Below, piece after piece: positions 1-64,000 of a stretch of 64,000 nt of DNA (within the stretch, counting starts at the first letter, position 1; each line of letters opens with the position of its first letter). The DNA is from Candidatus Sericytochromatia bacterium (lineage in GTDB: Bacteria; Cyanobacteriota; Sericytochromatia; S15B-MN24; JAQBPE01). Below the pieces are notes generated by a model. That model was not told the origin of the DNA and searched no databases. It saw nothing but the letters and a program-made list of their open reading frames with translations. The stretch spans positions 62,001-126,000 of the forward strand of contig JAYKJB010000016.1 of the NCBI GenBank assembly GCA_035285325.1, in the 5' to 3' direction. Made by a program: the position numbers and the translations under genes.

Positions 1-2
1 TG

Positions 3-1826
3 AATTTCAATCCCGATGCGGTGACCTTGCGGCTCAGCTGTACGTTCAGTGCCGATTTTTCGGACATGTTCGAGGTGCGGGGTGCCTTTCGGGGGGAGCG
101 CGGCCGCTACTTCAAGCCCAAGATCGCGGGGGAGGAGGCCGTGCTCGCCTACCAGGGGGCGGACGGGGTCTTTCGCAGCACGCGGGTGCGCTTCAGCCAG
201 GTTCCCCAGTCGCTGGAGCTGCCTGCTGGTCTGCGGGCGCCCGGCTTCATCGCCACCTTCGACCTGTCGATTCCTGGCCGCGGCGGCCATGCGTGTCTCG
301 AAACCGTCATCGCTCCGCGTCTGGGGGGCCAGGAAAGTCCCGATCTGTCGGCCACGTTTCAGGATCGCCATCATCAGCTGAGTGAGGCCCAAAGAGAGCG
401 ACTGGCCCGCCACACGCACCTTTCCAGCGACCACGAAATTTACGACCTGGTCCTCCGGCGCAGCGTGCTCGACCTCGAGACCTTGACCAGTGCGCAGCCG
501 CTGAGTGGCCCCCTGATCGCGGCCGGTATCCCCTGGTTCGCCTGTCCCTTTGGTCGCGACGCCTTGATCGCGGCCTATCAGACGCTCCTGCTCGGGCCTG
601 AACTGGCTCAGGGAACGCTACGTTTCCTGGCCCGCCACCAGGGGCGCGAGGTCAATGACTTTCGGGATGAAGAGCCCGGCAAGATCTTGCATGAGTTGCG
701 ACACGGGGAACTGACCAACCTGGCCCAGGTGCCTCACGCGCCCTATTTCGGGGCGATCGATTCGACCCCGCTGTTTCTGATCCTGCTGTCGGAAACCTAC
801 CGCTGGACCGGGGACCTCGATTTCGTGCGGGAGCTCTGGGAGCCGGTCGAGCAGGCGCTGATGTGGATTGATGCTTACGGTGATCTCGATGGGGATGGCT
901 TCCTGGAATACGCCACGCGCTCACGCCTGGGTCTGTACAACCAGAACTGGAAGGACTCCTCCAACAGCAACATTACGCCCGATTTTCGGATTGCCACGCT
1001 GCCGATTGCGGTGGCGGAGGTGCAGGGCTACGTGTATGACGCCAAGCGGCGCATTGCCGAACTCTGCTACGCCCTGGAACTGCGCGTGATGGGCGATCGC
1101 CTCGTGCGAGAGGCGGAGGAACTGAAACAGGCCTTCAATCACGCCTTCTGGCTGGAAGCCGATGATTTCTATGCGCTGGCCCTTGATGGGGCCAAGCGCC
1201 CGGTGCGCACCCTGACCTCCAATGTCGCCCACGGGGTGTGGAGCGGCATCATTGATGAGGAGCGCCTCCCGGACATGGTGCGACGGCTTTTTTCCCCGGA
1301 CATGTTCAGCGGCTGGGGGATTCGCACGATGAGTAGCGCGATGCCGCCCTACAATCCGTTGAGTTACCACAACGGCTCGGTCTGGCCTCACGACAACAGC
1401 CTGATCGCGAAAGGTCTGGCGGATCACGGCTTCAAGCGGGAAGCCCTCTGCCTGATGGAATCCCTGTTCGACGCGGCGCAGAAATTCGAGTACTTTCGGC
1501 TGCCGGAGTTGTTTTGTGGGTTTCCCAAGCAGGGTGACCTGGACAAGCCGGTGCCGTATCCCGTGGCCTGTGCCCCCCAGGCGTGGGCGGCCGGGGCCAG
1601 TCTGCTGCTGTTGCAAGCCGTGCTGGGCTTGACCCCGGATGCAGGCCGTGGCCAGCTCTTGATCCGACGTCCCATCTTGCCGACCTGGCTGCAGGATGTG
1701 ACCCTGCGCGGGTTGCGGGTCGGTTCCACTCGCCTCGATCTGCAGTTTTTGCAGCAGCACGGCGTCACCACCACCCGCGTGCTGCGCAAAGAGGGGGGGG
1801 CCATGCGGATTCTGATCGAGGGGTGA
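3..1826 (+). CDS. Glycogen debranching enzyme-like protein (amylo-alpha-1,6-glucosidase family), 5' truncated by window edge
   Basis: The reading frame is open to the first complete codon at base 3, so the true start lies upstream; the GTG at 21 falls inside the conserved N-terminal domain and is not a credible start. About 607 codons are visible. The first ~130 residues resemble the all-beta N-terminal domain of bacterial debranching enzymes (FSADFSDMFEVRG). The remainder looks like an alpha/alpha six-hairpin glycosidase domain, with GIPWFACPFGRDALIAAY near residue 170 and YHNGSVWPHDNSL near residue 460, both typical of the amylo-alpha-1,6-glucosidase family. The inferred role is cytoplasmic hydrolysis of alpha-1,6 branches or related alpha-glucans. 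No neighbouring glycogen gene is visible, so substrate is uncertain. The gene converges on a GNAT gene 34 bp downstream. Confidence 0.85.
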   Translation, partial: NFNPDAVTLRLSCTFSADFSDMFEVRGAFRGERGRYFKPKIAGEEAVLAYQGADGVFRSTRVRFSQVPQSLELPAGLRAPGFIATFDLSIPGRGGHACLETVIAPRLGGQESPDLSATFQDRHHQLSEAQRERLARHTHLSSDHEIYDLVLRRSVLDLETLTSAQPLSGPLIAAGIPWFACPFGRDALIAAYQTLLLGPELAQGTLRFLARHQGREVNDFRDEEPGKILHELRHGELTNLAQVPHAPYFGAIDSTPLFLILLSETYRWTGDLDFVRELWEPVEQALMWIDAYGDLDGDGFLEYATRSRLGLYNQNWKDSSNSNITPDFRIATLPIAVAEVQGYVYDAKRRIAELCYALELRVMGDRLVREAEELKQAFNHAFWLEADDFYALALDGAKRPVRTLTSNVAHGVWSGIIDEERLPDMVRRLFSPDMFSGWGIRTMSSAMPPYNPLSYHNGSVWPHDNSLIAKGLADHGFKREALCLMESLFDAAQKFEYFRLPELFCGFPKQGDLDKPVPYPVACAPQAWAAGASLLLLQAVLGLTPDAGRGQLLIRRPILPTWLQDVTLRGLRVGSTRLDLQFLQQHGVTTTRVLRKEGGAMRILIEG

Positions 1827-1860
1827 GCTGACGGTCGCTAGCAGTCGGCGCAGGGACGGG

Positions 1861-2373
1861 TCAGAGGTTGCCTGGCGGGAGTGCGGCGAACGTCCCCAGG
1901 CAACGTCGCATGCGTCGGTGCGGAACGCCGGCCTCGTCGAACTCGTCGCCCACCACGACAAAATCCAGCTTGGCATAAAAAGGGATCGCGCTGACCTGGC
2001 TGTCCAGCACGAGTTCCGGGAGGTCCGCTTGCTGGGCGGCCGAGATGATCGCGGCCATCAGTTGCCGCCCCAACCCCAGACCACGATGGGATCGCTTCAC
2101 CGCCACGCGGCCGACTTTCCAGCCGCCGCCGGCCAGGTCGAGGGTACGAGCCGTGGCGATCGCCGCGCCCCCGGCATCGCTCAGCAGCCAGTGTCGCGCA
2201 GACGCGTCATGCGCATCGAGTTCGTCGGCCGCCGGAAAACCCTGCTCGTCGACGAAGACCTCGAACCGGATGCTCCTGGCCGCTTGCCATTGCGCCTCGT
2301 TCGTCACCGACTGAATCACGAAGGTGGGAGCCGTTGGCGACGCGGCCTCGCCGGGATTCGACTCGACTGCCAA
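1861..2373 (-). CDS. GNAT-family N-acetyltransferase
   Basis: Predicted 170-aa GNAT acetyltransferase. It contains IRFEVFVDEQGFP early and the acetyl-CoA pyrophosphate-binding segment VGRVAVKRSHRGLGLGRQLM (R/Q-x-x-G-x-G/A type), followed by LVLDSQVSAIPFYAKLDF, typical of the ElaA/YjcF-like group. I chose the TTG at 2373 because it lies six bases after the stop of the upstream gene, a GAAGGA ribosome site sits just before it, and a longer ATG frame (from 2481) would overlap that gene by about 100 bp and add a low-complexity Arg/Pro stretch. It is the last gene of a three-gene minus-strand operon. The acceptor substrate cannot be inferred. Confidence 0.8.
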   Translation of the reverse strand: MAVESNPGEAASPTAPTFVIQSVTNEAQWQAARSIRFEVFVDEQGFPAADELDAHDASARHWLLSDAGGAAIATARTLDLAGGGWKVGRVAVKRSHRGLGLGRQLMAAIISAAQQADLPELVLDSQVSAIPFYAKLDFVVVGDEFDEAGVPHRRMRRCLGTFAALPPGNL

Positions 2374-2378
2374 GGCCG

Positions 2379-2747
2379 CTATCCTTCGTTCCGTCGTCCT
2401 TTGCGCGGGCCGCCTTTGGCGTTCAGCCAGTCTTGGAGGGCCTGAACGGGGGAGAAGTACTTGCGGCTGCTGAGGGCGCAAAACAGCATCGCATCCCCCT
2501 TGACCTTGCGCGCCTCATCTACCGTGAACCACTGCAACTCGACATGGTGAGGTTCACATTCCGGGCAGGTGCAGAGCAATTCGGGGTGGATTCCCTTGAT
2601 CTGCTCGCGAGGACGTTCCGGCGCGCTGCCAGCCTCCTCCCCAGCAGGGCCCGCCTCGGCCGTACCAGCCTCAGGCCCTTCTTCGGTGACCGTTAAAGCC
2701 TCGTCCGGGAGGAGCGCTTCAGGGGTGGTGGTCAATTCATGTTCCAT
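2379..2747 (-). CDS. Hypothetical protein, 122 aa, with CPxC and HH pair
   Basis: No family recognised. The ATG at 2747 overlaps the 3' end of the preceding gene by 11 bp, and the gene ends six bases before the acetyltransferase start, so the trio is probably translationally coupled. The first ~55 residues are acidic and Ala/Pro/Gly-rich, likely disordered. The C-terminal half is compact and contains CTCPECEPHHVELQWF followed by LSSRKYFSPVQALQDWLNAK. The cluster of three Cys and two His within about ten residues could bind a metal, but this is speculative. The tail is basic (GPRKGRRNEG). Confidence 0.6.
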   Translation of the reverse strand: MEHELTTTPEALLPDEALTVTEEGPEAGTAEAGPAGEEAGSAPERPREQIKGIHPELLCTCPECEPHHVELQWFTVDEARKVKGDAMLFCALSSRKYFSPVQALQDWLNAKGGPRKGRRNEG

Positions 2748-3189
2748 ACCGAGGCATCCGATCTTCGAGGGCACGGGTGGCGATGGCCCGGAACAGGGTG
2801 TGCGAGCACGAGGAGAGAAACTCGACACCCCAGGCGGTCTGAGAGGGGTGCAGCCGCAAAGAACCGTGCTCAGGCCGCGTGGACAGCAGCAGGGAGTCAA
2901 AGAGGCTGACGGCGCGGACCAACGGGTCTTCCAAGCGTTCCGGTGCGCCCCAGGGTTGTACCATTTCCGCCAGCAAGGCCGCCACTTCTTCGCGTTCGCC
3001 TCGCCAAGCCCCATCCCGCACTCCAGCGCGCCAGACGCGACTCAGGTCGGCACACACCTGACGGGCCGCTCGCAACTGCGTCACATCGTCGCCTTGCGGC
3101 GGCAGTCCGCTGCGGGCGGTGCGCGAGAGGATGGCCGCGGCGCGGTCCAGCCTGAGGGCAGTTTGAAACACCACGTTCGGATGGCTCAT
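2737..3189 (-). CDS. Hypothetical protein, 150 aa, first gene of minus-strand trio
   Basis: No family recognised. The start is placed at the ATG at 3189 because a perfect GGAGGT ribosome site lies 6 nt upstream; a longer frame from 3225 lacks one. The product looks soluble and mostly helical, with many Arg, Ala and Leu residues and no signal peptide or membrane segment. The segment LRAARQVCADLSRVWRAG is typical of an amphipathic helix. Its stop overlaps the start of the next gene. Nothing in the context reveals its job. Confidence 0.6.
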   Translation of the reverse strand: MSHPNVVFQTALRLDRAAAILSRTARSGLPPQGDDVTQLRAARQVCADLSRVWRAGVRDGAWRGEREEVAALLAEMVQPWGAPERLEDPLVRAVSLFDSLLLSTRPEHGSLRLHPSQTAWGVEFLSSCSHTLFRAIATRALEDRMPRYGT

Positions 3190-3402
3190 CCAGACACCTC
3201 CGTGCGTGAAACCGGTCCGTTTCACGGCTAAAGAATAACATAATCAGGGTCAGCCACCCAACATGTTCGCCAGACGACGTTTCGTTTCTGCTTGTGCGGC
3301 ACGCCATGGTGTTCCCGTTCGCTCCGGGCTACAATGGGCGCCACAGGCGATGGGGCCTGCAGTGTCCACGCGTAGCCAGCAGGAACGGAACACAGAAGCA
3401 CC

Positions 3403-4839
3403 ATGTCGCTCAAATCCAAAATTTTTCAGCGTAAAGCCGTCGATGCCGTCGCGAGACCCGGTGAGTCGGGTTTGAAACGCACCCTGAGTGCCTTCGACCT
3501 GACGGTCCTGGGGGTCGGCGCCATCATTGGCGCGGGCATCTTCGTGATTGCCGGGAAGGGCGCCCAGGTGGCCGGACCCGCGATCATGCTGTCTTTCGTG
3601 CTGGTGGGCCTGGCCTGCCTGTGCGCGGCCCTGTGCTACGCCGAGCTGGCCTCGATGATCCCCACGGCCGGCAGTGCCTATGCCTACACCTACACGACCT
3701 TGGGGGAGTTCCCAGCCTGGCTGATTGGCTGGTTCCTGGTGCTGGAATATACCGTGGCCAGCGCCGCAGTGGCGGCCGGATGGTCCGGCTATTGTGCCAA
3801 AATTTTTCAGATGGTCGGCATCGAGCTGCCGGGGATGCTGACGCGCAGCCCGCTTGAACACGTCAATCCCGGTTTGTTCAATCTGCCCGCGGCGGCGATC
3901 GCCTTGCTGGTCACGGGGTTGCTGGTGCTGGGCGTGCGCGAGAGTGTCAAGGTCAATACGGCCTTCGTCCTCTTGAAGGTGTCGGTGCTGCTCACGTTCA
4001 TCTTCGTGGCGCTGCCGGCCGTGAAACCAGGAAACTGGGACCCCTTCATGCCATTCGGCTGGAGCGGTGTGATCACCGGCGGGGCCCTGATCTTCTTCGC
4101 CTACATCGGGTTCGACGCCGTGGCCACCACCGCCGAGGAGGCCAAGAACCCGCAACGCGACCTGCCCATTGGCATCATTGGTTCCTTGCTGGTGTGTACC
4201 GTCTTTTACATCACGGTGGCCGCGGTCATGACCGGCATGGTCCCGTTCCCGACGCTGAATTCACCCGCCCCCCTTGCCACGGCCCTCTCCGCGGTCGGCC
4301 AGGAGAAATGGGCGGCGTTGATCTCCTTTGGCGCCGTGTTTGGCCTGACCAGCGTCTTGATGGTGCTGATGATGGGCATGCCGCGAATCTGGTTTGCCAT
4401 GAGCCGGGACGGCTTGCTGCCACCGTTTTTCGGCAAGGTTCACGAGCGATTCGGAACGCCTTGGGTCGCGACCTTGATCAACGGCCTCTCCGTGGCTCTG
4501 ATCACGGGCTTCCTGCGACTGGATGAGATTGCCGAGATGACCAACATCGGCACGCTTTCGGCTTTCATCGTGGTGGCTGTGGGCGTGTGGATCCTGCGCA
4601 AGCGTGAGCCTGACCTGCCTCGCTCCTTCAAGGCGCCCGCCTTGCCGCTGGTGGCCGGCTTCACGATCGTGTCCTGCGCCGGCATGATGCTGAGCCTGTC
4701 CAAGACCACGTGGTGGTTGTTTGCGATCTGGTCAGCCATCGGGGTGCTGGTCTATTTCAACTACAGCATCCGTCACAGCGTGCTCCAGCAACATCTCGAG
4801 GCGGTGGCAGCTCGTTTCCGGGCTGCCCAGCGGCATTGA
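3403..4839 (+). CDS. APC-superfamily amino acid permease
   Basis: A 478-aa inner-membrane transporter with about 12 hydrophobic helices. The first helix carries GVGAIIGAGIFVIAGKGA, the GxG-containing unwound substrate-binding segment of the amino acid-polyamine-organocation family, followed by AELASMIPTAGSAYAYTY. This pattern matches the cationic amino acid transporter/YfnA subgroup, but the substrate cannot be read from sequence. It diverges from the minus-strand trio; the 213-bp gap contains a TACAAT at 3330-3335 that could be a -10 element, without a clear -35. Its stop overlaps the proposed TTG start of the downstream cyclase. Confidence 0.9.
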   Translation: MSLKSKIFQRKAVDAVARPGESGLKRTLSAFDLTVLGVGAIIGAGIFVIAGKGAQVAGPAIMLSFVLVGLACLCAALCYAELASMIPTAGSAYAYTYTTLGEFPAWLIGWFLVLEYTVASAAVAAGWSGYCAKIFQMVGIELPGMLTRSPLEHVNPGLFNLPAAAIALLVTGLLVLGVRESVKVNTAFVLLKVSVLLTFIFVALPAVKPGNWDPFMPFGWSGVITGGALIFFAYIGFDAVATTAEEAKNPQRDLPIGIIGSLLVCTVFYITVAAVMTGMVPFPTLNSPAPLATALSAVGQEKWAALISFGAVFGLTSVLMVLMMGMPRIWFAMSRDGLLPPFFGKVHERFGTPWVATLINGLSVALITGFLRLDEIAEMTNIGTLSAFIVVAVGVWILRKREPDLPRSFKAPALPLVAGFTIVSCAGMMLSLSKTTWWLFAIWSAIGVLVYFNYSIRHSVLQQHLEAVAARFRAAQRH

Positions 4840-6719
4840 GGTTCCTCCGGGAACTGTCCGCCGGGGGGCGGTCCCCGGAGCGTGACGAGGGTGCCTGGCC
4901 GCGCGTTCCCGCCCGGCGAGGCGCCCTGATCGGGTTGTGCTTGGCTCTGGCCTGGCTGCTGCTGGCGCTCACGGGCTTTCCCGCCAAGGCCCAATGGGCT
5001 GCCTACCACGCCCTGTTTGAAGCGCGCGGGCCCCTGCCGCAACCGGAGCACGTCGTCGTGGTGGCGATCGATGAGGCAAGCCTGGCCGAACTGGGCAGCT
5101 GGCCCGTGGACCGGGCCATCTGGGGGCAACTGCTCGACGGCCTCTTCGGGGCTGGCGCCCGGGTGGTGGGCCTGGATATCGCCTTCGTGCAACCGGCCAC
5201 GAATCCCGCCGCAGACCGCCGCTTTGCGCAGTCCCTGGCGCGCTGGCGTGGGCGTGTCGTGCTGGCGGCCAATTTTCAGCCGGGGACGGTCCGTCAGGTG
5301 GAGAGCCGGCAGCTGATTTTACCGACTGCCACCCTGCGCGCCGCCGCCGAGGTGGGCGTGGTCGACCTGCCCTTCGACGCCGATGGATCGATTCACCGCT
5401 TCCCACGGCTTCTGCTCGGGGTGGACCCGACCGGCCGCGACGCGTCGGCGGCCTACGAGGGGTTCGCCCTCGCGCTCGCCAGGCGCTTCAACCCTGACCT
5501 TCGCTTGGAGGGAGACGACTGGCTGATCAACTATTCAGGTCCGCCGGGTCATGTCCGGACCCTCAGCCTGGTGTCGGTTCTGGACGCCCTTGAACGCCGG
5601 GATGGGCGCTTGCTGGGCGCGCTTCGGGACCGTGTGGTGCTGGTGGGCGCCTCCGCGCTGCGCCTGCAGGACCAGTACCCGACCCCGTTCAGTGCGACCC
5701 TGACCGGCCAGGGGGCCGAAACCTACATGGCGGGCGTTGAAATTCACGCCCAGGCGGTGGCGACCCTGCTGCGCGGGGATGCCGTGCGACCGCTTCCTGC
5801 AAGCTTGGAAGCGGCAGCGCTGCTCAGCCTCGGGGTGCTGACCGGCTGGCTGGGCGTGCGCCTACGTCCGCTGCCGGCGGCGCTCGCTGGCGCCGCCGGG
5901 GTGTTGGGCCTGTGTTGGGCCAGCGTGGGGGTGTTCACGGCGTATCACCTGTGGATCGACCCGGTGGGCCCCTTGCTACTGGTCGGGCTTTCCTTCGTCG
6001 TGGGGCTGGGCTTTCAGTATCTGTTTTCCGAACAGCGCAGGCGGCTGACCCGGCAGACCTTTGCCCGCTATGTCGATCGGGAGATCGTCGAGATGCTGCT
6101 GGCCAAGCCGTCGCTGGCCCCTCGGCTGGGGGGCGAGCAACGCGAGGTGACCGTGCTGTTCTCCGACATCCGTTCTTTCACCAGCATTTCAGAGCAACGC
6201 ACGCCTGAGCAGGTGGTGGCCTTTTTGAATGCCTACCTCACTGAAATGGCGGCGGTGATTCGCGCTGAACGCGGCTGCATCGACAAGTACATCGGCGATG
6301 CGATTCTGGCGGTCTGGGGAAATGTGGTCCCCATGCCCCCTGAGGAGGCCGCCCGGCGGGGCGTGCGGGCCGCCCTCGGGATGTTGCGGCGCCTGGAGGC
6401 CAAGCGAATGGAGTGGGCCGAGCAGGGGTTCCCGGAGCTGGCCATCGGCATCGGTCTGAACACCGGGGAGGCCGTGGTCGGCAACATCGGTTCACCAGAA
6501 AAGATGGAATTCGGCGTGATCGGCGACGCCGTCAACGTCGCGAGTCGCCTGGAGGGTCTGACCAAGGAGCACGGCGCCTTGCTGGTGAGTGCCCGAACCC
6601 GCGAGCTGCTCGGGGAAGCCTTCGTCTGCGAACCGGTGGGGCCGATCGCCGTGAAGGGGCGGGTGCAGGCGGTGGAGGTCTGGCGAGTCCTCCGAGAGGC
6701 GGACCACGTGATAAAATAG
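4836..6719 (+). CDS. CHASE2-domain class III adenylate cyclase
   Basis: A 627-aa membrane-bound sensor cyclase. An N-terminal membrane helix (around residues 30-50) is followed by an extracytoplasmic CHASE2 domain (VVVVAIDEASLAELG; RVVGLDIAFVQP), then about three membrane helices and a C-terminal class III nucleotide cyclase domain. The cyclase keeps the two metal-binding Asp motifs (LFSDIRSFTSIS and DKYIGDAILAVWG), the Lys of DKYIGD and the Asp of VIGDAVNVASRLE, a combination that specifies ATP rather than GTP. The TTG start at 4836 overlaps the permease stop (TTGA) and is chosen because no other credible start lies before the first membrane helix. It probably converts an envelope signal into cAMP. 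Confidence 0.88.
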   Translation: MRFLRELSAGGRSPERDEGAWPRVPARRGALIGLCLALAWLLLALTGFPAKAQWAAYHALFEARGPLPQPEHVVVVAIDEASLAELGSWPVDRAIWGQLLDGLFGAGARVVGLDIAFVQPATNPAADRRFAQSLARWRGRVVLAANFQPGTVRQVESRQLILPTATLRAAAEVGVVDLPFDADGSIHRFPRLLLGVDPTGRDASAAYEGFALALARRFNPDLRLEGDDWLINYSGPPGHVRTLSLVSVLDALERRDGRLLGALRDRVVLVGASALRLQDQYPTPFSATLTGQGAETYMAGVEIHAQAVATLLRGDAVRPLPASLEAAALLSLGVLTGWLGVRLRPLPAALAGAAGVLGLCWASVGVFTAYHLWIDPVGPLLLVGLSFVVGLGFQYLFSEQRRRLTRQTFARYVDREIVEMLLAKPSLAPRLGGEQREVTVLFSDIRSFTSISEQRTPEQVVAFLNAYLTEMAAVIRAERGCIDKYIGDAILAVWGNVVPMPPEEAARRGVRAALGMLRRLEAKRMEWAEQGFPELAIGIGLNTGEAVVGNIGSPEKMEFGVIGDAVNVASRLEGLTKEHGALLVSARTRELLGEAFVCEPVGPIAVKGRVQAVEVWRVLREADHVIK

Positions 6720-6752
6720 GCAGCGACGCACGCCTCGCCCCCGGACACCATC

Positions 6753-7517
6753 TTGCAAGCCGCCCTTCGAAACAGCCTGCATACCCTCGGCCAGCTGGGC
6801 TCGTTCACGGCGGAAATTCTGCACGGTTTCCTGCAACCCCCTGTGTATCGCTCGGAAATCGTCCTCAATTCCCGCAAGGTAGCCTTCCAGTGCATCCTAC
6901 CGGTGGTGGCGATCCTGTTCCCGACCGGCATGATCTCGGCGCTGATGGGACTCAAGATCATGGCGCTGTTCGGGACCGAGCGGATGCTCTCCAGTTTGCT
7001 GGCTCAAGGCATCGTGAAGGAGATGGCGCCCTCGCTGGCGGGGATCATGATCGCCTCACAGGCCGGTTCGGCGATCGCCGGAGAAATCGGCACGATGCGG
7101 GTCAAGGAAGAGATTGACGCGCTGGGGGTCATGGCCATCAACCCCATCAAATACCTGGTCATTCCTCGCTTGATCGCGCTGGCGTTCGTCTGCCCCCTGA
7201 TCGCCGTGATTGCCACCGCCAGTGGCATGTTGGGCGGTTTCACCGTGGCGGTGCTGCTCAAGGGCCAGAACATGGGGGTGTTCATCGCCAACCTGCTGGC
7301 CTTCGTCACCCTGGCGGATATCTATGCGGGCCTGCTCAAAGCCGCCGTCTTCGGCGTGGCGGTGGGCTTGATTGCCTGCTTCTACGGCTATCACGTCAGT
7401 GGCGGGGCCGTCGGCGTCGGCAAGGCGGCCAACAACACGGTGGTGCACTCGATCGTGGCCGTGGCCGTCCTGAATTATCTGCTGACCACTTTCCTCATGC
7501 GGGTGCTGGGCGTATGA
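6753..7517 (+). CDS. MlaE-family ABC lipid transporter permease, first paralog
   Basis: A 254-aa polytopic inner-membrane protein of the MlaE/YrbE/TGD1 family. It has the N-terminal amphipathic region, five to six membrane helices, and the family signature AGSAIAGEIGTMRVKEEIDAL followed by INPIKYLVIPRLIAL. It starts at TTG 6753, 33 nt after the cyclase stop, with no earlier in-frame alternative. It overlaps a second, divergent MlaE gene by 4 bp, then MlaF ATPase and MlaD substrate-binding genes. The inferred role is phospholipid or lipid movement between inner and outer membranes. Confidence 0.9.
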   Translation: MQAALRNSLHTLGQLGSFTAEILHGFLQPPVYRSEIVLNSRKVAFQCILPVVAILFPTGMISALMGLKIMALFGTERMLSSLLAQGIVKEMAPSLAGIMIASQAGSAIAGEIGTMRVKEEIDALGVMAINPIKYLVIPRLIALAFVCPLIAVIATASGMLGGFTVAVLLKGQNMGVFIANLLAFVTLADIYAGLLKAAVFGVAVGLIACFYGYHVSGGAVGVGKAANNTVVHSIVAVAVLNYLLTTFLMRVLGV

Positions 7518-8296
7518 CCGCCACGCTCGACTTGATGGGGGCCATCGGACGCTTGGCGATCGCCCTGGTGCAGTGGCTCGGCCAGCTTGGCTTTTTTGCG
7601 GCCGAGGTGCTGCAGTGGCTGTTGACGCGGCGCCCTTTGCTGTCTGAAGTGGTCACGCAGGCCGTCCGCGTGGGCATCCACACGGTGGGCATCCTGATGT
7701 GCGTGCTGTTCTTCATCGGTGCCAACGTGGCGCTGGTGGGGCACGCCATTTTCCGGCAATTCGGCGGACAGGACCTGGTGGGAATCTATGTCGGGTTGTC
7801 CTGCGTGATCGGCCTGGCGCCCCTGATCGTGGGGGCCATGCTGGCGGCCAAGCCCGGTACCGAGATTGCCGCGACGATCGCCTCGATGCGCGTCAAGGAG
7901 CAGATTGACGCGTTAGAGGTGATGGCGGTGAACCCTTACTGGTACCTGATGGTGCCGCGCTTCCTGGCTTACGTCCTGGTCACTCCGGCGCTGTTTGCCT
8001 TCGCGGTGGTGGCCAGCGTGGGGGGCGGCTATGTGGCGGCTGTATTCCAGCTCGGATTGAATCCTGGGGTCTTCATGTCGGACGTGTTGCGCTTTCTGAG
8101 CATGGCCGATTTGTGGAAGGGCCTGCTGCGGGCTGAGGTGTTTGCCGTTCTGATTTGCCTGCTGTCCTGCTTCTACGGCTACAACAGCCGGCCTGGACCG
8201 GCCGGCGTGAGTCGGGCCATCAATCTGGCCGTGGTCGTGGGCAGCACGACCATCATCGTCGTCAACTACTTCCTCACGGAACTCATGTACGGATGA
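7514..8296 (+). CDS. MlaE-family ABC lipid transporter permease, second paralog
   Basis: A 260-aa membrane protein, homologous to the preceding gene. The shared signature appears as PGTEIAATIASMRVKEQIDAL and VNPYWYLMVPRFLAYV, but the intervening sequence has diverged. Starts and stops are fused by ATGA overlaps on both sides (with the first permease and with MlaF), indicating co-translation. Most Gram-negative Mla systems have one MlaE that forms a homodimer; two adjacent permeases suggest a heterodimer, as proposed for paired YrbE proteins of actinobacterial Mce systems. Heterodimerisation is inference. Confidence 0.9.
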   Translation: MTATLDLMGAIGRLAIALVQWLGQLGFFAAEVLQWLLTRRPLLSEVVTQAVRVGIHTVGILMCVLFFIGANVALVGHAIFRQFGGQDLVGIYVGLSCVIGLAPLIVGAMLAAKPGTEIAATIASMRVKEQIDALEVMAVNPYWYLMVPRFLAYVLVTPALFAFAVVASVGGGYVAAVFQLGLNPGVFMSDVLRFLSMADLWKGLLRAEVFAVLICLLSCFYGYNSRPGPAGVSRAINLAVVVGSTTIIVVNYFLTELMYG

Positions 8297-9039
8297 TACA
8301 GTTTCGCCACGTTCACAAGCGCTTTGGCGCCCAAGTCGTCCTCGACGATGTCTCCCTGGAGATTCCCAGGGGGCAGACCACCGTGATCATCGGTCCGTCC
8401 GGTACGGGGAAGAGTGTCTTCATCAAGCTGCTGGTCGGCTTGTTGAAGCCTGAAGCGGGTGAAATCTGGATTGGTGACCAGGAGATCACCCGACTGCGTG
8501 AGCGTGACCTCTACCAAGTGCGCAAGCGCTTTGGCATGCTGTTTCAGGACGGCGCGTTGTTCGATTCCATGAATGTGGCGGACAACATTGCGTTTCCACT
8601 CCGTCAGCACACGCGCAAGACCGAAAAAGAGATTGCCGCTGTGGTCCGCGCCAAACTGGCCCAGGTGGGATTGCCCAACGTGGAACACAAGTACCCCGGA
8701 GAACTCAGCGGCGGCATGCGCAAACGCGTCGGCATCGCTCGCGCGCTCGCGCTGGAGCCCGAAATCGTCCTGTTCGACGAGCCCAACAGTGGCCTCGACC
8801 CGGTGATGAGTGACGCCATCGACAAGTTGATCCTGCGCATGCAGCGCGAACTGGGCCTGACCTTTGTGGTCATCTCCCACGACCTCGAAGGCACCTTTCA
8901 GATCGCGGACCGCATTGCCATGCTCTACAAGAGCAAGCTGATCGCGGCCGACGAAGCTTCCCGTATCCGAAGTTCCGATAATCCGGTTATCCGGCAATTT
9001 TTCAGTCGCAGCGCCGACGGCCCGATCCAGGTGGTCTAG
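8293..9039 (+). CDS. mlaF: MlaF-type ABC transporter ATP-binding protein
   Basis: A 248-aa cytoplasmic ATPase. It contains Walker A GPSGTGKSVFIK, Q-loop MLFQDGALFDSM, ABC signature ELSGGMRKRVGIARAL, Walker B IVLFDEPNSGLDPV and switch His VVISHDLEGTF. The GGMRKR form of the signature and the PNSGLDP D-loop are typical of MlaF/MCE-associated ATPases. A longer frame begins at 8155 but runs through the upstream permease; the ATG at 8293, overlapping the permease stop by 4 bp, is the real start. It powers the MlaE pair. Confidence 0.92.
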   Translation: MIQFRHVHKRFGAQVVLDDVSLEIPRGQTTVIIGPSGTGKSVFIKLLVGLLKPEAGEIWIGDQEITRLRERDLYQVRKRFGMLFQDGALFDSMNVADNIAFPLRQHTRKTEKEIAAVVRAKLAQVGLPNVEHKYPGELSGGMRKRVGIARALALEPEIVLFDEPNSGLDPVMSDAIDKLILRMQRELGLTFVVISHDLEGTFQIADRIAMLYKSKLIAADEASRIRSSDNPVIRQFFSRSADGPIQVV

Positions 9040-9062
9040 GCCGCACGTAGAGAGTGGATCCG

Positions 9063-10034
9063 ATGAGCAAGTACACCAACGAAATCATGCTGGGAGGTTT
9101 CATCCTCCTGTCCGTGGGCCTGCTGGCCGCGATGTCGGTGGCCGTGGGTGGCTTCAACCTGCAGTCCGGCGTGCATGTGACCGCCCGTTTCAGCAATGCG
9201 ACCGGTCTGGTCAAGGACGCTGCCGTGACCGTGGCTGGGGTGCAGGTGGGCCATGTCGAGCGACTGGCGGTGGACCACGACAAGGCGGTGGTGGCGCTTT
9301 TCCTGCGCAAGGATGCAGGCATCCGGGATGACGTTTGGGCGGCCATTCGGGCCAAGAGTTTGCTGGGCGAGAAGTACCTGGAACTGGTGCCCCAGAGTCG
9401 GGATGCCAAGCTGTTGCAAGATGGCGATACCATCGCACAAACGCGTTCGACGGTCGAAATTGACGAGTTGCTGGCCAATCTGGCGCCGCTGGTCAAGGAA
9501 GTCGACCCGAAGGATGTGGCGCGGGTTGTCAAGGGGCTGGCAGCCACCATCGACGGCGAGCAGGAGAGCCTGGCCAAGGTGCTCCGGAATGCCGGCACGG
9601 TCAGCGAACAGCTGGCCGATGCCTTGAAAACCAACCGGGCTCACCTCGACAAGACGGCGGCTCACCTGGCCAGCCTGACCGAACAAGGCGACGCTTTGCT
9701 CAAGCAGCATCGCCCCTCGATCGATCGCACGGTCGCCCAGGTGGACCGGATCACGGGCGTCTGGAGTGCGGAATCGCCGGCGCTGGCCGCCCGCGCCCAG
9801 CGCGTGGTGGGCCAGGTCGATCGCCTGACCCGAGCGGTGGAACCGCAGCAGGTCTCCCGGACGATGCAGAAGTTGCCCGTCTTGCTCGAAAAGGCAGACA
9901 AGGTCTCCGAAGGGGACGTCAAGGCCTTGGCCAAAGAGGTGCTGATGCGCAACGGCTTGCGGGTCTACCTGCACCCCTTCACCAATCCGGATGAACCCCA
10001 GCGTCCGCTGCCCGCCGCCACCCTGAAGCCCTGA
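9063..10034 (+). CDS. MlaD/MCE-domain lipid-binding protein
   Basis: A 323-aa periplasm-facing protein with one N-terminal membrane anchor (IMLGGFILLSVGLLAAMSVA) and an MCE domain at roughly residues 38-120 (NATGLVKDAAVTVAGVQVGH; LLGEKYLELVP). The C-terminal ~200 residues are predicted helical and rich in polar and acidic residues, like the extended helices that form tunnels in longer MCE proteins. The ATG at 9063 is preferred over the in-frame GTG at 9054, which would leave less space for a ribosome site. It lies 23 nt after MlaF and forms the substrate-binding part of that transporter. Confidence 0.88.
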   Translation: MSKYTNEIMLGGFILLSVGLLAAMSVAVGGFNLQSGVHVTARFSNATGLVKDAAVTVAGVQVGHVERLAVDHDKAVVALFLRKDAGIRDDVWAAIRAKSLLGEKYLELVPQSRDAKLLQDGDTIAQTRSTVEIDELLANLAPLVKEVDPKDVARVVKGLAATIDGEQESLAKVLRNAGTVSEQLADALKTNRAHLDKTAAHLASLTEQGDALLKQHRPSIDRTVAQVDRITGVWSAESPALAARAQRVVGQVDRLTRAVEPQQVSRTMQKLPVLLEKADKVSEGDVKALAKEVLMRNGLRVYLHPFTNPDEPQRPLPAATLKP

Positions 10035-10047
10035 AAGAACGCCTGCC

Positions 10048-10719
10048 GTGCCTGAAATCGTCGACTTTATCCTGCACATCGACAAGCATCTCGCCACCAT
10101 GATCGCTCAGTACGGGACGGCCACCCTGTACCTCCTGGCGGGCATCATTTTCTGCGAGACGGGCTTCGTCGTGACGCCCTTCCTGCCCGGTGACTCATTG
10201 CTGTTCGCTGCTGGGGCCTTTGCGGCTCAGGGGGCCTTCCCCGTGTGGCACCTGTGGGGAATGCTCTGGTTGGCGGCCGTGGCGGGCGACAACGTCAATT
10301 ACTGGGCCGGGCGGTTTGTGGGACCGAAGGTGTTTCACTACGAAGATTCGCGCTTTTTCCGCAAGGCCCACCTGGAGAAGACCCACGCCTATTTTGAAAA
10401 ATATGGTGGCAAGACGTTGGTCATCGGCCGTTTCATGCCGATCATTCGCACCTTCGCGCCCTTCGTCGCCGGCGTCGGGGCCATGACCTACCGCCGCTTT
10501 CTGGCCTACAGCGTGCTGGGCGGTTTCCTCTGGATGTCCTGTTTCATCGGAGCGGGCTTCTACTTTGGCAACCTGCCGATGGTGCAAAAAAACTTCAAGC
10601 TGGTGATTCTGGCGGTGATTCTGGTCTCCCTGATGCCCATGGTGGTCGAGGCGGTGCGTCACCGGCGCGAGGCGCGAGCCCTTGGCTTGCAGGCGGCTTC
10701 GGCCAACGAGGCCTCCTGA
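10048..10719 (+). CDS. DedA-family membrane protein
   Basis: A 223-aa inner-membrane protein. It has the DedA/SNARE-associated family pattern: FCETGFVVTPFLPGDSLLF, GDNVNYWAGRFVG, and GRFMPIIRTFAPFVAGVGAM with the conserved Arg residues of the re-entrant segment. DedA proteins contribute to membrane homeostasis, and some flip undecaprenyl phosphate or phospholipids. Its position 13 bp after the MCE gene suggests co-transcription with the lipid transporter. The start is GTG at 10048. Confidence 0.88.
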   Translation: MPEIVDFILHIDKHLATMIAQYGTATLYLLAGIIFCETGFVVTPFLPGDSLLFAAGAFAAQGAFPVWHLWGMLWLAAVAGDNVNYWAGRFVGPKVFHYEDSRFFRKAHLEKTHAYFEKYGGKTLVIGRFMPIIRTFAPFVAGVGAMTYRRFLAYSVLGGFLWMSCFIGAGFYFGNLPMVQKNFKLVILAVILVSLMPMVVEAVRHRREARALGLQAASANEAS

Positions 10720-10733
10720 CGCGGCGATGCCCC

Positions 10734-10762
10734 TTGCCCTGACGGCGGCTTGCGCCTAGAAT
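10734..10762 (+). promoter_or_regulatory. Predicted sigma70-type promoter for the CNT transporter pair
   Basis: TTGCCC at 10734-10739 and TAGAAT at 10757-10762 are separated by 17 bp, the optimal spacing, and lie 42 bp upstream of the first nucleoside transporter ATG. The DedA gene has already ended, so this probably separates two transcription units. Confidence 0.5.
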
Positions 10763-10804
10763 GACGCGTCGCCGCTCGGTCCTTGTTCGCGTGAAAGGCA
10801 GTTC

Positions 10805-12037
10805 ATGGAAAAGCTGACGGGTCTTCTTGGTATCGCCGTCATCCTCGGACTCGCCTACGCCCTGTCGACCGACCGGCGGGCGATTCGCTGGGCGCAGATC
10901 GGTTGGGGCCTCGCGCTGCAGGTGGCTCTGGCGGTGTTCATCCTGTGGACGCCGCTGGGACGTGCCTTCTTCGAAGCGCTCGGCGCTGGCGTGACTCGGC
11001 TGCTCGACTTCTCCAACCTCGGGGCAGCCTTCGTGTTCGGATCGCTGGTCACGAGGCCGGAGATGGGCTTCATCTTCGCCTTCAAGGTGTTGCCTGCGAT
11101 CGTGTTCGTGGGCAGCTTGATGGGCATCGCGTACTATCTCGGCATCATGCAGGCCGTGGTCAGCTTCATCGCCAAGATCATGGTCAAGACGATGAAAACC
11201 AGTGGCGCTGAGAGCCTGTCGGCCGCGGGCACGGTGTTCGTGGGCCAGAGTGAGGCACCTTTGCTGATTCGGCCCTATCTGGCGTCCATGACCCGCTCGG
11301 AGTTGAACGCCATCATGACGGGCGGAATGGCCACCATTGCGGGCTCCGTGATGGCGGCCTACATCGGCATGTTGGGTGCTGAATGGGCGCCCCATCTGCT
11401 GGCCGCGTCGATCATGGGCGCCCCGGCCGGCTTGGTGATGGCCAAGCTGCTCTGCCCCGAAACCGAACAACCTCAGACCGGTGGTGACGTGAAGCTGGAG
11501 GTGGCGGTGCAGGAAAGCTCCGTGATCGAGGCCGCGGCCAAAGGGGCCAGCGAGGGCATGCACCTCGCCTTCATCGTGGCCGCCATGCTGATCGGCTTCA
11601 TCTCCCTGCTGGCGCTGGTCAATGCGGGGTTCGGATATCTGGGAGGGCTCGTCGGCTACCCCAACCTCACCCTCGAATTGATGCTGGGTTATGCGTTCAT
11701 GCCGCTGGCGCTGGCGATGGGGACCCCTTGGGCGGACGCGCAGACGGTCGGGGGCCTGTTGGGGCAGAAAATTATCCTGAACGAGTTCGTGGCCTACGGG
11801 AATCTGGCTGAGATCCTGAAACCGGGCGGGGTGGAACTGTCCACCAAAGCCATCACGATTGCCACCTTCGCCCTGTGCGGCTTCGCCAACGTGTCCTCCA
11901 TCGCCATCAATATCGGCTGCATCGGCGGTCTGGTGCCGGAACGGCGCGGTGAACTCGCGCGGCTGGGCTTGCGGGCCATGACGGGTGGCGCGCTGGCGTC
12001 GTGTATGACGGCGACGATCGCCGGCATCCTGGTCTAG
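10805..12037 (+). CDS. CNT-family (NupC-like) nucleoside transporter, copy 1
   Basis: A 410-aa inner-membrane concentrative nucleoside transporter. N-terminal helices precede the conserved core: GTVFVGQSEAPLLIRPYL, the ESSVIEAAAKGASEGMHLA segment and GTPWADAQTVGGLLGQKI with NEFVAYG. These are hallmarks of the NupC/CNT family, which imports nucleosides with H+ or Na+. A second copy follows after 10 bp. The predicted promoter at 10734-10762 and an AAAGGCAG ribosome site precede the ATG. Confidence 0.9.
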   Translation: MEKLTGLLGIAVILGLAYALSTDRRAIRWAQIGWGLALQVALAVFILWTPLGRAFFEALGAGVTRLLDFSNLGAAFVFGSLVTRPEMGFIFAFKVLPAIVFVGSLMGIAYYLGIMQAVVSFIAKIMVKTMKTSGAESLSAAGTVFVGQSEAPLLIRPYLASMTRSELNAIMTGGMATIAGSVMAAYIGMLGAEWAPHLLAASIMGAPAGLVMAKLLCPETEQPQTGGDVKLEVAVQESSVIEAAAKGASEGMHLAFIVAAMLIGFISLLALVNAGFGYLGGLVGYPNLTLELMLGYAFMPLALAMGTPWADAQTVGGLLGQKIILNEFVAYGNLAEILKPGGVELSTKAITIATFALCGFANVSSIAINIGCIGGLVPERRGELARLGLRAMTGGALASCMTATIAGILV

Positions 12038-12047
12038 GAGGCCCCTG

Positions 12048-13289
12048 GTGCCGATTCAACTCGTGAGCGTCTGCGGGATCGGGTTGCTGGTGGCGATCGC
12101 CTGGCTGCTCTCCACTTCGCGTCGAGACATCGCCTGGAAGACCGTGGGCGTTGGCTTTGCGATTCAATTCGCGCTGGCGCTCTTCATCCTCAAATTTCCC
12201 TGGGGGCAGTGGCTGTTTCAGAAGGCCGGGGCCGGCGTGACGGCGTTGCTGGATTTCTCCAAGCAGGGCGCCGGCTTTGTGTTCGGCAAGCTGATGGACA
12301 CGTCTTCCTTTGGCTTCATTTTTGCCTTTCAGGTGCTGCCCACGATTGTCTTCATGGCTTCGGTCATTTCGGTGCTCTACTACCTGGGGGTGGTGCAGCG
12401 AATGGTGGCGGCGCTGGCCTGGGTGATGCGCAAGCTGATGGGCACGAGCGGCCCGGAAAGCCTCTCGGCCGCGGCCTGCGTCTTCGTCGGTCAGGTGGAA
12501 GGCCCCTTGCTGGTGCGTCCTTACATCGCTTCGATGTCGCGTTCCGAGTTGATGGCCCTCATGACCGGCGGGATGGCCACCATCGCAGGCGGCGTGATGG
12601 CGGCTTACATTGGCCTGCTGGGCGGCCAGTGGGCGCCGGCGTTGCTGGCCGCCTCCCTGATGGGCGCGCCCGGGGGCCTGGCGATGGCCAAGTTGATCGT
12701 TCCGGAAACGGAAAAAACGGCGGCGGCCGGGGGCGATTCGGTCGCCACCCTGCACGTCGTCAGTCAGGAAAGCTCGGTGATCGAGGCGGCGGCCAAGGGG
12801 GCGTCTGATGGGATGCATCTGGCCTTCACCGTCGCCGCCATGCTGCTCGCCTTCGTGTCGCTGGTGGCGATGCTCAACGGGGGCCTGGCTCTGCTGGGTG
12901 GTTTTGTCGGCCATCCGACGATGTCGCTGGAAAAGATTCTGGGTTGGGCCTTTTTTCCACTGGCCCTCGCCTTGGGAGCGCCGTGGGCGGATGCCTCGGC
13001 GGTGGCCCACATGATTGGCACGAAGCTGGTGCTGAATGAGTTCCTGAGCTATGCCGCATTGGCTGACACGGTCAAGAATCACACGATGTCCGACCGCGGC
13101 GTCATGATTGCCACCTTTGCCCTGTGTGGCTTCGCAAACCTCAGTTCAGTCGCTCAGAACGTCGGCGGCATCGGTTCCATGGCGCCGGAACGGCGTGGGG
13201 ACCTGGCGCGGCTGGGGCCCCGGGCCATGCTGGCCGGGGCACTGGCTTCCTGCATGTCGGCGGCGATGGCGGGTGTGTTGATTCCGTGA
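12048..13289 (+). CDS. CNT-family (NupC-like) nucleoside transporter, copy 2
   Basis: A 413-aa paralog of the preceding transporter, with the same core: CVFVGQVEGPLLVRPYIASM, ESSVIEAAAKGASDGMHLA and GAPWADASAVAHMIGTKLVL. The substrate-region residues differ (GQSEAP versus GQVEGP), so the two copies may prefer different nucleosides. GTG start at 12048, preceded by an AGGAGG ribosome site. The stop overlaps the next start by 1 bp, coupling it to the DprE1-like gene although the functions look unrelated. Confidence 0.88.
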   Translation: MPIQLVSVCGIGLLVAIAWLLSTSRRDIAWKTVGVGFAIQFALALFILKFPWGQWLFQKAGAGVTALLDFSKQGAGFVFGKLMDTSSFGFIFAFQVLPTIVFMASVISVLYYLGVVQRMVAALAWVMRKLMGTSGPESLSAAACVFVGQVEGPLLVRPYIASMSRSELMALMTGGMATIAGGVMAAYIGLLGGQWAPALLAASLMGAPGGLAMAKLIVPETEKTAAAGGDSVATLHVVSQESSVIEAAAKGASDGMHLAFTVAAMLLAFVSLVAMLNGGLALLGGFVGHPTMSLEKILGWAFFPLALALGAPWADASAVAHMIGTKLVLNEFLSYAALADTVKNHTMSDRGVMIATFALCGFANLSSVAQNVGGIGSMAPERRGDLARLGPRAMLAGALASCMSAAMAGVLIP

Positions 13290-14635
13290 TGGCCGCACCG
13301 ACCGTGGAACTCAGCGGCTGGGGACGCCGACCGAGAGCCCTCTGTTCCTTGTATCGCCCGGAGAAGCGTCAGCACCTGGTCAGCTTGCTTACCACCGGGG
13401 AGGGCACCCGGATCGCGCGAGGGCTGGGGCGTAGCTACGGCGATCAGGCGCTCAACCCGCAAGGCGTGATCAGCTTGGAACGCCTCGACCGCATGCTCAG
13501 TTTCGACGACGAATCCGGCGTGCTGGTGTGTGAGGCCGGCGTGTCGCTGGCTGACATCCTGTCCGTTTTCCTTCCCCGGGGCTGGTTTCCCGGCGTCACG
13601 CCTGGCACCAAGCACGTGACGGTGGGGGGGGCCATTGCCAATGACGTGCATGGCAAAAACCACCACGTGGACGGGAGTTTTGCGGCCTGGACCCTTGGCT
13701 TCACGCTCCTGACGCCAGCCGGCGAGGTGCTGGAATGTTCGCGTGAACTGAATCCCGAGGTTTTCTGGGCGACCCTGGGGGGCGCGGGCCTGACGGGGGT
13801 GGTGCTCCTGGCTGCCATTCGGCTGCGCCGGGTGACTTCCGCTTTCATGAAAGTCGATTACCGCCAGGTGGCCAACCTGGATGATCTGATGGGGACTTTG
13901 GAGGTTCATGACCCCCGACATACCTATTCCGTCGCCTGGGTGGATGCCCTGGCGCGCGGGCGCTCGCTCGGGCGTGGCGTCACCATGCACGGGGACCACC
14001 TCGAGGCGGAGTTTCTGCCCGCCCGCTGGGGGCCGCCTCTGGCGACGCGTCCGCGTGGGACGATCGCCGTTCCCTGCGACATGCCGGCTGGTCTCATGAA
14101 TCGCGCCACGGTGGGTGCGTTCAATGAGGTCTTCTGGCGGGTTCATCGGACTCGCTATGCCTGCGTGGTCCCGCTTGAACCTTATTTCTATCCCCTGGAC
14201 CGCTTGCACGCCTGGAATCGCCTGTACGGGGCTGGGGGCTTCGTGCAGTATCAGGTGGCCTTTCCCTTTGCCACCGCTCGGCGCGGGCTGGCGAGGGTCC
14301 TGGAACGCCTCTCCAGCGTGGGGGCGGCCTCCTTTCTGGCCGTCATCAAGCGCTTTGGCGATGCCACGCCGGGCCCCTTGTCGTTTCCCATGCCTGGCTA
14401 CACCCTGGCGCTGGACCTTCCGTTTCAACGGGAAACCCCAGGCCTGCTGGCGCAGTTGGATGCTGCGGTGCTGGAACACGGCGGCCGACTGTATCTGGCC
14501 AAGGACTCGCAAACCGATGCCCGCACCCTGCGGGCCATGTATCCGGACCTGGATGCCTTTCGTGACCTGCGTGAACGCCTCGACCCGGATCGGCGTCTCA
14601 GTTCGTTGCAGGCGGTTCGGTTGGGGTTGGTGTGA
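13289..14635 (+). CDS. FAD-linked oxidase of the DprE1 type (decaprenylphosphoryl-ribose 2'-oxidase-like)
   Basis: A 448-aa FAD-binding type 4 oxidase. The FAD domain includes RIARGLGRSYGDQALN and PGTKHVTVGGAIANDVHGKN with the conserved His residues; the substrate-binding half ends with IKRFGDATPGPLSFPMPGY. The close match to mycobacterial DprE1 and the immediate DprE2-like and UbiA-like neighbours support oxidation of a polyprenyl-phospho-ribose. The residue aligned by eye with mycobacterial DprE1 Cys387 is Ala374 (TLALDLP). The ATG overlaps the transporter stop by one base; a longer frame from 13124 is a shadow of that gene. The substrate lipid here is inferred. Confidence 0.82.
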   Translation: MAAPTVELSGWGRRPRALCSLYRPEKRQHLVSLLTTGEGTRIARGLGRSYGDQALNPQGVISLERLDRMLSFDDESGVLVCEAGVSLADILSVFLPRGWFPGVTPGTKHVTVGGAIANDVHGKNHHVDGSFAAWTLGFTLLTPAGEVLECSRELNPEVFWATLGGAGLTGVVLLAAIRLRRVTSAFMKVDYRQVANLDDLMGTLEVHDPRHTYSVAWVDALARGRSLGRGVTMHGDHLEAEFLPARWGPPLATRPRGTIAVPCDMPAGLMNRATVGAFNEVFWRVHRTRYACVVPLEPYFYPLDRLHAWNRLYGAGGFVQYQVAFPFATARRGLARVLERLSSVGAASFLAVIKRFGDATPGPLSFPMPGYTLALDLPFQRETPGLLAQLDAAVLEHGGRLYLAKDSQTDARTLRAMYPDLDAFRDLRERLDPDRRLSSLQAVRLGLV

Positions 14636-15378
14636 TGCAGGCGGCGACGCTGGACCCCGTCCTCATTCTGGGCGCGACCTCCGGGATGGCACGGGCCGTG
14701 GCGGGCTTGCTGGCGCGACGTGGACATCCACTCCGCTTGGCTGCGCGCGACGCGGTCGAGGTGAGGGCCTTGGCGGCGGACCTGGCCATCCGGCATCAGG
14801 TGGAGGTGCTTGCCTACGTTTATGATGCTGCCTCTCCGGAGGCTGAGGCCCAATTGCGCTTGGCCGCGGAGGGGACGCTGGCCGGGGTGCTGGTCGCCTT
14901 CGGGGTGCTGGATGACCAGCGCGAGGCCGAGCGGTCTCGCGAACGGGCGGCCCAGCTGCTACACGTCAACTTTACCGCCTGCGCGCTGGCGTGTGAGACG
15001 GTGGCGGAAGCCCTGCAGGCGCAAGGCCACGGCTGGCTTTGCGTGATTGGCTCGGTGGCGGGGGATCGTGGACGGCAGTCGAACTATCTCTATGGGGCAG
15101 CCAAGGGAGGCTTGGCGGTTTACACGCAAGGCTTGCGACATCGTCTCAAAGCGTTTGGTGTGGCGGTCATCACGATCAAGCCAGGATTTGTCGACACCGC
15201 CATGACCTGGGGCAAACCGGGTATGTTCCTGGTGGCCACCCCGGAACAAGCGGCTGAGGGCATTGTGCGCGCGATCGACGCCCGGCGTGCCGTGGCTTAC
15301 GTGCCTGGTTTTTGGCGCCTGGTGATGGCGCTGATTCGCGGAATCCCCGGCCCCCTCTTTGAAAGATCCAAGCTCTGA
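14635..15378 (+). CDS. Short-chain dehydrogenase of the DprE2 type
   Basis: A 247-aa SDR. The N-terminal dinucleotide fold has the ILGATSGMARAVAGLLARRG glycine motif; the active site is the Ser of VIGSVAGDRGR with YGAAKGG (Y-x3-K), and KPGFVDTAMTWG follows. In mycobacteria DprE2 reduces the keto intermediate made by DprE1 to give decaprenylphosphoryl-arabinose. ATG at 14635 overlaps the DprE1-like stop by 1 bp; an in-frame GTG one codon earlier is possible. Role inferred from fold and gene order. Confidence 0.8.
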   Translation: MQAATLDPVLILGATSGMARAVAGLLARRGHPLRLAARDAVEVRALAADLAIRHQVEVLAYVYDAASPEAEAQLRLAAEGTLAGVLVAFGVLDDQREAERSRERAAQLLHVNFTACALACETVAEALQAQGHGWLCVIGSVAGDRGRQSNYLYGAAKGGLAVYTQGLRHRLKAFGVAVITIKPGFVDTAMTWGKPGMFLVATPEQAAEGIVRAIDARRAVAYVPGFWRLVMALIRGIPGPLFERSKL

Positions 15379-15381
15379 ACC

Positions 15382-16335
15382 GTGTCTGACGCCGCGTCCT
15401 CGTCTGAATCGATGCCGTCTTCGGCCGGATCCGACGCTCACCCGCCCCTTCCGAGGGGGGAGCAGATGGCCCGGGTGCCGCAGGCCGTGGCTGGCTGGCA
15501 GGCTTTGCTGGCGCTGTTGCGTCCGCGCCAGTGGATCAAAAACGGCTTCGTGCTGGCCCCTTTGATCTTCACGGGCCTGTTCGTCCGTCCGGACGCGCTC
15601 GGGCAGGCTGGCCTGGCGGCCTTTCTGTTCTGTCTCGCCTCGTCGGCGGTGTATGTTTTCAATGATCGCGTGGACGTCGAACGCGATCGCCGGCATCCGC
15701 TCAAGCGTCTCAGCCGGCCCCTGGCGGCCGGTACCGTCTCTGTCAGGTCTGCCGACGGCCTGCTGGGGGTGCTGCTGCTGCCCGTGCTGCTGGCGTTGTG
15801 GCTGTGGCCTCAGGTCGGAGCCCTGATCGGGGCGTATCTTGGATTGAACGTCGCCTATTCGTTACGCCTGAAACACGTTCCGGTGGTGGACATCTTCTGT
15901 GTCGCGACGGGCTTCTTGCTGCGGGTCGCGGCCGGTGCAGCCGCCCTGTCGGTGCCGCTTTCCAACTGGATGCTGGTCACGACGCTCTGCCTGGCGTTGT
16001 ATCTCGCCGCTGTGAAGCGCCGCCAGGAACTGGCCCTGACCGATGGCGGGGCGCGTGGCGTGCTTGGCGCCTATACCGTCTCCCTGCTCGACCGTTATGC
16101 TCAGATGGCCGCGACAGCCGCCATTCTGTTCTATGCCCTCTTCACCAGCACGGTGCGACCTCAACTGGCCCTGACCGTCGTGCTGGTGTTGTTTGGCTTC
16201 TTTCGCTATAGCTATCTGGTGGAGGCTCGCCAGGCCGGCGAGAACCCCACCGAAGTGGTCTGGCAAGACGCTCCCTTGCTGCTGACCTTGGCGCTCTGGG
16301 TGGCGGGCTGCAGCTGGGTCATGTGGCTGGGTTGA
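15382..16335 (+). CDS. UbiA-family prenyltransferase, decaprenyl-phosphate phosphoribosyltransferase-like
   Basis: A 317-aa polytopic membrane enzyme with a ~45-residue Ser/Pro-rich N-terminal extension. LLRPRQWIKNGFVLAPL and the first Asp-rich motif NDRVDVERDRRHPLKRLSRP match the subgroup that transfers phosphoribose to polyprenyl phosphate, which in mycobacteria precedes DprE1/DprE2. A second polar motif is YSLRLKHVPVVDIF. GTG start at 15382, three bases after the SDR gene. The three genes together make a complete candidate route to a polyprenyl-phospho-pentose sugar donor. Confidence 0.82.
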   Translation: MSDAASSSESMPSSAGSDAHPPLPRGEQMARVPQAVAGWQALLALLRPRQWIKNGFVLAPLIFTGLFVRPDALGQAGLAAFLFCLASSAVYVFNDRVDVERDRRHPLKRLSRPLAAGTVSVRSADGLLGVLLLPVLLALWLWPQVGALIGAYLGLNVAYSLRLKHVPVVDIFCVATGFLLRVAAGAAALSVPLSNWMLVTTLCLALYLAAVKRRQELALTDGGARGVLGAYTVSLLDRYAQMAATAAILFYALFTSTVRPQLALTVVLVLFGFFRYSYLVEARQAGENPTEVVWQDAPLLLTLALWVAGCSWVMWLG

Positions 16336-16353
16336 CCCACACGACTGGAGCTA

Positions 16354-16476
16354 TCAGCTTGCAGCGGGAAAATCGGGCTGAGGGACCATCGGCTCCCGGC
16401 GGGTTTCCGACCGGTCTTTGGCGATGATTTCCTTGAGCCGGGCGATGGCGTCTTCTTTGGAAGGCGTGGTGGCCAT
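16354..16476 (-). CDS. Small hypothetical protein, 40 aa
   Basis: A short gene in the gap between the UbiA-like gene and lptA. The ATG at 16476 is preceded by AGGAGT with 7 nt spacing, a strong ribosome site, and the frame closes at TGA 16354-16356, 18 bp from the converging UbiA stop. The peptide begins MATTPSKEDAIARLKEII and ends MVPQPDFPAAS: a charged amphipathic helix followed by a Pro-rich tail, with no membrane segment. It lies downstream of lptA on the same strand and could share its transcript. No family recognised. Confidence 0.55.
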   Translation of the reverse strand: MATTPSKEDAIARLKEIIAKDRSETRREPMVPQPDFPAAS

Positions 16477-16563
16477 GACGACACTCCTTGGGCGTTGGCT
16501 CGGTGCGATGCCACGACGGGGCACGCCCTCATCCTATCGCCGGGCGCGGCGGCGTCGATGTGA

Positions 16564-17748
16564 TCAGCGTTCCGTTTCCCGCATGTTGATGTCGAGTTCG
16601 ACGCGTTCCTTGGGGGCAGGCTTGGGAGAGGCTTGTTTATCGGGAGGAGCGAACTCGGTCTGGACCTGGGTCTGTCCGCCGCTGAAGGCTTCGAAGACCT
16701 CGGTTTTTGTGTTGAAGACGGCGCGGGAGGCGGTCAACCAATCGCCATTGGCCTGCTGCACCCGGACCTGGTCCGTCAGGGTGATCAGATTTTGCCGGTC
16801 GGAGAAGACAGCCTTCTTGCCGGTGGCCACCTTGCCCTTCTGTTCGATGCGAACCACTTCACCGGTGGCCACGGCGTCGCTCGTGCGGTTGTCGATCACC
16901 AGCTTGTCACACCACAAGGTGGCCCGCTCCCGCAGGGCTTCGTCTCGGGCCTCGTCCGGGCTATCCGCCTCGACGATGCCCTCCTTGACGAGCCAGTTGC
17001 CGTTGATCTGGACGACCTTCACGTTGCCCTCGAGGCGGGTTTCGTCCCGGGCCCGGTCCATGAAGGCGGAGTCGCCCCAGGCCTTTTTCTTGCCATTGAT
17101 GATCGCCACGTTGCGCTTGAAGTGGGCGTCCTTTTTCTGGGTCCAGTATTCCAGTTCGTCGGCGTCGATGACGGTGTCTTCTTTCTTGATGGCGGCCTGA
17201 ATCTTATCTCGCTTGGCCGACGTGAGCGCCCGGGCCAGCGGGTTGCGCTTGCGCACGAAGCGGACCTTGCCCTCCGCCACCAGGCGTTTCTCCTTATGAA
17301 AGGTGGTCATGCGGTCGGCGTTCAGCAGGGTGGGAGGCTCTCCCTCTTTGGCCTGGGTCACCTTGACCGGCTTGGTCATGTAGGAGACCTTGTTGGCCTG
17401 GTCGAACTGGACCTCCTCCGTCCGGATGGTGGTGTCGTCCTGCACAATCTTGACGTTGCCCGTGGCCAGGGCCATTCGCGCCTTGCGGTCATATTTCAGG
17501 TAGTCCGAGGTGATGTGGATGCGTTCGTCGGATTTGCCCTTCTTACCCTTGGTCGGCTTGGTCAGAGCCCGGGAGACGCGGCGCGGAGCAGGCTTGGGGT
17601 TGGTTTTGACGGCGGCGGGTGTCGGTAGCGGCACCGTCCGTACGGAGGGCAGCACCAGTGGCGGCGGGGGAACTTCATTCTCGGCGACAGCCGGAGATGC
17701 CGAGATGGTGATCGCAAGGGCGGCCACCCAGGACCAGACGCGGGACAT
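16564..17748 (-). CDS. LptA/OstA-like periplasmic LPS transport protein, extended form
   Basis: A 394-aa exported protein with signal peptide (AALAITISASPAVA). A Pro/Lys-rich linker is followed by about three OstA/LptA-type beta-jellyroll repeats, seen as recurring ATGNVKIVQDD, LEGNVKVVQING and LTDQVRVQQANG segments paired with 'which bases/derivatives are written' strands such as IRTEEVQFD and LWCDKLVID. LptA of E. coli is about 185 aa with one domain and oligomerises; here several repeats are in one chain. The ATG overlaps the lptC stop by 1 bp. It should form the periplasmic bridge that carries LPS or a similar lipid. Confidence 0.78.
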   Translation of the reverse strand: MSRVWSWVAALAITISASPAVAENEVPPPPLVLPSVRTVPLPTPAAVKTNPKPAPRRVSRALTKPTKGKKGKSDERIHITSDYLKYDRKARMALATGNVKIVQDDTTIRTEEVQFDQANKVSYMTKPVKVTQAKEGEPPTLLNADRMTTFHKEKRLVAEGKVRFVRKRNPLARALTSAKRDKIQAAIKKEDTVIDADELEYWTQKKDAHFKRNVAIINGKKKAWGDSAFMDRARDETRLEGNVKVVQINGNWLVKEGIVEADSPDEARDEALRERATLWCDKLVIDNRTSDAVATGEVVRIEQKGKVATGKKAVFSDRQNLITLTDQVRVQQANGDWLTASRAVFNTKTEVFEAFSGGQTQVQTEFAPPDKQASPKPAPKERVELDINMRETER

Positions 17749-18455
17749 CACAAACGCTCCTCGTCCTGTGCCTTGGCACGGAAATCCACGTGACCTTTGA
17801 GTTCGAAGACCTCCGCGTCGGCGTTGGCCTCGAGCGCATCGCCGCGGGCCTCGGTGCCATCCGTCATGGTGATGGTCACGGGCTTGGGCATTTCGACCCG
17901 TTTGGTGCGCGCCCGATAGGCCAGTTCCTCGGTCTTGATGATGTCCTTGTCGTCCGTGGTCAGCACCACGTGTCCCGACATGTGGAGGTCCTCACTGAAC
18001 GAGTCAAAGCGGGCCTGGTCGGCGGTCCAATCGAGGGCGCGCACCTTCTCGCTCGGGCTGGCATCCTGATTTTTCCAATCCTTCAAGTTCAGGAACCGAC
18101 CCTTGGGTTTGGGTTCGAAGGTGGTGTAGCGACCGTCCCGGCTGAGCGAAACGGTCGGGGCCTCGATCAGCCAACGCTGGACGCCTTTTTGTCGCCCTTG
18201 CATGGTGACGTCGGAGAACTTGACCTCGATGTTCTGTTCCAGACTGATGGCCTTCGGCAAGACCGGGTCTGCCAGGCCGGCCTGCTGTCGCGCGCGCGTG
18301 ACGTAAATGGTTCCCGCGACCACCAACACCGTGAGCAGGTAGATGGGCCAGGGCGCCAGCCAGTTTGGCCTCGCCCGGGCAGGCTTCGCCGGCGGCCCGG
18401 GCGGAGCGCTCGCCACCTCCGCTGGCTGGTTCAGGTTTTCCTTGTGCGGATCCAT
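17748..18455 (-). CDS. lptC: LptC-like LPS export protein
   Basis: A 235-aa bitopic protein. A Pro/Ala-rich cytoplasmic N-terminus precedes one membrane helix (WPIYLLTVLVVAGTIYV), then a periplasmic LptC/OstA-like beta domain, recognisable in DLHMSGHVVLTTDDKDIIKT and VFELKGHVDFRAK. LptC receives lipid from the LptB2FG pump and hands it to LptA, which is encoded immediately downstream. The ATG at 18455 lies inside the 3' end of lnt (25-bp overlap). lptF is encoded divergently about 1.7 kb away. Confidence 0.8.
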   Translation of the reverse strand: MDPHKENLNQPAEVASAPPGPPAKPARARPNWLAPWPIYLLTVLVVAGTIYVTRARQQAGLADPVLPKAISLEQNIEVKFSDVTMQGRQKGVQRWLIEAPTVSLSRDGRYTTFEPKPKGRFLNLKDWKNQDASPSEKVRALDWTADQARFDSFSEDLHMSGHVVLTTDDKDIIKTEELAYRARTKRVEMPKPVTITMTDGTEARGDALEANADAEVFELKGHVDFRAKAQDEERL

Positions 18456-20077
18456 CCGACCCCCAAGGCTCCCAGCACCCAGAGGGTGCACAGGGCACTC
18501 AACCAGTCCCCAAAGCGGACGTAAGGTGTGATGTCGTCACGAATCCCGGCCTGCGCGGTCAGGGCCGCGTCCACGAAAACAGGCGTCTGGGAGGCCACCC
18601 GGCCGGTCGGGTCAATCACCGCGCTGATGCCGGTGTTGGCCGCTCGCAGCACCCAGCGTCGGCTTTCGATCGCGCGGAGGGCGGCGTGAGCCAGTAACAC
18701 CCTGGGCGCCGCGGTGTCCTTGTACCAAGCGTCGTTGGTCACGATCGCCAGCACCTGGGCCCCGCCTTGCACCACCGGCCGCATCGCGTCCGGAAAGATG
18801 CCATCGTAGCAAACGCCTGCGCCGACCTTTCCGAAGGGAAATTCAAACAGATGGGGCACCTGGCCGGGGTAGTAGTCGTGCCCGACGATGTTCATCGACA
18901 TCAGGAAGGCGGGCATCCAGTCGCGCGCCGGGACGTATTCTCCGTAGGGCACCAGGTGGCGCTTGTAGTCGAAGCCGAGCAGGCGACCTGTGCCGTCGAT
19001 GGCCGTGACCGCATTGTACAGCTTGAGGCTCTCCCGCTCGCCCTCCCAATCAAGGGTGCCGAACATGTAGGCCCGTCCCTCCCGCACAGCCGCCGCCCGG
19101 AGGCGCTCCAGCAGGGTCGGATTGTTGCGCAGGAATTCGGGCATGGCGGTTTCCGGCCACAGCACCAAATTGGAATTGGGTTGTTCCGAACTCAGACCCA
19201 GGTACTTGTCGGCCATGCGATGGATGGCGCCGCGCTCACGCGTCCACTTGTCGGAACCGGCAATGTTGCCCTGAACGATGCTGACGGAGAAGGTTCCGGA
19301 GGGAATCGGGCGGGTCGTTTGCCAGACGCCGTATCCGCCCAGCGCACAAACGAGCAGCAGGGCGGCTGTCACGGGACGCCAGGCTTGCCGGTCGGGGGCC
19401 CCGACCACGGCCGGCACCACCGCCAGCGCCAGCAGGCCATTGACCGCGACCAGCACCCCGGCGATGGGGAAGGGGCCCACCAGGTCCGCCGCCTGGACGA
19501 ACACCCGCCCCGCCACCTGCGTCAAGGCCAGGTTGCCCCAGGTGAAGCCGAAGGTTCCCAGGCTGGTCAGCCATTCCAAACTGACCCAAGCCGCCGCGAG
19601 GGCGGCCACGTGCCAGGCACCGGGCTTGCTCAGATGACGGGTCATTCCGCCGAAAATCAGGCCGAGCGCGGCAAGTTGGGTCACCAGGAGGCCCGAGGCG
19701 GCCAGCCAGGCCCCGCAGACAATGGCCAGACTGGCCCCTTCGGAAAAACCCAGCCAGGTCAGCGGGTGCATGGCGAGGAACCAGTAAAGCAAGCTCAGGT
19801 AGAATCCTGCGCCAAAGGCTGCGAACAGCTTGACCATGTCGCGACGACGCCGAGGCACGAACGTCAAGGCACACAGCGGGGTCAGCGCCAGCCAGGCCAG
19901 CAGGCTGGGAGCGTCGAAACCCGGAAATGCCAGACTCAGCAGAGCTCCGGAGAGGGCGGCGGTGACCAGTTCCTTCCACCCGAGAAGGACGGGCGAGCCC
20001 ATTTCTGGACCACCCCGCCAGGCCGCTCGCCAGGTGGCGGCAGTCGACACACCCGGTGAGGGCGAGAGGGCGGACAT
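18431..20077 (-). CDS. lnt: Apolipoprotein N-acyltransferase
   Basis: An inner-membrane enzyme of about 548 aa that adds the third acyl chain to lipoproteins. Several N-terminal helices precede a nitrilase-like periplasmic domain in which the catalytic triad is visible: Glu in LVLWPETAMPEF, Lys in YKRHLVPYGEY, Cys in GVGAGVCYDGIFP. A final membrane helix lies at the C-terminus. The start is uncertain: ATG 20077 is used, but no good ribosome site precedes it, and ATG 20002 is an alternative; a frame from 20221 would run into the divergent lptF. It overlaps lptC. Confidence 0.88.
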   Translation of the reverse strand: MSALSPSPGVSTAATWRAAWRGGPEMGSPVLLGWKELVTAALSGALLSLAFPGFDAPSLLAWLALTPLCALTFVPRRRRDMVKLFAAFGAGFYLSLLYWFLAMHPLTWLGFSEGASLAIVCGAWLAASGLLVTQLAALGLIFGGMTRHLSKPGAWHVAALAAAWVSLEWLTSLGTFGFTWGNLALTQVAGRVFVQAADLVGPFPIAGVLVAVNGLLALAVVPAVVGAPDRQAWRPVTAALLLVCALGGYGVWQTTRPIPSGTFSVSIVQGNIAGSDKWTRERGAIHRMADKYLGLSSEQPNSNLVLWPETAMPEFLRNNPTLLERLRAAAVREGRAYMFGTLDWEGERESLKLYNAVTAIDGTGRLLGFDYKRHLVPYGEYVPARDWMPAFLMSMNIVGHDYYPGQVPHLFEFPFGKVGAGVCYDGIFPDAMRPVVQGGAQVLAIVTNDAWYKDTAAPRVLLAHAALRAIESRRWVLRAANTGISAVIDPTGRVASQTPVFVDAALTAQAGIRDDITPYVRFGDWLSALCTLWVLGALGVGWIRTRKT

Positions 20078-20155
20078 GTCGGTCAGAGGAGTGGTCAAGT
20101 GACGCTTTCCAGGGTCCGCGCGGAGGGCGCAGGGGACAAGGCGAAAGAACCCTGC

Positions 20156-20163
20156 ATTATAAC
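20156..20163. promoter_or_regulatory. A/T-rich -10-like element in lnt/lptF divergent gap
   Basis: ATTATAAC at 20156-20163 reads as TATAAT on the minus strand (towards lnt) and TATAAC on the plus strand (towards lptF). It is the only A/T-rich core in this 127-bp divergent gap. No convincing -35 was found for either direction. Confidence 0.35.
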
Positions 20164-20204
20164 ATCCTCGGGGGACCCCGGCCGCGTGAGCGGGGTGTGC
20201 TAGC

Positions 20205-21296
20205 ATGACCATCCGCGCCATGCTGAAGATTCTCGACCGTTACATCCTGCTGGAGCTGGTCAACCCGTTTTTGTTCGGGGTGTTCGGCTTTCTCATCGTG
20301 ATGTTGCCGGCCTTGATGTTCAATCTTACGGACTTGATCATCAAGGCCGGCGCGCCCCTTCGGGCTGTGAGCAAGTTGTTCCTCTACAACCTGCCCTTCT
20401 TGACGGTACTGGCCTTTCCCGTGGCCTTTCTGTTCGCCACCTTGCTGGCGATCGGGCGCATGACCAAGGACTTCGAGGTCATCGCCATGCGCTCGGCCGG
20501 GATCAGCTTGAAGCGAATCATCACGCCGATCATGCTCACCTCCCTGGGCGTCTGCGGGGCGGCCTTCGTGCTGAATGAGACGGTCGTGCCCTATGCCAAC
20601 AAACAGATCAACCAGACCATTCAGGACATGACGCGCAACCTGGCGCGGCCGCCCATCAAGGAGAACACGTTTTTCCAGGGCACCGACAACCGCTATTTCT
20701 ACATCAAAGAGGTCCGCTCGGACGGTCAGATGAAGGACATTTTTATCTTCGATAAGACCAAGGACGGCCTACCGCAGGTGATTCAGGCGGAGCGGGCACG
20801 CTGGGTCGGTCAGGTTTGGCGCTTGGAGTTCGGCACGAATTACCGTTACGACCGCGACGGCTACATCGAAAACGAGATTGCTTTCAAGACGATGGACATC
20901 GCCATCAGCCTGAACACGTCGGAACTGATCCCGCCCGGTCTGAATGCCCAGGAAATGAGCACGGCTCAGTTACAAGGGCAGATCTCGGACCTGCGCAAGA
21001 CCGGCGGGGCCACGAGGCAGATCGAGGTCCAGTATTGGAAGAAGTGGTCCCTGCCGCTGGCCAGTTTTTTTGCCGCGTTGATTGCCGCCCCTCTGGGCTT
21101 GATTTTTTCCCGCATGGGCGGCTACGTCGGGGTCGCCTTCTCGATTATCCTGGTGTTCATCTACTACGTGACCCTGCAGATCACCGAAGCGCTGGGGAAC
21201 TTTGGCCACATTCCCCCGTTTTTCGGAGCCTGGACCTCCAATCTGATTTTCTTGTTGGTCGGTTCGGTGTTGGTCTGGCGAATGGACCTGCGATGA
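20205..21296 (+). CDS. LptF/LptG-family LPS export permease
   Basis: A 363-aa YjgP/YjgQ-family protein. Two to three N-terminal helices (KILDRYILLELVNPFLFGVF; LPFLTVLAFPVAFLFATLLA), a periplasmic beta domain (residues ~130-260), and C-terminal helices beginning near KWSLPLASFFAALIAAPLG. FEVIAMRSAGISLKRI is the cytoplasmic coupling segment that contacts the LptB ATPase. ATG 20205 is used; ATG 20220 is possible. Only one such permease is present in the window, whereas E. coli needs both LptF and LptG; the partner may be elsewhere or the protein may homodimerise. Confidence 0.88.
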   Translation: MTIRAMLKILDRYILLELVNPFLFGVFGFLIVMLPALMFNLTDLIIKAGAPLRAVSKLFLYNLPFLTVLAFPVAFLFATLLAIGRMTKDFEVIAMRSAGISLKRIITPIMLTSLGVCGAAFVLNETVVPYANKQINQTIQDMTRNLARPPIKENTFFQGTDNRYFYIKEVRSDGQMKDIFIFDKTKDGLPQVIQAERARWVGQVWRLEFGTNYRYDRDGYIENEIAFKTMDIAISLNTSELIPPGLNAQEMSTAQLQGQISDLRKTGGATRQIEVQYWKKWSLPLASFFAALIAAPLGLIFSRMGGYVGVAFSIILVFIYYVTLQITEALGNFGHIPPFFGAWTSNLIFLLVGSVLVWRMDLR

Positions 21297-22054
21297 GCGA
21301 CGCCTCCCATCAGGCGGCTGCGGCTTCAGCCCGCACACACTGGAACGAGGTCTATGCGCACAAGCCGCTAGGGCCCCATCCTGTTGACCATCCGGTGCTG
21401 GTGGCTGCCCTGGAACATTTTGGGGACGTGAGAGGCTTGCGGGTTTGCGACCTGGGCAGTGGCACGGGGGAGTATGCCCTGGCGTTCTTGCGAGCCGGTG
21501 CCAAGGTCACGGCCATCGACTACAGTCAGGAAGCCACGGCACGCTTGCGGGCGCATGCCCTGCAGGCGGGGCTGGAAGACCTGACGGTGATTTGTGGCGA
21601 TGCGTTGCGGCTGGCTGAGTTTGGACCGTTCGATTGCGTTTTTGGAGCGATGATCCTGCATCACCTGGAGCCGTTCGAACAGGCGGTGGTGGCACTGCAG
21701 CAGGCCCTCACGCCCGATGGGCGGGCCTTCTTCCACGAGAACAATGCGGGCGTGGGACGCTTCGCCCTGGCGTTCCGCCGCTATCTGACCGGCCGCCTCT
21801 GGTTTCCCAAGTATGGAGATGACCAGGAGTTCCCGCTCACGAGCGATGAAGTGGCCAAACTGTCAGGCGCCTTCCACGTGCGGGTGGTCTACCCCGAACT
21901 GGCCTTGTTCCGGCTCGTCTCTCATTACGTGTTTCGCGAGCGTTTCGCGCCCGGGCTCTTCGCCTGGTTGGACCGAACGCTTTATCGCTGGCCGGCCTGG
22001 CGCCGCTTCAGTTACCTACAATACCTGTACCTGCTTCCGGCCCGGCGCGCCTGA
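21293..22054 (+). CDS. Class I SAM-dependent methyltransferase
   Basis: A 253-aa cytosolic methyltransferase. Motif I is VCDLGSGTGEYALAFLRAGA, followed by the acidic residue in VTAIDYS, then ICGDALRL (motif II/III) and FDCVFGAMILHHLEPF (motif IV). Typical of small-molecule, quinone or lipid methylases. The C-terminal third is aromatic- and Arg-rich (LDRTLYRWPAWRRFSYLQYL). The ATG overlaps the lptF stop by 4 bp, so it is co-translated with the LPS permease; an envelope-lipid or glycan substrate is possible but unproven. Confidence 0.82.
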   Translation: MSDASHQAAAASARTHWNEVYAHKPLGPHPVDHPVLVAALEHFGDVRGLRVCDLGSGTGEYALAFLRAGAKVTAIDYSQEATARLRAHALQAGLEDLTVICGDALRLAEFGPFDCVFGAMILHHLEPFEQAVVALQQALTPDGRAFFHENNAGVGRFALAFRRYLTGRLWFPKYGDDQEFPLTSDEVAKLSGAFHVRVVYPELALFRLVSHYVFRERFAPGLFAWLDRTLYRWPAWRRFSYLQYLYLLPARRA

Positions 22055-22108
22055 GGTGGAGGCCCGCCGGCCTGACCGGAATCGGTTCAAACCTCTGTCC
22101 GATTCGGG

Positions 22109-23347
22109 TCAGAACGCCACGCCGGCGCCCAGCACGGGGCCGTTCATGTGAAGCAGCGGGTCCCGCTGGTTCTGATAGGAGAAGTGACGGAAGCCGATCT
22201 CCGCCACCATCGGGTCGAGTCGGAAACACAGCAGCGCCCGGGCATCCATAAAGTAGCTGCCAGCGAAATTGTGACCCACTTGCCCGCTGGCTTTGGTCCA
22301 GAGCCAGCTCCCCAGTACGGGGCGGTCCCAGACGCCGGCAACAGTGGCGAAATTGACGTTGGCCCGGCCAATGCCTCGGTAGCCGGCGTGAACCTGGTAT
22401 TCCCCCGAATCAGAGCGCCACTTGCCGAGCACGTCGTACATGGCCGTGTTGGGCAAGAAGTAGGGGCCACCGACGGGGTCTCGGTAATTGACGTAGGTCA
22501 GCGCGAAGTTCGTCACCTCACCCCCGACACCCCAGTTGCCGAACCACGCGGACGCCTGACCGTTCCAGGTGGGGCGAGAGAAGCCCCAATCGTAACTACC
22601 GGCTCCCGCCGTCAGCGGCAGCATCCAGTTTCCGGCCTGGAGTTCGATGCTGGGGCGCCATTGGGGACCGCCCGCGACGGGAGCAGGCTGGCTGGGAGCA
22701 GCGGTCGGCACGGGGGTGGGGACCGGAGTGGGCGCCGGCGTGGGGACCGCGGTGGGCACCGGCGTGGGGGCCGGTGTGGGCGCGATGGTCGGTCGCGGTG
22801 TGGGGGACGGGGTGGCGCTGGGGGCCTGAGTGGGGGCCGCGCTCGGAGCTTCCGTCGGCACCGGGGTGGGTTCCGGCGTCGGTTCCGGCGTGAACATGGT
22901 CAACGGCGGCAGGGTGGCACCCGGCTCCGGCGTCGTCAGGATGGGCGGCTCGAGCCAGCTGCCCTGTCCCTGAGGAAACTGTCCGTCATAGGTCAGGGTG
23001 TCCCCGAAACCACCGTACCAGAATCCCGAGGCGGCCAGCGCCTGCTGCAGAATGTAGACGTCATTGCCGCCCATCCCACAGCGCAGCGTGCGGCGATATC
23101 GCAGGCCTAGCGCCTTGCAGGTTTCCGGGCCGGTCACGCCGTCGACCTTGATGCCCCGAATCTGCTGGAGGTTCTTGATGGCACGCGTGGTGTAGGGGCC
23201 GTACAGGCCATCGAAATTCCAGTTGGCCCGCGAGCTTTCGCAATCGAAAGACGATAGGCCCTTCCATTCCGCCCTTGCCGTGGAGGCCACGCCCAACACG
23301 CTGACACCCGCGAGAAGGGCAGTGGCAGCGAGAATGCGCGGGTTCAT
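22109..23347 (-). CDS. Exported protein: peptidoglycan-binding-like domain, Pro/Thr linker, outer-membrane barrel
   Basis: A 412-aa protein. Start ATG 23347 has a GGAGGA ribosome site; the signal peptide ends at STARA. Residues ~30-115 contain two peptidoglycan-binding-like repeats (GLYGPYTTRAIKNLQQIRGI; CGMGGNDVYILQQAL). Residues ~145-220 are a Pro/Thr/Ala-rich linker of PTP/PTA repeats. The rest (~195 aa) alternates aromatic and polar residues (WFGNWGVGGEVTNFALTYVN) and ends in GAGVAF, consistent with a small beta-barrel with the C-terminal Phe of outer-membrane proteins. Inferred function: tethering the outer membrane to the cell wall. No exact family recognised. Confidence 0.65.
   Translation of the reverse strand: MNPRILAATALLAGVSVLGVASTARAEWKGLSSFDCESSRANWNFDGLYGPYTTRAIKNLQQIRGIKVDGVTGPETCKALGLRYRRTLRCGMGGNDVYILQQALAASGFWYGGFGDTLTYDGQFPQGQGSWLEPPILTTPEPGATLPPLTMFTPEPTPEPTPVPTEAPSAAPTQAPSATPSPTPRPTIAPTPAPTPVPTAVPTPAPTPVPTPVPTAAPSQPAPVAGGPQWRPSIELQAGNWMLPLTAGAGSYDWGFSRPTWNGQASAWFGNWGVGGEVTNFALTYVNYRDPVGGPYFLPNTAMYDVLGKWRSDSGEYQVHAGYRGIGRANVNFATVAGVWDRPVLGSWLWTKASGQVGHNFAGSYFMDARALLCFRLDPMVAEIGFRHFSYQNQRDPLLHMNGPVLGAGVAF
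22676..22895 (-). repeat. Degenerate tandem repeat encoding a Pro/Thr-rich linker
   Basis: GC-rich imperfect 6-12 bp units (plus strand GGCGTGGGGACC, GGTGTGGGG and variants) encode PTP, PTA and PVPT steps in the minus-strand barrel protein. Such repeats expand and contract by slippage, so linker length may vary between strains. Confidence 0.75.
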
Positions 23348-23425
23348 AGGTCCTCCAGGAACGCGCATCGCCGCGACGTTCTGTTTTCCCATCGGGGCCT
23401 GCACGGCCGCCTGATACAGCCTGAG

Positions 23426-23431
23426 ATCATA
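23426..23431 (-). promoter_or_regulatory. Candidate -10 element for the barrel protein
   Basis: TATGAT on the minus strand (GGTATGAT), about 80 bp before the ATG at 23347. An identical GGTATGAT precedes the SMC operon at 57872-57877. No clear -35 at either site. Confidence 0.3.
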
Positions 23432-23538
23432 CCTCACCCACCTGGCGCCGGCGCGTGTGTCCGTCACACCGACAGCACGTGGACGTCAAGACGACCCTGT
23501 GTTCCCATGGGCGTGGGAGACGCTGGGGAGGATATACG

Positions 23539-24729
23539 ATGCTCACTCTGGACCTGCAGCAGCAAATCATCGACTGGCGTCGCGACTTTCACCGCCATCC
23601 GGAACTCGGCTTCCAGGAACATCGCACGGCAGCCCGTCTGGCCGAGATTCTGGCAGGGTTGCCGCACCTGGAAGTCGAGACGGGGGTGGCCCAGACCGGC
23701 CTGGTGGCTTTGTTGCGTGGCGCCCATCCCGGGCCGACCCTGTTGGTGCGCGCCGACATGGATGCCCTGCCCATTCACGAACTCCACGACAGCGAATTCC
23801 GTTCGACCCGTGATGGGGTGATGCACGCCTGCGGTCACGACGGCCACATGGCCATGCAACTGGGGGCGATTCACCACCTGGTGGCCTGTCGGGAGCAACT
23901 GCACGGTCAGGTGAAGTTCATTTTCCAGCCCGCCGAGGAGGGCCCCGGTGGCGCCAAGCCGATGATCGAGGCCGGAGTGCTGCGGAATCCGACGGTCGAT
24001 GCCGCGATCGGGTTTCACATCTGGAACAGCCTGCCCGTCGGGCAGATCGGCATCGCGGAAGGCCCCGTCATGGCCAACACCGATGAGTTCGAGATCCTGG
24101 TGCAAGGGAAGGGGGGCCACGGTGCGGCGCCGCACCTGTCGGTGGACTCGATCGTGGTGGCGGCTCACCTGGTGACGGCCTTGCAATCGATCGTGTCGCG
24201 TGCGGTCGACCCGCTGGAACGTGCGGTGGTGACGGTAGGCAAGCTGGTGGCGGGCGATCGCCACAACATCATCGCCCACACCGCGCGCCTGAACGGCACG
24301 GCGCGCACCTTCTCCCCGGAAGTGGCCAAGTTGATTCCGGAGCGGGTGGCGGCGATCGCCGAGCACACCTGCAAGGCGTTCGGTGCCCAGTGTCATCTGC
24401 ACTATCAGACCGTCTACCCGGCCACCGTCAACGACGGGGCCATGTGTCGGCGGGTCTGGGATTCGGCGGTCAAGGCCGTTGGTCCTGAGAACGTGGTGGT
24501 GGCGCGTCCCAGCATGGGCGGCGAGGACATGAGCTTTTTCCTGCAGGCCGTGCCTGGCTGCTTCTTCTTCATCGGCTCGGCGAACGCCGAAAAGGGCGTC
24601 GATGTGCCGCACCATCACCCCGAGTTTCGAATCGACGAGGATGCCCTGGCCGTCGGCACCCGCGTGATCGTGCAGGCCGTGCTCGATTTCCTCGCGCCCG
24701 TGTCTGCCGAGCCTGCCGCAGCGCGCTGA
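23539..24729 (+). CDS. M20-family amidohydrolase (hippurate/N-acyl-amino-acid hydrolase type)
   Basis: A 396-aa di-metal peptidase-like enzyme. The start at 23539 follows a GGGGAGGA ribosome site. DFHRHPELGF, LVRADMDALPI, HACGHDGHMAM and FQPAEEGPGGAKPMIE supply the metal ligands and catalytic Glu of the M20D group; GKGGHGAAPH marks the dimerisation domain and MGGEDMSFF the last metal-binding segment. Members cleave N-acyl amino acids, hippurate or indole-acetyl-amino acids; the substrate here is unknown. It converges on proA, 11 bp away. Confidence 0.9.
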   Translation: MLTLDLQQQIIDWRRDFHRHPELGFQEHRTAARLAEILAGLPHLEVETGVAQTGLVALLRGAHPGPTLLVRADMDALPIHELHDSEFRSTRDGVMHACGHDGHMAMQLGAIHHLVACREQLHGQVKFIFQPAEEGPGGAKPMIEAGVLRNPTVDAAIGFHIWNSLPVGQIGIAEGPVMANTDEFEILVQGKGGHGAAPHLSVDSIVVAAHLVTALQSIVSRAVDPLERAVVTVGKLVAGDRHNIIAHTARLNGTARTFSPEVAKLIPERVAAIAEHTCKAFGAQCHLHYQTVYPATVNDGAMCRRVWDSAVKAVGPENVVVARPSMGGEDMSFFLQAVPGCFFFIGSANAEKGVDVPHHHPEFRIDEDALAVGTRVIVQAVLDFLAPVSAEPAAAR

Positions 24730-24740
24730 CCCGAGGCTTC

Positions 24741-25994
24741 CTACCGCCGGACGCTGAAGGCTCCCTCGACCACCCAGCGCTGGGTGGTCAAGGCGAGGGC
24801 GCCCATGGGGCCCCAGGCGTGCAGGCGAGTCGTGCTGATGCCAATTTCAGCCCCCAGGCCCAACTCCCCCCCGTCATTGAAGCGGGTGCTGGCATTCACC
24901 ATGACGGCCGAGGCCTGAACCTCCTGCACGAACCGAGCCGCCGCCATCTCATCCCGAGTCAGAATCGCCTCGGTGTGGCCCGAACCGTGGCGGGCGATGT
25001 AGGCGATCGCCCCCGCCACGCCATCCACCGCTTGCAACGTCAGGTCCAGGCTCAGCCATTCGTGCCCGCAATGCTGGTCGCCATCAGGCAGAATGCGGGG
25101 GTCGCGGGCCGCCAATTCTGACGAACCGTGCAGGGTGACGCCGGCCGACGACAAGGCATCGACCAGGGGTTTCAGCAGGCGGTCGAGGGCGGCGCGGTCG
25201 ATCAGCAGGCCCTCCGTGGCATTACAAACGCCAGGGCGCTGGACCTTGGCGTTGAGCACGACGGGCAACGCCTCCGCCAGGTCGACCGTCCCGTCCACAT
25301 AGGTGTGACAAACTCCCAAGGCGTGCGCCAGCACCGGGACGCGCGCCTTTTCCTCCACGGCCCGGATCAAGGAGGCCCCGCCGCGAGGAATCAGAAGGTC
25401 GATCACGCCGGCGGCATTCAACATCGCTTCGAACCAGGCCCGGTCGGGATCTTCGACCACCATGACGGCTGACTCAGGCAGGTCTGCCTCGCGCAGGGCG
25501 GCGCCCAGTAACGCCCCGAGGGCCGCCGCCGAGCGGGCGATTTCTCGTCCCGGGCGAAGCACGATGGCATTGCCCGCGAACACAGCCAACGCGGCGGCGT
25601 CGATCGTCACGTTGGGTCGCGCCTCGTAGATCATTCCGATCAGGCCCAACGGCGAGCGCACCCGTTTGAGACGAATGCCGGAGGGGCGAACGCCCATTTC
25701 CTCCGTGTGGGCGAGTGGGTCGGGCTGGGCGGCGATTTCCGCGACCGCCTGGCAAAGGCCCGCCAGGCGATTCGAGTCCAGGCGCAGTCGGTCCAGGCGC
25801 GCGTCGTCTGCCCCGGCTGCCTGGGCCTGCAGGAAATCCTCCCGGTTGGCCGCGAGCAGCGTCGACTCACCTGCCTGAAGTTCACGTTGCAGGGCCTTCA
25901 GAAAGGCCTGGCGCTGTGCCAGCGGGGCGATCGCCACGCGCCCTCCCGCTGCGCGCACCTCCCGCAGGAGGTCGATTCGGTTGCCGAGGTTCAT
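24741..25994 (-). CDS. proA: Glutamate-5-semialdehyde dehydrogenase (gamma-glutamyl phosphate reductase)
   Basis: A 417-aa enzyme that reduces gamma-glutamyl phosphate with NADPH in proline biosynthesis. Visible hallmarks: RVRSPLGLIGMIYEARPNVT, LRPGREIARSAAALGALL, IPRGGASLIRAV, the catalytic Cys in KVQRPGVCNATEGLLI, and the C-terminal STRFNDGGELGLGAEIGIST. The ATG at 25994 has an AAGGAG ribosome site; the longer frame to 26201 overlaps the UbiB gene. It lies 26 bp downstream of the UbiB-like gene on the same strand. No proB is in the window. Confidence 0.92.
   Translation of the reverse strand: MNLGNRIDLLREVRAAGGRVAIAPLAQRQAFLKALQRELQAGESTLLAANREDFLQAQAAGADDARLDRLRLDSNRLAGLCQAVAEIAAQPDPLAHTEEMGVRPSGIRLKRVRSPLGLIGMIYEARPNVTIDAAALAVFAGNAIVLRPGREIARSAAALGALLGAALREADLPESAVMVVEDPDRAWFEAMLNAAGVIDLLIPRGGASLIRAVEEKARVPVLAHALGVCHTYVDGTVDLAEALPVVLNAKVQRPGVCNATEGLLIDRAALDRLLKPLVDALSSAGVTLHGSSELAARDPRILPDGDQHCGHEWLSLDLTLQAVDGVAGAIAYIARHGSGHTEAILTRDEMAAARFVQEVQASAVMVNASTRFNDGGELGLGAEIGISTTRLHAWGPMGALALTTQRWVVEGAFSVRR
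24768..24789. repeat. Perfect 22-bp palindrome inside the 3' end of proA
   Basis: GACCACCCAGC followed directly by its reverse complement GCTGGGTGGTC. It lies 27-48 bp inside the proA stop and just beyond the M20 gene end. As RNA it could fold (tip bases unpaired) and act as a transcription end signal for the converging M20 gene, although no U-tract follows. Confidence 0.6.
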
Positions 25995-26020
25995 CGGGCT
26001 TGCTCCTTGGGTCACGCGCG

Positions 26021-28450
26021 TCAGCCCTTCGGGTCGGCCGTTGGAGGCGCGGGGGGGGATTCCGTTTCGAGCACTTGCTTGAGCCGTTGCCACGTCTGTC
26101 CTGCCGCGCGCCACAGGCCCTGCGCCATTTCCGGCAGCTTCTCCTTGAACGAATTCACCACCTGATTGCGCACCTGCTCTCCCTCGGCGGACAGCAGCCA
26201 TCCGAGGGTGGGGCCGGCCACGTCGCTCACGCGCAGACGCCCGTCTGCCAGCAGCGGCTGCAAGGCTCTCCAGAGGGGCTCGATCCGCGGTGGCGCCTCG
26301 CTGCCACTGGCTTCCCCGTCGCGAAACCAGTGCAGCAGCAGATTCTGCCAGGGACGGCCTTCCGGGCCCGTGGCCAGCTGAAAGAACGCCTTGACCAGCG
26401 GGGCAATGTTGAGATGCGGGTGCTCGGCCGCGATCGAGACGAGCCGGAGCACCCGACCGTCAAAGCTGCGCGGGTCTTTCTCCAGTTGTTCACCCAGCTG
26501 TTGAAACCAGCGTCGCCCCGCAGGACTCTTCAACAGGGTGGCGGCTCGCTCCACCAGAGGCTGCAGGGTCAGGCCTGGGGCGGTGAGCACCCATTCCAAG
26601 GTGTCGAGCAGGCGAGCTTGGGCTTCGGGGGACAGCGAACGCTCCGCGAAAATGGCATCCCAGCCCCCTTGTCCCGTGCGCTCGGCGTGAAGCTCCAGGT
26701 CCGCCGCACGCCACAGGGCGGGTAACTCCATCAGGCGCTGCAGGTTATCCAGGCCCTCTGGGGTTCGCAGGAAGTCGAACACGGGGAGCAGCAGGTCATC
26801 CCAGCTCCAGCTCGGGTCCGCTGCCGCAAGCGCCATGTAGACACCCACCTGGTCCCGGGCTTCGTTGTGAAGGGTGCCGCTACTCCGCCGCGCCAACTCC
26901 AGAAGCCCCTCGCGCACCCGGCGGCCTGCCGGTGAGGTCAGGTAGCGCAGGACAGCGGGGGCCACCTCCCCGAAGCGAAAGGTGGGCTCGCGGGAAGCGG
27001 CCCCGAATAGCCGGCTGAGGCGGTCCGGACGAAATTCGCCGGCGACGAAGAGTTCGTCCACCAGTTTTTCGCGAATGGAGGCCTTGGCGTCCGTCAGCAG
27101 GATCTTGGCCGCGTAGGGCCCGGCCACCTCCAGGAAGCGGAAGTCTGGCCATAACTGGTGAATGATGCCCTCCAGCGTGATGATGGTACGCAGGATGAAG
27201 GCGATCTTTTCCGGAATCCGGAACGGATACTCGTAGAGCACCCGGGAGACCGAGGCAAAAATCTCCTTGACCGTCAGGCGTTCACCGGTCTCGCCATATT
27301 GCGACTTGAAGATGTGCTCGGCGACCGGCACCAGCGCCGCGCGGTCGACCTTCGGGGAGAGAAATTCCAGCGCGATGAAATCCTCGACCAGGGCATCGTA
27401 TTGCCGATGCACGGAGTGGAGAAAGACATCGACAATCTTTTCCTGCACGAAGGGTGACAGCTCCCCCACCATGCCGAAGTCGATGTAGACCAGCTGGCCC
27501 GCGCGGTCGACGAACAGGTTGCCGGGGTGCACGTCGGCGTGGAAAAAGCCGTCCTCCAGCAGTTGCTTGATGGTGGCCCGCACCCCGGTACGGACCACGT
27601 CCTGAAAGGAGAGGCCGGCGTCGCTCAGGGCCACCAGGTCGGTCGGCTTGAAACCGTCCACGTAAGCCATGGTCATCACGCGCGCGGTGGTGAGCGACCA
27701 GTGAATCTGCGGGGTGTCGACGCCGGGAAAATGTGCGAAGTTTTCCCGAAAACGGTCCGCAAAACGTCCCTCCTGGCGGTAGTCGGCCTGAATGTAGAGG
27801 CTCTGGCCGAATTCGTCGAGGATGGCGGTATACGGCATGCCTCGCCCCAGCAGGGGATGACGCTCCACAAACTCCGCCAACTGGCGCAGGATGGCCAGGT
27901 CCAGGGCCAGGACCGGCAGCAGTCCGGGGCGTTGGACCTTGACGACCACGTCTTCCCCCGTGGTTCGCAGGCGCGCCTTGTAGACCTGACCGATGCTGGC
28001 GGCGGCGATCGGATAAGGGTTGAAGACGGAGAAGAGCGAGGGGAGAGGGTGGCCCAGTTCCGCTTCGATGATCTGATGGGCCAACGCGGAGTCGAAGGGG
28101 GGTACCTGGTCCTGGAGCGAGGCCATGACCTCCACATAGGGCAGCGGAACCAGGTCTGGCCGGGTCGAGAGAACCTGACCGATCTTGATGAAGGTGGCGC
28201 CCAGTTCGACGAAGCGGTCCTTCAGCCAGCCTGCCCGTCGGCGTTGGCGCGCTTCCCGATGTGGGGCCGGAAAAAGCGAATCGAGCCAGAACCCACCGCA
28301 AAAATGAAGCAAGATTTGCAGCAGGCGGAGGCGACGTTGCCAGCCTGTGCGCCCTGCGGCAGCCAAGGCTTCCGCCAGCACGCCCGGATCGTACACGGCC
28401 ACCGGGGATCCGTGCAGAGCATCAAGAGAAGCGAGGGAGGCAGGTTTCAC
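26021..28450 (-). CDS. UbiB/AarF/ABC1-family atypical kinase with long C-terminal extension
   Basis: An 809-aa protein. The UbiB core (about residues 75-430) shows the diagnostic lysine motif LGATFIKIGQVLSTRPDLVP, the Ala-rich nucleotide loop AAASIGQVYKARL, Lys of VVVKVQRPG, catalytic segment DGFFHADVHPGNLFVD and metal-binding YIDFGMVGEL. UbiB proteins are usually about 540 aa and support quinone or isoprenoid-lipid metabolism; here about 300 extra residues follow. These are soluble-looking, Trp/Arg/Leu-rich and helical rather than the usual pair of membrane helices. GTG start at 28450 with a weak ribosome site. Confidence 0.85.
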   Translation of the reverse strand: MKPASLASLDALHGSPVAVYDPGVLAEALAAAGRTGWQRRLRLLQILLHFCGGFWLDSLFPAPHREARQRRRAGWLKDRFVELGATFIKIGQVLSTRPDLVPLPYVEVMASLQDQVPPFDSALAHQIIEAELGHPLPSLFSVFNPYPIAAASIGQVYKARLRTTGEDVVVKVQRPGLLPVLALDLAILRQLAEFVERHPLLGRGMPYTAILDEFGQSLYIQADYRQEGRFADRFRENFAHFPGVDTPQIHWSLTTARVMTMAYVDGFKPTDLVALSDAGLSFQDVVRTGVRATIKQLLEDGFFHADVHPGNLFVDRAGQLVYIDFGMVGELSPFVQEKIVDVFLHSVHRQYDALVEDFIALEFLSPKVDRAALVPVAEHIFKSQYGETGERLTVKEIFASVSRVLYEYPFRIPEKIAFILRTIITLEGIIHQLWPDFRFLEVAGPYAAKILLTDAKASIREKLVDELFVAGEFRPDRLSRLFGAASREPTFRFGEVAPAVLRYLTSPAGRRVREGLLELARRSSGTLHNEARDQVGVYMALAAADPSWSWDDLLLPVFDFLRTPEGLDNLQRLMELPALWRAADLELHAERTGQGGWDAIFAERSLSPEAQARLLDTLEWVLTAPGLTLQPLVERAATLLKSPAGRRWFQQLGEQLEKDPRSFDGRVLRLVSIAAEHPHLNIAPLVKAFFQLATGPEGRPWQNLLLHWFRDGEASGSEAPPRIEPLWRALQPLLADGRLRVSDVAGPTLGWLLSAEGEQVRNQVVNSFKEKLPEMAQGLWRAAGQTWQRLKQVLETESPPAPPTADPKG

Positions 28451-28666
28451 ACGAATCGGCGCGAGGCGAACGGGGGGCGAGCAGGGCGGGCCTCATGTTG
28501 CGCGATCGGGCGGGGAAAGTCCACGGCCTCACACCGCCGATCGCTGCTTGAAGGGCCCCCGACTGCCGAACGCGCTCCCGTGCTGACCTTGCGCTTCCGC
28601 GGACCCGCCCGGTCCGCCCGCAGGGAGCCGAGGGGGCCATTCGATTCGCTCGGGGCCGGATTCCCC

Positions 28667-28672
28667 TATAAT
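28667..28672 (+). promoter_or_regulatory. Consensus -10 element upstream of resB
   Basis: TATAAT 21 bp upstream of the resB TTG start, in an otherwise GC-rich 240-bp divergent gap. The best -35 (TTCGCT, 28645-28650, 16-bp spacing) is poor, so activation by a regulator is possible. Confidence 0.45.
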
Positions 28673-28692
28673 AATCGGGCGGAGGGCAAGTC

Positions 28693-30027
28693 TTGTCGGA
28701 GTCCGTTCGTCCCTGGGCCGCGTGGAAGCGCGAGTTTCTGATGTTCTTCGGGTCGCTCAAGCTGGCCATTGGTCTGCTGTTGGCGATCGCCGCGGCGTCG
28801 ATCATCGGAACGGTTCTGCCCCAGGACCGGGGCCCGGAGGTCATCACCGAAGCCGCTTTTCCGGCCTGGCTCAAGCTGGTCCTTCAGGCCCTCGACGCGC
28901 ATGACGTCTACCATGCCGGCTGGTTCGTGGCCTTGCTGGCGTTGCTGTTCATCAACTTGGCGGTCTGCACCTATCTGCGCTTTCCGCCGACCTGGCGTCG
29001 CTACCGCCTGGCGCTCCCCCCGGCCCCGAGTCCCAGCGGCTTGATGGAGGTTCAACGCCTGAGCGCTCCCCCCACCCCGTTGTTCCTCGATATGCTGCGC
29101 AAGCGGGGCTGGCGGGTGCAGTCTCAGGGTGAAGAGATCGTCTTTGCCGAGAAAAACAAATTCGTGCGCCTGGCTCCCACCTTCATCCATCTGAGTCTGT
29201 TCCTCGTGATTGCGGGTGCCATCTGGGGGGGGCTGGGTGGCATGAAGAACAGCCTGCCGATCGCGGTGGGGGAGAGCGTCTCCTCGCGTCGGGTGGTGGA
29301 GTCAGCCTTCCAGCGGGGGCGTTGGCACCAGCCAGGGAAGGCGTTTGACCTGCGGCTGGATGCCTTTCGTTTGGCCTTCCGGCCCGGCGGGATGGTCAAG
29401 CAGTATTACTCCGAAGTTACCATCACCCCGGAGGAGGGGGGGCCGCCCCAGCAACGCACCCTCTGGGTCAACGAGCCGCTGATTCACGAGGGCGTGTATT
29501 TCTACCAGTCGTTCTGGGGGGTGGCCGGGCTGACCTACACCTTGGACGGGGTCACCTCGCGTCACTCGCTGGCACAGGCGAAGACCGGGGGGTACATGTC
29601 CAGGCCCTTTCGCTTGGGCTCCCAGGAAGTGATGTTGTTCTTGCGGTCTCTGGAGGAGCCCGCCGTGCTGGTCGAGACCGCCCAATTCCAGCCCGTGGTG
29701 CAAGTTTATCCCGGCGTGCCCGTTGAAATGGGCGGCCACCGCTTCGAGGTCGAGACCTATCACCTCTTCAGCGGCCTCGAGACCAAGACGGACCCGGGCA
29801 TTCCGCTGGTCTATCTCGGTTGTGGCATGATGATTGTGGGGTTGGCCCTGCTTCCTTTTCGTCATTGTGAGGCGTGGGTCCGGCGGGATGACGACGGCTG
29901 GCTCCTCGGGGGCCGCACCCACCGCGGCCGGGTGATCCTGAGGCGCGAGTTGACGGCCCTGGCGGCGGGCTGGAATCGTCTGGCCGAGGCACCGGCCGAA
30001 CAAGCGGGAGAGGGGGCTGCGGCGTGA
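28693..30027 (+). CDS. resB: Cytochrome c biogenesis protein ResB/Ccs1
   Basis: A 444-aa System II cytochrome c maturation protein. Helices at about residues 18-40, 70-90 and 160-180 are followed by a large extracytoplasmic domain and a last helix near residue 380. SLKLAIGLLLAIAAASIIGT with VLPQ, and APTFIHLSLFLVIAGAIWGG with a conserved His, match the family. It starts at TTG 28693 after a GGAGGG ribosome site; no upstream ATG fits. The stop overlaps ccsA by 4 bp. With CcsA it exports and ligates heme to apocytochromes, needed for the heme c proteins encoded downstream. Confidence 0.88.
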   Translation: MSESVRPWAAWKREFLMFFGSLKLAIGLLLAIAAASIIGTVLPQDRGPEVITEAAFPAWLKLVLQALDAHDVYHAGWFVALLALLFINLAVCTYLRFPPTWRRYRLALPPAPSPSGLMEVQRLSAPPTPLFLDMLRKRGWRVQSQGEEIVFAEKNKFVRLAPTFIHLSLFLVIAGAIWGGLGGMKNSLPIAVGESVSSRRVVESAFQRGRWHQPGKAFDLRLDAFRLAFRPGGMVKQYYSEVTITPEEGGPPQQRTLWVNEPLIHEGVYFYQSFWGVAGLTYTLDGVTSRHSLAQAKTGGYMSRPFRLGSQEVMLFLRSLEEPAVLVETAQFQPVVQVYPGVPVEMGGHRFEVETYHLFSGLETKTDPGIPLVYLGCGMMIVGLALLPFRHCEAWVRRDDDGWLLGGRTHRGRVILRRELTALAAGWNRLAEAPAEQAGEGAAA

Positions 30028-30926
30028 ACTGGCTTGAATTGGAACAAACGGCGGTTTCGCTGACCTTCATCGGGGGGTTGGTGGCCTTGGTGGCATTCGT
30101 GATTCACCTGGGAACCCGCCGGGAGCTGTTCAAGGCGATGGGGCAGGGTGGCATGCTCCTGGCGTTGCTCGCCTCGGGCACGACCCTGGTCGCCAGAGGC
30201 TTGATCGCCCAGCACGCCCCGTGGTCGAACCTGTGGGAAAGCATGGTCACCATGCTGTTCGTTTCACTGGTGTTCTATTTTGTCGTGGAGTTCTGGTACA
30301 AACCACGCTACTTCGGTGTGGTGGTGTCGCCTTTGGTGATGATTCTGATCGGAGGGGCCTCCATCCTGCCGCCCCACTTCAAGGGCGCCGCTCCCCTGAT
30401 GCCGGCGCTGCAAAGCTACTGGATCAAGATTCACGTGCTGCTGGTACTTTCCAGTTATGCGGCCTTCACCATGTCGTTTGCGGCTGCGCTGGCCTACTTT
30501 TACTTCGCCTGGCGGCAGCGCCGGGAGGAGGCCTTGCTGCTGGCTCCGGTCCACGCCGGTGGGGAACCTGGTACGGGCGCGCCGGGCTCCGGTCGCTCCC
30601 GTCACGATGAGTCGCTGGTCTTTTTTGATGAACTGACTTACCGCCTGATCTTGATGGGCTTTCCTCTGCTGATGATCGGCATCATCACGGGCGCGATGTG
30701 GGCCAACGGCGCCTGGGGAACCTACTGGAGCTGGGACCCGAAAGAGACGTGGTCACTGATCACCTGGTTCGTGTACGCGGCCTATCTCCACGCCCGATTG
30801 TCACACGATTGGACGGGGCAGCGGGCCGCCGGATTGGCCGCACTGGGCTTCGTGTCGATGGTGGTGACCTACATCGGCGTCAACTACCTCAGCAGCGGCC
30901 TGCACTCCTACGGCTTCATTCGCTGA
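30024..30926 (+). CDS. ccsA: Cytochrome c biogenesis protein CcsA/ResC
   Basis: A 300-aa heme-handling membrane protein. The tryptophan-rich WWD-type signature is GTYWSWDPKETWSLITWFV (extracytoplasmic heme site), with conserved His in YWIKIHVLLVLSSYAAF and the terminal GVNYLSSGLHSYGF. GTG start at 30024 inside the resB stop. A Gly/Ser/Arg-rich loop of about 30 residues (near GEPGTGAPGSGRSRHDESL) separates helices. It partners ResB. Confidence 0.92.
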   Translation: MNWLELEQTAVSLTFIGGLVALVAFVIHLGTRRELFKAMGQGGMLLALLASGTTLVARGLIAQHAPWSNLWESMVTMLFVSLVFYFVVEFWYKPRYFGVVVSPLVMILIGGASILPPHFKGAAPLMPALQSYWIKIHVLLVLSSYAAFTMSFAAALAYFYFAWRQRREEALLLAPVHAGGEPGTGAPGSGRSRHDESLVFFDELTYRLILMGFPLLMIGIITGAMWANGAWGTYWSWDPKETWSLITWFVYAAYLHARLSHDWTGQRAAGLAALGFVSMVVTYIGVNYLSSGLHSYGFIR

Positions 30927-31839
30927 GCGGCGGCGCCACGGCGGCTTCCAGGCCCCTGTGAATCTGATCGAGCAAGCTCGTGAGCATCACGCGCCAGGGA
31001 GAAGGCCGCACCAGTGGTCCGAGCGGGCCGCTCGCGACCAGCGTGATGCGGTCAAATACCCAGGTGCTGCCGGGCCCCTCCGGTTCGAGTCGGCGCTGCC
31101 ATTCCAGCCAGGTGATGCCAGGCCCCGTCAGTCGCTCGACCCAGAAAAACGGCGGTTTGGCCACGAGCACGCGGGCCTGCCAGGTGGGTTCTCCCCCCCA
31201 TACGGGGCAGAGCTGGTAGGCCACACCCTCGCGCAGCAGCGCGTCGGGGCATTCGCCGCGCAGGGGTAAGCTGGTATGGGCGAGCCAAGCGGCGGGTTGT
31301 TCCAAGGTGGCCGCGAGGGCTGGGGCACTGGCGCTGACCAGGCTCACACGCGCGATTCGCTCCTCACCTCTGACCACCTGACCTTCCTGCTGTTCCTGCT
31401 GCCACGCCGTGGCCCAGGCCAACTTGTCGTCGGGGAGCTCGGCGGGATTCCCTCCCCCGAGCCAGCCGGGGGCGGGCAGCGCGTTGCGGGTGGCCCGACC
31501 AAGGCTGGCCAGCAGTTGGGCCAGACGCAAGGCGTCGGCGGGTCGGTACCAGGCTGTGAGCGCCCCCAGTCCTTGATGGAGATCCTTCCAAGCTCCCAGC
31601 CATCCTTCCGGGACCGGCAGTCCCGCGGCTTTCAGAGCCCTCCAGCGGGCCTCGTTCTGCTGGACCGCCCGGCTGAGCCAGGCCTGGCCCAGACGATGCA
31701 ACTCAGGGTCGTCCAGGTGGGGCAGGGTCCGCTCTATCACGGCCTGTACGGCCACGTCCGACAGAAAGGCACGGGCCGCGTGGCCACGTTGACTCAACTG
31801 GGTCGTGAAGTCTGGCAAGCAGCGGGGCGCCTCAGGCAC
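30916..31839 (-). CDS. Hypothetical protein, 307 aa, possible SRPBCC-like C-terminal domain
   Basis: No family recognised with confidence. GTG start at 31839; the stop overlaps the converging ccsA by 11 bp. The first ~130 residues are helical and Trp/Leu/Ala-rich (DFTTQLSQRGHAARAFLSDV). The last ~110 alternate as in START/SRPBCC lipid-binding domains: ITWLEWQRRLEPEG, STWVFDRITLVASGPLGP and a final helix MLTSLLDQIHRGLEAA. Because of its position between cytochrome c biogenesis and oxidase genes, a role in heme or quinone handling is possible but unsupported. Confidence 0.6.
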   Translation of the reverse strand: MPEAPRCLPDFTTQLSQRGHAARAFLSDVAVQAVIERTLPHLDDPELHRLGQAWLSRAVQQNEARWRALKAAGLPVPEGWLGAWKDLHQGLGALTAWYRPADALRLAQLLASLGRATRNALPAPGWLGGGNPAELPDDKLAWATAWQQEQQEGQVVRGEERIARVSLVSASAPALAATLEQPAAWLAHTSLPLRGECPDALLREGVAYQLCPVWGGEPTWQARVLVAKPPFFWVERLTGPGITWLEWQRRLEPEGPGSTWVFDRITLVASGPLGPLVRPSPWRVMLTSLLDQIHRGLEAAVAPPLSE

Positions 31840-32101
31840 GCGAAAACAATGACCGAAAAACGCTCAAAGCGTAACAAAAGCGCCCTTTGTCGTCGAGTGA
31901 TAGGGGGGGCATTCGTCCTTGCCACGCCGCCTTCCGCGGTGTACCTTTTGTGGTAGGCAAGCGGTATCGGCCTACGGGAACCGGGTAAAGGCTCGATGTT
32001 GCTTTTCCCAAGGTGAACGCCAAGCGGCCCTCCCTCGGAACATTGACTCGAGGAAAAGCCGCGTCGGCAGAACGTTGTCGCCATCGACGCAGGAGATCTT
32101 C

Positions 32102-33034
32102 GTGTCCGATCACGCTCATCACGCCGCTTCCCAGCCTGTGCCTCCCGGCACGGATGTGGCTGCCCTCGACCCGCACGTGCTCGAGCACGAGATCGCGAGC
32201 ATTTTTCCGGCCATCACCGGATTCTCGACCGGGCTGATGTTGTTTGGCGCCGCTTCGACCTGGAACCAGCTAGCCTTCGGGCCGGCAGCCATTGCGTTGG
32301 GTTTCTCCATTCTGATCTGCGCCCTGATCGGCTGGTGGTGGGAACTCGTCCGCGACAACAAACTGGAAGAGAACAGCCTGATTGGAACGCCGGACGATGC
32401 CCGCCGGGGTCTCCGCATCGGCTTTGGCTTTTTCATTGGGTCGGAAGTGATGTTCTTCGCGGCCTTCTTCGCGTACTTTTTCTACGCGCGGAACATGGCC
32501 CCCGTCTGGCCACCTGAGGGTTTCGCCAAATTGCCCTGGGATATCGCGCTGGTCAACACCGCCTTGCTGGTGGTGAGTGGCTTCTTCTACATGCGCGGAG
32601 AGCACCACATTGAACACGGGCAAGGGGGGCGTTCCCTCAAGCACATGGTGATGGCGCTGCTGCTCGGCTTCATCTTCCTGGGGGTGCAAGCGCAGGAGTG
32701 GGCCCACCTCATCCACGAAGGCTTCACCGTGCAGTCCGGTCCGATGGGCACCGCCTTTTTCTTGCTGACCGGTTTCCACGGTTTCCACGTGATCATCGGG
32801 GCCATCTTCATCACGGTGGTGACTTTCCGCATCTGGTTTCAGCACTTCACCCCGCACAAGCACTTCGCCATGACCGCCGCCGGCTGGTACTGGCATTTCG
32901 TCGACGTCGTCTGGATCGGCCTCGTGGTGTGCGTGTACCTCTACGACTATGTTCGCGATTGGGGCCACCCTGCCGCGAAGGACGCTTCAGTTTCCCTGGA
33001 TTCCCTGCTCGCCATCGCGGCCAGCCTGGTTTAA
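32102..33034 (+). CDS. Cytochrome c oxidase subunit III
   Basis: A 310-aa membrane subunit of the caa3-type oxidase, first gene of the cox operon. GTG 32102 has an AGGAG ribosome site; a frame from 31919 has no support. Family features: GFFIGSEVMFFAAFFAYFFY with the conserved Glu, FLLTGFHGFHVIIGAIF and AAGWYWHFVDVVWI. The N-terminus is His-rich (DHAHHAA). The 262-bp upstream gap holds no gene; TTGACT at 32043-32048 is a possible -35 but no -10 fits. Confidence 0.92.
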   Translation: MSDHAHHAASQPVPPGTDVAALDPHVLEHEIASIFPAITGFSTGLMLFGAASTWNQLAFGPAAIALGFSILICALIGWWWELVRDNKLEENSLIGTPDDARRGLRIGFGFFIGSEVMFFAAFFAYFFYARNMAPVWPPEGFAKLPWDIALVNTALLVVSGFFYMRGEHHIEHGQGGRSLKHMVMALLLGFIFLGVQAQEWAHLIHEGFTVQSGPMGTAFFLLTGFHGFHVIIGAIFITVVTFRIWFQHFTPHKHFAMTAAGWYWHFVDVVWIGLVVCVYLYDYVRDWGHPAAKDASVSLDSLLAIAASLV

Positions 33035-33048
33035 CGGAGTAGTTTCCC

Positions 33049-34695
33049 ATGCACGCTGACCACGCGCACCCTCCCTCGACTGCCACCACGCACGGCGCTG
33101 ACCACGCCCATGGCGCGGACCACGGTCACGGTGGTGGGCATGCCAAACGCCACCCGGTGCTCGACTGGCTGATGACCACCGACCACAAGAAGATCGGGGT
33201 GCTGTATCTCTGGACTTCGTTCATCTTTTTTCTGATTGGTGGTGCGATGGCGATGGCCATTCGCGTGCAGTTGATGCACCCCAACAATCAGGCCCTGACG
33301 CCCGACTTTTACAACCAGATGATGACCATGCACGCCACGGTCATGATCTTTCTGGCCATCATTCCGGCCGTGACGGGTTTCGGTAACCTGGCGCTGCCTC
33401 TCCATCTGGGCGCTCGTGACGTGGCCTTCCCTCGCCTGAATGCGCTCGGCTTCTGGCTGGTGCCGGCCGGCGGCTTGGTGTTCCTCTCGAGCTTCTTCCT
33501 CGGGGGAGCCAGCGCGAACGGCTGGACGGCTTACCCTCCCCTGGCGAATCAGACCTATTCACCTGGAATGGGCGTTGACCTCTGGATTTTCGGGGTTCAC
33601 CTGGTGGGCACCAGTTCCATCACTGGCGGTTTGAATTTCATTGTCACCATTTTCAACATGCGCGCCCCTGGGGTCACCTTCCACAAGATGAGCCTCTTCG
33701 CTTGGGGCTGGTTGGTGACGTCGTGGCTACAGGTCATCGCGACCCCCGTGCTGGCCGGCGCCGTGACGATGCTGCTGCTCGACCGCAACATCGGCACCAG
33801 TTTCTTCCGGGCTGAAGCGGGTGGTGATCCCATCCTCTTCCAGCATCTCTTCTGGTTCTACTCGCATCCGGCTGTCTACATCATGATCCTGCCGGTCTTC
33901 GGGATCGTGTCGCAAATCATCCCCGCGTTCTCCAAGAAGCGGATCTTTGGTTATCTTCCGATTGCCTACTCCTCGGTCGCTATCGGGCTGTTCGGTCTGG
34001 TGGTGTGGGCCCACCATATGTTTGCGACCGGCATCAACCCCTGGATTCTGACCGTGTTCATGATTCTGACCCTGTTGATCGCCGTGCCCACGGGCATCAA
34101 GATCTTCTCCTGGATTGCCACCATGTGGGGCGGCGTCGTGGAGTTCAAGACTCCCATGCTCTTTTGCATCGGTTTTGTCGCCTTCTTCACGATTGGCGGC
34201 CTGTCCGGGATCATGCAGGGGTCGATTCCGTTCGACATCCAGGTCTCCGGCACGTACTTCATCGTGGCTCACATCCACTACGTCCTGTTCGCCGGCTCTG
34301 CGGTTGGCCTCATTGCCGGTTTCTATTACTGGCTGCCCAAGATGACCGGACGGATGTACCACGAGGGTCTCGGACAGCTTCATTTCTGGCTGACGATGAT
34401 CGCGATGAACGTGTGTTTCTTCCCCATGCACTTCCTGGGTTTGCAGGGAATGCCCCGCCGCGTGGCCTACTACGCGCCTCACTTCGAGAGCCTCAACCAG
34501 CTGATCAGCTACGCTGGCTTCGTGATGGGCGCAGCTCAATTGCTCATCATTGCGCAGGTGATTTACACGCTGAAGTATGGTCAGAAGGTCGGCAACGATC
34601 CCTGGAACCATCATCCGGACACCCGGACCTTCGAGTGGGACATCCCCTCTCCGCCCCCGGCTTACAACTTCGAAAAACTGCCCGTCGCACGCTAG
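33049..34695 (+). CDS. Cytochrome c oxidase subunit I, A2-type
   Basis: A 548-aa catalytic heme-copper subunit. It keeps the low-spin heme His (QMMTMHATVMIF), the CuB and cross-linked Tyr region, VVWAHHMF for the CuB His pair and VAHIHYVLF for the heme a3/heme a His. At the end of the D channel the usual GHPEV is replaced by Y271-S272-H273-P274-A275-V276-Y277, the YSHP arrangement that defines A2-type oxidases such as those of Rhodothermus and Thermus. The N-terminus is a His/Ala/Asp-rich stretch of ~35 residues. It reduces O2 to water and pumps protons. Confidence 0.95.
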   Translation: MHADHAHPPSTATTHGADHAHGADHGHGGGHAKRHPVLDWLMTTDHKKIGVLYLWTSFIFFLIGGAMAMAIRVQLMHPNNQALTPDFYNQMMTMHATVMIFLAIIPAVTGFGNLALPLHLGARDVAFPRLNALGFWLVPAGGLVFLSSFFLGGASANGWTAYPPLANQTYSPGMGVDLWIFGVHLVGTSSITGGLNFIVTIFNMRAPGVTFHKMSLFAWGWLVTSWLQVIATPVLAGAVTMLLLDRNIGTSFFRAEAGGDPILFQHLFWFYSHPAVYIMILPVFGIVSQIIPAFSKKRIFGYLPIAYSSVAIGLFGLVVWAHHMFATGINPWILTVFMILTLLIAVPTGIKIFSWIATMWGGVVEFKTPMLFCIGFVAFFTIGGLSGIMQGSIPFDIQVSGTYFIVAHIHYVLFAGSAVGLIAGFYYWLPKMTGRMYHEGLGQLHFWLTMIAMNVCFFPMHFLGLQGMPRRVAYYAPHFESLNQLISYAGFVMGAAQLLIIAQVIYTLKYGQKVGNDPWNHHPDTRTFEWDIPSPPPAYNFEKLPVAR

Positions 34696-34710
34696 GAGTC
34701 GCACCCACCC

Positions 34711-36021
34711 ATGCATCATCCTCCCTCATCGTGGCCCTTGGGCAGGTTCGCTCTGCTCTTTCTCGCCGCCCTGTTTCCTCTCTGCTTCACCGGAGCTGCC
34801 ATCGCGGCGCCCTTCGGTTACGTCGATTCGGTGACGGTCTTCGGTGACATCAACAACTCCCTCTACCAACTCATGATGTGGATCTGTATCGGCATCCTGG
34901 TGGTGGTGGAAGTCGCGCTGGTCTATGCCCTGGTCAAGTTTCGCAAGAAGCCTGGTGAGAATCGGGAGCCGGCCTCCTGGTCGCACAACACGACGCTGGA
35001 AGTGGTCTGGACCATCATCCCCTTTGTGTTGCTGATCATCATCTGTGTGCCGACCTTTCAGGGTCTGATGTACATGGCCAACCTGCCCAAGAAGCCGGAC
35101 CTGGTGCTTGAAGTGGTGGGGCGTCAGTTTTTCTGGGAGTATCGCTACCCCGAGCTGAACGCCACGTTCTCTTCCACCATGCGGACGGAGGCGGTGTCCA
35201 AGATTCAGAAGGGCACTAAGGAGTGGGATGATATCGCGCTCTACATTCCCACGGGTCGGAAGATTCTGGTGAAGTTCACGGCCGCTGACGTGATTCACTC
35301 CTGGTGGGTGCCGGCATTTGGCATGCAGCAGATGACCACGCCGGGCAACTTGGTCCAGTTTCCTTTGGAAGTCAAGCAAACGGGTAGCTGGGAAGGTGCC
35401 TGCGCTTACCTGTGCGGGGCGTTCCACGGCGCCATGGACATCAAGGTCAAGGGCGTGGACGCTCCCACCTTTGATGCGTGGGTGGCGGCGCACAAGGCGC
35501 CTTCTGCGATCGAGCCATTCGAGTCGGTCGGGAAGATCGGGGCCGTCTTCAAGAAACCGGCGCTGCCTGCCCACGGGGCTGGCGAACCCGCCGCGGGTGA
35601 ACACGCCGCGGGTGAACACGCCGTCCCGGCCTCCGCGGCCCCTGCTGCGGCTCCGTCTGCGGTGACCGAGGCTCCCGCGGCGCCCGTCGATACCGCCGCT
35701 TTGGTCAAGGCTGGCGAGGCCGTTTACACCTCTCGTTGCGCGGGTTGCCATCAGCCGGCCGGGACGGGCATGGCCCCGATGTTCCCGCCGTTGGCGGGGG
35801 CTGAACAGGTCAACGGCTCCGATGATGAGGTGATCGACATCTTGCTCAAGGGCAAGGTGGGTCCGATGACCGTCAAGGGGACCCAGTACAACGGGCAGAT
35901 GCCTGCCTTTGGCGGACAACTCTCGGACACCGAGATTGCTGCCGTTATCTCCTTCGTGAGAAGCAGTTGGGGGAACACGGCGAAGCCGATCACTCCCGAC
36001 CAGGTCAAGGCCCGGCGTTGA
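34711..36021 (+). CDS. Cytochrome c oxidase subunit II fused to cytochrome c (caa3 type)
   Basis: A 436-aa protein: signal peptide (ending TGAAIAAP), two membrane helices, a cupredoxin CuA domain, an Ala/Pro/Glu/His-rich linker, and a C-terminal class I cytochrome c. The CuA loop reads C231-A-Y-L-C235-G-A-F-H239-G-A-M242: both Cys, His and Met are present, but the usual Glu of C-x-E-x-C is Tyr. The heme c site is C343-A-G-C-H347 with Met in NGQMPAFG as likely sixth ligand. The linker has two tandem copies of GCGGGTGAACACGCC. The fused cytochrome c makes the enzyme a caa3 oxidase. Confidence 0.94.
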   Translation: MHHPPSSWPLGRFALLFLAALFPLCFTGAAIAAPFGYVDSVTVFGDINNSLYQLMMWICIGILVVVEVALVYALVKFRKKPGENREPASWSHNTTLEVVWTIIPFVLLIIICVPTFQGLMYMANLPKKPDLVLEVVGRQFFWEYRYPELNATFSSTMRTEAVSKIQKGTKEWDDIALYIPTGRKILVKFTAADVIHSWWVPAFGMQQMTTPGNLVQFPLEVKQTGSWEGACAYLCGAFHGAMDIKVKGVDAPTFDAWVAAHKAPSAIEPFESVGKIGAVFKKPALPAHGAGEPAAGEHAAGEHAVPASAAPAAAPSAVTEAPAAPVDTAALVKAGEAVYTSRCAGCHQPAGTGMAPMFPPLAGAEQVNGSDDEVIDILLKGKVGPMTVKGTQYNGQMPAFGGQLSDTEIAAVISFVRSSWGNTAKPITPDQVKARR

Positions 36022-36031
36022 TTCGCCTCCC

Positions 36032-36062
36032 GCCCGCGGCCTCGGCCGCGGGCGTTGTGTTT
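36032..36062 (+). terminator. Rho-independent terminator-like hairpin inside the cox operon
   Basis: GCCCGCGGC, loop CTCG, GCCGCGGGC: a perfect 9-bp GC stem (36032-36053), followed by GTTGTGTTT. It lies 10 bp after the subunit II stop and before the small subunit and assembly genes, so it may attenuate rather than end transcription. Confidence 0.55.
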
Positions 36063-36079
36063 AACCGAGTGGAATTCCC

Positions 36080-36229
36080 ATGGCACTACCTCCAGACCCC
36101 TATGACCCTGAAGTGGCTCGGCGCAACCGACGCCTGGGGCTCGCCATTTTCGGCGTTGTGTTGTTCGTCATGTATCTGACCTATCTTCAGCGGGCGGCTT
36201 TGTTCCACACGCTGTTCAAGGTGGGGTGA
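36080..36229 (+). CDS. Small single-helix membrane protein, 49 aa, in cox operon
   Basis: Runs from ATG 36080 to TGA 36227-36229, with GTGGAA upstream as a weak ribosome site. A charged N-terminus (PPDPYDPEVARRNRRLG) precedes one membrane helix (LAIFGVVLFVMYLTYL) and a short tail. Size, topology and position between subunit II and the heme A synthase fusion suggest a small accessory (subunit IV-like) or assembly subunit of the oxidase, but no family was recognised. Confidence 0.6.
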   Translation: MALPPDPYDPEVARRNRRLGLAIFGVVLFVMYLTYLQRAALFHTLFKVG

Positions 36230-36233
36230 TCCC

Positions 36234-38069
36234 ATGGTTTCCACATTCTTCTCTCGTTTCTTTCCCTTTGTGTGCCTGGCCGTCGGGCTGATCATCACCC
36301 AAATGGTGTTGGGTTCGACGGTTCGTGCCACGGGGGCTGGCATGGGCTGTCCTGACTGGCCGCTCTGTCACGGCAATTTCTGGCCGGCCATGAATTTCGA
36401 GTCGATTTTGGAGTACGCTCATCGCGCGGTGGGCGCACTGGTGTCGCTCACCTTGCTGGTGGGTAGCGCCTGGGTGCTGCGCTCTGCGCCGCTGCGTGCG
36501 GAATTGGGGCGTCTGGTCGCCTTTGGACTGCTGCTGTTGGTGGCAATCGTCTCCTTCGGGGCCGTGACGGTGGCCTATGACATGCCTCCCGCGGTCGTCG
36601 CCACGCACCTGGAACTGGCGGCGTTGCTGCTGATCACCTGGGTCACGATCCTGCTTCGGACGCGAGCCCAACTGCGGGGGCCGGAGGAACTGCCCCGGGC
36701 CGGCTTCTATCTGTTTTTGCTTCCCGTGGCCCTCGGGGCGGTGTTTTTTCAACTGTTTCTCGGGGCCATGGTGTCGGTTTCGCATTCCGGGGTGGCCTGT
36801 CCGGACTTTCCTACGTGCTACGGGATGTGGCTGCCACCCCTGGTGGGCAATGTGGGGATTCAGGTCATCCACCGCCTGGGGGCCGTGACGGTCGCTTCGG
36901 TTCTGATGCTCACGCTGTTGGCTGTCGAGTGGCAGGCTGGTGAGCGTGTCAGGAGTTGGATGCGCCTGTCCGCCGGTTTACTGGTGGCGCAAATTGGCCT
37001 GGGGGCTGCAACGGTTCTGTGGGAGATTCCTCCAGCCCTCTCAGTGGCTCACCTGGTCACGGGGCTTTCCCTCTTCCTGTGCGTCTTCCTGGCCAATTAC
37101 CAGGCCTATCCCGTTCTCTGGGGCCGGCCACGCCCGGCATCCGAAGCGGTCTCGGCGGAGCGGCCTGCTCGCCGCATCCAGTGGCGCGCTTATTACCAGC
37201 TGACCAAACCCACCATTGTCATGTTGGTGGTGCTGACGGGTTTGCCCGCATTGCTGATTGCCACGCCTGGTGCGCTCGACTTCGGTCTTGCCTGTGCCGC
37301 TTTGCTGGGGACGGCCGGTTGCGCGGCTTCCGCGGCGGTCTTCAATCAGTACTTCGAGCGGGAACGTGACAAGCAGATGGCCCGGACCGCGGCCCGCCCC
37401 ATCCCGAGCGGTCTGGTTTCGCCCCGTTCAGCTTTGGTCTTTGCGCTTGGCTTGGGGCTGGTTTCGTCCGCCGTGTTGCTGGTCTTCACGCACTGGCTGG
37501 CCACGGCGATCGCCGTGGGGAGCTTGTTGTTTTACGGCTTCTTCTACACCTTGGTGCTGAAGGGGACCTCCCCTCAGAACATTGTGATCGGAGGGGCTGC
37601 GGGCGCCAGTGCGCCGCTGATTTGCTGGGCCGCTGTGACCGGGGAGGTGGGTTGGCCGGCCTGGGTCATGTTTGCCATCATTTTCTTCTGGACGCCACCC
37701 CACTTCTGGGCGCTGGCCATCTTTCGCCTGGACGATTATGTGGCGGCCAAGGTGCCGATGTTTCCGGTGGTTTATGGCGTGCCCGCAACCACTCGCTGGA
37801 TTCTGATCTACACCTTGGTGCTGGTGCCGCTGTCGCTCTTTCTGGTTCCGCTCGGAGCGGCCGGTCCTGTGTATTTCTTCTCTGCTGTCCTGCTTGGCCT
37901 GGGATTCTTGCTGCTGGCTGGTCGCGTCTTGATGACCGAGTCCAAGCGGGATGCCACCAAGTTGTTCGCCTATTCCATCGTGTACACCCTGGTCCTGTTC
38001 TCTTGCCTGACTTTGGATGCCGCGTTGGGAGGGCCTGAGTTCGCTACGAACTTGCTCGCGAGGCATTGA
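36234..38069 (+). CDS. Fused heme A synthase (CtaA/Cox15) and heme O synthase (CtaB/Cox10)
   Basis: A 611-aa polytopic membrane protein. Residues 1 to ~300 are CtaA-like: VRATGAGMGCPDWPLCHG, with His in EYAHRAVGAL, ATHLELAALL, VIHRLGAVTV and SVAHLVTGLS as heme ligands. Residues ~312-611 are CtaB-like: KPTIVMLVVLTGLPALL, first prenyltransferase motif NQYFERERDKQMARTAARP and FWTPPHFWALAI. The pair farnesylates heme B to heme O and oxidises it to heme A. No stop or frame break separates the halves. It begins 4 bp after the small subunit. Confidence 0.93.
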   Translation: MVSTFFSRFFPFVCLAVGLIITQMVLGSTVRATGAGMGCPDWPLCHGNFWPAMNFESILEYAHRAVGALVSLTLLVGSAWVLRSAPLRAELGRLVAFGLLLLVAIVSFGAVTVAYDMPPAVVATHLELAALLLITWVTILLRTRAQLRGPEELPRAGFYLFLLPVALGAVFFQLFLGAMVSVSHSGVACPDFPTCYGMWLPPLVGNVGIQVIHRLGAVTVASVLMLTLLAVEWQAGERVRSWMRLSAGLLVAQIGLGAATVLWEIPPALSVAHLVTGLSLFLCVFLANYQAYPVLWGRPRPASEAVSAERPARRIQWRAYYQLTKPTIVMLVVLTGLPALLIATPGALDFGLACAALLGTAGCAASAAVFNQYFERERDKQMARTAARPIPSGLVSPRSALVFALGLGLVSSAVLLVFTHWLATAIAVGSLLFYGFFYTLVLKGTSPQNIVIGGAAGASAPLICWAAVTGEVGWPAWVMFAIIFFWTPPHFWALAIFRLDDYVAAKVPMFPVVYGVPATTRWILIYTLVLVPLSLFLVPLGAAGPVYFFSAVLLGLGFLLLAGRVLMTESKRDATKLFAYSIVYTLVLFSCLTLDAALGGPEFATNLLARH

Positions 38070-38072
38070 GCC

Positions 38073-38753
38073 ATGGATCGCCAGTCGCCCAGTACCCCTG
38101 ATGAGGATCCGACCGGGATCTCTCCGGCGCAGCCAGTCTCCCAGGACGCGGAGACCGATGCGAGGCTGTCCTCCAGGCACCGCCGCCTCACCATGCTGGT
38201 GCTGGCGGTGGTGGCCGTGACCGGCATCTTGCCCTGGGTTTACGCGCCCCTGTATCGGAAGGTGTGCGGTGTGCTGGGAATTCCAACCGCCAGAGAACAG
38301 AACCCGGCCGCGGTCCTTGCGCGCATCGCGCGCGAAGGGATCGGGAAAGAGCGGGCTGATGAGCAAACCTCTTTGGTGAACTTCATGGGCGTGAGTGGGC
38401 AGTTGCCCATCGACATCCGTCCCCTCGAGCGGCGCATGTGGGTCAAGACCGGTGATGTGGCGGTGGTCCGCTACCGTCTCACCAACCTCACGCAGCGCGA
38501 CCTGGATTACCGGGCGGTTCACATGGTGGTGCCGAAAGAAGACAGCTCGTTTGAACTGATCAAGTGTTTTTGCGATGAGCACCGCATTCTCAAGGCCGGA
38601 ATCAGCGAGGATCTTCCGCTGGTGTTTCGACTTTCCAAGGCTGTTCCGGGAGATGCCGGCTTGACCATCAATTACACGATTTTCGATTACGATCCGCTCA
38701 AGAACAAACCCCCGAGTTTGGCTCCCAAAGTCAGCAGTCTCTCCGCTTCCTGA
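38073..38753 (+). CDS. Cox11/CtaG-family cytochrome oxidase copper chaperone
   Basis: A 226-aa protein with a ~35-residue charged N-terminus, one membrane helix (TMLVLAVVAVTGILPWVY) and a periplasmic immunoglobulin-like domain. APLYRKVCGVLG and ELIKCFCDEHRIL match Cox11; the C-F-C copper-binding pair is intact. It inserts CuB into subunit I. It follows the heme synthase fusion after 3 bp and completes the oxidase assembly block. Confidence 0.85.
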   Translation: MDRQSPSTPDEDPTGISPAQPVSQDAETDARLSSRHRRLTMLVLAVVAVTGILPWVYAPLYRKVCGVLGIPTAREQNPAAVLARIAREGIGKERADEQTSLVNFMGVSGQLPIDIRPLERRMWVKTGDVAVVRYRLTNLTQRDLDYRAVHMVVPKEDSSFELIKCFCDEHRILKAGISEDLPLVFRLSKAVPGDAGLTINYTIFDYDPLKNKPPSLAPKVSSLSAS

Positions 38754-38800
38754 GGGCGGCGGTTGAACGTTTCGCAGGGTGGGATCCCCGGTGAACGTCC

Positions 38801-40141
38801 ATGGATTTTCCTTACTTCGAGTTTCCGTTGGTGGGCAATCGCTACTTGATTGCCTTCATCGCCACCTTGCATGTGCTGGTCAATCACAGCGCTGCCATTG
38901 GCGGCTCCTTGCTGGTGGTGCTGGCTGAGCGTGAAGCCATCCGGCTTGGTAGCTCCGATTGGGATGACTTGGCCTACCGGCTGGCTCGTCTGTTCTTCCT
39001 TCTGACCACCACGGTCGGGGCCCTGTCGGGCGTTGGAATCTGGTTCTCCGTCATGGTGGCGGCACCCGCCGGCATTGCGGCGATGTTGCATATCTTTTTC
39101 TGGGCCTGGTTTGTGGAATGGTTCGTGTTCATTGCCGAAGTGGCCATGGTCCTGGGGTACTTTCTCTCGTGGCGAACGTTCAGCGACCGACGCCGGCACC
39201 TCCAACTGGGCTGGGCCTATGTGCTGACCTCGTTCCTGACGTTGGCCATCATCACGGGAATTCTGGGAGCGATGTTGACACCGGGGGCCTGGCTCTCTGA
39301 GCGCGCCTTCTGGGGGGCTTTTTTCAATCCGAGTTATGGGCCACAACTGGTGTTCCGCACGGGACTGGCCCTGGCGCTGGCGGGCTGTCTCGGCTTGCTG
39401 CTGATGCGCTGGGTGGCGCCACCTTCCCTGCTGGTGCCCTTCCAGCGCTTGTGTGGGCGCTTTCTGCTCGCGGCGGTGCCCCTCATGGGGCTGGGCGGTT
39501 GTTGGTACCTGATGGTGTTGCCGGACCGGATGCGCGCGCTCTTGCCGACCGCCTTGATGACCACCCGCTTCGCGGACTGGAGTGCCCTGGCTGGTGTGCT
39601 GCACGCCCTGGTTTGCCTCGCCTTGTTCGGGCTTGGCTTGGCCTGCCTGCGCCTCGGCCGTGCGGCGCCACGGGCGGTGGTGTGGCTGACGGGGTTTGCC
39701 CTCGTGATGTTGCTCGGACATTTCGAGCGGGCCCGAGAATTCGTGCGGAAGCCATTTCTCATCCCTGGTTACATGTATGCCAACGGGATTCGGGTGGCGG
39801 ACGTGCCACGCCTCAATCGGGAAGGTCTGTTGACCCATACCCGCTGGACCGGCATCAAGCGCCCTGAGCCAGGTCAGGAGAGGGCGGCGGGGCAGGCTTT
39901 GTTCCGTTTGCAGTGCGCCAGCTGTCACACGGTGGCGGGGCCGAACGGATTGGCTGTGCGACTGTCAGGGCAATCCCCTCAGGGGATTCACGCGTTTCTG
40001 GGGGTGCAGCATCAGGTTCATCCTTTCATGCCGCCGTTTGTCGGGACCGAGGCCGAGAAACATGCCCTTGCAGGGTACCTCTCCTCCTTGCGGCAATCGC
40101 CGGAGCGCGATGCCCGAGTGCCCGGGAGGACGCTCCCGTGA
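38801..40141 (+). CDS. Cytochrome bd-like (CydA-superfamily) membrane protein with C-terminal cytochrome c domain
   Basis: A 446-aa protein with about eight helices. The first helix region (IAFIATLHVLVNHSAAIGGS) has an early His; WFVEWFVFIAEVAMVLGYF has Glu residues as in the CydA second and third helices, and TLAIITGILGAM resembles the CydA TGI segment. The CydA quinol-loop GRQPW motif is not seen. After the last helix, residues ~355-440 form a small cytochrome c with C372-A-S-C-H376 and Met in HPFMPPFVG. It overlaps its partner gene by 1 bp. It may be an oxidase or oxidoreductase of the bd superfamily taking electrons through cytochrome c; the function is inferred. Confidence 0.7.
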   Translation: MDFPYFEFPLVGNRYLIAFIATLHVLVNHSAAIGGSLLVVLAEREAIRLGSSDWDDLAYRLARLFFLLTTTVGALSGVGIWFSVMVAAPAGIAAMLHIFFWAWFVEWFVFIAEVAMVLGYFLSWRTFSDRRRHLQLGWAYVLTSFLTLAIITGILGAMLTPGAWLSERAFWGAFFNPSYGPQLVFRTGLALALAGCLGLLLMRWVAPPSLLVPFQRLCGRFLLAAVPLMGLGGCWYLMVLPDRMRALLPTALMTTRFADWSALAGVLHALVCLALFGLGLACLRLGRAAPRAVVWLTGFALVMLLGHFERAREFVRKPFLIPGYMYANGIRVADVPRLNREGLLTHTRWTGIKRPEPGQERAAGQALFRLQCASCHTVAGPNGLAVRLSGQSPQGIHAFLGVQHQVHPFMPPFVGTEAEKHALAGYLSSLRQSPERDARVPGRTLP

Positions 40142-41112
40142 TGATTCCAGCCATCGATCTGCCCTCGCCGTTGCCCCTGCCCATCGGCAAGGTTGCGCTG
40201 GTCGGCGCATTCTTGCTGCACATCGTCTTCGTCAACCTGATGCTGGGGGGAACACTGCTGGCGTTGTCGGCGCACTTCGTCGGTCGTCGTGATGCCTTGT
40301 TTTTACGTTTCGCTGGTCTGCTGATGGACACCGTCACGGTTCACAAGAGCGTGGCCGTGGTGCTCGGCATCGGTCCCTTGCTGCTGATCAGCGTGGTCTA
40401 CCCGGTGGCCTTCTATTCCAGCAGTGCCCTGATCGCGCCGGCTTGGCTGTCAGTGCTCTGGCTGGTCACGCTGGCGTTCGCGCTGCTGTATGCCTATAAA
40501 TTTGGCTGGGATGGCTGGATGCACCGGCATCCGGGCTGGCACGCCACCGTGGGGGGCTTGGCGGCGTTGACGCTGTTGGCGATTCCCTTCATCTACCTGA
40601 CCAACACGCAGTTGATGTTGGATGCGGCCGCCATGGCCCGTCGGCCCGGTTTCTTCGAGGCGCTGTGGAGCGTCGGGAACGTGTTGCCACGCTATTTCCA
40701 TTTCCTGCTGGCCAGTCTGGCGATCGCCGGGCTGTGGGTCATGGGGTGGTGGGGACGCGCCGGTTCGGTGCTCTCTGGAGAGGATCGCGCGCGTGTGGTG
40801 CGGTTCGGGGGACAATGGGCGATCGCCACCACGGCGCTTCAGTTCCTGGCAGGCCCGCTGGTGCTTTTCACGCTCCCTCGGGGCGCTCTGACTGCACCGG
40901 CCGTGCTGGTCTTGGCCGTCGGTATCGTGGCGGCGCTTGGGGCACTGTTTTCCTTGCTCGATACCCTGCGTGGGCAAAACCGTTACCGGCTCGCGTTGGC
41001 ATTGCTGCTGCTCACGCTGCTCTGTATGGGCACCGCACGGCACCTGATCCGGGAGTCCCTGTTGGGGCATCCCGTGGTCAGTGGAGACCCCATCGGGTCC
41101 ACCTTCGCCTGA
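40141..41112 (+). CDS. Polytopic membrane protein, partner of the bd-like cytochrome, related N-terminal half
   Basis: A 323-aa protein with about eight helices. ATG 40141 follows GGGAGGA and overlaps the preceding stop by 1 bp (TGATG). The segment GAFLLHIVFVNLMLGGTLLAL aligns with TLHVLVNHSAAIGGSLLVVL of the preceding gene, so the two look like diverged relatives forming a two-subunit membrane complex. Conserved His candidates are in LLHIVF, TVHKSVAV and YFHFLLA. No cytochrome c motif. Likely the second subunit of the complex. Confidence 0.65.
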   Translation: MIPAIDLPSPLPLPIGKVALVGAFLLHIVFVNLMLGGTLLALSAHFVGRRDALFLRFAGLLMDTVTVHKSVAVVLGIGPLLLISVVYPVAFYSSSALIAPAWLSVLWLVTLAFALLYAYKFGWDGWMHRHPGWHATVGGLAALTLLAIPFIYLTNTQLMLDAAAMARRPGFFEALWSVGNVLPRYFHFLLASLAIAGLWVMGWWGRAGSVLSGEDRARVVRFGGQWAIATTALQFLAGPLVLFTLPRGALTAPAVLVLAVGIVAALGALFSLLDTLRGQNRYRLALALLLLTLLCMGTARHLIRESLLGHPVVSGDPIGSTFA

Positions 41113-41131
41113 GGCGGACCCGACCAGGCGC

Positions 41132-42901
41132 TCAGAAGATCACGTGTCGACCCTTTTGACGGCGGCTGAAGATGGCCACCGTTGTTTCGGCATCTCCCAC
41201 GCCCATGTTGCCGGAGTCTCCGATGCCGGAGGCGCCAAATTCTTCCCAGTCCATGGCGGAATCGGTGCCGTCGTTTTCCTTCAGCATGCCGCCGATGATG
41301 CGGCGAGCGCGCTGAAGTTTGCGGTCATCCCGGCTCCAGATGGAACAGGCCAGGTCGTGAGAGTTCGTCAGCACGGCAAAGCGCAGGAAGTCTTCGAATT
41401 CCGCCAGCGGCATCAGGCACAGGATGGGCATGAAGAACTCGGTGGTGGTCAGGTTGAACGTCTCTTCGCCCTTGCCGTCCCAATCTGCCGTGACCACCGC
41501 ATTGGGCACCAGATCAGCGATGACCACCGGGGCAATCACCTCCGCGTGGTTCGCATACTCTGAATGGCTGAGCTTGCCGCCTTCGCGGGCGATGCGGTAG
41601 CCAGCGCGCCGGGCCGCTTCCTGAATGTTGGTCACGGTCTGGGCCTTGTGCACCATGTTGGGGCCAATCGTTTTGGCGTTCTCCGTGAGGTGCGGATCAC
41701 CCACCGTCCACTGGTCCATCTCCGCGTTGATCAGGCTTTCGAGCTTGGTCAGCACCGCCTGGCTGCCTGCGATGCCGTGCAGGGTGGTGCACTTGTGGCT
41801 GCTGAAACCCAACTTGGAGTAAACCAGCCGGACCGCGATGCGCTGGAGCTCGTCGTCGCTGAATCCCTCATCGACGTAAGCCCAATTGCATCCGCCGCCT
41901 TCGAACTTGAGCGTGCGCACGCCGCGCCCCGAGGCGATCGCCTTGGCGGTTTTCTCGGAGCCGGTCAAAGAGACCACGGCCACCTTCTCGTGGGTGGCCA
42001 GCCCCGCAATGCCACTGCCGAAGCCTTCTAGCTTGTGGATGGCGCGCGGATTGGCCCCGGCAGCCAGCAGCATGCGCATCATCACCGTGTTGCAGATGCC
42101 GCCGAACGGATGACCTTTGAAGACCATCACGGAGCCGGACATGTAGCACCCCACGATCTGGATGACCGGAATGCCGTAAATGAAATTCATCGGGGTGACG
42201 ACCGCGCACACGCCCGCAGGCAGGAAGCCGTTTTTCCAGTAACTATGGCCTGGCACCATCGGGGGCACGATTTCCCCACGGAGCGCTTTCTCTGCGTTGC
42301 CGCCAATGTGATCAGCGGCCCGCTTCGCTTCCCAGAAGTCCTTCTCAGCTTCCATGCGCGTCTTGGGGATGACGTGGCGAATTTCGCGCATCACATCCTC
42401 TGAGAAGTATTCGAGCAGGCGGGAGAAGTTGTTCACCACCCACTTTCGGTACGAGGTGGTCTCTTCGGCCCACTCGAAGCTGCTCCAGTGCGACCAGGCT
42501 GCTTCCACCACTTCTTCCACGTCGGCAGGTTGGGAGTCGGCCACGGCCACCATCGGAATGCGGTTGTCCCACAGGGTGGGCAGCGTCACCAGCTGGCCTG
42601 AACTGGGTTTTTTCCACTCCCCAGCCACCAGGTTGTAGGCAGGGACAGGAGCGGCATCTGGTGCCGTGGGCAACTCGCGGTACGGGAAGATGTAGTCGCG
42701 CAGCGTCTCCATCTCGTCATCCCGCAGGCCCACGCTGAACAGATTCCACTGCTGGCGCCGGGCGCCATAGAGGGCCGCCAAGGGGTCCTGGCCCAGCTGG
42801 CCGCGTGAATTGAAGGCGCGAACGGCGGCCTGCAGGCTCGCCAGGTCGAAGCGGCCCCTGGCGTCGAGCGCTGCATCGGTTGCGGAAGACTGAATCGTCA
42901 T
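41132..42901 (-). CDS. Aldehyde dehydrogenase superfamily protein, substrate uncertain
   Basis: A 589-aa protein, longer than typical aldehyde dehydrogenases (~500). Start ATG 42901 follows GGGAGGT. The cofactor-binding part is seen in VVTPMNFIYGIPVIQIVG, SLTGSEKTAKAIA and the general-base Glu in LKFEGGGCNWAY; the likely nucleophile is Cys371 in FSSHKCTTLHG, an unusual context. TTTEFFMPILCLMPL is the usual E-x-F-x-P region. Length and parts resemble 1-pyrroline-5-carboxylate dehydrogenases, but the active-site differences argue against assigning the substrate. It follows the Nudix gene on the same strand. Confidence 0.75.
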   Translation of the reverse strand: MTIQSSATDAALDARGRFDLASLQAAVRAFNSRGQLGQDPLAALYGARRQQWNLFSVGLRDDEMETLRDYIFPYRELPTAPDAAPVPAYNLVAGEWKKPSSGQLVTLPTLWDNRIPMVAVADSQPADVEEVVEAAWSHWSSFEWAEETTSYRKWVVNNFSRLLEYFSEDVMREIRHVIPKTRMEAEKDFWEAKRAADHIGGNAEKALRGEIVPPMVPGHSYWKNGFLPAGVCAVVTPMNFIYGIPVIQIVGCYMSGSVMVFKGHPFGGICNTVMMRMLLAAGANPRAIHKLEGFGSGIAGLATHEKVAVVSLTGSEKTAKAIASGRGVRTLKFEGGGCNWAYVDEGFSDDELQRIAVRLVYSKLGFSSHKCTTLHGIAGSQAVLTKLESLINAEMDQWTVGDPHLTENAKTIGPNMVHKAQTVTNIQEAARRAGYRIAREGGKLSHSEYANHAEVIAPVVIADLVPNAVVTADWDGKGEETFNLTTTEFFMPILCLMPLAEFEDFLRFAVLTNSHDLACSIWSRDDRKLQRARRIIGGMLKENDGTDSAMDWEEFGASGIGDSGNMGVGDAETTVAIFSRRQKGRHVIF

Positions 42902-42985
42902 GGCTACCTCCCCGTCATCGACCCAGCACAATGGGCCATCTGCGAGGCGCATTGTACCACCGACGAAAGGAGCGTCGCCACGCCA

Positions 42986-43633
42986 TCAGGCGCCGGGGAA
43001 TGGGAGATCTGAGGCGCCCATCCGCCGCGTCTTTGCAGACGTGGTGGATGGCTGGATGCGATGCTCCGGCGGGCTGGTGTGGAGCAGGTGGCGTGCATCG
43101 GCCAGCAGCTGCCGGGTGAAGCTGTTCAAGGGCAGCTGGTCTGCCTCTTCCGGGGTGACCCAGCGGTACGCTTGCGCTTCGTCGGAGAGCGTGACGGGGC
43201 CGCCATCACACCGGCAAACAAAATTGAGCAAGATCATGTGGGCATCGGGCTTGTAGAATTCGGCTGATTGAATGGCTTCATAGACCGCCACAAATTGCAC
43301 GTCACGTACGTTCAGACCGGTCTCTTCAGCGAACTCCCGCACCAGTGCCTCAGCCATCGGCTCGCCCGGGTCGATCTTGCCACCGGGAACTCCCCAGGTA
43401 TGTCGCCACTTGTGGGTCTGGACCACCAGAACATGCCCATCAGGATCGCAGGCCAGGGCGCCCACCGTCACAATGGGGCGCGACGCGGATATCGTTGAGT
43501 CGGTGGACAAGGTGTTCAAACTCCAGGGCGGGGCGTGACCGGGCGATCCGATGCGACGAGATGTCGCCCATCGTCCTCCGATGGTATCGCAAATGTCCCG
43601 GGTATGGACGGGTATAAGGGCAGGGCGTTCCAT
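42986..43633 (-). CDS. Nudix hydrolase
   Basis: Nudix box GGKIDPGEPMAEALVREF continuing to AEETGL matches G-x5-E-x7-R-E-x-x-E-E-x-G. The substrate is an X-linked nucleoside diphosphate, unknown here. The domain begins about residue 50 (RPIVTVGALACDPDGHVL). The start is uncertain: ATG 43633 gives 215 aa with an unusual 49-residue leader, while TTG 43510 gives 174 aa and is closer to family size. A Ser/Pro-rich tail of ~25 residues follows the domain. It diverges from the giant kinase gene. Confidence 0.8.
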   Translation of the reverse strand: MERPALIPVHTRDICDTIGGRWATSRRIGSPGHAPPWSLNTLSTDSTISASRPIVTVGALACDPDGHVLVVQTHKWRHTWGVPGGKIDPGEPMAEALVREFAEETGLNVRDVQFVAVYEAIQSAEFYKPDAHMILLNFVCRCDGGPVTLSDEAQAYRWVTPEEADQLPLNSFTRQLLADARHLLHTSPPEHRIQPSTTSAKTRRMGASDLPFPGA

Positions 43634-43683
43634 GCGGATGCCCGCCCTGTCCCGTTGTCTTCCCGGCTGAGGTTCAGCGCCCC

Positions 43684-46600
43684 ATGATCAACCTAGCTCC
43701 TCGTTTTCAGACGCTCGAGTTGCTAGGCCGTGGAGGAATGGGCGAGGTCTGGCGAGTGCGCTGTGAGCGCACCGACCAGGAAGTGGCCTTGAAGGTGTGC
43801 CTGAGCCCCGATGAGACGGGGCGCTTGCAGTTCCGGCAGGAATTCTGGGTGATGTCGACCCTGCGTCATCCCTCCTTGATTCCGGCCCTCGAGGCGGGCG
43901 AAACCGAGGACGGGCGTCCCTTTTTCACGATGCCCATCGTGCGCGGGACAGATGCGTCGCCCGGGATGCCGGAGGCCCAGGTGCGTGCGTGGCTGCCGGG
44001 CGTGCTGTCGGCGCTGGACTTTCTCCACCAGCGTGGTTTCGTTCACGGGGACATCAAGCCGGAAAACATCCGCCTGACGGACGATGGCGGTGTGCGCTTG
44101 ATGGACCTGGGCTTGTTGCGTCGCTCGGGGCGACCCGCTCCCATCAGTGGCACCTTGGCCTACGTTCCGCCTGAACTGGTCTTGGGGCGTGCGGTCGATG
44201 GGCGCAGCGACCTTTATATGTTGGGCGCCGTGCTCTACGAACTTCTGGCCGGTGTCGCCCCCTTCTCCTCGGCCCGGACGGATGCCCTTTTGCGCGCGCA
44301 CGTCTCCCAACATCCGGCGCCCCTCCGCCAGGTGATACCAGCCGTCTCCCTCGAGATGGACTCCGTGGTGGCGCGGTTGCTGGAAAAAAATCCCGCTGAC
44401 CGATTCGCCAGCGGGCAGGAGGTGCTGGCCGCGCTGGGCTTGGAGTCGGCGGACGATGAATCCGCCACGCTCTGGACGCCTCCCTTGCTCGGGCGGGAGG
44501 TCCTGCAACGAGACCTGGAGGCCTGGAGTGTGCAGGCGGCACCCGACCCGCCCCTGCGCGCCATTCAGGGGGGCGCGGGGTTCGGCAAGACCCGTCTCCT
44601 GGAGGAGTTGGTTGCCTTCGCGCGCCTGCAGGGTGAGGTCTGTGTGCTGGGGGCGGGCATGGGCAGCGAGGCGACCCCCTACCAGGCCCTGGCGCCGTGG
44701 GTCAGTCACCTCTGGGAACTGGCCGCGGCGGACGTGCGGGAGCGCCTGGGGCCTTTCCTCACCACCGTCTTGCCTCACCTGGCCGACCAGGCCGCCCGCT
44801 CGCTGGAGGGCTCTGCCGAGCGGACCCGCTTTTTCGATTCGGTGGCCCTCCTCGCCGAACATGTGGCGCCTCGCCTGACCTGGTGCCTGGATGATGTTGA
44901 ACGACTCGACTCCGATTCGTCGGACCTCGTGTTGTTCCTCAAAAAGCGTGGTGAGACCCTGCAGTGGCGCTGGCTGGTGGCAGGTCGGGACTTACCGGAG
45001 AAAATGGTCGAGTCGGCGCCGGTGGCGACCCTGGCGGCCTTCAGCCCGGAACAGTCTCGGGGGCTGTTGGCCACGATGCTGGGTGGAAAGGTGCCCGAGG
45101 CCGTGGCACTCCAAGCGATTGCCCTGGCCGAAGGGGTGCCGGGCTCGGTGGAGTTGTTGGCCCGGCACTGGGCCCAACAGGGCATCTTGAAGAAGCGCCG
45201 GGGCCAGTGGTACGTGACCCGCGAAGGCGACCTCGTGGCCTCAGGTGGGATCGAGGGTCTGGCCGACTCCTCCTGGACCACGCTTGAATCGGCCGCCCGC
45301 TCCCTGCTCGACCTGGCTGCCGTGCTGGGGGAACGTGCCTCATTGGCCGATCTCGCCCAGCTCTCCGGTCTGGATGACACGGCCTTCTTCGCCGCGCGTT
45401 CCGCCCTTGAACAGGCTGGTTTGTTGCTGGCAGAGGATGGGGCGTATCGCTTTCTGCGGCCCGGGCAGATGCCTCGCATCCTGGCTGCGTGGGACCCCTC
45501 CGCGCGACGGGAACAGCACGCGCGGATCGCTGTGTTCTTCGAGGCGCGCACACCCCTGGCTGATTGCGTCCGCAGGCGCGACCTGGGCACGTTGCTGCGG
45601 ATTGCCGGTCACTGGGTGGAGGCAGGGCGACTGGGGGAGGCGTGGCCTTGGGTCGAAGCCGCCACGCGCCTGTGTCTGACCCGCGGGACCACCACCACGG
45701 TGATTTCCCTGGTCAATGCGATGCACACCTCAAGCGACCTGCAACCGCGCGTGCTGCTCGCGTTGGCCGGCCTGGAGGTGTATATCCTGCGTCATCAGGG
45801 ACAGTTGGATGAGGCCATCGCGCGCTATGACGACGGATTGCTCGACCGCTTCGTGGCGCAGAGCGATCGCGAGGCCGGGGAACACCTGATCACCTATGCC
45901 ACGATGGTGCAGCAAAAGGGCCGCTATGACCAGGCAGCCGAGAAGACGCGCCTCGGTATCGAACGAGCGCGCCGCGTGCAGGACTGGGCGACTGTCGTCC
46001 GCGGGCAGTTCGGTCTTGGTCGCATGCATTATTTCCAGGGTGATTCCGTGCAGGCCGTGGCGCAGATTGAAGAGGCGATCGCCTTGGCCCGCCAGCACGG
46101 CTTGACCTCGAGCCTCCCGCCCATGTTGAGCCTGGCCGGTTATATTCTCTCGTCGGCGGGGGAGGCGGAGATGCCTCGCGCCATGGCCTTGATGACCGAG
46201 GGGTTGAAGCTGGCGCGAGAGGAGGACAATCTCTACGACTCCGCGGAAGCGCTCAACAACCTGGGCAATGTCTTGATGGCGGGCGGAAAATTCAGTGCGG
46301 CGAAGCGCTATTTCGAGGAGTATCTCGTTCTGTGCGAGCGAATGGCCCTGCCCGGCGAGGAAACCTTCGCGCACTTGAACGTGGCCTCCGTGGCGTTGGA
46401 GCTAGGTTATCTGGCCGATGCCACTTACCACACTGACGTTGCCCTGAAAATCTGTCGTCCCGCGGGCCGTCGCTTTCCGGAAGCCTTTGCCATGGTTACC
46501 CAGGGGGCCTTGAAGATTCAGGCCGGAGAGCCGGATGCCGGTTTGGCCCTGATCCAGGCGAGCCTCGATCTGACGCGGGAGATTTCCAATCGTTACCTGG

Positions 46601-48198
46601 AAAGTCAGGTATTGGCGTTTCAGGCGGAGGCGGCCATGTTGACCGGCCAGCTCGACTGGGCGGAAAGCTTGCTGGCGCAGCTAGAGGCTGACCCTGCCAA
46701 TTCGGAACACAGTGAGCAGGCGGCTCGCCTGGCCCGCGTGCGGGCTGGGCTGGATTCCGTGCGTGATGCGGCGGCGTTTCTGCGCAGGGCGGAGGCGGCG
46801 GCTGGAAGCGATGCGCCCTTGCCCGGGGTCACGTTGCATGTGCTGCGCTGGGGGGGATGTGCTGCCCTGCGAGGCGGTGAAGCCGAACGGGCCGAGAGGT
46901 TGCTGCGGGCTGCGGCAGCCCTGGCAGAGGCCGAGCAGATCAAGGGAGTCGCCCTCGAAGTTGAAATCTTGCGGGCGCTGGCGGCCGAAGCCCAGGGAGC
47001 CTATGGCCGGATGGCGGATCGCTTGGCTCGGGCGACGGCGTTGGCGGAAGAGACCCGGGCGACGCACGCGCAGCAGTGGATCGCCCTGCTGCGGGCTTAC
47101 ATGCCCTCCGGCTCGTTGAGCCAGTCGCAAGCGGCCTTGGGGTATTTACATGCCTGGCGTCAGCGATTGCCGAGGGAATCTGTCTCGGCGGCCCTGCAAC
47201 TGGAGTGTCGTGACCTGATATTGGCTCAGGAGGCCACCTGCGAGATGTCCCAACGCACCACCGGACTGGCTGCTGCCATGTGTGAGGTCTCCGCGGCGTC
47301 GACGCCCGAGGACGTCATTCGCGTCGCGTTGGGGGCGCTTCTGACGCTCTTCACGGCGCGCTCCGTTCATGTGGCCACCTTTCAAGGATCTGGCTTGAGC
47401 GGGCTCGAATCGGCGGGCACGCTGGTCGATAACGAGCGTGAGGCTATTCTGGCGGCGGCCTGGGACGTGCATGCCACCGGAGAGGAGAGACTGCTCCAAC
47501 TGGAGGGTCAACACGGACACGAGCCGTCCGCGGTTCTGGCCGTTCCCTTGCCGGCTCAGGACCGCTTGCGCGTCTGGATCTTGCACGTGCCTCAACGTCC
47601 CGACCTTGAACCTGCTGCCGTGAGGCAGGCAGTGGCCTTCGTGGCACGCATGGCTGCCAACAAGCTGGATCTGGCTCATGCCGAATCGCGCGAGGGCGGC
47701 GGATCGGTGAGCGCAAGCTTGGCGCTGCAGGCGGCCAAGGCCGCGCTGGATGGCAACGACCCGATGGAGAGAGTCTCGGCGCTGGCCGCAGAAACCCTGC
47801 GTGCCTTCAACGCCCGTCGGTTGCTGCTGCTGGCGCAGGAGGGGGGCAGGATGCGCTGCGAGGTGGCCTTCGGCCCCGACGCGGAGGTCTTGAACCCGGA
47901 GTGGCAGATCTTCACCAAGGGGCTTGCGCGTCAGGTCTTCAACGAGAAGAAACCCCAATTTTTTGACGCCACCGAAGGCGATGCTGGCCCGACGCGTGCC
48001 AGTGTGCGGGCCTTGGATCTGCACTATGTGCTGGTCGCTCCCCTGAGCCAGGGTGATGTCACCCGGGGGGTGCTCTACCTCGACCTGGAGCACGGGGTGT
48101 CGTCCGAGGCGCATGCGCTTGAAACGCTCGAGGCCCTGGCCGGGGTGTGGGCCGCGATGAGCAAGGTCATTGCGGCGACGGCGCTCCCGCAAACCTGA
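43684..48198 (+). CDS. Giant Ser/Thr kinase - AAA ATPase - TPR - GAF signalling protein, 1504 aa
   Basis: Residues ~10-260 are a Hanks-type kinase: GRGGMGEVW loop, Lys37 in VALKV, H121-G-D123-I-K-P-E-N catalytic loop (HGD rather than HRD), D141-L-G, and GTLAYVPPELV. Residues ~270-560 form a STAND/AAA-type ATPase with Walker A GGAGFGKTR near 295-303 and LTWCLDDVERLDSD as Walker B. Residues ~600-1160 are helical TPR-like repeats (YDQAAEKTRLGIERAR; AEALNNLGNVLMAGGKFSAA). Two GAF-like domains follow (~1200-1335 and ~1345-1500). No membrane segment. Related architectures are known in Cyanobacteria, Myxobacteria and Chloroflexi. The stop overlaps the flavoprotein gene by 1 bp. Confidence 0.87.
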   Translation: MINLAPRFQTLELLGRGGMGEVWRVRCERTDQEVALKVCLSPDETGRLQFRQEFWVMSTLRHPSLIPALEAGETEDGRPFFTMPIVRGTDASPGMPEAQVRAWLPGVLSALDFLHQRGFVHGDIKPENIRLTDDGGVRLMDLGLLRRSGRPAPISGTLAYVPPELVLGRAVDGRSDLYMLGAVLYELLAGVAPFSSARTDALLRAHVSQHPAPLRQVIPAVSLEMDSVVARLLEKNPADRFASGQEVLAALGLESADDESATLWTPPLLGREVLQRDLEAWSVQAAPDPPLRAIQGGAGFGKTRLLEELVAFARLQGEVCVLGAGMGSEATPYQALAPWVSHLWELAAADVRERLGPFLTTVLPHLADQAARSLEGSAERTRFFDSVALLAEHVAPRLTWCLDDVERLDSDSSDLVLFLKKRGETLQWRWLVAGRDLPEKMVESAPVATLAAFSPEQSRGLLATMLGGKVPEAVALQAIALAEGVPGSVELLARHWAQQGILKKRRGQWYVTREGDLVASGGIEGLADSSWTTLESAARSLLDLAAVLGERASLADLAQLSGLDDTAFFAARSALEQAGLLLAEDGAYRFLRPGQMPRILAAWDPSARREQHARIAVFFEARTPLADCVRRRDLGTLLRIAGHWVEAGRLGEAWPWVEAATRLCLTRGTTTTVISLVNAMHTSSDLQPRVLLALAGLEVYILRHQGQLDEAIARYDDGLLDRFVAQSDREAGEHLITYATMVQQKGRYDQAAEKTRLGIERARRVQDWATVVRGQFGLGRMHYFQGDSVQAVAQIEEAIALARQHGLTSSLPPMLSLAGYILSSAGEAEMPRAMALMTEGLKLAREEDNLYDSAEALNNLGNVLMAGGKFSAAKRYFEEYLVLCERMALPGEETFAHLNVASVALELGYLADATYHTDVALKICRPAGRRFPEAFAMVTQGALKIQAGEPDAGLALIQASLDLTREISNRYLESQVLAFQAEAAMLTGQLDWAESLLAQLEADPANSEHSEQAARLARVRAGLDSVRDAAAFLRRAEAAAGSDAPLPGVTLHVLRWGGCAALRGGEAERAERLLRAAAALAEAEQIKGVALEVEILRALAAEAQGAYGRMADRLARATALAEETRATHAQQWIALLRAYMPSGSLSQSQAALGYLHAWRQRLPRESVSAALQLECRDLILAQEATCEMSQRTTGLAAAMCEVSAASTPEDVIRVALGALLTLFTARSVHVATFQGSGLSGLESAGTLVDNEREAILAAAWDVHATGEERLLQLEGQHGHEPSAVLAVPLPAQDRLRVWILHVPQRPDLEPAAVRQAVAFVARMAANKLDLAHAESREGGGSVSASLALQAAKAALDGNDPMERVSALAAETLRAFNARRLLLLAQEGGRMRCEVAFGPDAEVLNPEWQIFTKGLARQVFNEKKPQFFDATEGDAGPTRASVRALDLHYVLVAPLSQGDVTRGVLYLDLEHGVSSEAHALETLEALAGVWAAMSKVIAATALPQT

Positions 48199-49115
48199 TG
48201 GAGACGAACCCGGATTGCCTGATTGTCGGGGCCGGGATGGCCGGGATCAGCGCGGCGCTCTGGTGTCATCGGCTCGGCCTCAGGTTCGCTTGGGTGGAAG
48301 CCGCGGGGCGCCCCGGTGGGCAGTTGTGGCGAATCCACGGTGGCATCCCGGATTATCCTGGCCTGGCGGCCCCGAACGGTGCCAGCTTTCTCGCGTCCTT
48401 GCAGCAACAATTGCAGGCCCTTGAACTCGCGCCTGCGCTGTCCACGGCGGTGGTGGCCCACGATTCGCTCACCAGGACGGTCAAATTGAGTGATGGCCGC
48501 TTTTGTCAGCCCCGAACGATTCTGATCGCGACGGGGGCTGAGCCACGCCGTCTGGTGATTCCGGGAGAGGAGACCTGGCGAGGACGTGGTGTCAGCGATT
48601 CTGCGACGCGCGATCGCGCATTCCTGGCCGGGCAGGTGGTGGCGGTGGTCGGAGGGGGAGACGCAGCGCTCGAAAATGCCCTGATCCTGTCAGAGGTTTG
48701 CCCCAAGGTGTATCTGCTCCATCGGGGGGCCTCCTTCCGAGCGCAGCCGGGTTTTCAGCAGGCGGTCTCGCAGCATCCCCGCATTGAAGTTCGTTTCCAG
48801 ACTCGCGTGGTGGCTGTCCAGGGGAATGATTCCGTTCAGGCACTCGAGATCGAGACGGCCGATAGGGCGGAAACCCTCGCGGTCGGGGCGATGGTGGTCA
48901 AGGTCGGGGTGGCGGCCGCCTTGGGGCCTTGGGCGGGCTGCCTGCGTTGCAATGCCGATGGGCGACTGTGGGTGGACCTCGCCCAGCGAACCAGCGAGGA
49001 GGGAATCTGGGCGGCTGGGGACGTCTGCAATGCCGAGGCCTCCAGTTTGGTGGCTTCCGCCGGGCAAGCGATGGTGGCCGTCAAGCAGATTGCCCTGACC
49101 TTGGCAGATGCCTGA
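48198..49115 (+). CDS. Thioredoxin-reductase-like flavoprotein lacking the redox-active cysteine pair
   Basis: A 305-aa FAD/NAD(P)H pyridine nucleotide oxidoreductase. FAD site LIVGAGMAGISAAL; second FAD segment EGIWAAGDVCN; nucleotide site AVVGGGDAALENALIL. Where thioredoxin reductase has CATC, this protein reads S135-A-T-R138, so neither Cys exists. It therefore cannot reduce thioredoxin by the classic route; it may be a ferredoxin/flavodoxin-NADP reductase-like enzyme or a non-disulfide oxidoreductase. ATG 48198 overlaps the giant kinase stop by 1 bp, suggesting a shared pathway, perhaps redox sensing. Confidence 0.82.
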   Translation: METNPDCLIVGAGMAGISAALWCHRLGLRFAWVEAAGRPGGQLWRIHGGIPDYPGLAAPNGASFLASLQQQLQALELAPALSTAVVAHDSLTRTVKLSDGRFCQPRTILIATGAEPRRLVIPGEETWRGRGVSDSATRDRAFLAGQVVAVVGGGDAALENALILSEVCPKVYLLHRGASFRAQPGFQQAVSQHPRIEVRFQTRVVAVQGNDSVQALEIETADRAETLAVGAMVVKVGVAAALGPWAGCLRCNADGRLWVDLAQRTSEEGIWAAGDVCNAEASSLVASAGQAMVAVKQIALTLADA

Positions 49116-49207
49116 TTCCCGTCCTTCTCAATAACGGAGCCTGGAGGGAGCGTTCGATTCGAACGCCCCACGTCCAGGCCTTGTCGAGATCTTCGTCCGT
49201 CTAGCCG

Positions 49208-49247
49208 GCGCATCACCCGCCCCAACAAAGGGCGGCGGGCGATGCGC
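49208..49247. terminator. Long GC-rich hairpin between flavoprotein gene and recA
   Basis: GCGCATCACCCGCC pairs with GGCGGGCGATGCGC (one mismatch) around a short loop. It lies between two converging genes; no good U-tract follows on either strand, so it is a possible bidirectional end signal only. Confidence 0.4.
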
Positions 49248-49260
49248 TGAGGTGGGTTCT

Positions 49261-50364
49261 TTAGAAGGCCTCGTCTTCGAGGAGGTCTTCGTCTTCCTCG
49301 ATTTCGGCTGGCGCTTCCGTGGTCAACTGCCCGGCTTGCTCTTGTTGAATGAGTGCCAGTTTGCGTCGGACGAGGCTCTCAATCTCTTGCGCCATGGCGG
49401 GATTGCCTTCCAAGAAGGCGACCGTGTTGTCTCTTCCCTGGCCGATCTTGTTGTCGCTATAAGAGAACCAAGCGCCACTCTTCTGGACGATGCTGTGCTC
49501 GACCGCCACATCCAGGATGCATCCCACGCGATTGATCCCTCGGCCGAACAGGATGTCGAACTCTGCGACCCGGAAAGGAGGCGAAACCTTGTTTTTGACG
49601 ACTTTGACCTTTACTCGGTTGCCGAATTCGGCGCCGTCTTTTTTGAGCGTCTCAACCCGCCGCACCTCCAGACGTACACTGGCATAAAAGCGCAGCGCCC
49701 GCCCGCCCGTGGTGGTTTCCGGATTGCCGAACATGACCCCGATTTTCTCGCGGATCTGGTTGATGAAGATGACGGTACACTGGCTTCGCCCGATGGCGGC
49801 TGTCAGCTTCCGCAGCGCCTGGCTCATCAGGCGCGCTTGAAGTCCCACGTGACTGTCGCCCATCTCCCCTTCGATTTCAGCTTTGGGCACCAGGGCCGCG
49901 ACCGAGTCCACGACCACGAGTTCCACCGCTCCCGACCGAACCAGGGCTTCCGTGATTTCAAGCGCCTGTTCCCCGGTATCAGGTTGGCTGACCAGCAGGT
50001 TGTCGATGTCGACTCCCAAGGCCTGCGCGTACGCTGGGTCCAGGGCATGCTCGGCGTCGACGAAGGCGGCAATACCACCCGCCTTCTGGACCTCGGCGAC
50101 GGAATGCAGGGCGACCGTGGTTTTACCGCCTGACTCAGGTCCATAGACCTCGATGATGCGGCCCTTGGGCAGGCCCCCCACGCCAAGCGCCAGGTCCAGG
50201 GTCAATGCCCCGGTCGGAATGGCTTCGATGCGCATCTTGGCGGCATCACCCAGTTTCATGATGGCGCCCTTGCCGAACTGCTTTTCAATCTGGGCAATGG
50301 CGTTTTTGAGCGCTCCATCACGGTTGGCGTCAATCCGGGAACCGGTGGCATCCATTTTGGCCAT
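49261..50364 (-). CDS. recA: Recombinase A
   Basis: A 367-aa DNA recombination and SOS co-protease. Walker [30 protein letters not shown] (Walker B), loop L1 ([20 protein letters not shown]), [19 protein letters not shown] (loop L2) and FGRGINRVG are unmistakable. The C-terminus is acidic ([14 protein letters not shown]), as usual. The start at 50364 has an AAGGAG site; an apparent extension to 50613 is spurious because it crosses the LexA-box promoter. Confidence 0.97.
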
Positions 50365-50427
50365 GGCGAGTAGACTCCTTTGGGTTTGAAGCGGGGGCGC
50401 GGTGCGTCCGTTTGAAGGATTTGGATT

Positions 50428-50441
50428 CGAATATTTGTTCG
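50428..50441 (-). promoter_or_regulatory. LexA (SOS) box 1 upstream of recA
   Basis: Reads CGAACAAATATTCG on the minus strand, matching the Gram-positive/cyanobacterial-type LexA consensus CGAAC-N4-GTTCG with one mismatch. It lies 64 bp before the recA start and just downstream of a possible -35 TTGCCC, so bound LexA would block the promoter. Confidence 0.65.
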
Positions 50442-50460
50442 ACTCTCGGGGCAAGATTAC

Positions 50461-50474
50461 CAAACATCTGTTCG
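50461..50474 (-). promoter_or_regulatory. LexA (SOS) box 2 upstream of recA
   Basis: Reads CGAACAGATGTTTG on the minus strand, again one mismatch from CGAAC-N4-GTTCG, starting 33 bp from box 1 (about three helical turns). Paired boxes suggest cooperative LexA binding. Confidence 0.6.
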
Positions 50475-50597
50475 ATGCGCAAGTGCCCTGGCTCACATGC
50501 GGGCCTGCCTCATGTTTCTGGCTGGGATGCCCCCAGGGTATAGAAGGACCGGCAACTTGGAAACGTGCTTTGGGACGCCAGGGAGGATGATGGGCCG

Positions 50598-50735
50598 ATG
50601 CCGGAAACGACAACCGAGACCAAGCGTTGGGTCTGTTCGCGCTGTGGTTACGTGGAGGAAGGGGAACACCCCCCGGATCTCTGTCCCTTTCCTGATTGTG
50701 GGGCCGGGCCCGAGGATTTCTATCTCGAAGATTGA
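50598..50735 (+). CDS. Rubredoxin/zinc-ribbon-like small protein, 45 aa
   Basis: A short gene from ATG 50598 to TGA 50733-50735, with GGGAGG about 12 nt upstream. The peptide contains [16 protein letters not shown] and LCPFPDCG, i.e. two C-x-x-C/C-x4-C pairs around an acidic loop. This matches the rubredoxin-like zinc/iron domain seen at the end of rubrerythrins. It probably binds Zn or Fe and may be an electron carrier or regulatory tag. It diverges from recA. Confidence 0.7.
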
Positions 50736-50840
50736 GGTCAGCGGTTACCTTGCTTCGGTGGCCCCTGGCGCTGTGGCCGTGCTAGCATGAGTCGCTGCGG
50801 CACTGACGGCGCGCAGTCGGGCTGACGAGGGAGGACCCCC

Positions 50841-51902
50841 ATGACGGCGGATCATCTGACGCAATCATCCGATCGTGTCGAGACCCACGGTTTGGATGAA
50901 GTGCGCCTTCATCACGCCTATCGGACCATGGTCATGATGCGCTTGCTTCACGACCGGGCAACGGCCTTGCAACGCACGGGGCGCATTCACTCCTGGCTGG
51001 GTTGCTACGGCCAGGAGGCGGCGATCGTCGGGAGTTCCCTGGCCTCTGAGCCCCAGGACTGGTTGTTTCCCTCTTATCGTGAGCACGCGGCCGCGCTCGT
51101 GCGGGGCATCCCCGTCGGCAAGCTGATGGATCATCTGTTCGCCAATGCGATCGACAACGCCAAGGGGCGTAACCTTCCGCCTGAGTACACCTTCAGGGAA
51201 ATCAATTATGTCAGCATCAGCGCGCCGGTCGGCACCCAGGTGCCCCAGGCGGTCGGGACGGCCTATGCGGCCAAGCTGAAAGGCGACCCGGTGGCTGTGA
51301 TGGCCTATTTTGGGGACGGCACCGCCTCCTCCGGGGATGTGCTGGTTTCGTTGAATTATGCAGGTGTCTGGAAGGTCCCGCTGGTGCTGTTCTGCCAGAA
51401 CAACGGTTGGGCCATTTCCGTTCCCACGCACATGCAAACGGCCTCGCCGACCATTTCGGCGCGTGCGGCCGCCTTCGGCTTCGAGGGGGTCCAGGTGGAC
51501 GGCAATGACCTGCTGGCGACCTATGGGGTCACCAAACGCGCGCTCGAGAAGGCGCGGCGTGGCGAGGGACCGACCCTGATCGAGGCCATGACTTATCGCG
51601 TCGGGCCACACTCCACCTCTGATGACCCCAGCGCGTACCGGGACGAAGCTGAGGTGGCACCGTGGCGAGACAAGGACCCGATCGCCCGATACGAGGCCCA
51701 GTTGGCCTCGCTCGGTCTGTGGGACGAGGCTTTTGGTAAGTCCGTACGTGACGCTTGTCATGCCGAATTGCTGGAAGCGGCCAAGGCTTCCGAGGAGGCC
51801 GGCCCCCCGGAGGTGTCCACGATTTTTGACGAAGTCTATGCCGAGATGCCCTGGCACATCCGGGAACAGTGGCAGGCCCACATCGGCCTGCGCCAGGAAT
51901 GA
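50841..51902 (+). CDS. Thiamine-diphosphate-dependent dehydrogenase E1 alpha subunit (pyruvate or branched-chain type)
   Basis: A 353-aa E1-alpha protein. The start follows GAGGGAGGA. The ThDP-binding motif runs from GDGTASSGDVLVSLN to LVLFCQNNGWAIS; ARSEQ-like and YRVGPHSTSDDPSAYR segments contain the conserved phosphorylation-loop His-Ser. It catalyses decarboxylation of a 2-oxo acid when paired with E1-beta. No E1-beta, E2 or E3 gene lies nearby; the next gene is an exported protein overlapping by 4 bp. Substrate unresolved between pyruvate and branched-chain 2-oxo acids. Confidence 0.88.
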   Translation: MTADHLTQSSDRVETHGLDEVRLHHAYRTMVMMRLLHDRATALQRTGRIHSWLGCYGQEAAIVGSSLASEPQDWLFPSYREHAAALVRGIPVGKLMDHLFANAIDNAKGRNLPPEYTFREINYVSISAPVGTQVPQAVGTAYAAKLKGDPVAVMAYFGDGTASSGDVLVSLNYAGVWKVPLVLFCQNNGWAISVPTHMQTASPTISARAAAFGFEGVQVDGNDLLATYGVTKRALEKARRGEGPTLIEAMTYRVGPHSTSDDPSAYRDEAEVAPWRDKDPIARYEAQLASLGLWDEAFGKSVRDACHAELLEAAKASEEAGPPEVSTIFDEVYAEMPWHIREQWQAHIGLRQE

Positions 51903-52522
51903 GACGGTTCCTGGCGGCCCTTGGGCTGCTTCTCTCGCCTCAACTGCTGGCCCCGTGCCCCGCCAACGCGACTACCTTGCCCCTGATGGATCTCTCGCCG
52001 GGCGTTCGCTCGCTGAGCCTGGGCGGATCGGACCTGACGCTTCACCTTGCAGCTGATCTGGCCTTGAGTGGGGTGGCCAGTGGCTGGTTGCTGGGGTTCG
52101 CTGGGGGCCTCGATTGGGCCAATCCCTTGCGGCGCGATTCGAACCACATGCTGGCCTTGCGGGTGGGGCGTCGGATCTGGGGGGATCATCGCCTCAGTGT
52201 GGGGGCCTTGCTGAGTGGTGGCTTCAACTGGGTTGACCCCACCACGGCCCCCAGTGACCCCACCGAGCAGTTTTTCGACAGCAACCTGTTGCCCTGGTTG
52301 CAGCCAGCCCTGGTGGTTTCGTGGCAACTGCCCCTGTTGGAGCGTTGGTGGCTGCGGGCATCCCTGGGGCCCGTATTTGGTCGCTGGACGGCAGGACCCC
52401 TCATGATGCCCTGGATCGTACCGGCCGCAGAGTTGGCCTACCGCGTACAGCCCAACCAGGAACTGGTCGTGTCGGGTGGGTACGCCAGTCCGAACGGGGT
52501 GGCCTGGCGCGTCGCGTTCTGA
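51899..52522 (+). CDS. Predicted small outer-membrane beta-barrel protein
   Basis: A 207-aa exported protein, no family recognised. Signal peptide of ~24 residues ending CPANA. Alternating hydrophobic/polar strands with turns (LRVGRRIWGDHRLSVGALLS; LPWLQPALVVSWQLPLL; ELVVSGGYASPNGVAWRVAF) and a C-terminal Phe fit an approximately 8-strand barrel. It overlaps the E1-alpha stop by 4 bp and ends before a terminator hairpin at 52582-52615. Confidence 0.6.
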   Translation: MRRFLAALGLLLSPQLLAPCPANATTLPLMDLSPGVRSLSLGGSDLTLHLAADLALSGVASGWLLGFAGGLDWANPLRRDSNHMLALRVGRRIWGDHRLSVGALLSGGFNWVDPTTAPSDPTEQFFDSNLLPWLQPALVVSWQLPLLERWWLRASLGPVFGRWTAGPLMMPWIVPAAELAYRVQPNQELVVSGGYASPNGVAWRVAF

Positions 52523-52581
52523 TCGCCGCGAAGAGCCTTTCCTGAGGACTTTAGCTTTTCTTCGGCTTCTTTCAGATAGCT

Positions 52582-52615
52582 GAGCCCCCAGGCGCGCGTG
52601 GTCGCTTGGGGGCTC
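52582..52615. terminator. Rho-independent terminator between converging genes
   Basis: GAGCCCCCAGGCG pairs with CGCTTGGGGGCTC (one mismatch) around an 8-nt loop; CCTTCGGTCTTCTTGTC, moderately T-rich, follows on the plus strand. It separates the barrel gene from the SMC operon and may serve both. Confidence 0.6.
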
Positions 52616-52629
52616 CTTCGGTCTTCTTG

Positions 52630-55422
52630 TCAGACCCGACACACCACCGGAGGCGGAGCGAGGGGCTCGTGATGAGGCTTTTTGAAGAGCGTGATGGTCA
52701 ACTTGGCCGGGTTGAAGACGTTGTGGTTGTGGGTCGTCGGGGTGGTGAGAATGAACTGCGCACGGGACGCCTTCAAAAAGTCGCCGACCTCGTCGATGCG
52801 CTCCACGGACAGATGCGCGAAAGGCTCGTCCAGAATGAAGAATCCGGGGCCCTGGCCACCATCGCCGTCCGTCAGGGCCATGAGCAACAACAAGCTGACG
52901 ATCACCTTTTGACCGCCAGACAGGTCGGGGTCCGACAGGGGGCGAAGGTCTTTTCCGTCATAGGCCACCTGGACATGGACGCCGGCCTTCTCGATGCCAT
53001 CGTCGTCCGCTGACAGTTTCGGCAGTTCCATCTGGAGCCTGATGTTGGCTTTCTCCGCCAGCCGCAGCGCGTTGCCACGATATTCTTCAAGAACCTGTTC
53101 CACCAGGCGGATGTAACTGCCTCGGCAAGCCTTCAGTTCGGCCTCACCTTCGTTGACTTCCCGCAGCCGACGCGTGACGAAGCTCTCCTGGGCCTGGACG
53201 TTTTCAGCCTGCTTTTCCCAGAGCGTCACGATGGCCGGGTCTGTGCAGCCCGCGTAGCGACCCAGCTCTCCTTCCATCTCGTGGATGCGCAGACGCACCA
53301 CGTCGGGCAGCGGAATGCCTGCCAGCGCCTCTGGCGTGCGGCTGGCTTCCGGGATCACCTCTTCCAAACGCCGGCGGTTGGTCTCCAGGGCTGCGAGTTG
53401 AGGTCCTCGGCTGGCCAGTTGGGCTGAGAGCGAATCGATCTCTCGCTGTAGCCGGGCCAGGTCGTGTTCGGCCTGGCTGGCATCCCGATCGGCGTTGGCT
53501 GCAGCCTGGGCCTTGGTAATGATCTCATCCTGCGCGCCCTTGAGTTGCGCTTCCAAGGTATTCAGCTGGCTCTGCCAACCTTCACGACGCGCCAGCAAGG
53601 CTTCGTATTCTGGGCGAATGCGTTCCCATTCCTGGCGTTTTTCCTGGTCGGCGAGGGCTTGTCGGCGCTCGGCCAGTTCCTTGGCGTAGAGTTGAATGTC
53701 ACGCTTGACGTCGCGGGCTTCTTCTTCAATCTCGGCCACGCGCTTGAGCCCTTCCTGAGCCCGCGAGGTCACGCCCATCTGACCCAGGTAGCATTCTCCG
53801 GGACGCACCCCGATGAAGATGCCGCCACGCCGGTCGACCTTGTATCCGTCTGGGGTGATGGCCGCTTGGAAACGCCCGATCACGCTCTTGGCTTCCTGGA
53901 CATCCTCGACCAGGGCGGTCTCGTTCAGTCGTTCCAGGATCCAGCGCGGTACGCGGGAATCCAGCACTTTGACCGCTGCCAGGGCAGACCCTGCCCGGGG
54001 GGCCAGGGATTGGTCACGGTTCGGCTCGCACATGTAGTGGCGGTAACGTCCCCGGCGGGCCAGTTCCAAGGCCGCCACGTGGTGTTGCGGCGCCACGATC
54101 CAGTTGAAGCGATCGCCACCGACCACCGACTCGATCGCCAGTTGCCAACGTTGATCCACCACCTCCAGGGCTTCCGCCACCAGCGTCGCGGGGATCTCCG
54201 CGTCCCGCAGGGTCGTGCGCATGTCGTTCACGAAGGGAGGATAGACGACCTGCCCCTTTTGCAAGGAGGCCAGGACGGCCAGCAGTTCCTTGCGTTGTTC
54301 TTCCAGGCGATTGAGACGCGCGCGGGCCTCACCCACGGCCTCCTCGGCCACGTCCACATCTGCTTGCAAGCTTTCCATGTCCTCTTCGAGGACCCTTTCA
54401 GCCGCCAGGCGTGCTGACTCGAAGCGGCCGACGGCCTGATCGAGTTCCCGTCCTTCCTGCATGATGCCCTTGCGTTCGAGATCCAGGCCCTGGCCGCGCT
54501 CTCGCGCCGCTGCCAGGTCCGCCGTGAGGGTGGCCTTTGCCTCGATTTCCTTCGCGTGAAAAGCCTTCAGGGCTTCCTGGTCGCCCTTCAAGGCTCCCAG
54601 GCGTTGTTGGCCGTTTTCCAGGTCTGGCCCCAGGCGTTTCAGGTCGTTCATGACGTCCTTGTATTCAGCCAGTGGCAGCAAGGTGTTGCGGTAGTGCGCG
54701 ACCTGGCCGTGGCGGTCCCGAAATACATCGAATTCCCGCTTCTGACGCTCGAGCCGTTCCAGCGAAGCCTGTTCCACGCCCAGCCGTTTGGTTTGTTCGT
54801 CCAGGTCGGCGAGGGCCCGGTGATAACTGTCCTTGGCTTCCTGGTACCGGTCAAAGACCTGGCGCTGTCCCTTGATCTGCATCACATAGGTGAACAACTC
54901 GTGAGGTGTCCGTTCGCAAAGCTTGTTGGTTTCCCCCTGCTCGATGGCCAGGATCGAGAGCAAGGAACGGCTGACGCCGGCTTTGAACAGGATGTCGCTG
55001 TATTCCACTGGCCCCAGCATCTTGTTCTGCGTGAAGGCGGCCTGGATGTCCGAAAAAGGAGCTTCCCCCGGCAAGATCACGTAGCGACTTTCGACGCTAC
55101 CGGCCGAGGGAACCAGCACACAGGCCAGGGTGACCAGATCATCCTGAATGTTGAGACAACGAAAGGGGCGGCCCACTTCCGATTCATAGTTGCTGACCAG
55201 GGCGGAAACCACCGTCATCTGACGCTTGTCGCGCATGTATTTGTTGCGCCGGCGTTTGGTCGACAGGCGTGGCGCATTCAGGATGATGCGAATGCCGTCC
55301 AGAAAGGTGGTCTTCCCGCTTCCATTGGGTCCCGCCAGCATGACGATCGGCTCATCGAGCGGTACCGACACCGGGCGCCAGCAATCCCAGTTGGAAAATG
55401 AGAGCTTCAGAATTTTGAACAT
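52630..55422 (-). CDS. SMC-like coiled-coil ATPase of a MukBEF/MksBEF/Wadjet-like complex
   Basis: A 930-aa ATPase. N-terminal head with Walker A GPNGSGKTTFLDG (about residues 31-43); a first coiled coil (~175-395); a globular hinge-like segment (~400-560) with SVVGGDRFNWIV and PDGYKVDRRGGIFIG, resembling SMC hinges; a second coiled coil (~575-800); C-terminal head with signature DLSGGQKVIVSLLLLMAL and Walker B GFFILDEPFAHLSVER. It is shorter than bacterial SMC (~1190) or MukB (~1490). The ATG at 55422 is used; a TTG 21 bp earlier is possible. It is last in an operon with two partners, so it likely loops or extrudes DNA. Confidence 0.78.
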   Translation of the reverse strand: MFKILKLSFSNWDCWRPVSVPLDEPIVMLAGPNGSGKTTFLDGIRIILNAPRLSTKRRRNKYMRDKRQMTVVSALVSNYESEVGRPFRCLNIQDDLVTLACVLVPSAGSVESRYVILPGEAPFSDIQAAFTQNKMLGPVEYSDILFKAGVSRSLLSILAIEQGETNKLCERTPHELFTYVMQIKGQRQVFDRYQEAKDSYHRALADLDEQTKRLGVEQASLERLERQKREFDVFRDRHGQVAHYRNTLLPLAEYKDVMNDLKRLGPDLENGQQRLGALKGDQEALKAFHAKEIEAKATLTADLAAARERGQGLDLERKGIMQEGRELDQAVGRFESARLAAERVLEEDMESLQADVDVAEEAVGEARARLNRLEEQRKELLAVLASLQKGQVVYPPFVNDMRTTLRDAEIPATLVAEALEVVDQRWQLAIESVVGGDRFNWIVAPQHHVAALELARRGRYRHYMCEPNRDQSLAPRAGSALAAVKVLDSRVPRWILERLNETALVEDVQEAKSVIGRFQAAITPDGYKVDRRGGIFIGVRPGECYLGQMGVTSRAQEGLKRVAEIEEEARDVKRDIQLYAKELAERRQALADQEKRQEWERIRPEYEALLARREGWQSQLNTLEAQLKGAQDEIITKAQAAANADRDASQAEHDLARLQREIDSLSAQLASRGPQLAALETNRRRLEEVIPEASRTPEALAGIPLPDVVRLRIHEMEGELGRYAGCTDPAIVTLWEKQAENVQAQESFVTRRLREVNEGEAELKACRGSYIRLVEQVLEEYRGNALRLAEKANIRLQMELPKLSADDDGIEKAGVHVQVAYDGKDLRPLSDPDLSGGQKVIVSLLLLMALTDGDGGQGPGFFILDEPFAHLSVERIDEVGDFLKASRAQFILTTPTTHNHNVFNPAKLTITLFKKPHHEPLAPPPVVCRV

Positions 55423-55479
55423 GGTTTCAATTGCTCCGGTCAAACCTCTCCGCGCACGGACGAGGAATCCATCCTGGCG

Positions 55480-56439
55480 TCAGGTGTGAGGGGGGAGGTC
55501 CGAGCCATCAGCGACAGGATCCCAGACGATCGGACCAGCGGCTGCCTCGGCCAGAGCCGCAGCGGCGTGCCAGCCCATCTCCTCGCCGGTCGTCTCCTCG
55601 GATTCTTCCGGGACAGGCTGTTCGGCCAGCACCTTGGCCAGGGTGCTTTGTCGGAGAAAGGCAGACAGCTTCTGGCTGTCTCCGAGCAGATCGAGAAACG
55701 GACCCGCTTTGATCTCGTCCTTGCGGACGTATTCAAGAAAACCCAGACGTTTCAACTGGCTCACGTACATCTCGAAGCGTCGCCCGCCCAGCTTCTTGCC
55801 GAACTCCGCGTTGAGCGCCTCGAAGGACACCACCGGTTCTGAAATACCGCCTTCTCGGCCCTCCTCCGCCAGCCGCTGCGGCAGGACCAGTCGGGCCCAC
55901 AGCACCACCAGCAGGGCCAGGGCGTTGCGGTCGAGTTCGGCCAGGTTGGTGATGCGTTCGGTGCGATTGCCAGGGCCATCCGCGAGCGCCAGGCCGTAGT
56001 AGCGGGAATAGGGGCTCCAGGCCAAGGTCAAGCCGATGCCGTTCAGGCGGCGCTCCGCTTCGGCGCGCTTGGCTGGGTCCATCAACGACTTGGCCTCTCG
56101 ACGCGCCAGGAAACCCTTGTGGAAGAATGGGGCGAGCACGCCAGCAATTTCGTCGTTTTCCGCCACGCGTCCCACGGCATTCTCCGGAACGTCGTATGCC
56201 GCTACGGGTTCCAGCAAGGCCGCATCATCGGTCTCGCGGAACCCGCCTGCCGGAGTCGCCACGGAGGGGCCGAACGTCTCGGTCGCGGTGCCTGACGTCA
56301 TGTCGACCGGAACCGGGGTCTCGAATCCAGGCAGGTCGAGGCCCACGAATCGGGCCACGTCTCCCGTGGGGGCAGGCGTAAAACGGGGTTCGTTCGGCCC
56401 GGTTGCGGGCGTGCCCTCTGCTTCAAACGGCGCGTCCAT
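55480..56439 (-). CDS. MukE/JetB-like (KITE-type) accessory subunit of the SMC-like complex
   Basis: A 319-aa protein. The first ~95 residues are Pro/Thr/Glu-rich and probably disordered. The remainder shows two winged-helix-like units: EIAGVLAPFFHKGFLARRE with RLNGIGLTLAWSPYSRYYG, then FEALNAEFGKKLGGRRFEMY with LKRLGFLEYVRKDEIKAGPF. This two-wing arrangement with a strand pair after 'L-x-x-I-G-L' resembles MukE/MksE and JetB (DUF4194-like) proteins. The start has an AAGGAT ribosome site and overlaps the upstream subunit by 17 bp; the ATPase starts 57 bp downstream. Assignment is by order, size and pattern, not by alignment. Confidence 0.62.
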   Translation of the reverse strand: MDAPFEAEGTPATGPNEPRFTPAPTGDVARFVGLDLPGFETPVPVDMTSGTATETFGPSVATPAGGFRETDDAALLEPVAAYDVPENAVGRVAENDEIAGVLAPFFHKGFLARREAKSLMDPAKRAEAERRLNGIGLTLAWSPYSRYYGLALADGPGNRTERITNLAELDRNALALLVVLWARLVLPQRLAEEGREGGISEPVVSFEALNAEFGKKLGGRRFEMYVSQLKRLGFLEYVRKDEIKAGPFLDLLGDSQKLSAFLRQSTLAKVLAEQPVPEESEETTGEEMGWHAAAALAEAAAGPIVWDPVADGSDLPPHT

Positions 56440-57805
56440 GAGAATCCTTTCGAACGATCGCGTGTGGCCTCAGGTAGGCCTCGGTGATCTCTTTGATCAT
56501 GGTGGTAGGGGAATGCAGCAGGGTGGTCTCGTCCGGCCGGTCGACGTGCAGGGGAACGACCTTGAGGCGCTGCACGGGGGAGTCGGAACGTTCACCTGGG
56601 GCGACGGGGGTGCCCACCAGCGGCAGCAGCGACAAACGATACAGGGCCAGGGCCGGCTCATCGACGGTGGCAAATTCGTACAGCGGAATCAGGGTCTTGG
56701 CCGAGGCGAATTTCTCGAGGTCGGCGACGGCCTCGGCGATCGTCTCCCGGTTGTGGGTGACGACGGTGGTGGTGGTCACGGGAACGGGTTCGTTCCATTC
56801 CTCCTCCTCGAGTTCAATCAACTCCCGATGGAGGTGATACTCGGCCGCTGATACCAACAGGGCCTCGTCGAAGAAGGGGGGGATGAAGGCAGGGCAGCGG
56901 AAGGCGTCCTTGGCAATTGCGGCGAGCTGGTCGACGTCTGCCGCCATCAGCATGCGCGTGATATCGAGCTGGTTGATGCCTCCTTCCAAAGACACGAACT
57001 GCTCGCCCATGCCCGTCAGCACCCGGATCAGTTCAGACCGGTAGGCGTGGAGCTGGCTGAGATGCTGATGAATGGCCTGATATTCGGTTTGGATCTCCCG
57101 CCGCCCCAGGTCCAGCCCATCCAGCACCCGGCGGGTTTCCTGAGAGAGGGCCAGACACTGGTCGAGCTGGTCTTGCACGGCGACCAGTCGAACCTCCGAG
57201 TGCGAGTCCAGCGCCTCCATCAGCGATTGGGTCAGTACATCGAAGCGCGAGCGCAAGTTGTACAACACGTCCAGCGGGTCGTAGCCCATCTGCAGGCAGA
57301 ATTCGACACCGTACAGGGCAATGCCCATTTCCTGACGTTGGGGCGACGCTTGCGCCAACATGCCCAGCATGGCGGCCGCGTTGACCCCCATTTCCGTCCA
57401 GCTGTAGCCGCGCGTCCGGTCGAAGTCCAACCATCCATACTGGCGGAAGGTCGAGACCAGATGGTCGAGGGCCTCGGCGTTCAGCCACGGCAGGATGCGC
57501 TGCATGGTCTCCTTGTCCCAGAAGCGCTCGCGACAATCGGCAAACAGTTCCCGGATGAAGGCCACGCGCACGACAAACGCCGCTTCATTGGCCCCCCGGG
57601 TGAGGGCCAGAAAGAGCGGGAACAGGGCATGGAAGCCTTGGTGAAGGCGCAGGGCATCGACCTGCTCAGCCCGCCAGCCGTCGGCCAAAAACTGCTCGAC
57701 CGCTCGCCTGCGGACGGAGCCGGGAGCGGCGGCTTCTTCCTCGCCGGCCAGCGGGTTGAACGCGACCGGTCCGGGCGTCGTGGATGGGGGAGATTCGAGG
57801 GGCAT
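56423..57805 (-). CDS. MukF/JetA-like (kleisin-type) subunit of the SMC-like complex
   Basis: A 460-aa protein, first gene of the operon. After a short Pro-rich N-terminus, residues ~30-150 look like a winged helix (LVSTFRQYGWLDFDRTRGYSW; TEMGVNAAAMLGML). Residues ~170-310 are long amphipathic helices (DVLYNLRSRFDVLTQSLMEA; IHQHLSQLHAYRSELIRVL), as in the middle domain of MukF. The C-terminal third mixes helices with an acidic ELIELEEEEW stretch and could carry the second winged helix that binds the ATPase head. No ScpA similarity is obvious. Assignment as kleisin-like is inference from gene order and pattern. Confidence 0.58.
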   Translation of the reverse strand: MPLESPPSTTPGPVAFNPLAGEEEAAAPGSVRRRAVEQFLADGWRAEQVDALRLHQGFHALFPLFLALTRGANEAAFVVRVAFIRELFADCRERFWDKETMQRILPWLNAEALDHLVSTFRQYGWLDFDRTRGYSWTEMGVNAAAMLGMLAQASPQRQEMGIALYGVEFCLQMGYDPLDVLYNLRSRFDVLTQSLMEALDSHSEVRLVAVQDQLDQCLALSQETRRVLDGLDLGRREIQTEYQAIHQHLSQLHAYRSELIRVLTGMGEQFVSLEGGINQLDITRMLMAADVDQLAAIAKDAFRCPAFIPPFFDEALLVSAAEYHLHRELIELEEEEWNEPVPVTTTTVVTHNRETIAEAVADLEKFASAKTLIPLYEFATVDEPALALYRLSLLPLVGTPVAPGERSDSPVQRLKVVPLHVDRPDETTLLHSPTTMIKEITEAYLRPHAIVRKDSHGRAV

Positions 57806-57871
57806 GCAGACTCCGAGGCCCTGAGGACGCTTCGCTCGAGGCGAGCCGTGTGAGAGCCTTGATCGTGCCTC

Positions 57872-57877
57872 ATCATA
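57872..57877 (-). promoter_or_regulatory. Candidate -10 element for the SMC-like operon
   Basis: TATGAT on the minus strand (GCGGTATGAT), about 67 bp before the first gene start. The 255-bp divergent gap to the patatin gene contains no other gene. Confidence 0.3.
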
Positions 57878-57961
57878 CCGCGTTATGTCCTCGGCCGGTG
57901 GTGCCCTTGGTCACGCTCTGGCGGCCAGCCCGGCCCTCCCCCCGGCCGTGGCCTGATGACC

Positions 57962-57970
57962 TGGTATAAA
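57962..57970 (+). promoter_or_regulatory. Extended -10 promoter candidate for the patatin-like gene
   Basis: TGGTATAAA: a TGn extension plus TATAAA, 90 bp upstream of the ATG at 58061. Extended -10 promoters need little -35, and none is obvious here. Confidence 0.4.
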
Positions 57971-58060
57971 TGCGCCTGCACGAGGGCATGATGGTCGGGT
58001 CGGCGGGCGTATCACCGAGAGAACGGGAGAGCGCTGGCCGGCAGTCACGCAGAGGAACGT

Positions 58061-59284
58061 ATGGGAAAGCTCGGGCTGGTTCTCTCCGGCGGCGTATCGA
58101 AGGGCGCCTATGAGCTGGGTGTGATCCGCGCGATGGCCGAGCGTGGGATCGAACCCGACGTGATCGTGGGCATCTCCGCCGGGGCTATGAGCGGCGCCAT
58201 GATGACGGGCCTGATGCTGGGGGGGAATTTCTGTCCGGAACGCGTGGACGACTTCATGATCCGCACCTGGACCGAGCGGGTGAACCTGCGTGGGTTCTAC
58301 CACAGCTTCGACGGGGAGGATGGGCCTGGTGACCTGGAACGCAAGTCGCTCAACAACCTGTTCCTGCGGTTCGGGATCGACCCCTTTGAACGCATCTTCA
58401 TTCCGACCCGCTTTGATTCCCGATCGATCGGGACGCTGGAGACGATCTTGCGGGGGCAGTTTGTCTCGTTGTTCTCGCACTCGCTGTTTCGGAAACTGGC
58501 CCAGGAATGGAATTTTCCCACCAGCAACGCGCGTTCGGTGAAGTTTTCCGCTGCCATCTGCAACCTGTTGGGTCAAACCACCCTCAGGCCCGAAGATGAG
58601 ACCATCGAGCGGGCCTGGGCTCATTTCGAGGACTTTCACTGGTATCCCGGCCTGGCCCCCTCGCAGAACTTCATTCAGTTCAATCGCATGCTCGATGTGG
58701 TGATGGCCAGTTCCTCCTTTCCGCTGGCCTTCCCGCCGATGCGGATGACGCTGCCCGGGGCCAGCCAGCCCGGCATGTTCATCGACGGCGGAATGACCGA
58801 CCACGCGCCCATCGGCAAGGTGATCAAGCTGGACCCCGAGGTGGATACCGTCTTGGTGGTGATGGCCACGACCATCGTGCCGCCCCCGGAGCAGGACCCA
58901 GATGACATCGTGAAGGTGTTCAATCGGATGGCCGAGATGCTGGCCGGGAAGTTCATCATCAACAACTATCACCAGGTTCAAAAGGTCAACAAGCGCATTC
59001 AGGCGCTGCACCGGTTGTTCCAGCGGGACGGTGAGGGCGAGGTCTTGAGAAACGAATTTAACCAGGATCTGGCGGTGGCCGCCGGATTCGAGAATCTGGA
59101 CGCCTTTCTGGCTCGGCGGGTGGTACGGTTGATTCCCATCATTCCTTCGGCGCCTTTGAAGGGGGATCTGTTCGCGGGTTTCAAGGACCGAACGCTCATG
59201 CTCGACTACATTGAACGGGGGCTCCAGGATGCCCGTGTGATCCTGGACCAGCGCCTGGTGTCCAACCGGGAGGCTCCCGCTTGA
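58061..59284 (+). CDS. Patatin-like phospholipase
   Basis: A 407-aa acyl hydrolase. The oxyanion loop LVLSGGVSKGAYELG, the nucleophile elbow GISAG and the catalytic Asp in FIDGGMTDHAPIG form the patatin Ser-Asp dyad. No signal peptide, so it is cytoplasmic or exported by another route. The start follows AGAGGAA. The C-terminal ~150 residues after the catalytic domain are charged and helical. It likely cleaves phospholipids or acyl lipids; one could imagine membrane remodelling, but the substrate is unknown. Confidence 0.9.
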   Translation: MGKLGLVLSGGVSKGAYELGVIRAMAERGIEPDVIVGISAGAMSGAMMTGLMLGGNFCPERVDDFMIRTWTERVNLRGFYHSFDGEDGPGDLERKSLNNLFLRFGIDPFERIFIPTRFDSRSIGTLETILRGQFVSLFSHSLFRKLAQEWNFPTSNARSVKFSAAICNLLGQTTLRPEDETIERAWAHFEDFHWYPGLAPSQNFIQFNRMLDVVMASSSFPLAFPPMRMTLPGASQPGMFIDGGMTDHAPIGKVIKLDPEVDTVLVVMATTIVPPPEQDPDDIVKVFNRMAEMLAGKFIINNYHQVQKVNKRIQALHRLFQRDGEGEVLRNEFNQDLAVAAGFENLDAFLARRVVRLIPIIPSAPLKGDLFAGFKDRTLMLDYIERGLQDARVILDQRLVSNREAPA

Positions 59285-59347
59285 AAGAGGGGCCCGCATG
59301 ATCGCTTTGGGAATGGTCACGTTGTGATGATGGTTGGGGAGGTTTCG

Positions 59348-59830
59348 ATGGCACGTCGCCTGTATGTCTTGTGGCTGACCAGTACCCTGCTGACGGCTTG
59401 TAACCTGCCTGTCGGCGCCCTCCTCTCCGGTCCCCCCGGGCCGAAGGTGCTGGGCACGGTCAAGGACATGAAGGGGGCCGAGGTCCGGGTGGGCCTGATC
59501 GGCAGTGCCAAGGCCGGCGGAAAACAACGCGAGATTGTCTCGACCTCGGCCGCCAACGGCAGTTTCAGCCTCAGCCTGCCTGCCTGGCCTCCCACGGACC
59601 TGATGGAGCAACCGGATGAGACGCGCTCCGTGGTGTTCACCCTGCGCGCGTATAGCGACCGCAACGGCAACAGCGTCTATGATGACGGCGAACCCTTGTG
59701 CGAGTGCGCCTCTGGTCGGTTCCGCTATTTTTCCTCGGATGGTCCCAGCGGTGCCTATCGCGCGGGCTGGAACGCCATGACCGAAGATGGACGCTACACG
59801 CAGAGCTTCTCCGCTGCCTACGTGCTGTGA
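59348..59830 (+). CDS. Predicted lipoprotein, 160 aa
   Basis: No family recognised. ATG 59348 follows GGGGAGG with ideal spacing. The signal sequence ends in the lipobox LLTAC, so Cys17 should be acylated; Lnt in this window could complete its acylation. The mature part is predicted beta-rich, GTVKDMKGAEVRVGLIG with NGSFSLSLP recalling carboxypeptidase-regulatory-like beta sandwiches, and contains SDRNGNSVYDDGE, a D-x-N-x-N-x4-D calcium-loop-like segment. It follows the patatin gene by 63 bp. Confidence 0.65.
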   Translation: MARRLYVLWLTSTLLTACNLPVGALLSGPPGPKVLGTVKDMKGAEVRVGLIGSAKAGGKQREIVSTSAANGSFSLSLPAWPPTDLMEQPDETRSVVFTLRAYSDRNGNSVYDDGEPLCECASGRFRYFSSDGPSGAYRAGWNAMTEDGRYTQSFSAAYVL

Positions 59831-59904
59831 GGACATCGGCCTGGTAGGCGGCGCCCACGGGGACCTGCTTTGAAGCGTCTCGGGCGGCGCGACGCCACGG
59901 TGGT

Positions 59905-62235
59905 TCAGGGCGCGTAGAGCTTGCAGTAGTTCCAGAAACTGGCGAAGACCTTTTTCACGTACAGCCGGGTCTCCAGGTACGGAATACTCTCCACGAATTC
60001 ATCCGGGTCACCAGAGAAACCTCGCCGCCAGCGAGCCACGGCCCCGGGGCCGCCATTGTAGGCGGCCACGGCGTAATGTCCACTGCCGTCGAAATTGCGA
60101 TGGGTGAAGGCCAGATACCAGGCTCCCAGCTGCAGATTGCAATGGGGGTCGGTCAGGGGCCGACCGATCACGTCCGGCACCTGCTTGTACACCCACTCCG
60201 CCGTGAATGGCATCAACTGCGCGAGGCCCGTGGCACCGACCCAGCTGCGGGCTTGGGGATCAAAACGACTTTCTTCCCGCACCAACGCCGCCAGCAACAG
60301 GGGGTCCAGGCCGTGACGGCCGGCGGCATTCAGCAGCAGGGAGGGAAAACCGAGCGGGTAGGAGAGGCGAGGTTCTCCCTTCTCCTCGGCGATGGCTCTG
60401 GCATAGCGTTGCTGCAGGAAGCTCAGCCAGGCCTTCACATTCGAGGAACGGGTGCCGCGCACATGGACGTCCGCCACATCGAATTGGCGCAGGAACAGCA
60501 GTTCGCGAACCGCCTCCGGCCAGTCGCGAATTTCGGTGGGCAGGGGGCTTCCTGCCACGCCTCCGGCCAGCGCGCGCTCGCGAGGACCGAGCAGGTCGGT
60601 GTAACGCACGGGCAGATCTTGCACGGCTCTGCCCGGCCGGGTGGAAAACCAAGGGTCCGCTCCCGTGCCGGTCAGGACGCGTTCCCGAAAGGTGGCCCGC
60701 CAGCCGTAATAACTGGAAGGAGACCGCCCGATCAGGCCCCGATAGACGCCCAGGGCCTCGTCGCGACGTCCCATTTTCTCGTAAATGCGACCGATCCAGT
60801 ACTGCGCCGCGACGCCGTAAACGTGATGGGGATTGTGGCGGGCCAGGCGCTTCCCATTGACCAGGGCGTCCTGGAATCGCTTGTTGCGAATGGCGGCCAG
60901 AAATTCGCTCCAGGTGATGTTGGTGGCCTCTTCGCTCCACGGGTAATGCTGGAGGATGCTGCGCTCCATGGCACGCGCGGCGTCGATCCGCCCTTGCTCC
61001 CGCAAGGCTTTGGAAAGCTTTTCGCGAGCCGTGACGCCGGCTTCCCCCCCTGACGCGGCAGCCCGGTGATAGGCGGCCACCGCTGCCCCCCAGCGCCCGC
61101 GTTGGCCTTCGATCTGTCCGATGGTGAGCCAGGCTTTGCCTGTCAGGGAACGGTCTCCGCCGACGACCCGATGCAGGGTGGCGATCGCCCGGTCGAGCTG
61201 GTCCAGCCCCCACAAGCTCCGCCCCAGACGGTACAGGGCCATCGGGCTACGCACCCGCTCGAAATAGCGGGCCGCCTGCCGGTAGTCGCTGCGGAAAAAA
61301 TGATGGCTGCCGATCCGGTACAAGGTATCGGCCGACAGACCTGACCGCGCGGACAGGGCCCGGACCACCTCATCCAGGTAGAGCCCTTCCGGATAGGCAT
61401 CCCAGTAACGCATCAGCTCTTGCGTCGAGGCCCCTGGCTGCTGGGTGAGCAAGAAAAGTGCCCGTTCCGCTGCCGGTCGCTGACCGGCTTCCGCCACCAC
61501 GGCGCGCAACATGTCGCGCGCCTGCGCAGGGTCAGGCGCCAGTTCCGCCAGTTTCACGCGGGCTTCCCAGCGAAGCGGACTTCTGGGGTGCTGGTCGAGC
61601 AAGGTGCGCAAATGGGACTCTGCCTGCTCGCCTTCAAGGGCGGCCAGACGCCAGAGGGCCCAGTCCCCCAGTAGCCGGTGGCGCGCCCTGCCGGTTTGAA
61701 GGCGCTTGATGGCTTCCGCCGTCTCTCCGGCATGGGCGTAGGCATCGCCCGCCATCAAACTGGCTCGGCGCCCGACCAAGGTGTCACGGGCGTGCTCGGC
61801 CAGGAGGTCGAAATCTCGTGCCAGGGCGCGCCAATCTTCCACGCCGGCCCCGGGGCCGCCCGGCCCGGCAATCCGCATCGCGCCATAGCGGTCGAGTAGC
61901 CCCGTGAGGTTCAACAGCAGTTGGCGGGCGTCGGTCATCTCGACCTCCGCCTCCTGAGACGTTTCCGGGGCTTCCGCCGCCTGTTGCCAGAATCCCAGCG
62001 CCTCCTCCGCCTCGCCCTGACGCCAGGCAACCCTTCCGAGCCACAGGTGGGCCTCGGCAGAGCGACGGGGGTCCTCGGCGGCGGAGCGAAACAGCGCCTC
62101 CGCGGCCTCGTAGCGCCCGATGCGATAAGCCAGCCGCCCTTCCGCCAGGGGGGACAAGGGAACACTCATCCCACTCAGGGGCAGGATGGCCAGGAGCAGC
62201 AGGGTGGAGCTGAGCTGAGCAGCGTGTCGCGTCAT
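59905..62235 (-). CDS. Soluble lytic murein transglycosylase (Slt70-like)
   Basis: A 776-aa exported enzyme. Signal sequence (LSSTLLLLAILPLSGMSV), then ~560 residues of TPR-like alpha superhelix (YEAAEALFRSAAEDP; EEALGFWQQAAEAP) as in the Slt70 doughnut, and a C-terminal SLT domain: catalytic Glu in ALVREESRFDP, GATGLAQLMPFTA and AVAAYNGGPGAVARW. It cleaves the MurNAc-GlcNAc bond with 1,6-anhydro formation. ATG 62235 is chosen; the longer frame to 62367 adds an Arg-rich leader that would bury the signal peptide. Confidence 0.9.
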   Translation of the reverse strand: MTRHAAQLSSTLLLLAILPLSGMSVPLSPLAEGRLAYRIGRYEAAEALFRSAAEDPRRSAEAHLWLGRVAWRQGEAEEALGFWQQAAEAPETSQEAEVEMTDARQLLLNLTGLLDRYGAMRIAGPGGPGAGVEDWRALARDFDLLAEHARDTLVGRRASLMAGDAYAHAGETAEAIKRLQTGRARHRLLGDWALWRLAALEGEQAESHLRTLLDQHPRSPLRWEARVKLAELAPDPAQARDMLRAVVAEAGQRPAAERALFLLTQQPGASTQELMRYWDAYPEGLYLDEVVRALSARSGLSADTLYRIGSHHFFRSDYRQAARYFERVRSPMALYRLGRSLWGLDQLDRAIATLHRVVGGDRSLTGKAWLTIGQIEGQRGRWGAAVAAYHRAAASGGEAGVTAREKLSKALREQGRIDAARAMERSILQHYPWSEEATNITWSEFLAAIRNKRFQDALVNGKRLARHNPHHVYGVAAQYWIGRIYEKMGRRDEALGVYRGLIGRSPSSYYGWRATFRERVLTGTGADPWFSTRPGRAVQDLPVRYTDLLGPRERALAGGVAGSPLPTEIRDWPEAVRELLFLRQFDVADVHVRGTRSSNVKAWLSFLQQRYARAIAEEKGEPRLSYPLGFPSLLLNAAGRHGLDPLLLAALVREESRFDPQARSWVGATGLAQLMPFTAEWVYKQVPDVIGRPLTDPHCNLQLGAWYLAFTHRNFDGSGHYAVAAYNGGPGAVARWRRGFSGDPDEFVESIPYLETRLYVKKVFASFWNYCKLYAP

Positions 62236-62422
62236 GCCTTCATTTAACCACTCCCGCCAGCCGCTGGGCTGTGACTTGCACGCGCCATTTCGCGGTGCTT
62301 CTGGCCCTCCTCGTCGTGATTCGGGGGTGGCCCGTCGCGCACTTCGCGCGAGCGGAGACGAACGCAAGGGGTGAGGCCGCCTTTCTGCCGTGGCGTGCGC
62401 GTGCTACGATCGGCCACGTCCC

Positions 62423-63289
62423 ATGTCCACGCCAGTTCCCGAGACTCCTGACCCTGCTTCGCCCTCCCGCCCTCGTCGGCGTCCCTTTGATGCCGTCTGG
62501 AGCTGCCTGCTGGTTGGCCTGGTAGGGGCGTCGCTGGCGGCGGCCTGGCTGGCTCCCTGCGATCCCCTGATGCAGCTGCCCGATGGTCTGAGCCCGTTCG
62601 GGACGCCGTTGGCTCCCTCCTTGTCCCATCCGCTGGGCACGGATGAGCTGGGCCGAGACGTCCTTTCGCGGTTGCTGCACGGCGGCAAGCTGTCTCTGCT
62701 GATCGCCGCCGGTTCCACCTTGCTGGCGGGCGCCCTCGGGCTGCTGCTGGGTCTGTCGGCGGGTTACTGGGGACGCGGGGTTGACCAGGGGGTCATGCGC
62801 GCCACCGAGGTGTTCATGGCTTTCCCGGCCATCTTGCTGGCCGTGGCCCTGGCGGCAGTCTTGCCGCCCGGTCCGTGGTCCGCGGTCCTGACTCTGGGCA
62901 TGGTCGGTTGGCCTGGCCTGGCCCGGATGGTCAGAGGTCAGGTCCTGGCCTTGAAAGAGCAGGAGTTCATCGAGGCGAGTCGGGCCCTCGGAGCCGGCCA
63001 TCTGAGGATTTTGAGCGAACACGTCTGGCCCAACGTGCGCCCGGTCGCGATGACCTTGCTCGCCCTGAAGTTCGCGGACATGCTGCTGATGGAAGCCGCG
63101 CTCGGCTTCCTGGGGTTGGGCGTTCCGCCCCCGACCCCGACCTGGGGGGCCATGGTGGGCGAAGCCAAGGCCTATTTCTTCCACGCCCCCTGGTTGGGGT
63201 TGCCTGCCGGCGCGGCGATTTTTCTCACGGTCCTGGCCGTGAACATGATGGCGGATCGGCGGCTGGCCCGGGGAACGAGCCGCTTCTGA
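62423..63289 (+). CDS. OppC/DppC-type ABC transporter permease
   Basis: A 288-aa inner-membrane permease with a Pro/Arg-rich N-terminus, one anchoring helix and the periplasmic LGTDELGRDVLSRLLHGG segment typical of DppC/OppC. The cytoplasmic EAA loop is EASRALGAGHLRILSEHVWP. Such permeases pair with an OppB/DppB partner, ATPases and a binding protein for peptide or nickel import; none is in this window, either upstream or downstream to its end. Confidence 0.88.
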   Translation: MSTPVPETPDPASPSRPRRRPFDAVWSCLLVGLVGASLAAAWLAPCDPLMQLPDGLSPFGTPLAPSLSHPLGTDELGRDVLSRLLHGGKLSLLIAAGSTLLAGALGLLLGLSAGYWGRGVDQGVMRATEVFMAFPAILLAVALAAVLPPGPWSAVLTLGMVGWPGLARMVRGQVLALKEQEFIEASRALGAGHLRILSEHVWPNVRPVAMTLLALKFADMLLMEAALGFLGLGVPPPTPTWGAMVGEAKAYFFHAPWLGLPAGAAIFLTVLAVNMMADRRLARGTSRF

Positions 63290-63426
63290 CCGCTGGCTCA
63301 GAATTAGGCCAAACTTAACCGCTCCTTATCCGCAATGTGGCAAGCCCGGTGGGGCGGGTCTGGATAAACTCGGTGCGCCCCCCGCACGGCAGCCGTCTCA
63401 CGGCGTGGTGCTCCGAGGACTCCGCG

Positions 63427-64000
63427 ATGACCCAGCCTGTTCAACCACAGATGCTCGCGCCGAGCCCTGTACCGCTGGCTCCCCCCACGTTGCCGCCTGC
63501 TGCGCCTCCGGCTCCCCCGGTGCTGACGGACGCCTGGGTACCTCAGCAGCCTCCCGTGGTCACCGTAGCGGTCCCGGCGGCCCCTCCCTCGACGGGGTGG
63601 TCGGGGGGGCCGAACGTCGGTTATGGCGCCTCCAGCCTTGCCACTCCCGGGTTCCTGACGGCTCCCAACCCCGGACCTGCGGCCCCGGTGGGGATTCAAG
63701 CGACGCCCGGTGTGGCCTATGCCGACGGCCCGCTGCTGCAGACCGGCGCGGCGGGCATGATGGCCTTGGGGGCGCGCGCCTTGCCTTCGGGAACGGCCGC
63801 GGCGGTCGGGGCCGCCACGGCGATCGCCCGCAATTCCAACGCGACCATGGCGAAGGGCGTCGCGGCGATTGTCGAGTCGGCCGGTGAACCCTTGCTGAAG
63901 TTGAGCTGGGCGCTGGTGGGGAATGCCTTCGATGTGGTCGGGAGCTTGCTCACGTTTCAATTTGGACGGGCGATTCAGGCCTTCGGTAAGATCTTCTCGG
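63427..64000 (+). CDS. Ala/Pro-rich protein, 3' truncated by window edge
   Basis: An open frame from ATG 63427 (GAGGA ribosome site) to the window end, 191 codons. The first ~100 residues are Pro/Ala/Gly/Thr-rich (APPTLPPAAPPAPPVLTD), disordered-looking. From about residue 105 the sequence becomes helical and hydrophobic (GAAGMMALGARALPSGTAAA; GEPLLKLSWALVGNAFDVVG). No family recognised. The rest lies outside the window. Confidence 0.6.
   Translation, partial: MTQPVQPQMLAPSPVPLAPPTLPPAAPPAPPVLTDAWVPQQPPVVTVAVPAAPPSTGWSGGPNVGYGASSLATPGFLTAPNPGPAAPVGIQATPGVAYADGPLLQTGAAGMMALGARALPSGTAAAVGAATAIARNSNATMAKGVAAIVESAGEPLLKLSWALVGNAFDVVGSLLTFQFGRAIQAFGKIFS

What the first reader, a model, noticed from the sequence alone, without database searches (positions are those of the whole stretch)
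52630..57805. Non-canonical SMC-type complex operon (kleisin-like, KITE-like, short SMC-like ATPase)
Three tightly spaced minus-strand genes have the order of MukFEB/MksFEB/JetABC. Seen: SMC-like head halves (GPNGSGKTT; LSGGQK and ILDEPF), two coiled-coil arms and a hinge-like segment in a 930-aa chain, with partners of 319 and 460 aa that have winged-helix-like patterns. The head signature reads more like Smc/RecN than MukB, while the partners look Muk/Jet-like rather than ScpA/ScpB. It may be an undescribed branch of bacterial SMC complexes.
Basis: partly seen in the sequence, partly recalled or inferred. Interest (0 to 1): 0.8.

Follow-up and report, generated by a model that had tools for sequence, protein, structure and literature searches.

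The report
Divergent condensin replacing bacterial Smc
A poorly known, probably non-photosynthetic cyanobacterial lineage lacks the standard chromosome-folding machine (Smc-ScpAB) and instead carries a divergent three-gene relative of the MukBEF/Wadjet family whose motor protein reads as an intermediate between the standard and MukBEF-like types, without the DNA-cutting partner used in plasmid defence.

Summary
Three co-directional genes at 57805-52630 (-) encode a 460-aa presumed kleisin, a 319-aa KITE-type protein and a 930-aa SMC ATPase with intact Walker A, Q-loop, signature and Walker B, two short arms and a hinge. The KITE matches DUF4194 (MksE/JetB; E=7e-5, below the curated cut-off). 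The SMC's hinge matches both JetC/MksB (P=2e-5) and Smc (P=1e-4) hinges, although those two do not detect each other. Its Q-loop is Smc/Rad50-like; its NW motif and the proline replacing the H-loop histidine are Muk/Mks/Jet-like. Trees put it, with two plasmid relatives, in its own branch; nesting inside the sampled Smc is rejected (AU p<=1e-4). The Variovorax relative is followed by a JetD nuclease gene; none is found here. Smc, ScpA, ScpB, MksB-type and DUF3375 genes are undetected here and in the only other family member (76% identical, same neighbourhood), while other families of the class carry Smc-ScpAB or MksBEF. Best reading: a nuclease-less, divergent Muk/Mks/Wadjet-group condensin serving as this lineage's chromosome organiser. 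The kleisin assignment rests on position, size and pattern only. New variant of a known kind.

The parts
56423..57805 (-). First gene: 460-aa kleisin candidate (position of MukF/MksF/JetA); winged-helix-like pattern about aa 95-150, long helices about aa 177-264
   Evidence: ORF; 74% identical in G041; mostly helical prediction, low confidence; no family match with a clear meaning; no significant profile match to MksF/JetA or ScpA: assignment by position and pattern
55480..56439 (-). Second gene: 319-aa KITE-type subunit (MksE/JetB-like)
   Evidence: DUF4194 E=7.4e-5, 23.0 bits, below the 32.7-bit cut-off; G041 homologue E=0.001 on the same region; homologue beside the Variovorax JetC-like gene, Z=25.5; profile P=5.4e-4 to MksE/JetB
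55705..55836 (-). Winged-helix motif of the KITE-type subunit (aa about 202-245)
   Evidence: predicted E-H-H-E-E with block pLDDT 73-82; no significant fold match to any PDB entry
52630..55422 (-). Third gene: 930-aa SMC-type ATPase
   Evidence: PF02463 SMC_N 57.9 bits; 76% identical in G041
55306..55332 (-). Walker A GPNGSGKTT
   Evidence: conserved in G041 and Variovorax
54934..54939 (-). Q-loop (Q161-G162 in IEQGETNKLCERT), Smc/Rad50-like, not aligned in MksB/JetC type I
54259..54852 (-). N-terminal coiled-coil arm (about aa 190-387, about 200 residues)
   Evidence: boundaries approximate
53770..54258 (-). Hinge (aa about 388-550)
   Evidence: PADLOC JetC1 models match, mostly at their hinge positions, best E=3.6e-9; an Smc-hinge control gives none; profile P=2.3e-5 to JetC/MksB hinge and 1e-4 to Smc hinge
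53095..53769 (-). C-terminal coiled-coil arm (about aa 551-775)
   Evidence: boundaries approximate
52909..52923 (-). ABC signature LSGGQ
52825..52842 (-). Walker B FFILDE
52738..52740 (-). Proline (LTTP) at the usual H-loop histidine position, as in MksB/JetC (VTP) and MukB (AAP); Smc, SbcC and RecN have H

Best explanation
The three genes encode a complete, nuclease-less SMC complex of the MukBEF/MksBEF/Wadjet group, of a divergent branch. By analogy with that group, two SMC chains dimerise at the hinge, the first-gene protein bridges the two heads as a kleisin, the KITE dimer sits on the kleisin and helps load DNA, and ATP binding and hydrolysis drive DNA entrapment and loop extrusion. Because the lineage has no detectable Smc-ScpAB or other MukBEF/MksBEF, and no JetD nuclease was found, the complex most likely acts as the chromosome-organising condensin rather than as anti-plasmid defence. 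Shown: the gene set, intact ATPase motifs, KITE similarity, hinge and head affinities, co-conservation and synteny, and failure to detect the alternatives. Inferred: the kleisin role, complex formation, loop extrusion and the housekeeping role.
For: Gene order and overlap. SMC family and motifs. KITE is DUF4194-like. The hinge hits JetC models only, with an Smc-hinge control negative in the same library. H-loop proline and NW motif shared with Muk/Mks/Jet. The best tree is compatible with joining JetC+MukB (AU p=0.74-0.77); nesting in the sampled Smc is rejected, p<=1e-4. The Variovorax relative pairs KITE + SMC + JetD, JetD1 E=2.5e-15. No JetD domain in G000 or G041. No ScpA, Smc, ScpB, DUF3375 or MksB in either genome. 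In 8 of 8 genomes of three other families of the order Smc-ScpAB is present; most f5/f6 genomes have MksBEF instead. The operon is the best conserved stretch of its neighbourhood: 74-76% identity against 39-72% for flanking genes.
Against: The kleisin candidate has no detectable similarity to MukF, MksF, JetA or ScpA and its model is poor. The KITE model gave no significant fold match. The DUF4194 match is below the curated cut-off. Grouping with Smc as sister is not rejected (AU p=0.09-0.10). smc, scpA and scpB are neighbours in G021, so one assembly gap could hide all three in a genome (G000 is 98.6% complete, G041 95%), although both genomes would need it. Only two genomes carry the close form.
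Confidence: 0.66

Rival explanations
1. It is a Wadjet-like anti-plasmid or anti-phage defence system whose effector is unlinked, divergent or lost.
For: The closest relatives with context are on plasmids; in Variovorax RA8 a JetD-type gene lies directly downstream, overlapping by 4 nt. Wadjet-group proteins often serve defence (PMC10586767).
Against: No JetD domain in either genome; conserved chromosomal context across two genera and higher conservation than neighbouring genes, which is not typical of defence genes; it is the only Smc-ScpAB- or Muk/Mks-type complex detected in these genomes.
Confidence: 0.16
2. It is a highly derived descendant of the lineage's own Smc-ScpAB that lost sequence similarity and changed gene order.
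For: Smc-like Q-loop; Smc-like second half of the hinge (P=1e-4); sister to Smc not rejected (AU p=0.09-0.10); Smc-ScpAB is undetected exactly where this complex is present.
Against: Nesting inside the Smc of its own order is rejected (p<=1e-4); the KITE resembles MksE/JetB more than ScpB; gene order and H-loop proline are Muk/Mks/Jet features; the nearest relatives outside the family are plasmid-borne in other phyla.
Confidence: 0.13
3. It is a Rad50/Lamassu-like repair or defence ATPase with unrelated neighbours.
For: Head segments also match generic AAA/ABC defence ATPases such as mad3 and LmuB in PADLOC.
Against: A JetC/Smc-type hinge is present and a KITE-type subunit is co-conserved in Variovorax and probably Miltoncostaea; no Mre11- or LmuA-type partner was seen nearby.
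Confidence: 0.05

Closest known systems
MksBEF / Wadjet type I (JetABC) of f5-f6 genomes in the same class and of plasmids
   Same: kleisin-KITE-SMC order; DUF4194-like KITE; hinge similarity; NW motif; proline at the H-loop; MksBEF of f5 genome G004 also has no JetD next to it
   Different: SMC 930 vs 1120-1166 aa with shorter arms; Smc/Rad50-like Q-loop retained; KITE below the DUF4194 cut-off; no DUF3375 kleisin
Smc-ScpAB (canonical condensin; present in sister families f2-f4)
   Same: Q-loop and second half of hinge resemble Smc; presumed housekeeping role
   Different: No ScpA or ScpB similarity; H-loop proline; not nested in the sampled Smc; 930 vs about 1180 aa; different gene order (smc-scpA-scpB in G021)
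MukBEF of E. coli
   Same: Gene order F-E-B; proline at the H-loop; NW motif; no JetD
   Different: MukB is 1486 aa, has a different Q-loop region, and shows no significant hinge or KITE profile match
JetC-JetD locus of Variovorax plasmids (NZ_LR594690.1, NZ_LR594663.1)
   Same: About 28% identity over the C-terminal half (E=5e-32), matching N-terminal half and KITE
   Different: Carries JetD; gene split by IS1071, upstream part truncated near an IS66 element, so it is a broken copy
Miltoncostaea oceani plasmid trio (374, 182 and 718 aa)
   Same: Three overlapping genes in the same order; head clusters with ours at bootstrap 100; KITE-like second gene (P=0.0035)
   Different: Shorter still; its kleisin candidate is not detectably similar; on an 816-kb plasmid

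Membership tests
MukBEF/MksBEF/Wadjet (JetABC) group | SMC ATPase with coiled-coil arms and hinge, head halves at both ends | tested here: met
MukBEF/MksBEF/Wadjet (JetABC) group | Three-gene operon in order kleisin-KITE-SMC | tested here: inconclusive
   Order, spacing and sizes fit and the KITE is supported, but the first gene is not shown to be a kleisin
MukBEF/MksBEF/Wadjet (JetABC) group | KITE of the MksE/JetB family (DUF4194) | tested here: inconclusive
   E=7.4e-5 but 23.0 bits against cut-off 32.7; profile P=5.4e-4 to MksE/JetB, decoy 0.43
MukBEF/MksBEF/Wadjet (JetABC) group | Kleisin with sequence similarity to MksF/JetA (DUF3375 for type I) | tested here: not met
   DUF3375 not found in G000; no PADLOC JetA match; profile P=0.24. 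Sequence level and type I only; the fold is untested, so membership is proposed at the level of the group, not of a named type
MukBEF/MksBEF/Wadjet (JetABC) group | Proline in place of the H-loop histidine (seen in all sampled MukB/MksB/JetC type I) | tested here: met
MukBEF/MksBEF/Wadjet (JetABC) group | SMC groups with JetC/MksB/MukB in phylogeny | tested here: inconclusive
   Best tree compatible (AU p about 0.75), sister to Smc not rejected (p=0.09-0.10)
Wadjet defence system | JetD Toprim nuclease | tested here: not met
   PF09983 absent in G000 and G041; one control genome and four class members do match
Smc-ScpAB | Smc above the TIGR02168 cut-off | tested here: not met
   P0001 91 bits vs cut-off 567; nesting in the sampled Smc rejected
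Smc-ScpAB | ScpA and ScpB partners | tested here: not met
   PF02616 and PF04079 absent in G000 and G041; partners not significantly similar to ScpA/ScpB
Chromosome condensin (function) | Loop extrusion; nucleoid or segregation phenotype | not testable with these tools
   needs experiment

The most novel reading that the evidence does not exclude
This is a separate, undescribed class of bacterial SMC complex, neither Smc-ScpAB nor any named MukBEF/MksBEF/Wadjet type, which branches near the split between Smc and the Muk/Wadjet group, keeps features of both, and has replaced Smc-ScpAB as the sole chromosome condensin in one family of probably non-photosynthetic Cyanobacteriota.
Probability: 0.33. 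Interest if true: 0.82.

Novelty: new variant of a known kind. Interest (0 to 1): 0.62.

Why it matters
How Wadjet and MukBEF arose from Smc-ScpAB is unresolved; a review (PMC10586767) only speculates that Wadjet came from Smc-ScpAB and later gave MukBEF/MksBEF, and calls the relationship unresolved. This branch is similar to both sides where, in the samples used here, they are not detectably similar to each other (hinge: P=2e-5 and 1e-4 versus 0.13), so it is a useful intermediate for working out that history. It also comes from a class in which Smc-ScpAB, MksBEF and this complex appear as mutual substitutes in neighbouring families: a natural series for asking how a cell swaps its chromosome-folding machine. 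The short-armed, small subunits may also suit structural work.

Tried and rejected
AlphaFold of the kleisin candidate with two sequences: mean pLDDT 41, unusable. AlphaFold of the KITE core: pLDDT 55, winged helix well modelled, but the fold search gave no significant hit; MukE-MukF entries appear only at E=1.6-2.5, which is not evidence. The apparent kleisin hit in G035 (E=2e-5) lies in an ORF whose sequence looks like a GNAT acetyltransferase; rejected. The P0001 hit at G000:C40 is a coiled-coil chance match. Full-length PADLOC scores to JetC1 (105 bits) are largely coiled coil, so heads and hinge were rescanned alone. An initial ScpB comparison used wrong reading frames and was redone; several ScpB/ScpA rows there still carry untrimmed upstream stretches, so that negative is weak. 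The public genome-contig scan found only the known relative (it used two short peptide patterns, so it is insensitive); three viral-contig scans and the phage records found none.
Full report
Observation. The three reading frames exist as described. On the minus strand, in order of transcription: 57805-56423 (460 aa), 56439-55480 (319 aa, start codon inside the end of the previous gene) and 55422-52630 (930 aa; the ATG is favoured because the relative in G041 also aligns from MFKIL). The 930-aa protein carries Walker A GPNGSGKTT, a Q-loop IEQGET, the signature LSGGQK and Walker B FFILDEPF, with a hinge-like segment at about aa 388-550 between two arms of roughly 200 residues each. Pfam SMC_N matches at 57.9 bits.

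Where it is found. The host genome (G000, 98.6% complete) belongs to the phylum of cyanobacteria: the one named relative is 'Cyanobacteria bacterium RYN_339'. Its class is probably the non-photosynthetic Sericytochromatia; that name is my inference, not a tool result. Of 386 genomes sampled from the phylum, only G000 and G041 encode the SMC at high identity (in which only the two best candidates per genome were scored; one search scored all candidates in the 18 genomes of the class). Flanking genes are shared in order, and the operon is the most conserved part of the compared stretch: SMC 76%, KITE 74%, kleisin candidate 74%, against 39-72% for flanking genes.

What the genome lacks. ScpA (PF02616) is found in 134 of 146 phylum genomes but not in G000 or G041. 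Smc (TIGR02168) and ScpB (PF04079) are found in all eight genomes of the three other families of the order (f2-f4); no ScpB and no full-length Smc match is found in G000, G041 or families f5-f7 (the TIGR02168 hits in G000 and G041 are the coiled coil of this protein). MksB/JetC type I, DUF3375 and the JetD C-terminal domain are also undetected in G000 and G041. Families f5 and f6 lack Smc-ScpAB, but five of their seven genomes carry DUF3375 and DUF4194 genes and MksB; the two without are only 74% and 83% complete. The f7 genome has a locus with the sizes and order of a Wadjet type III set plus a JetD match. Thus the class shows a pattern of substitution. A caveat: smc, scpA and scpB sit together in G021, so a single gap could hide them; both f1 genomes would need that gap.

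Affinity of the KITE subunit. It matches DUF4194, the MksE/JetB family, at E=7.4e-5, below the curated cut-off. A homologous fragment lies directly upstream of the Variovorax SMC gene (Z=25.5), and the second gene of the Miltoncostaea trio is weakly similar (P=0.0035). The profile of these four matches MksE/JetB at P=5.4e-4 (reversed decoy 0.43), and ScpB only at 0.05. The AlphaFold model shows a fairly confident winged helix but no significant fold match.

Affinity of the SMC subunit. The hinge alone matches eleven PADLOC models, all JetC1, mostly at their hinge positions (best E=3.6e-9); an Smc hinge from the same class matches none, and the Variovorax hinge behaves like ours. As far as I know PADLOC holds no Smc model, so this shows JetC affinity but does not exclude Smc; indeed pairwise scores to some Smc hinges are as high. 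By profiles, our hinge matches JetC/MksB (P=2.3e-5) and Smc (P=1e-4), whereas those two do not match each other (P=0.13) and a reversed decoy gives 0.2. In the heads, the N-terminal half is slightly nearer Smc and the C-terminal half nearer JetC/MksB (whose head part is unaffected by the frame error in its ScpB part). The Q-loop stretch is Smc/Rad50-like; the NW motif and the proline in place of the H-loop histidine are shared with MksB, JetC and MukB. Trees give our proteins, Variovorax and Miltoncostaea a separate branch, with MksB/JetC/MukB on one side and Smc, RecN and SbcC on the other (heads and combined data; bootstrap 58-93 for the deep splits; on the hinge alone Miltoncostaea falls elsewhere). 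Nesting within the sampled Smc is rejected (p<=1e-4); sister to Smc is not (p=0.09-0.10), nor is joining JetC+MukB (p about 0.75). These are deep splits with few sequences.

The first gene. It is mostly helical by prediction and has a winged-helix-like stretch around aa 95-150, but no sequence comparison with MukF, MksF, JetA or ScpA is convincing and the model is poor. Calling it the kleisin rests on position, length and the presence of the other two subunits.

Relatives with context. On Variovorax plasmids the C-terminal half of a related SMC gene is followed by a JetD-type gene, overlapping by 4 nt in RA8 (the protein scanned, from the WDL1 copy, matches JetD1 at E=2.5e-15). The SMC gene is split by IS1071 and the KITE gene upstream is truncated near an IS66 element, so it is a broken copy. 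The Miltoncostaea trio shows no JetD next to it. Hence the branch includes a form linked to a Wadjet nuclease, and ours lacks one. [quoted passage not shown]

Conclusion. The most economical reading is a divergent, nuclease-less member of the Muk/Mks/Wadjet group working as a condensin in a lineage without Smc-ScpAB. Mechanism (ring, loop extrusion) is inferred by homology. Whether the branch deserves a class of its own depends on a wider phylogeny; JetC types II and III were not in the tree, though PADLOC models for them do not match our hinge or C-terminal head.

Noticed in passing
L088 (G050:C150) 4026-11829, minus strand: Genes of 359, 547, 253 and 1472 aa in an order and with sizes like a Wadjet type III system; the 359-aa gene matches JetD_C. 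This genome has no Smc-ScpAB detected.
   Followed up: partly
L052 (G004:C28) 8242-13711, also L053 and L054: MksF (DUF3375), MksE (DUF4194) and MksB with no adjacent JetD in G004; these f5 genomes lack Smc-ScpAB, so MksBEF may be their only condensin.
   Followed up: partly
L067/L069 (NZ_LR594690.1) and L070 (NZ_LR594663.1): A Wadjet-like KITE-SMC-JetD locus on Variovorax plasmids split by IS1071; in WDL1 the two halves lie about 30 kb apart.
   Followed up: partly
window 43684-48198 (+): 1504-aa protein with an N-terminal Ser/Thr kinase-like region, an ATPase/repeat region and GAF-like C-terminal parts (read by eye).
   Followed up: no
window 58061-59284 (+): Patatin-like phospholipase candidate (GGVSKGAYELG, GISAG) divergent from the SMC operon, at the same place in G041.
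   Followed up: no
window 49261-50613 (-): recA close to the operon; its open reading frame has a long extension upstream of the likely start.
   Followed up: no
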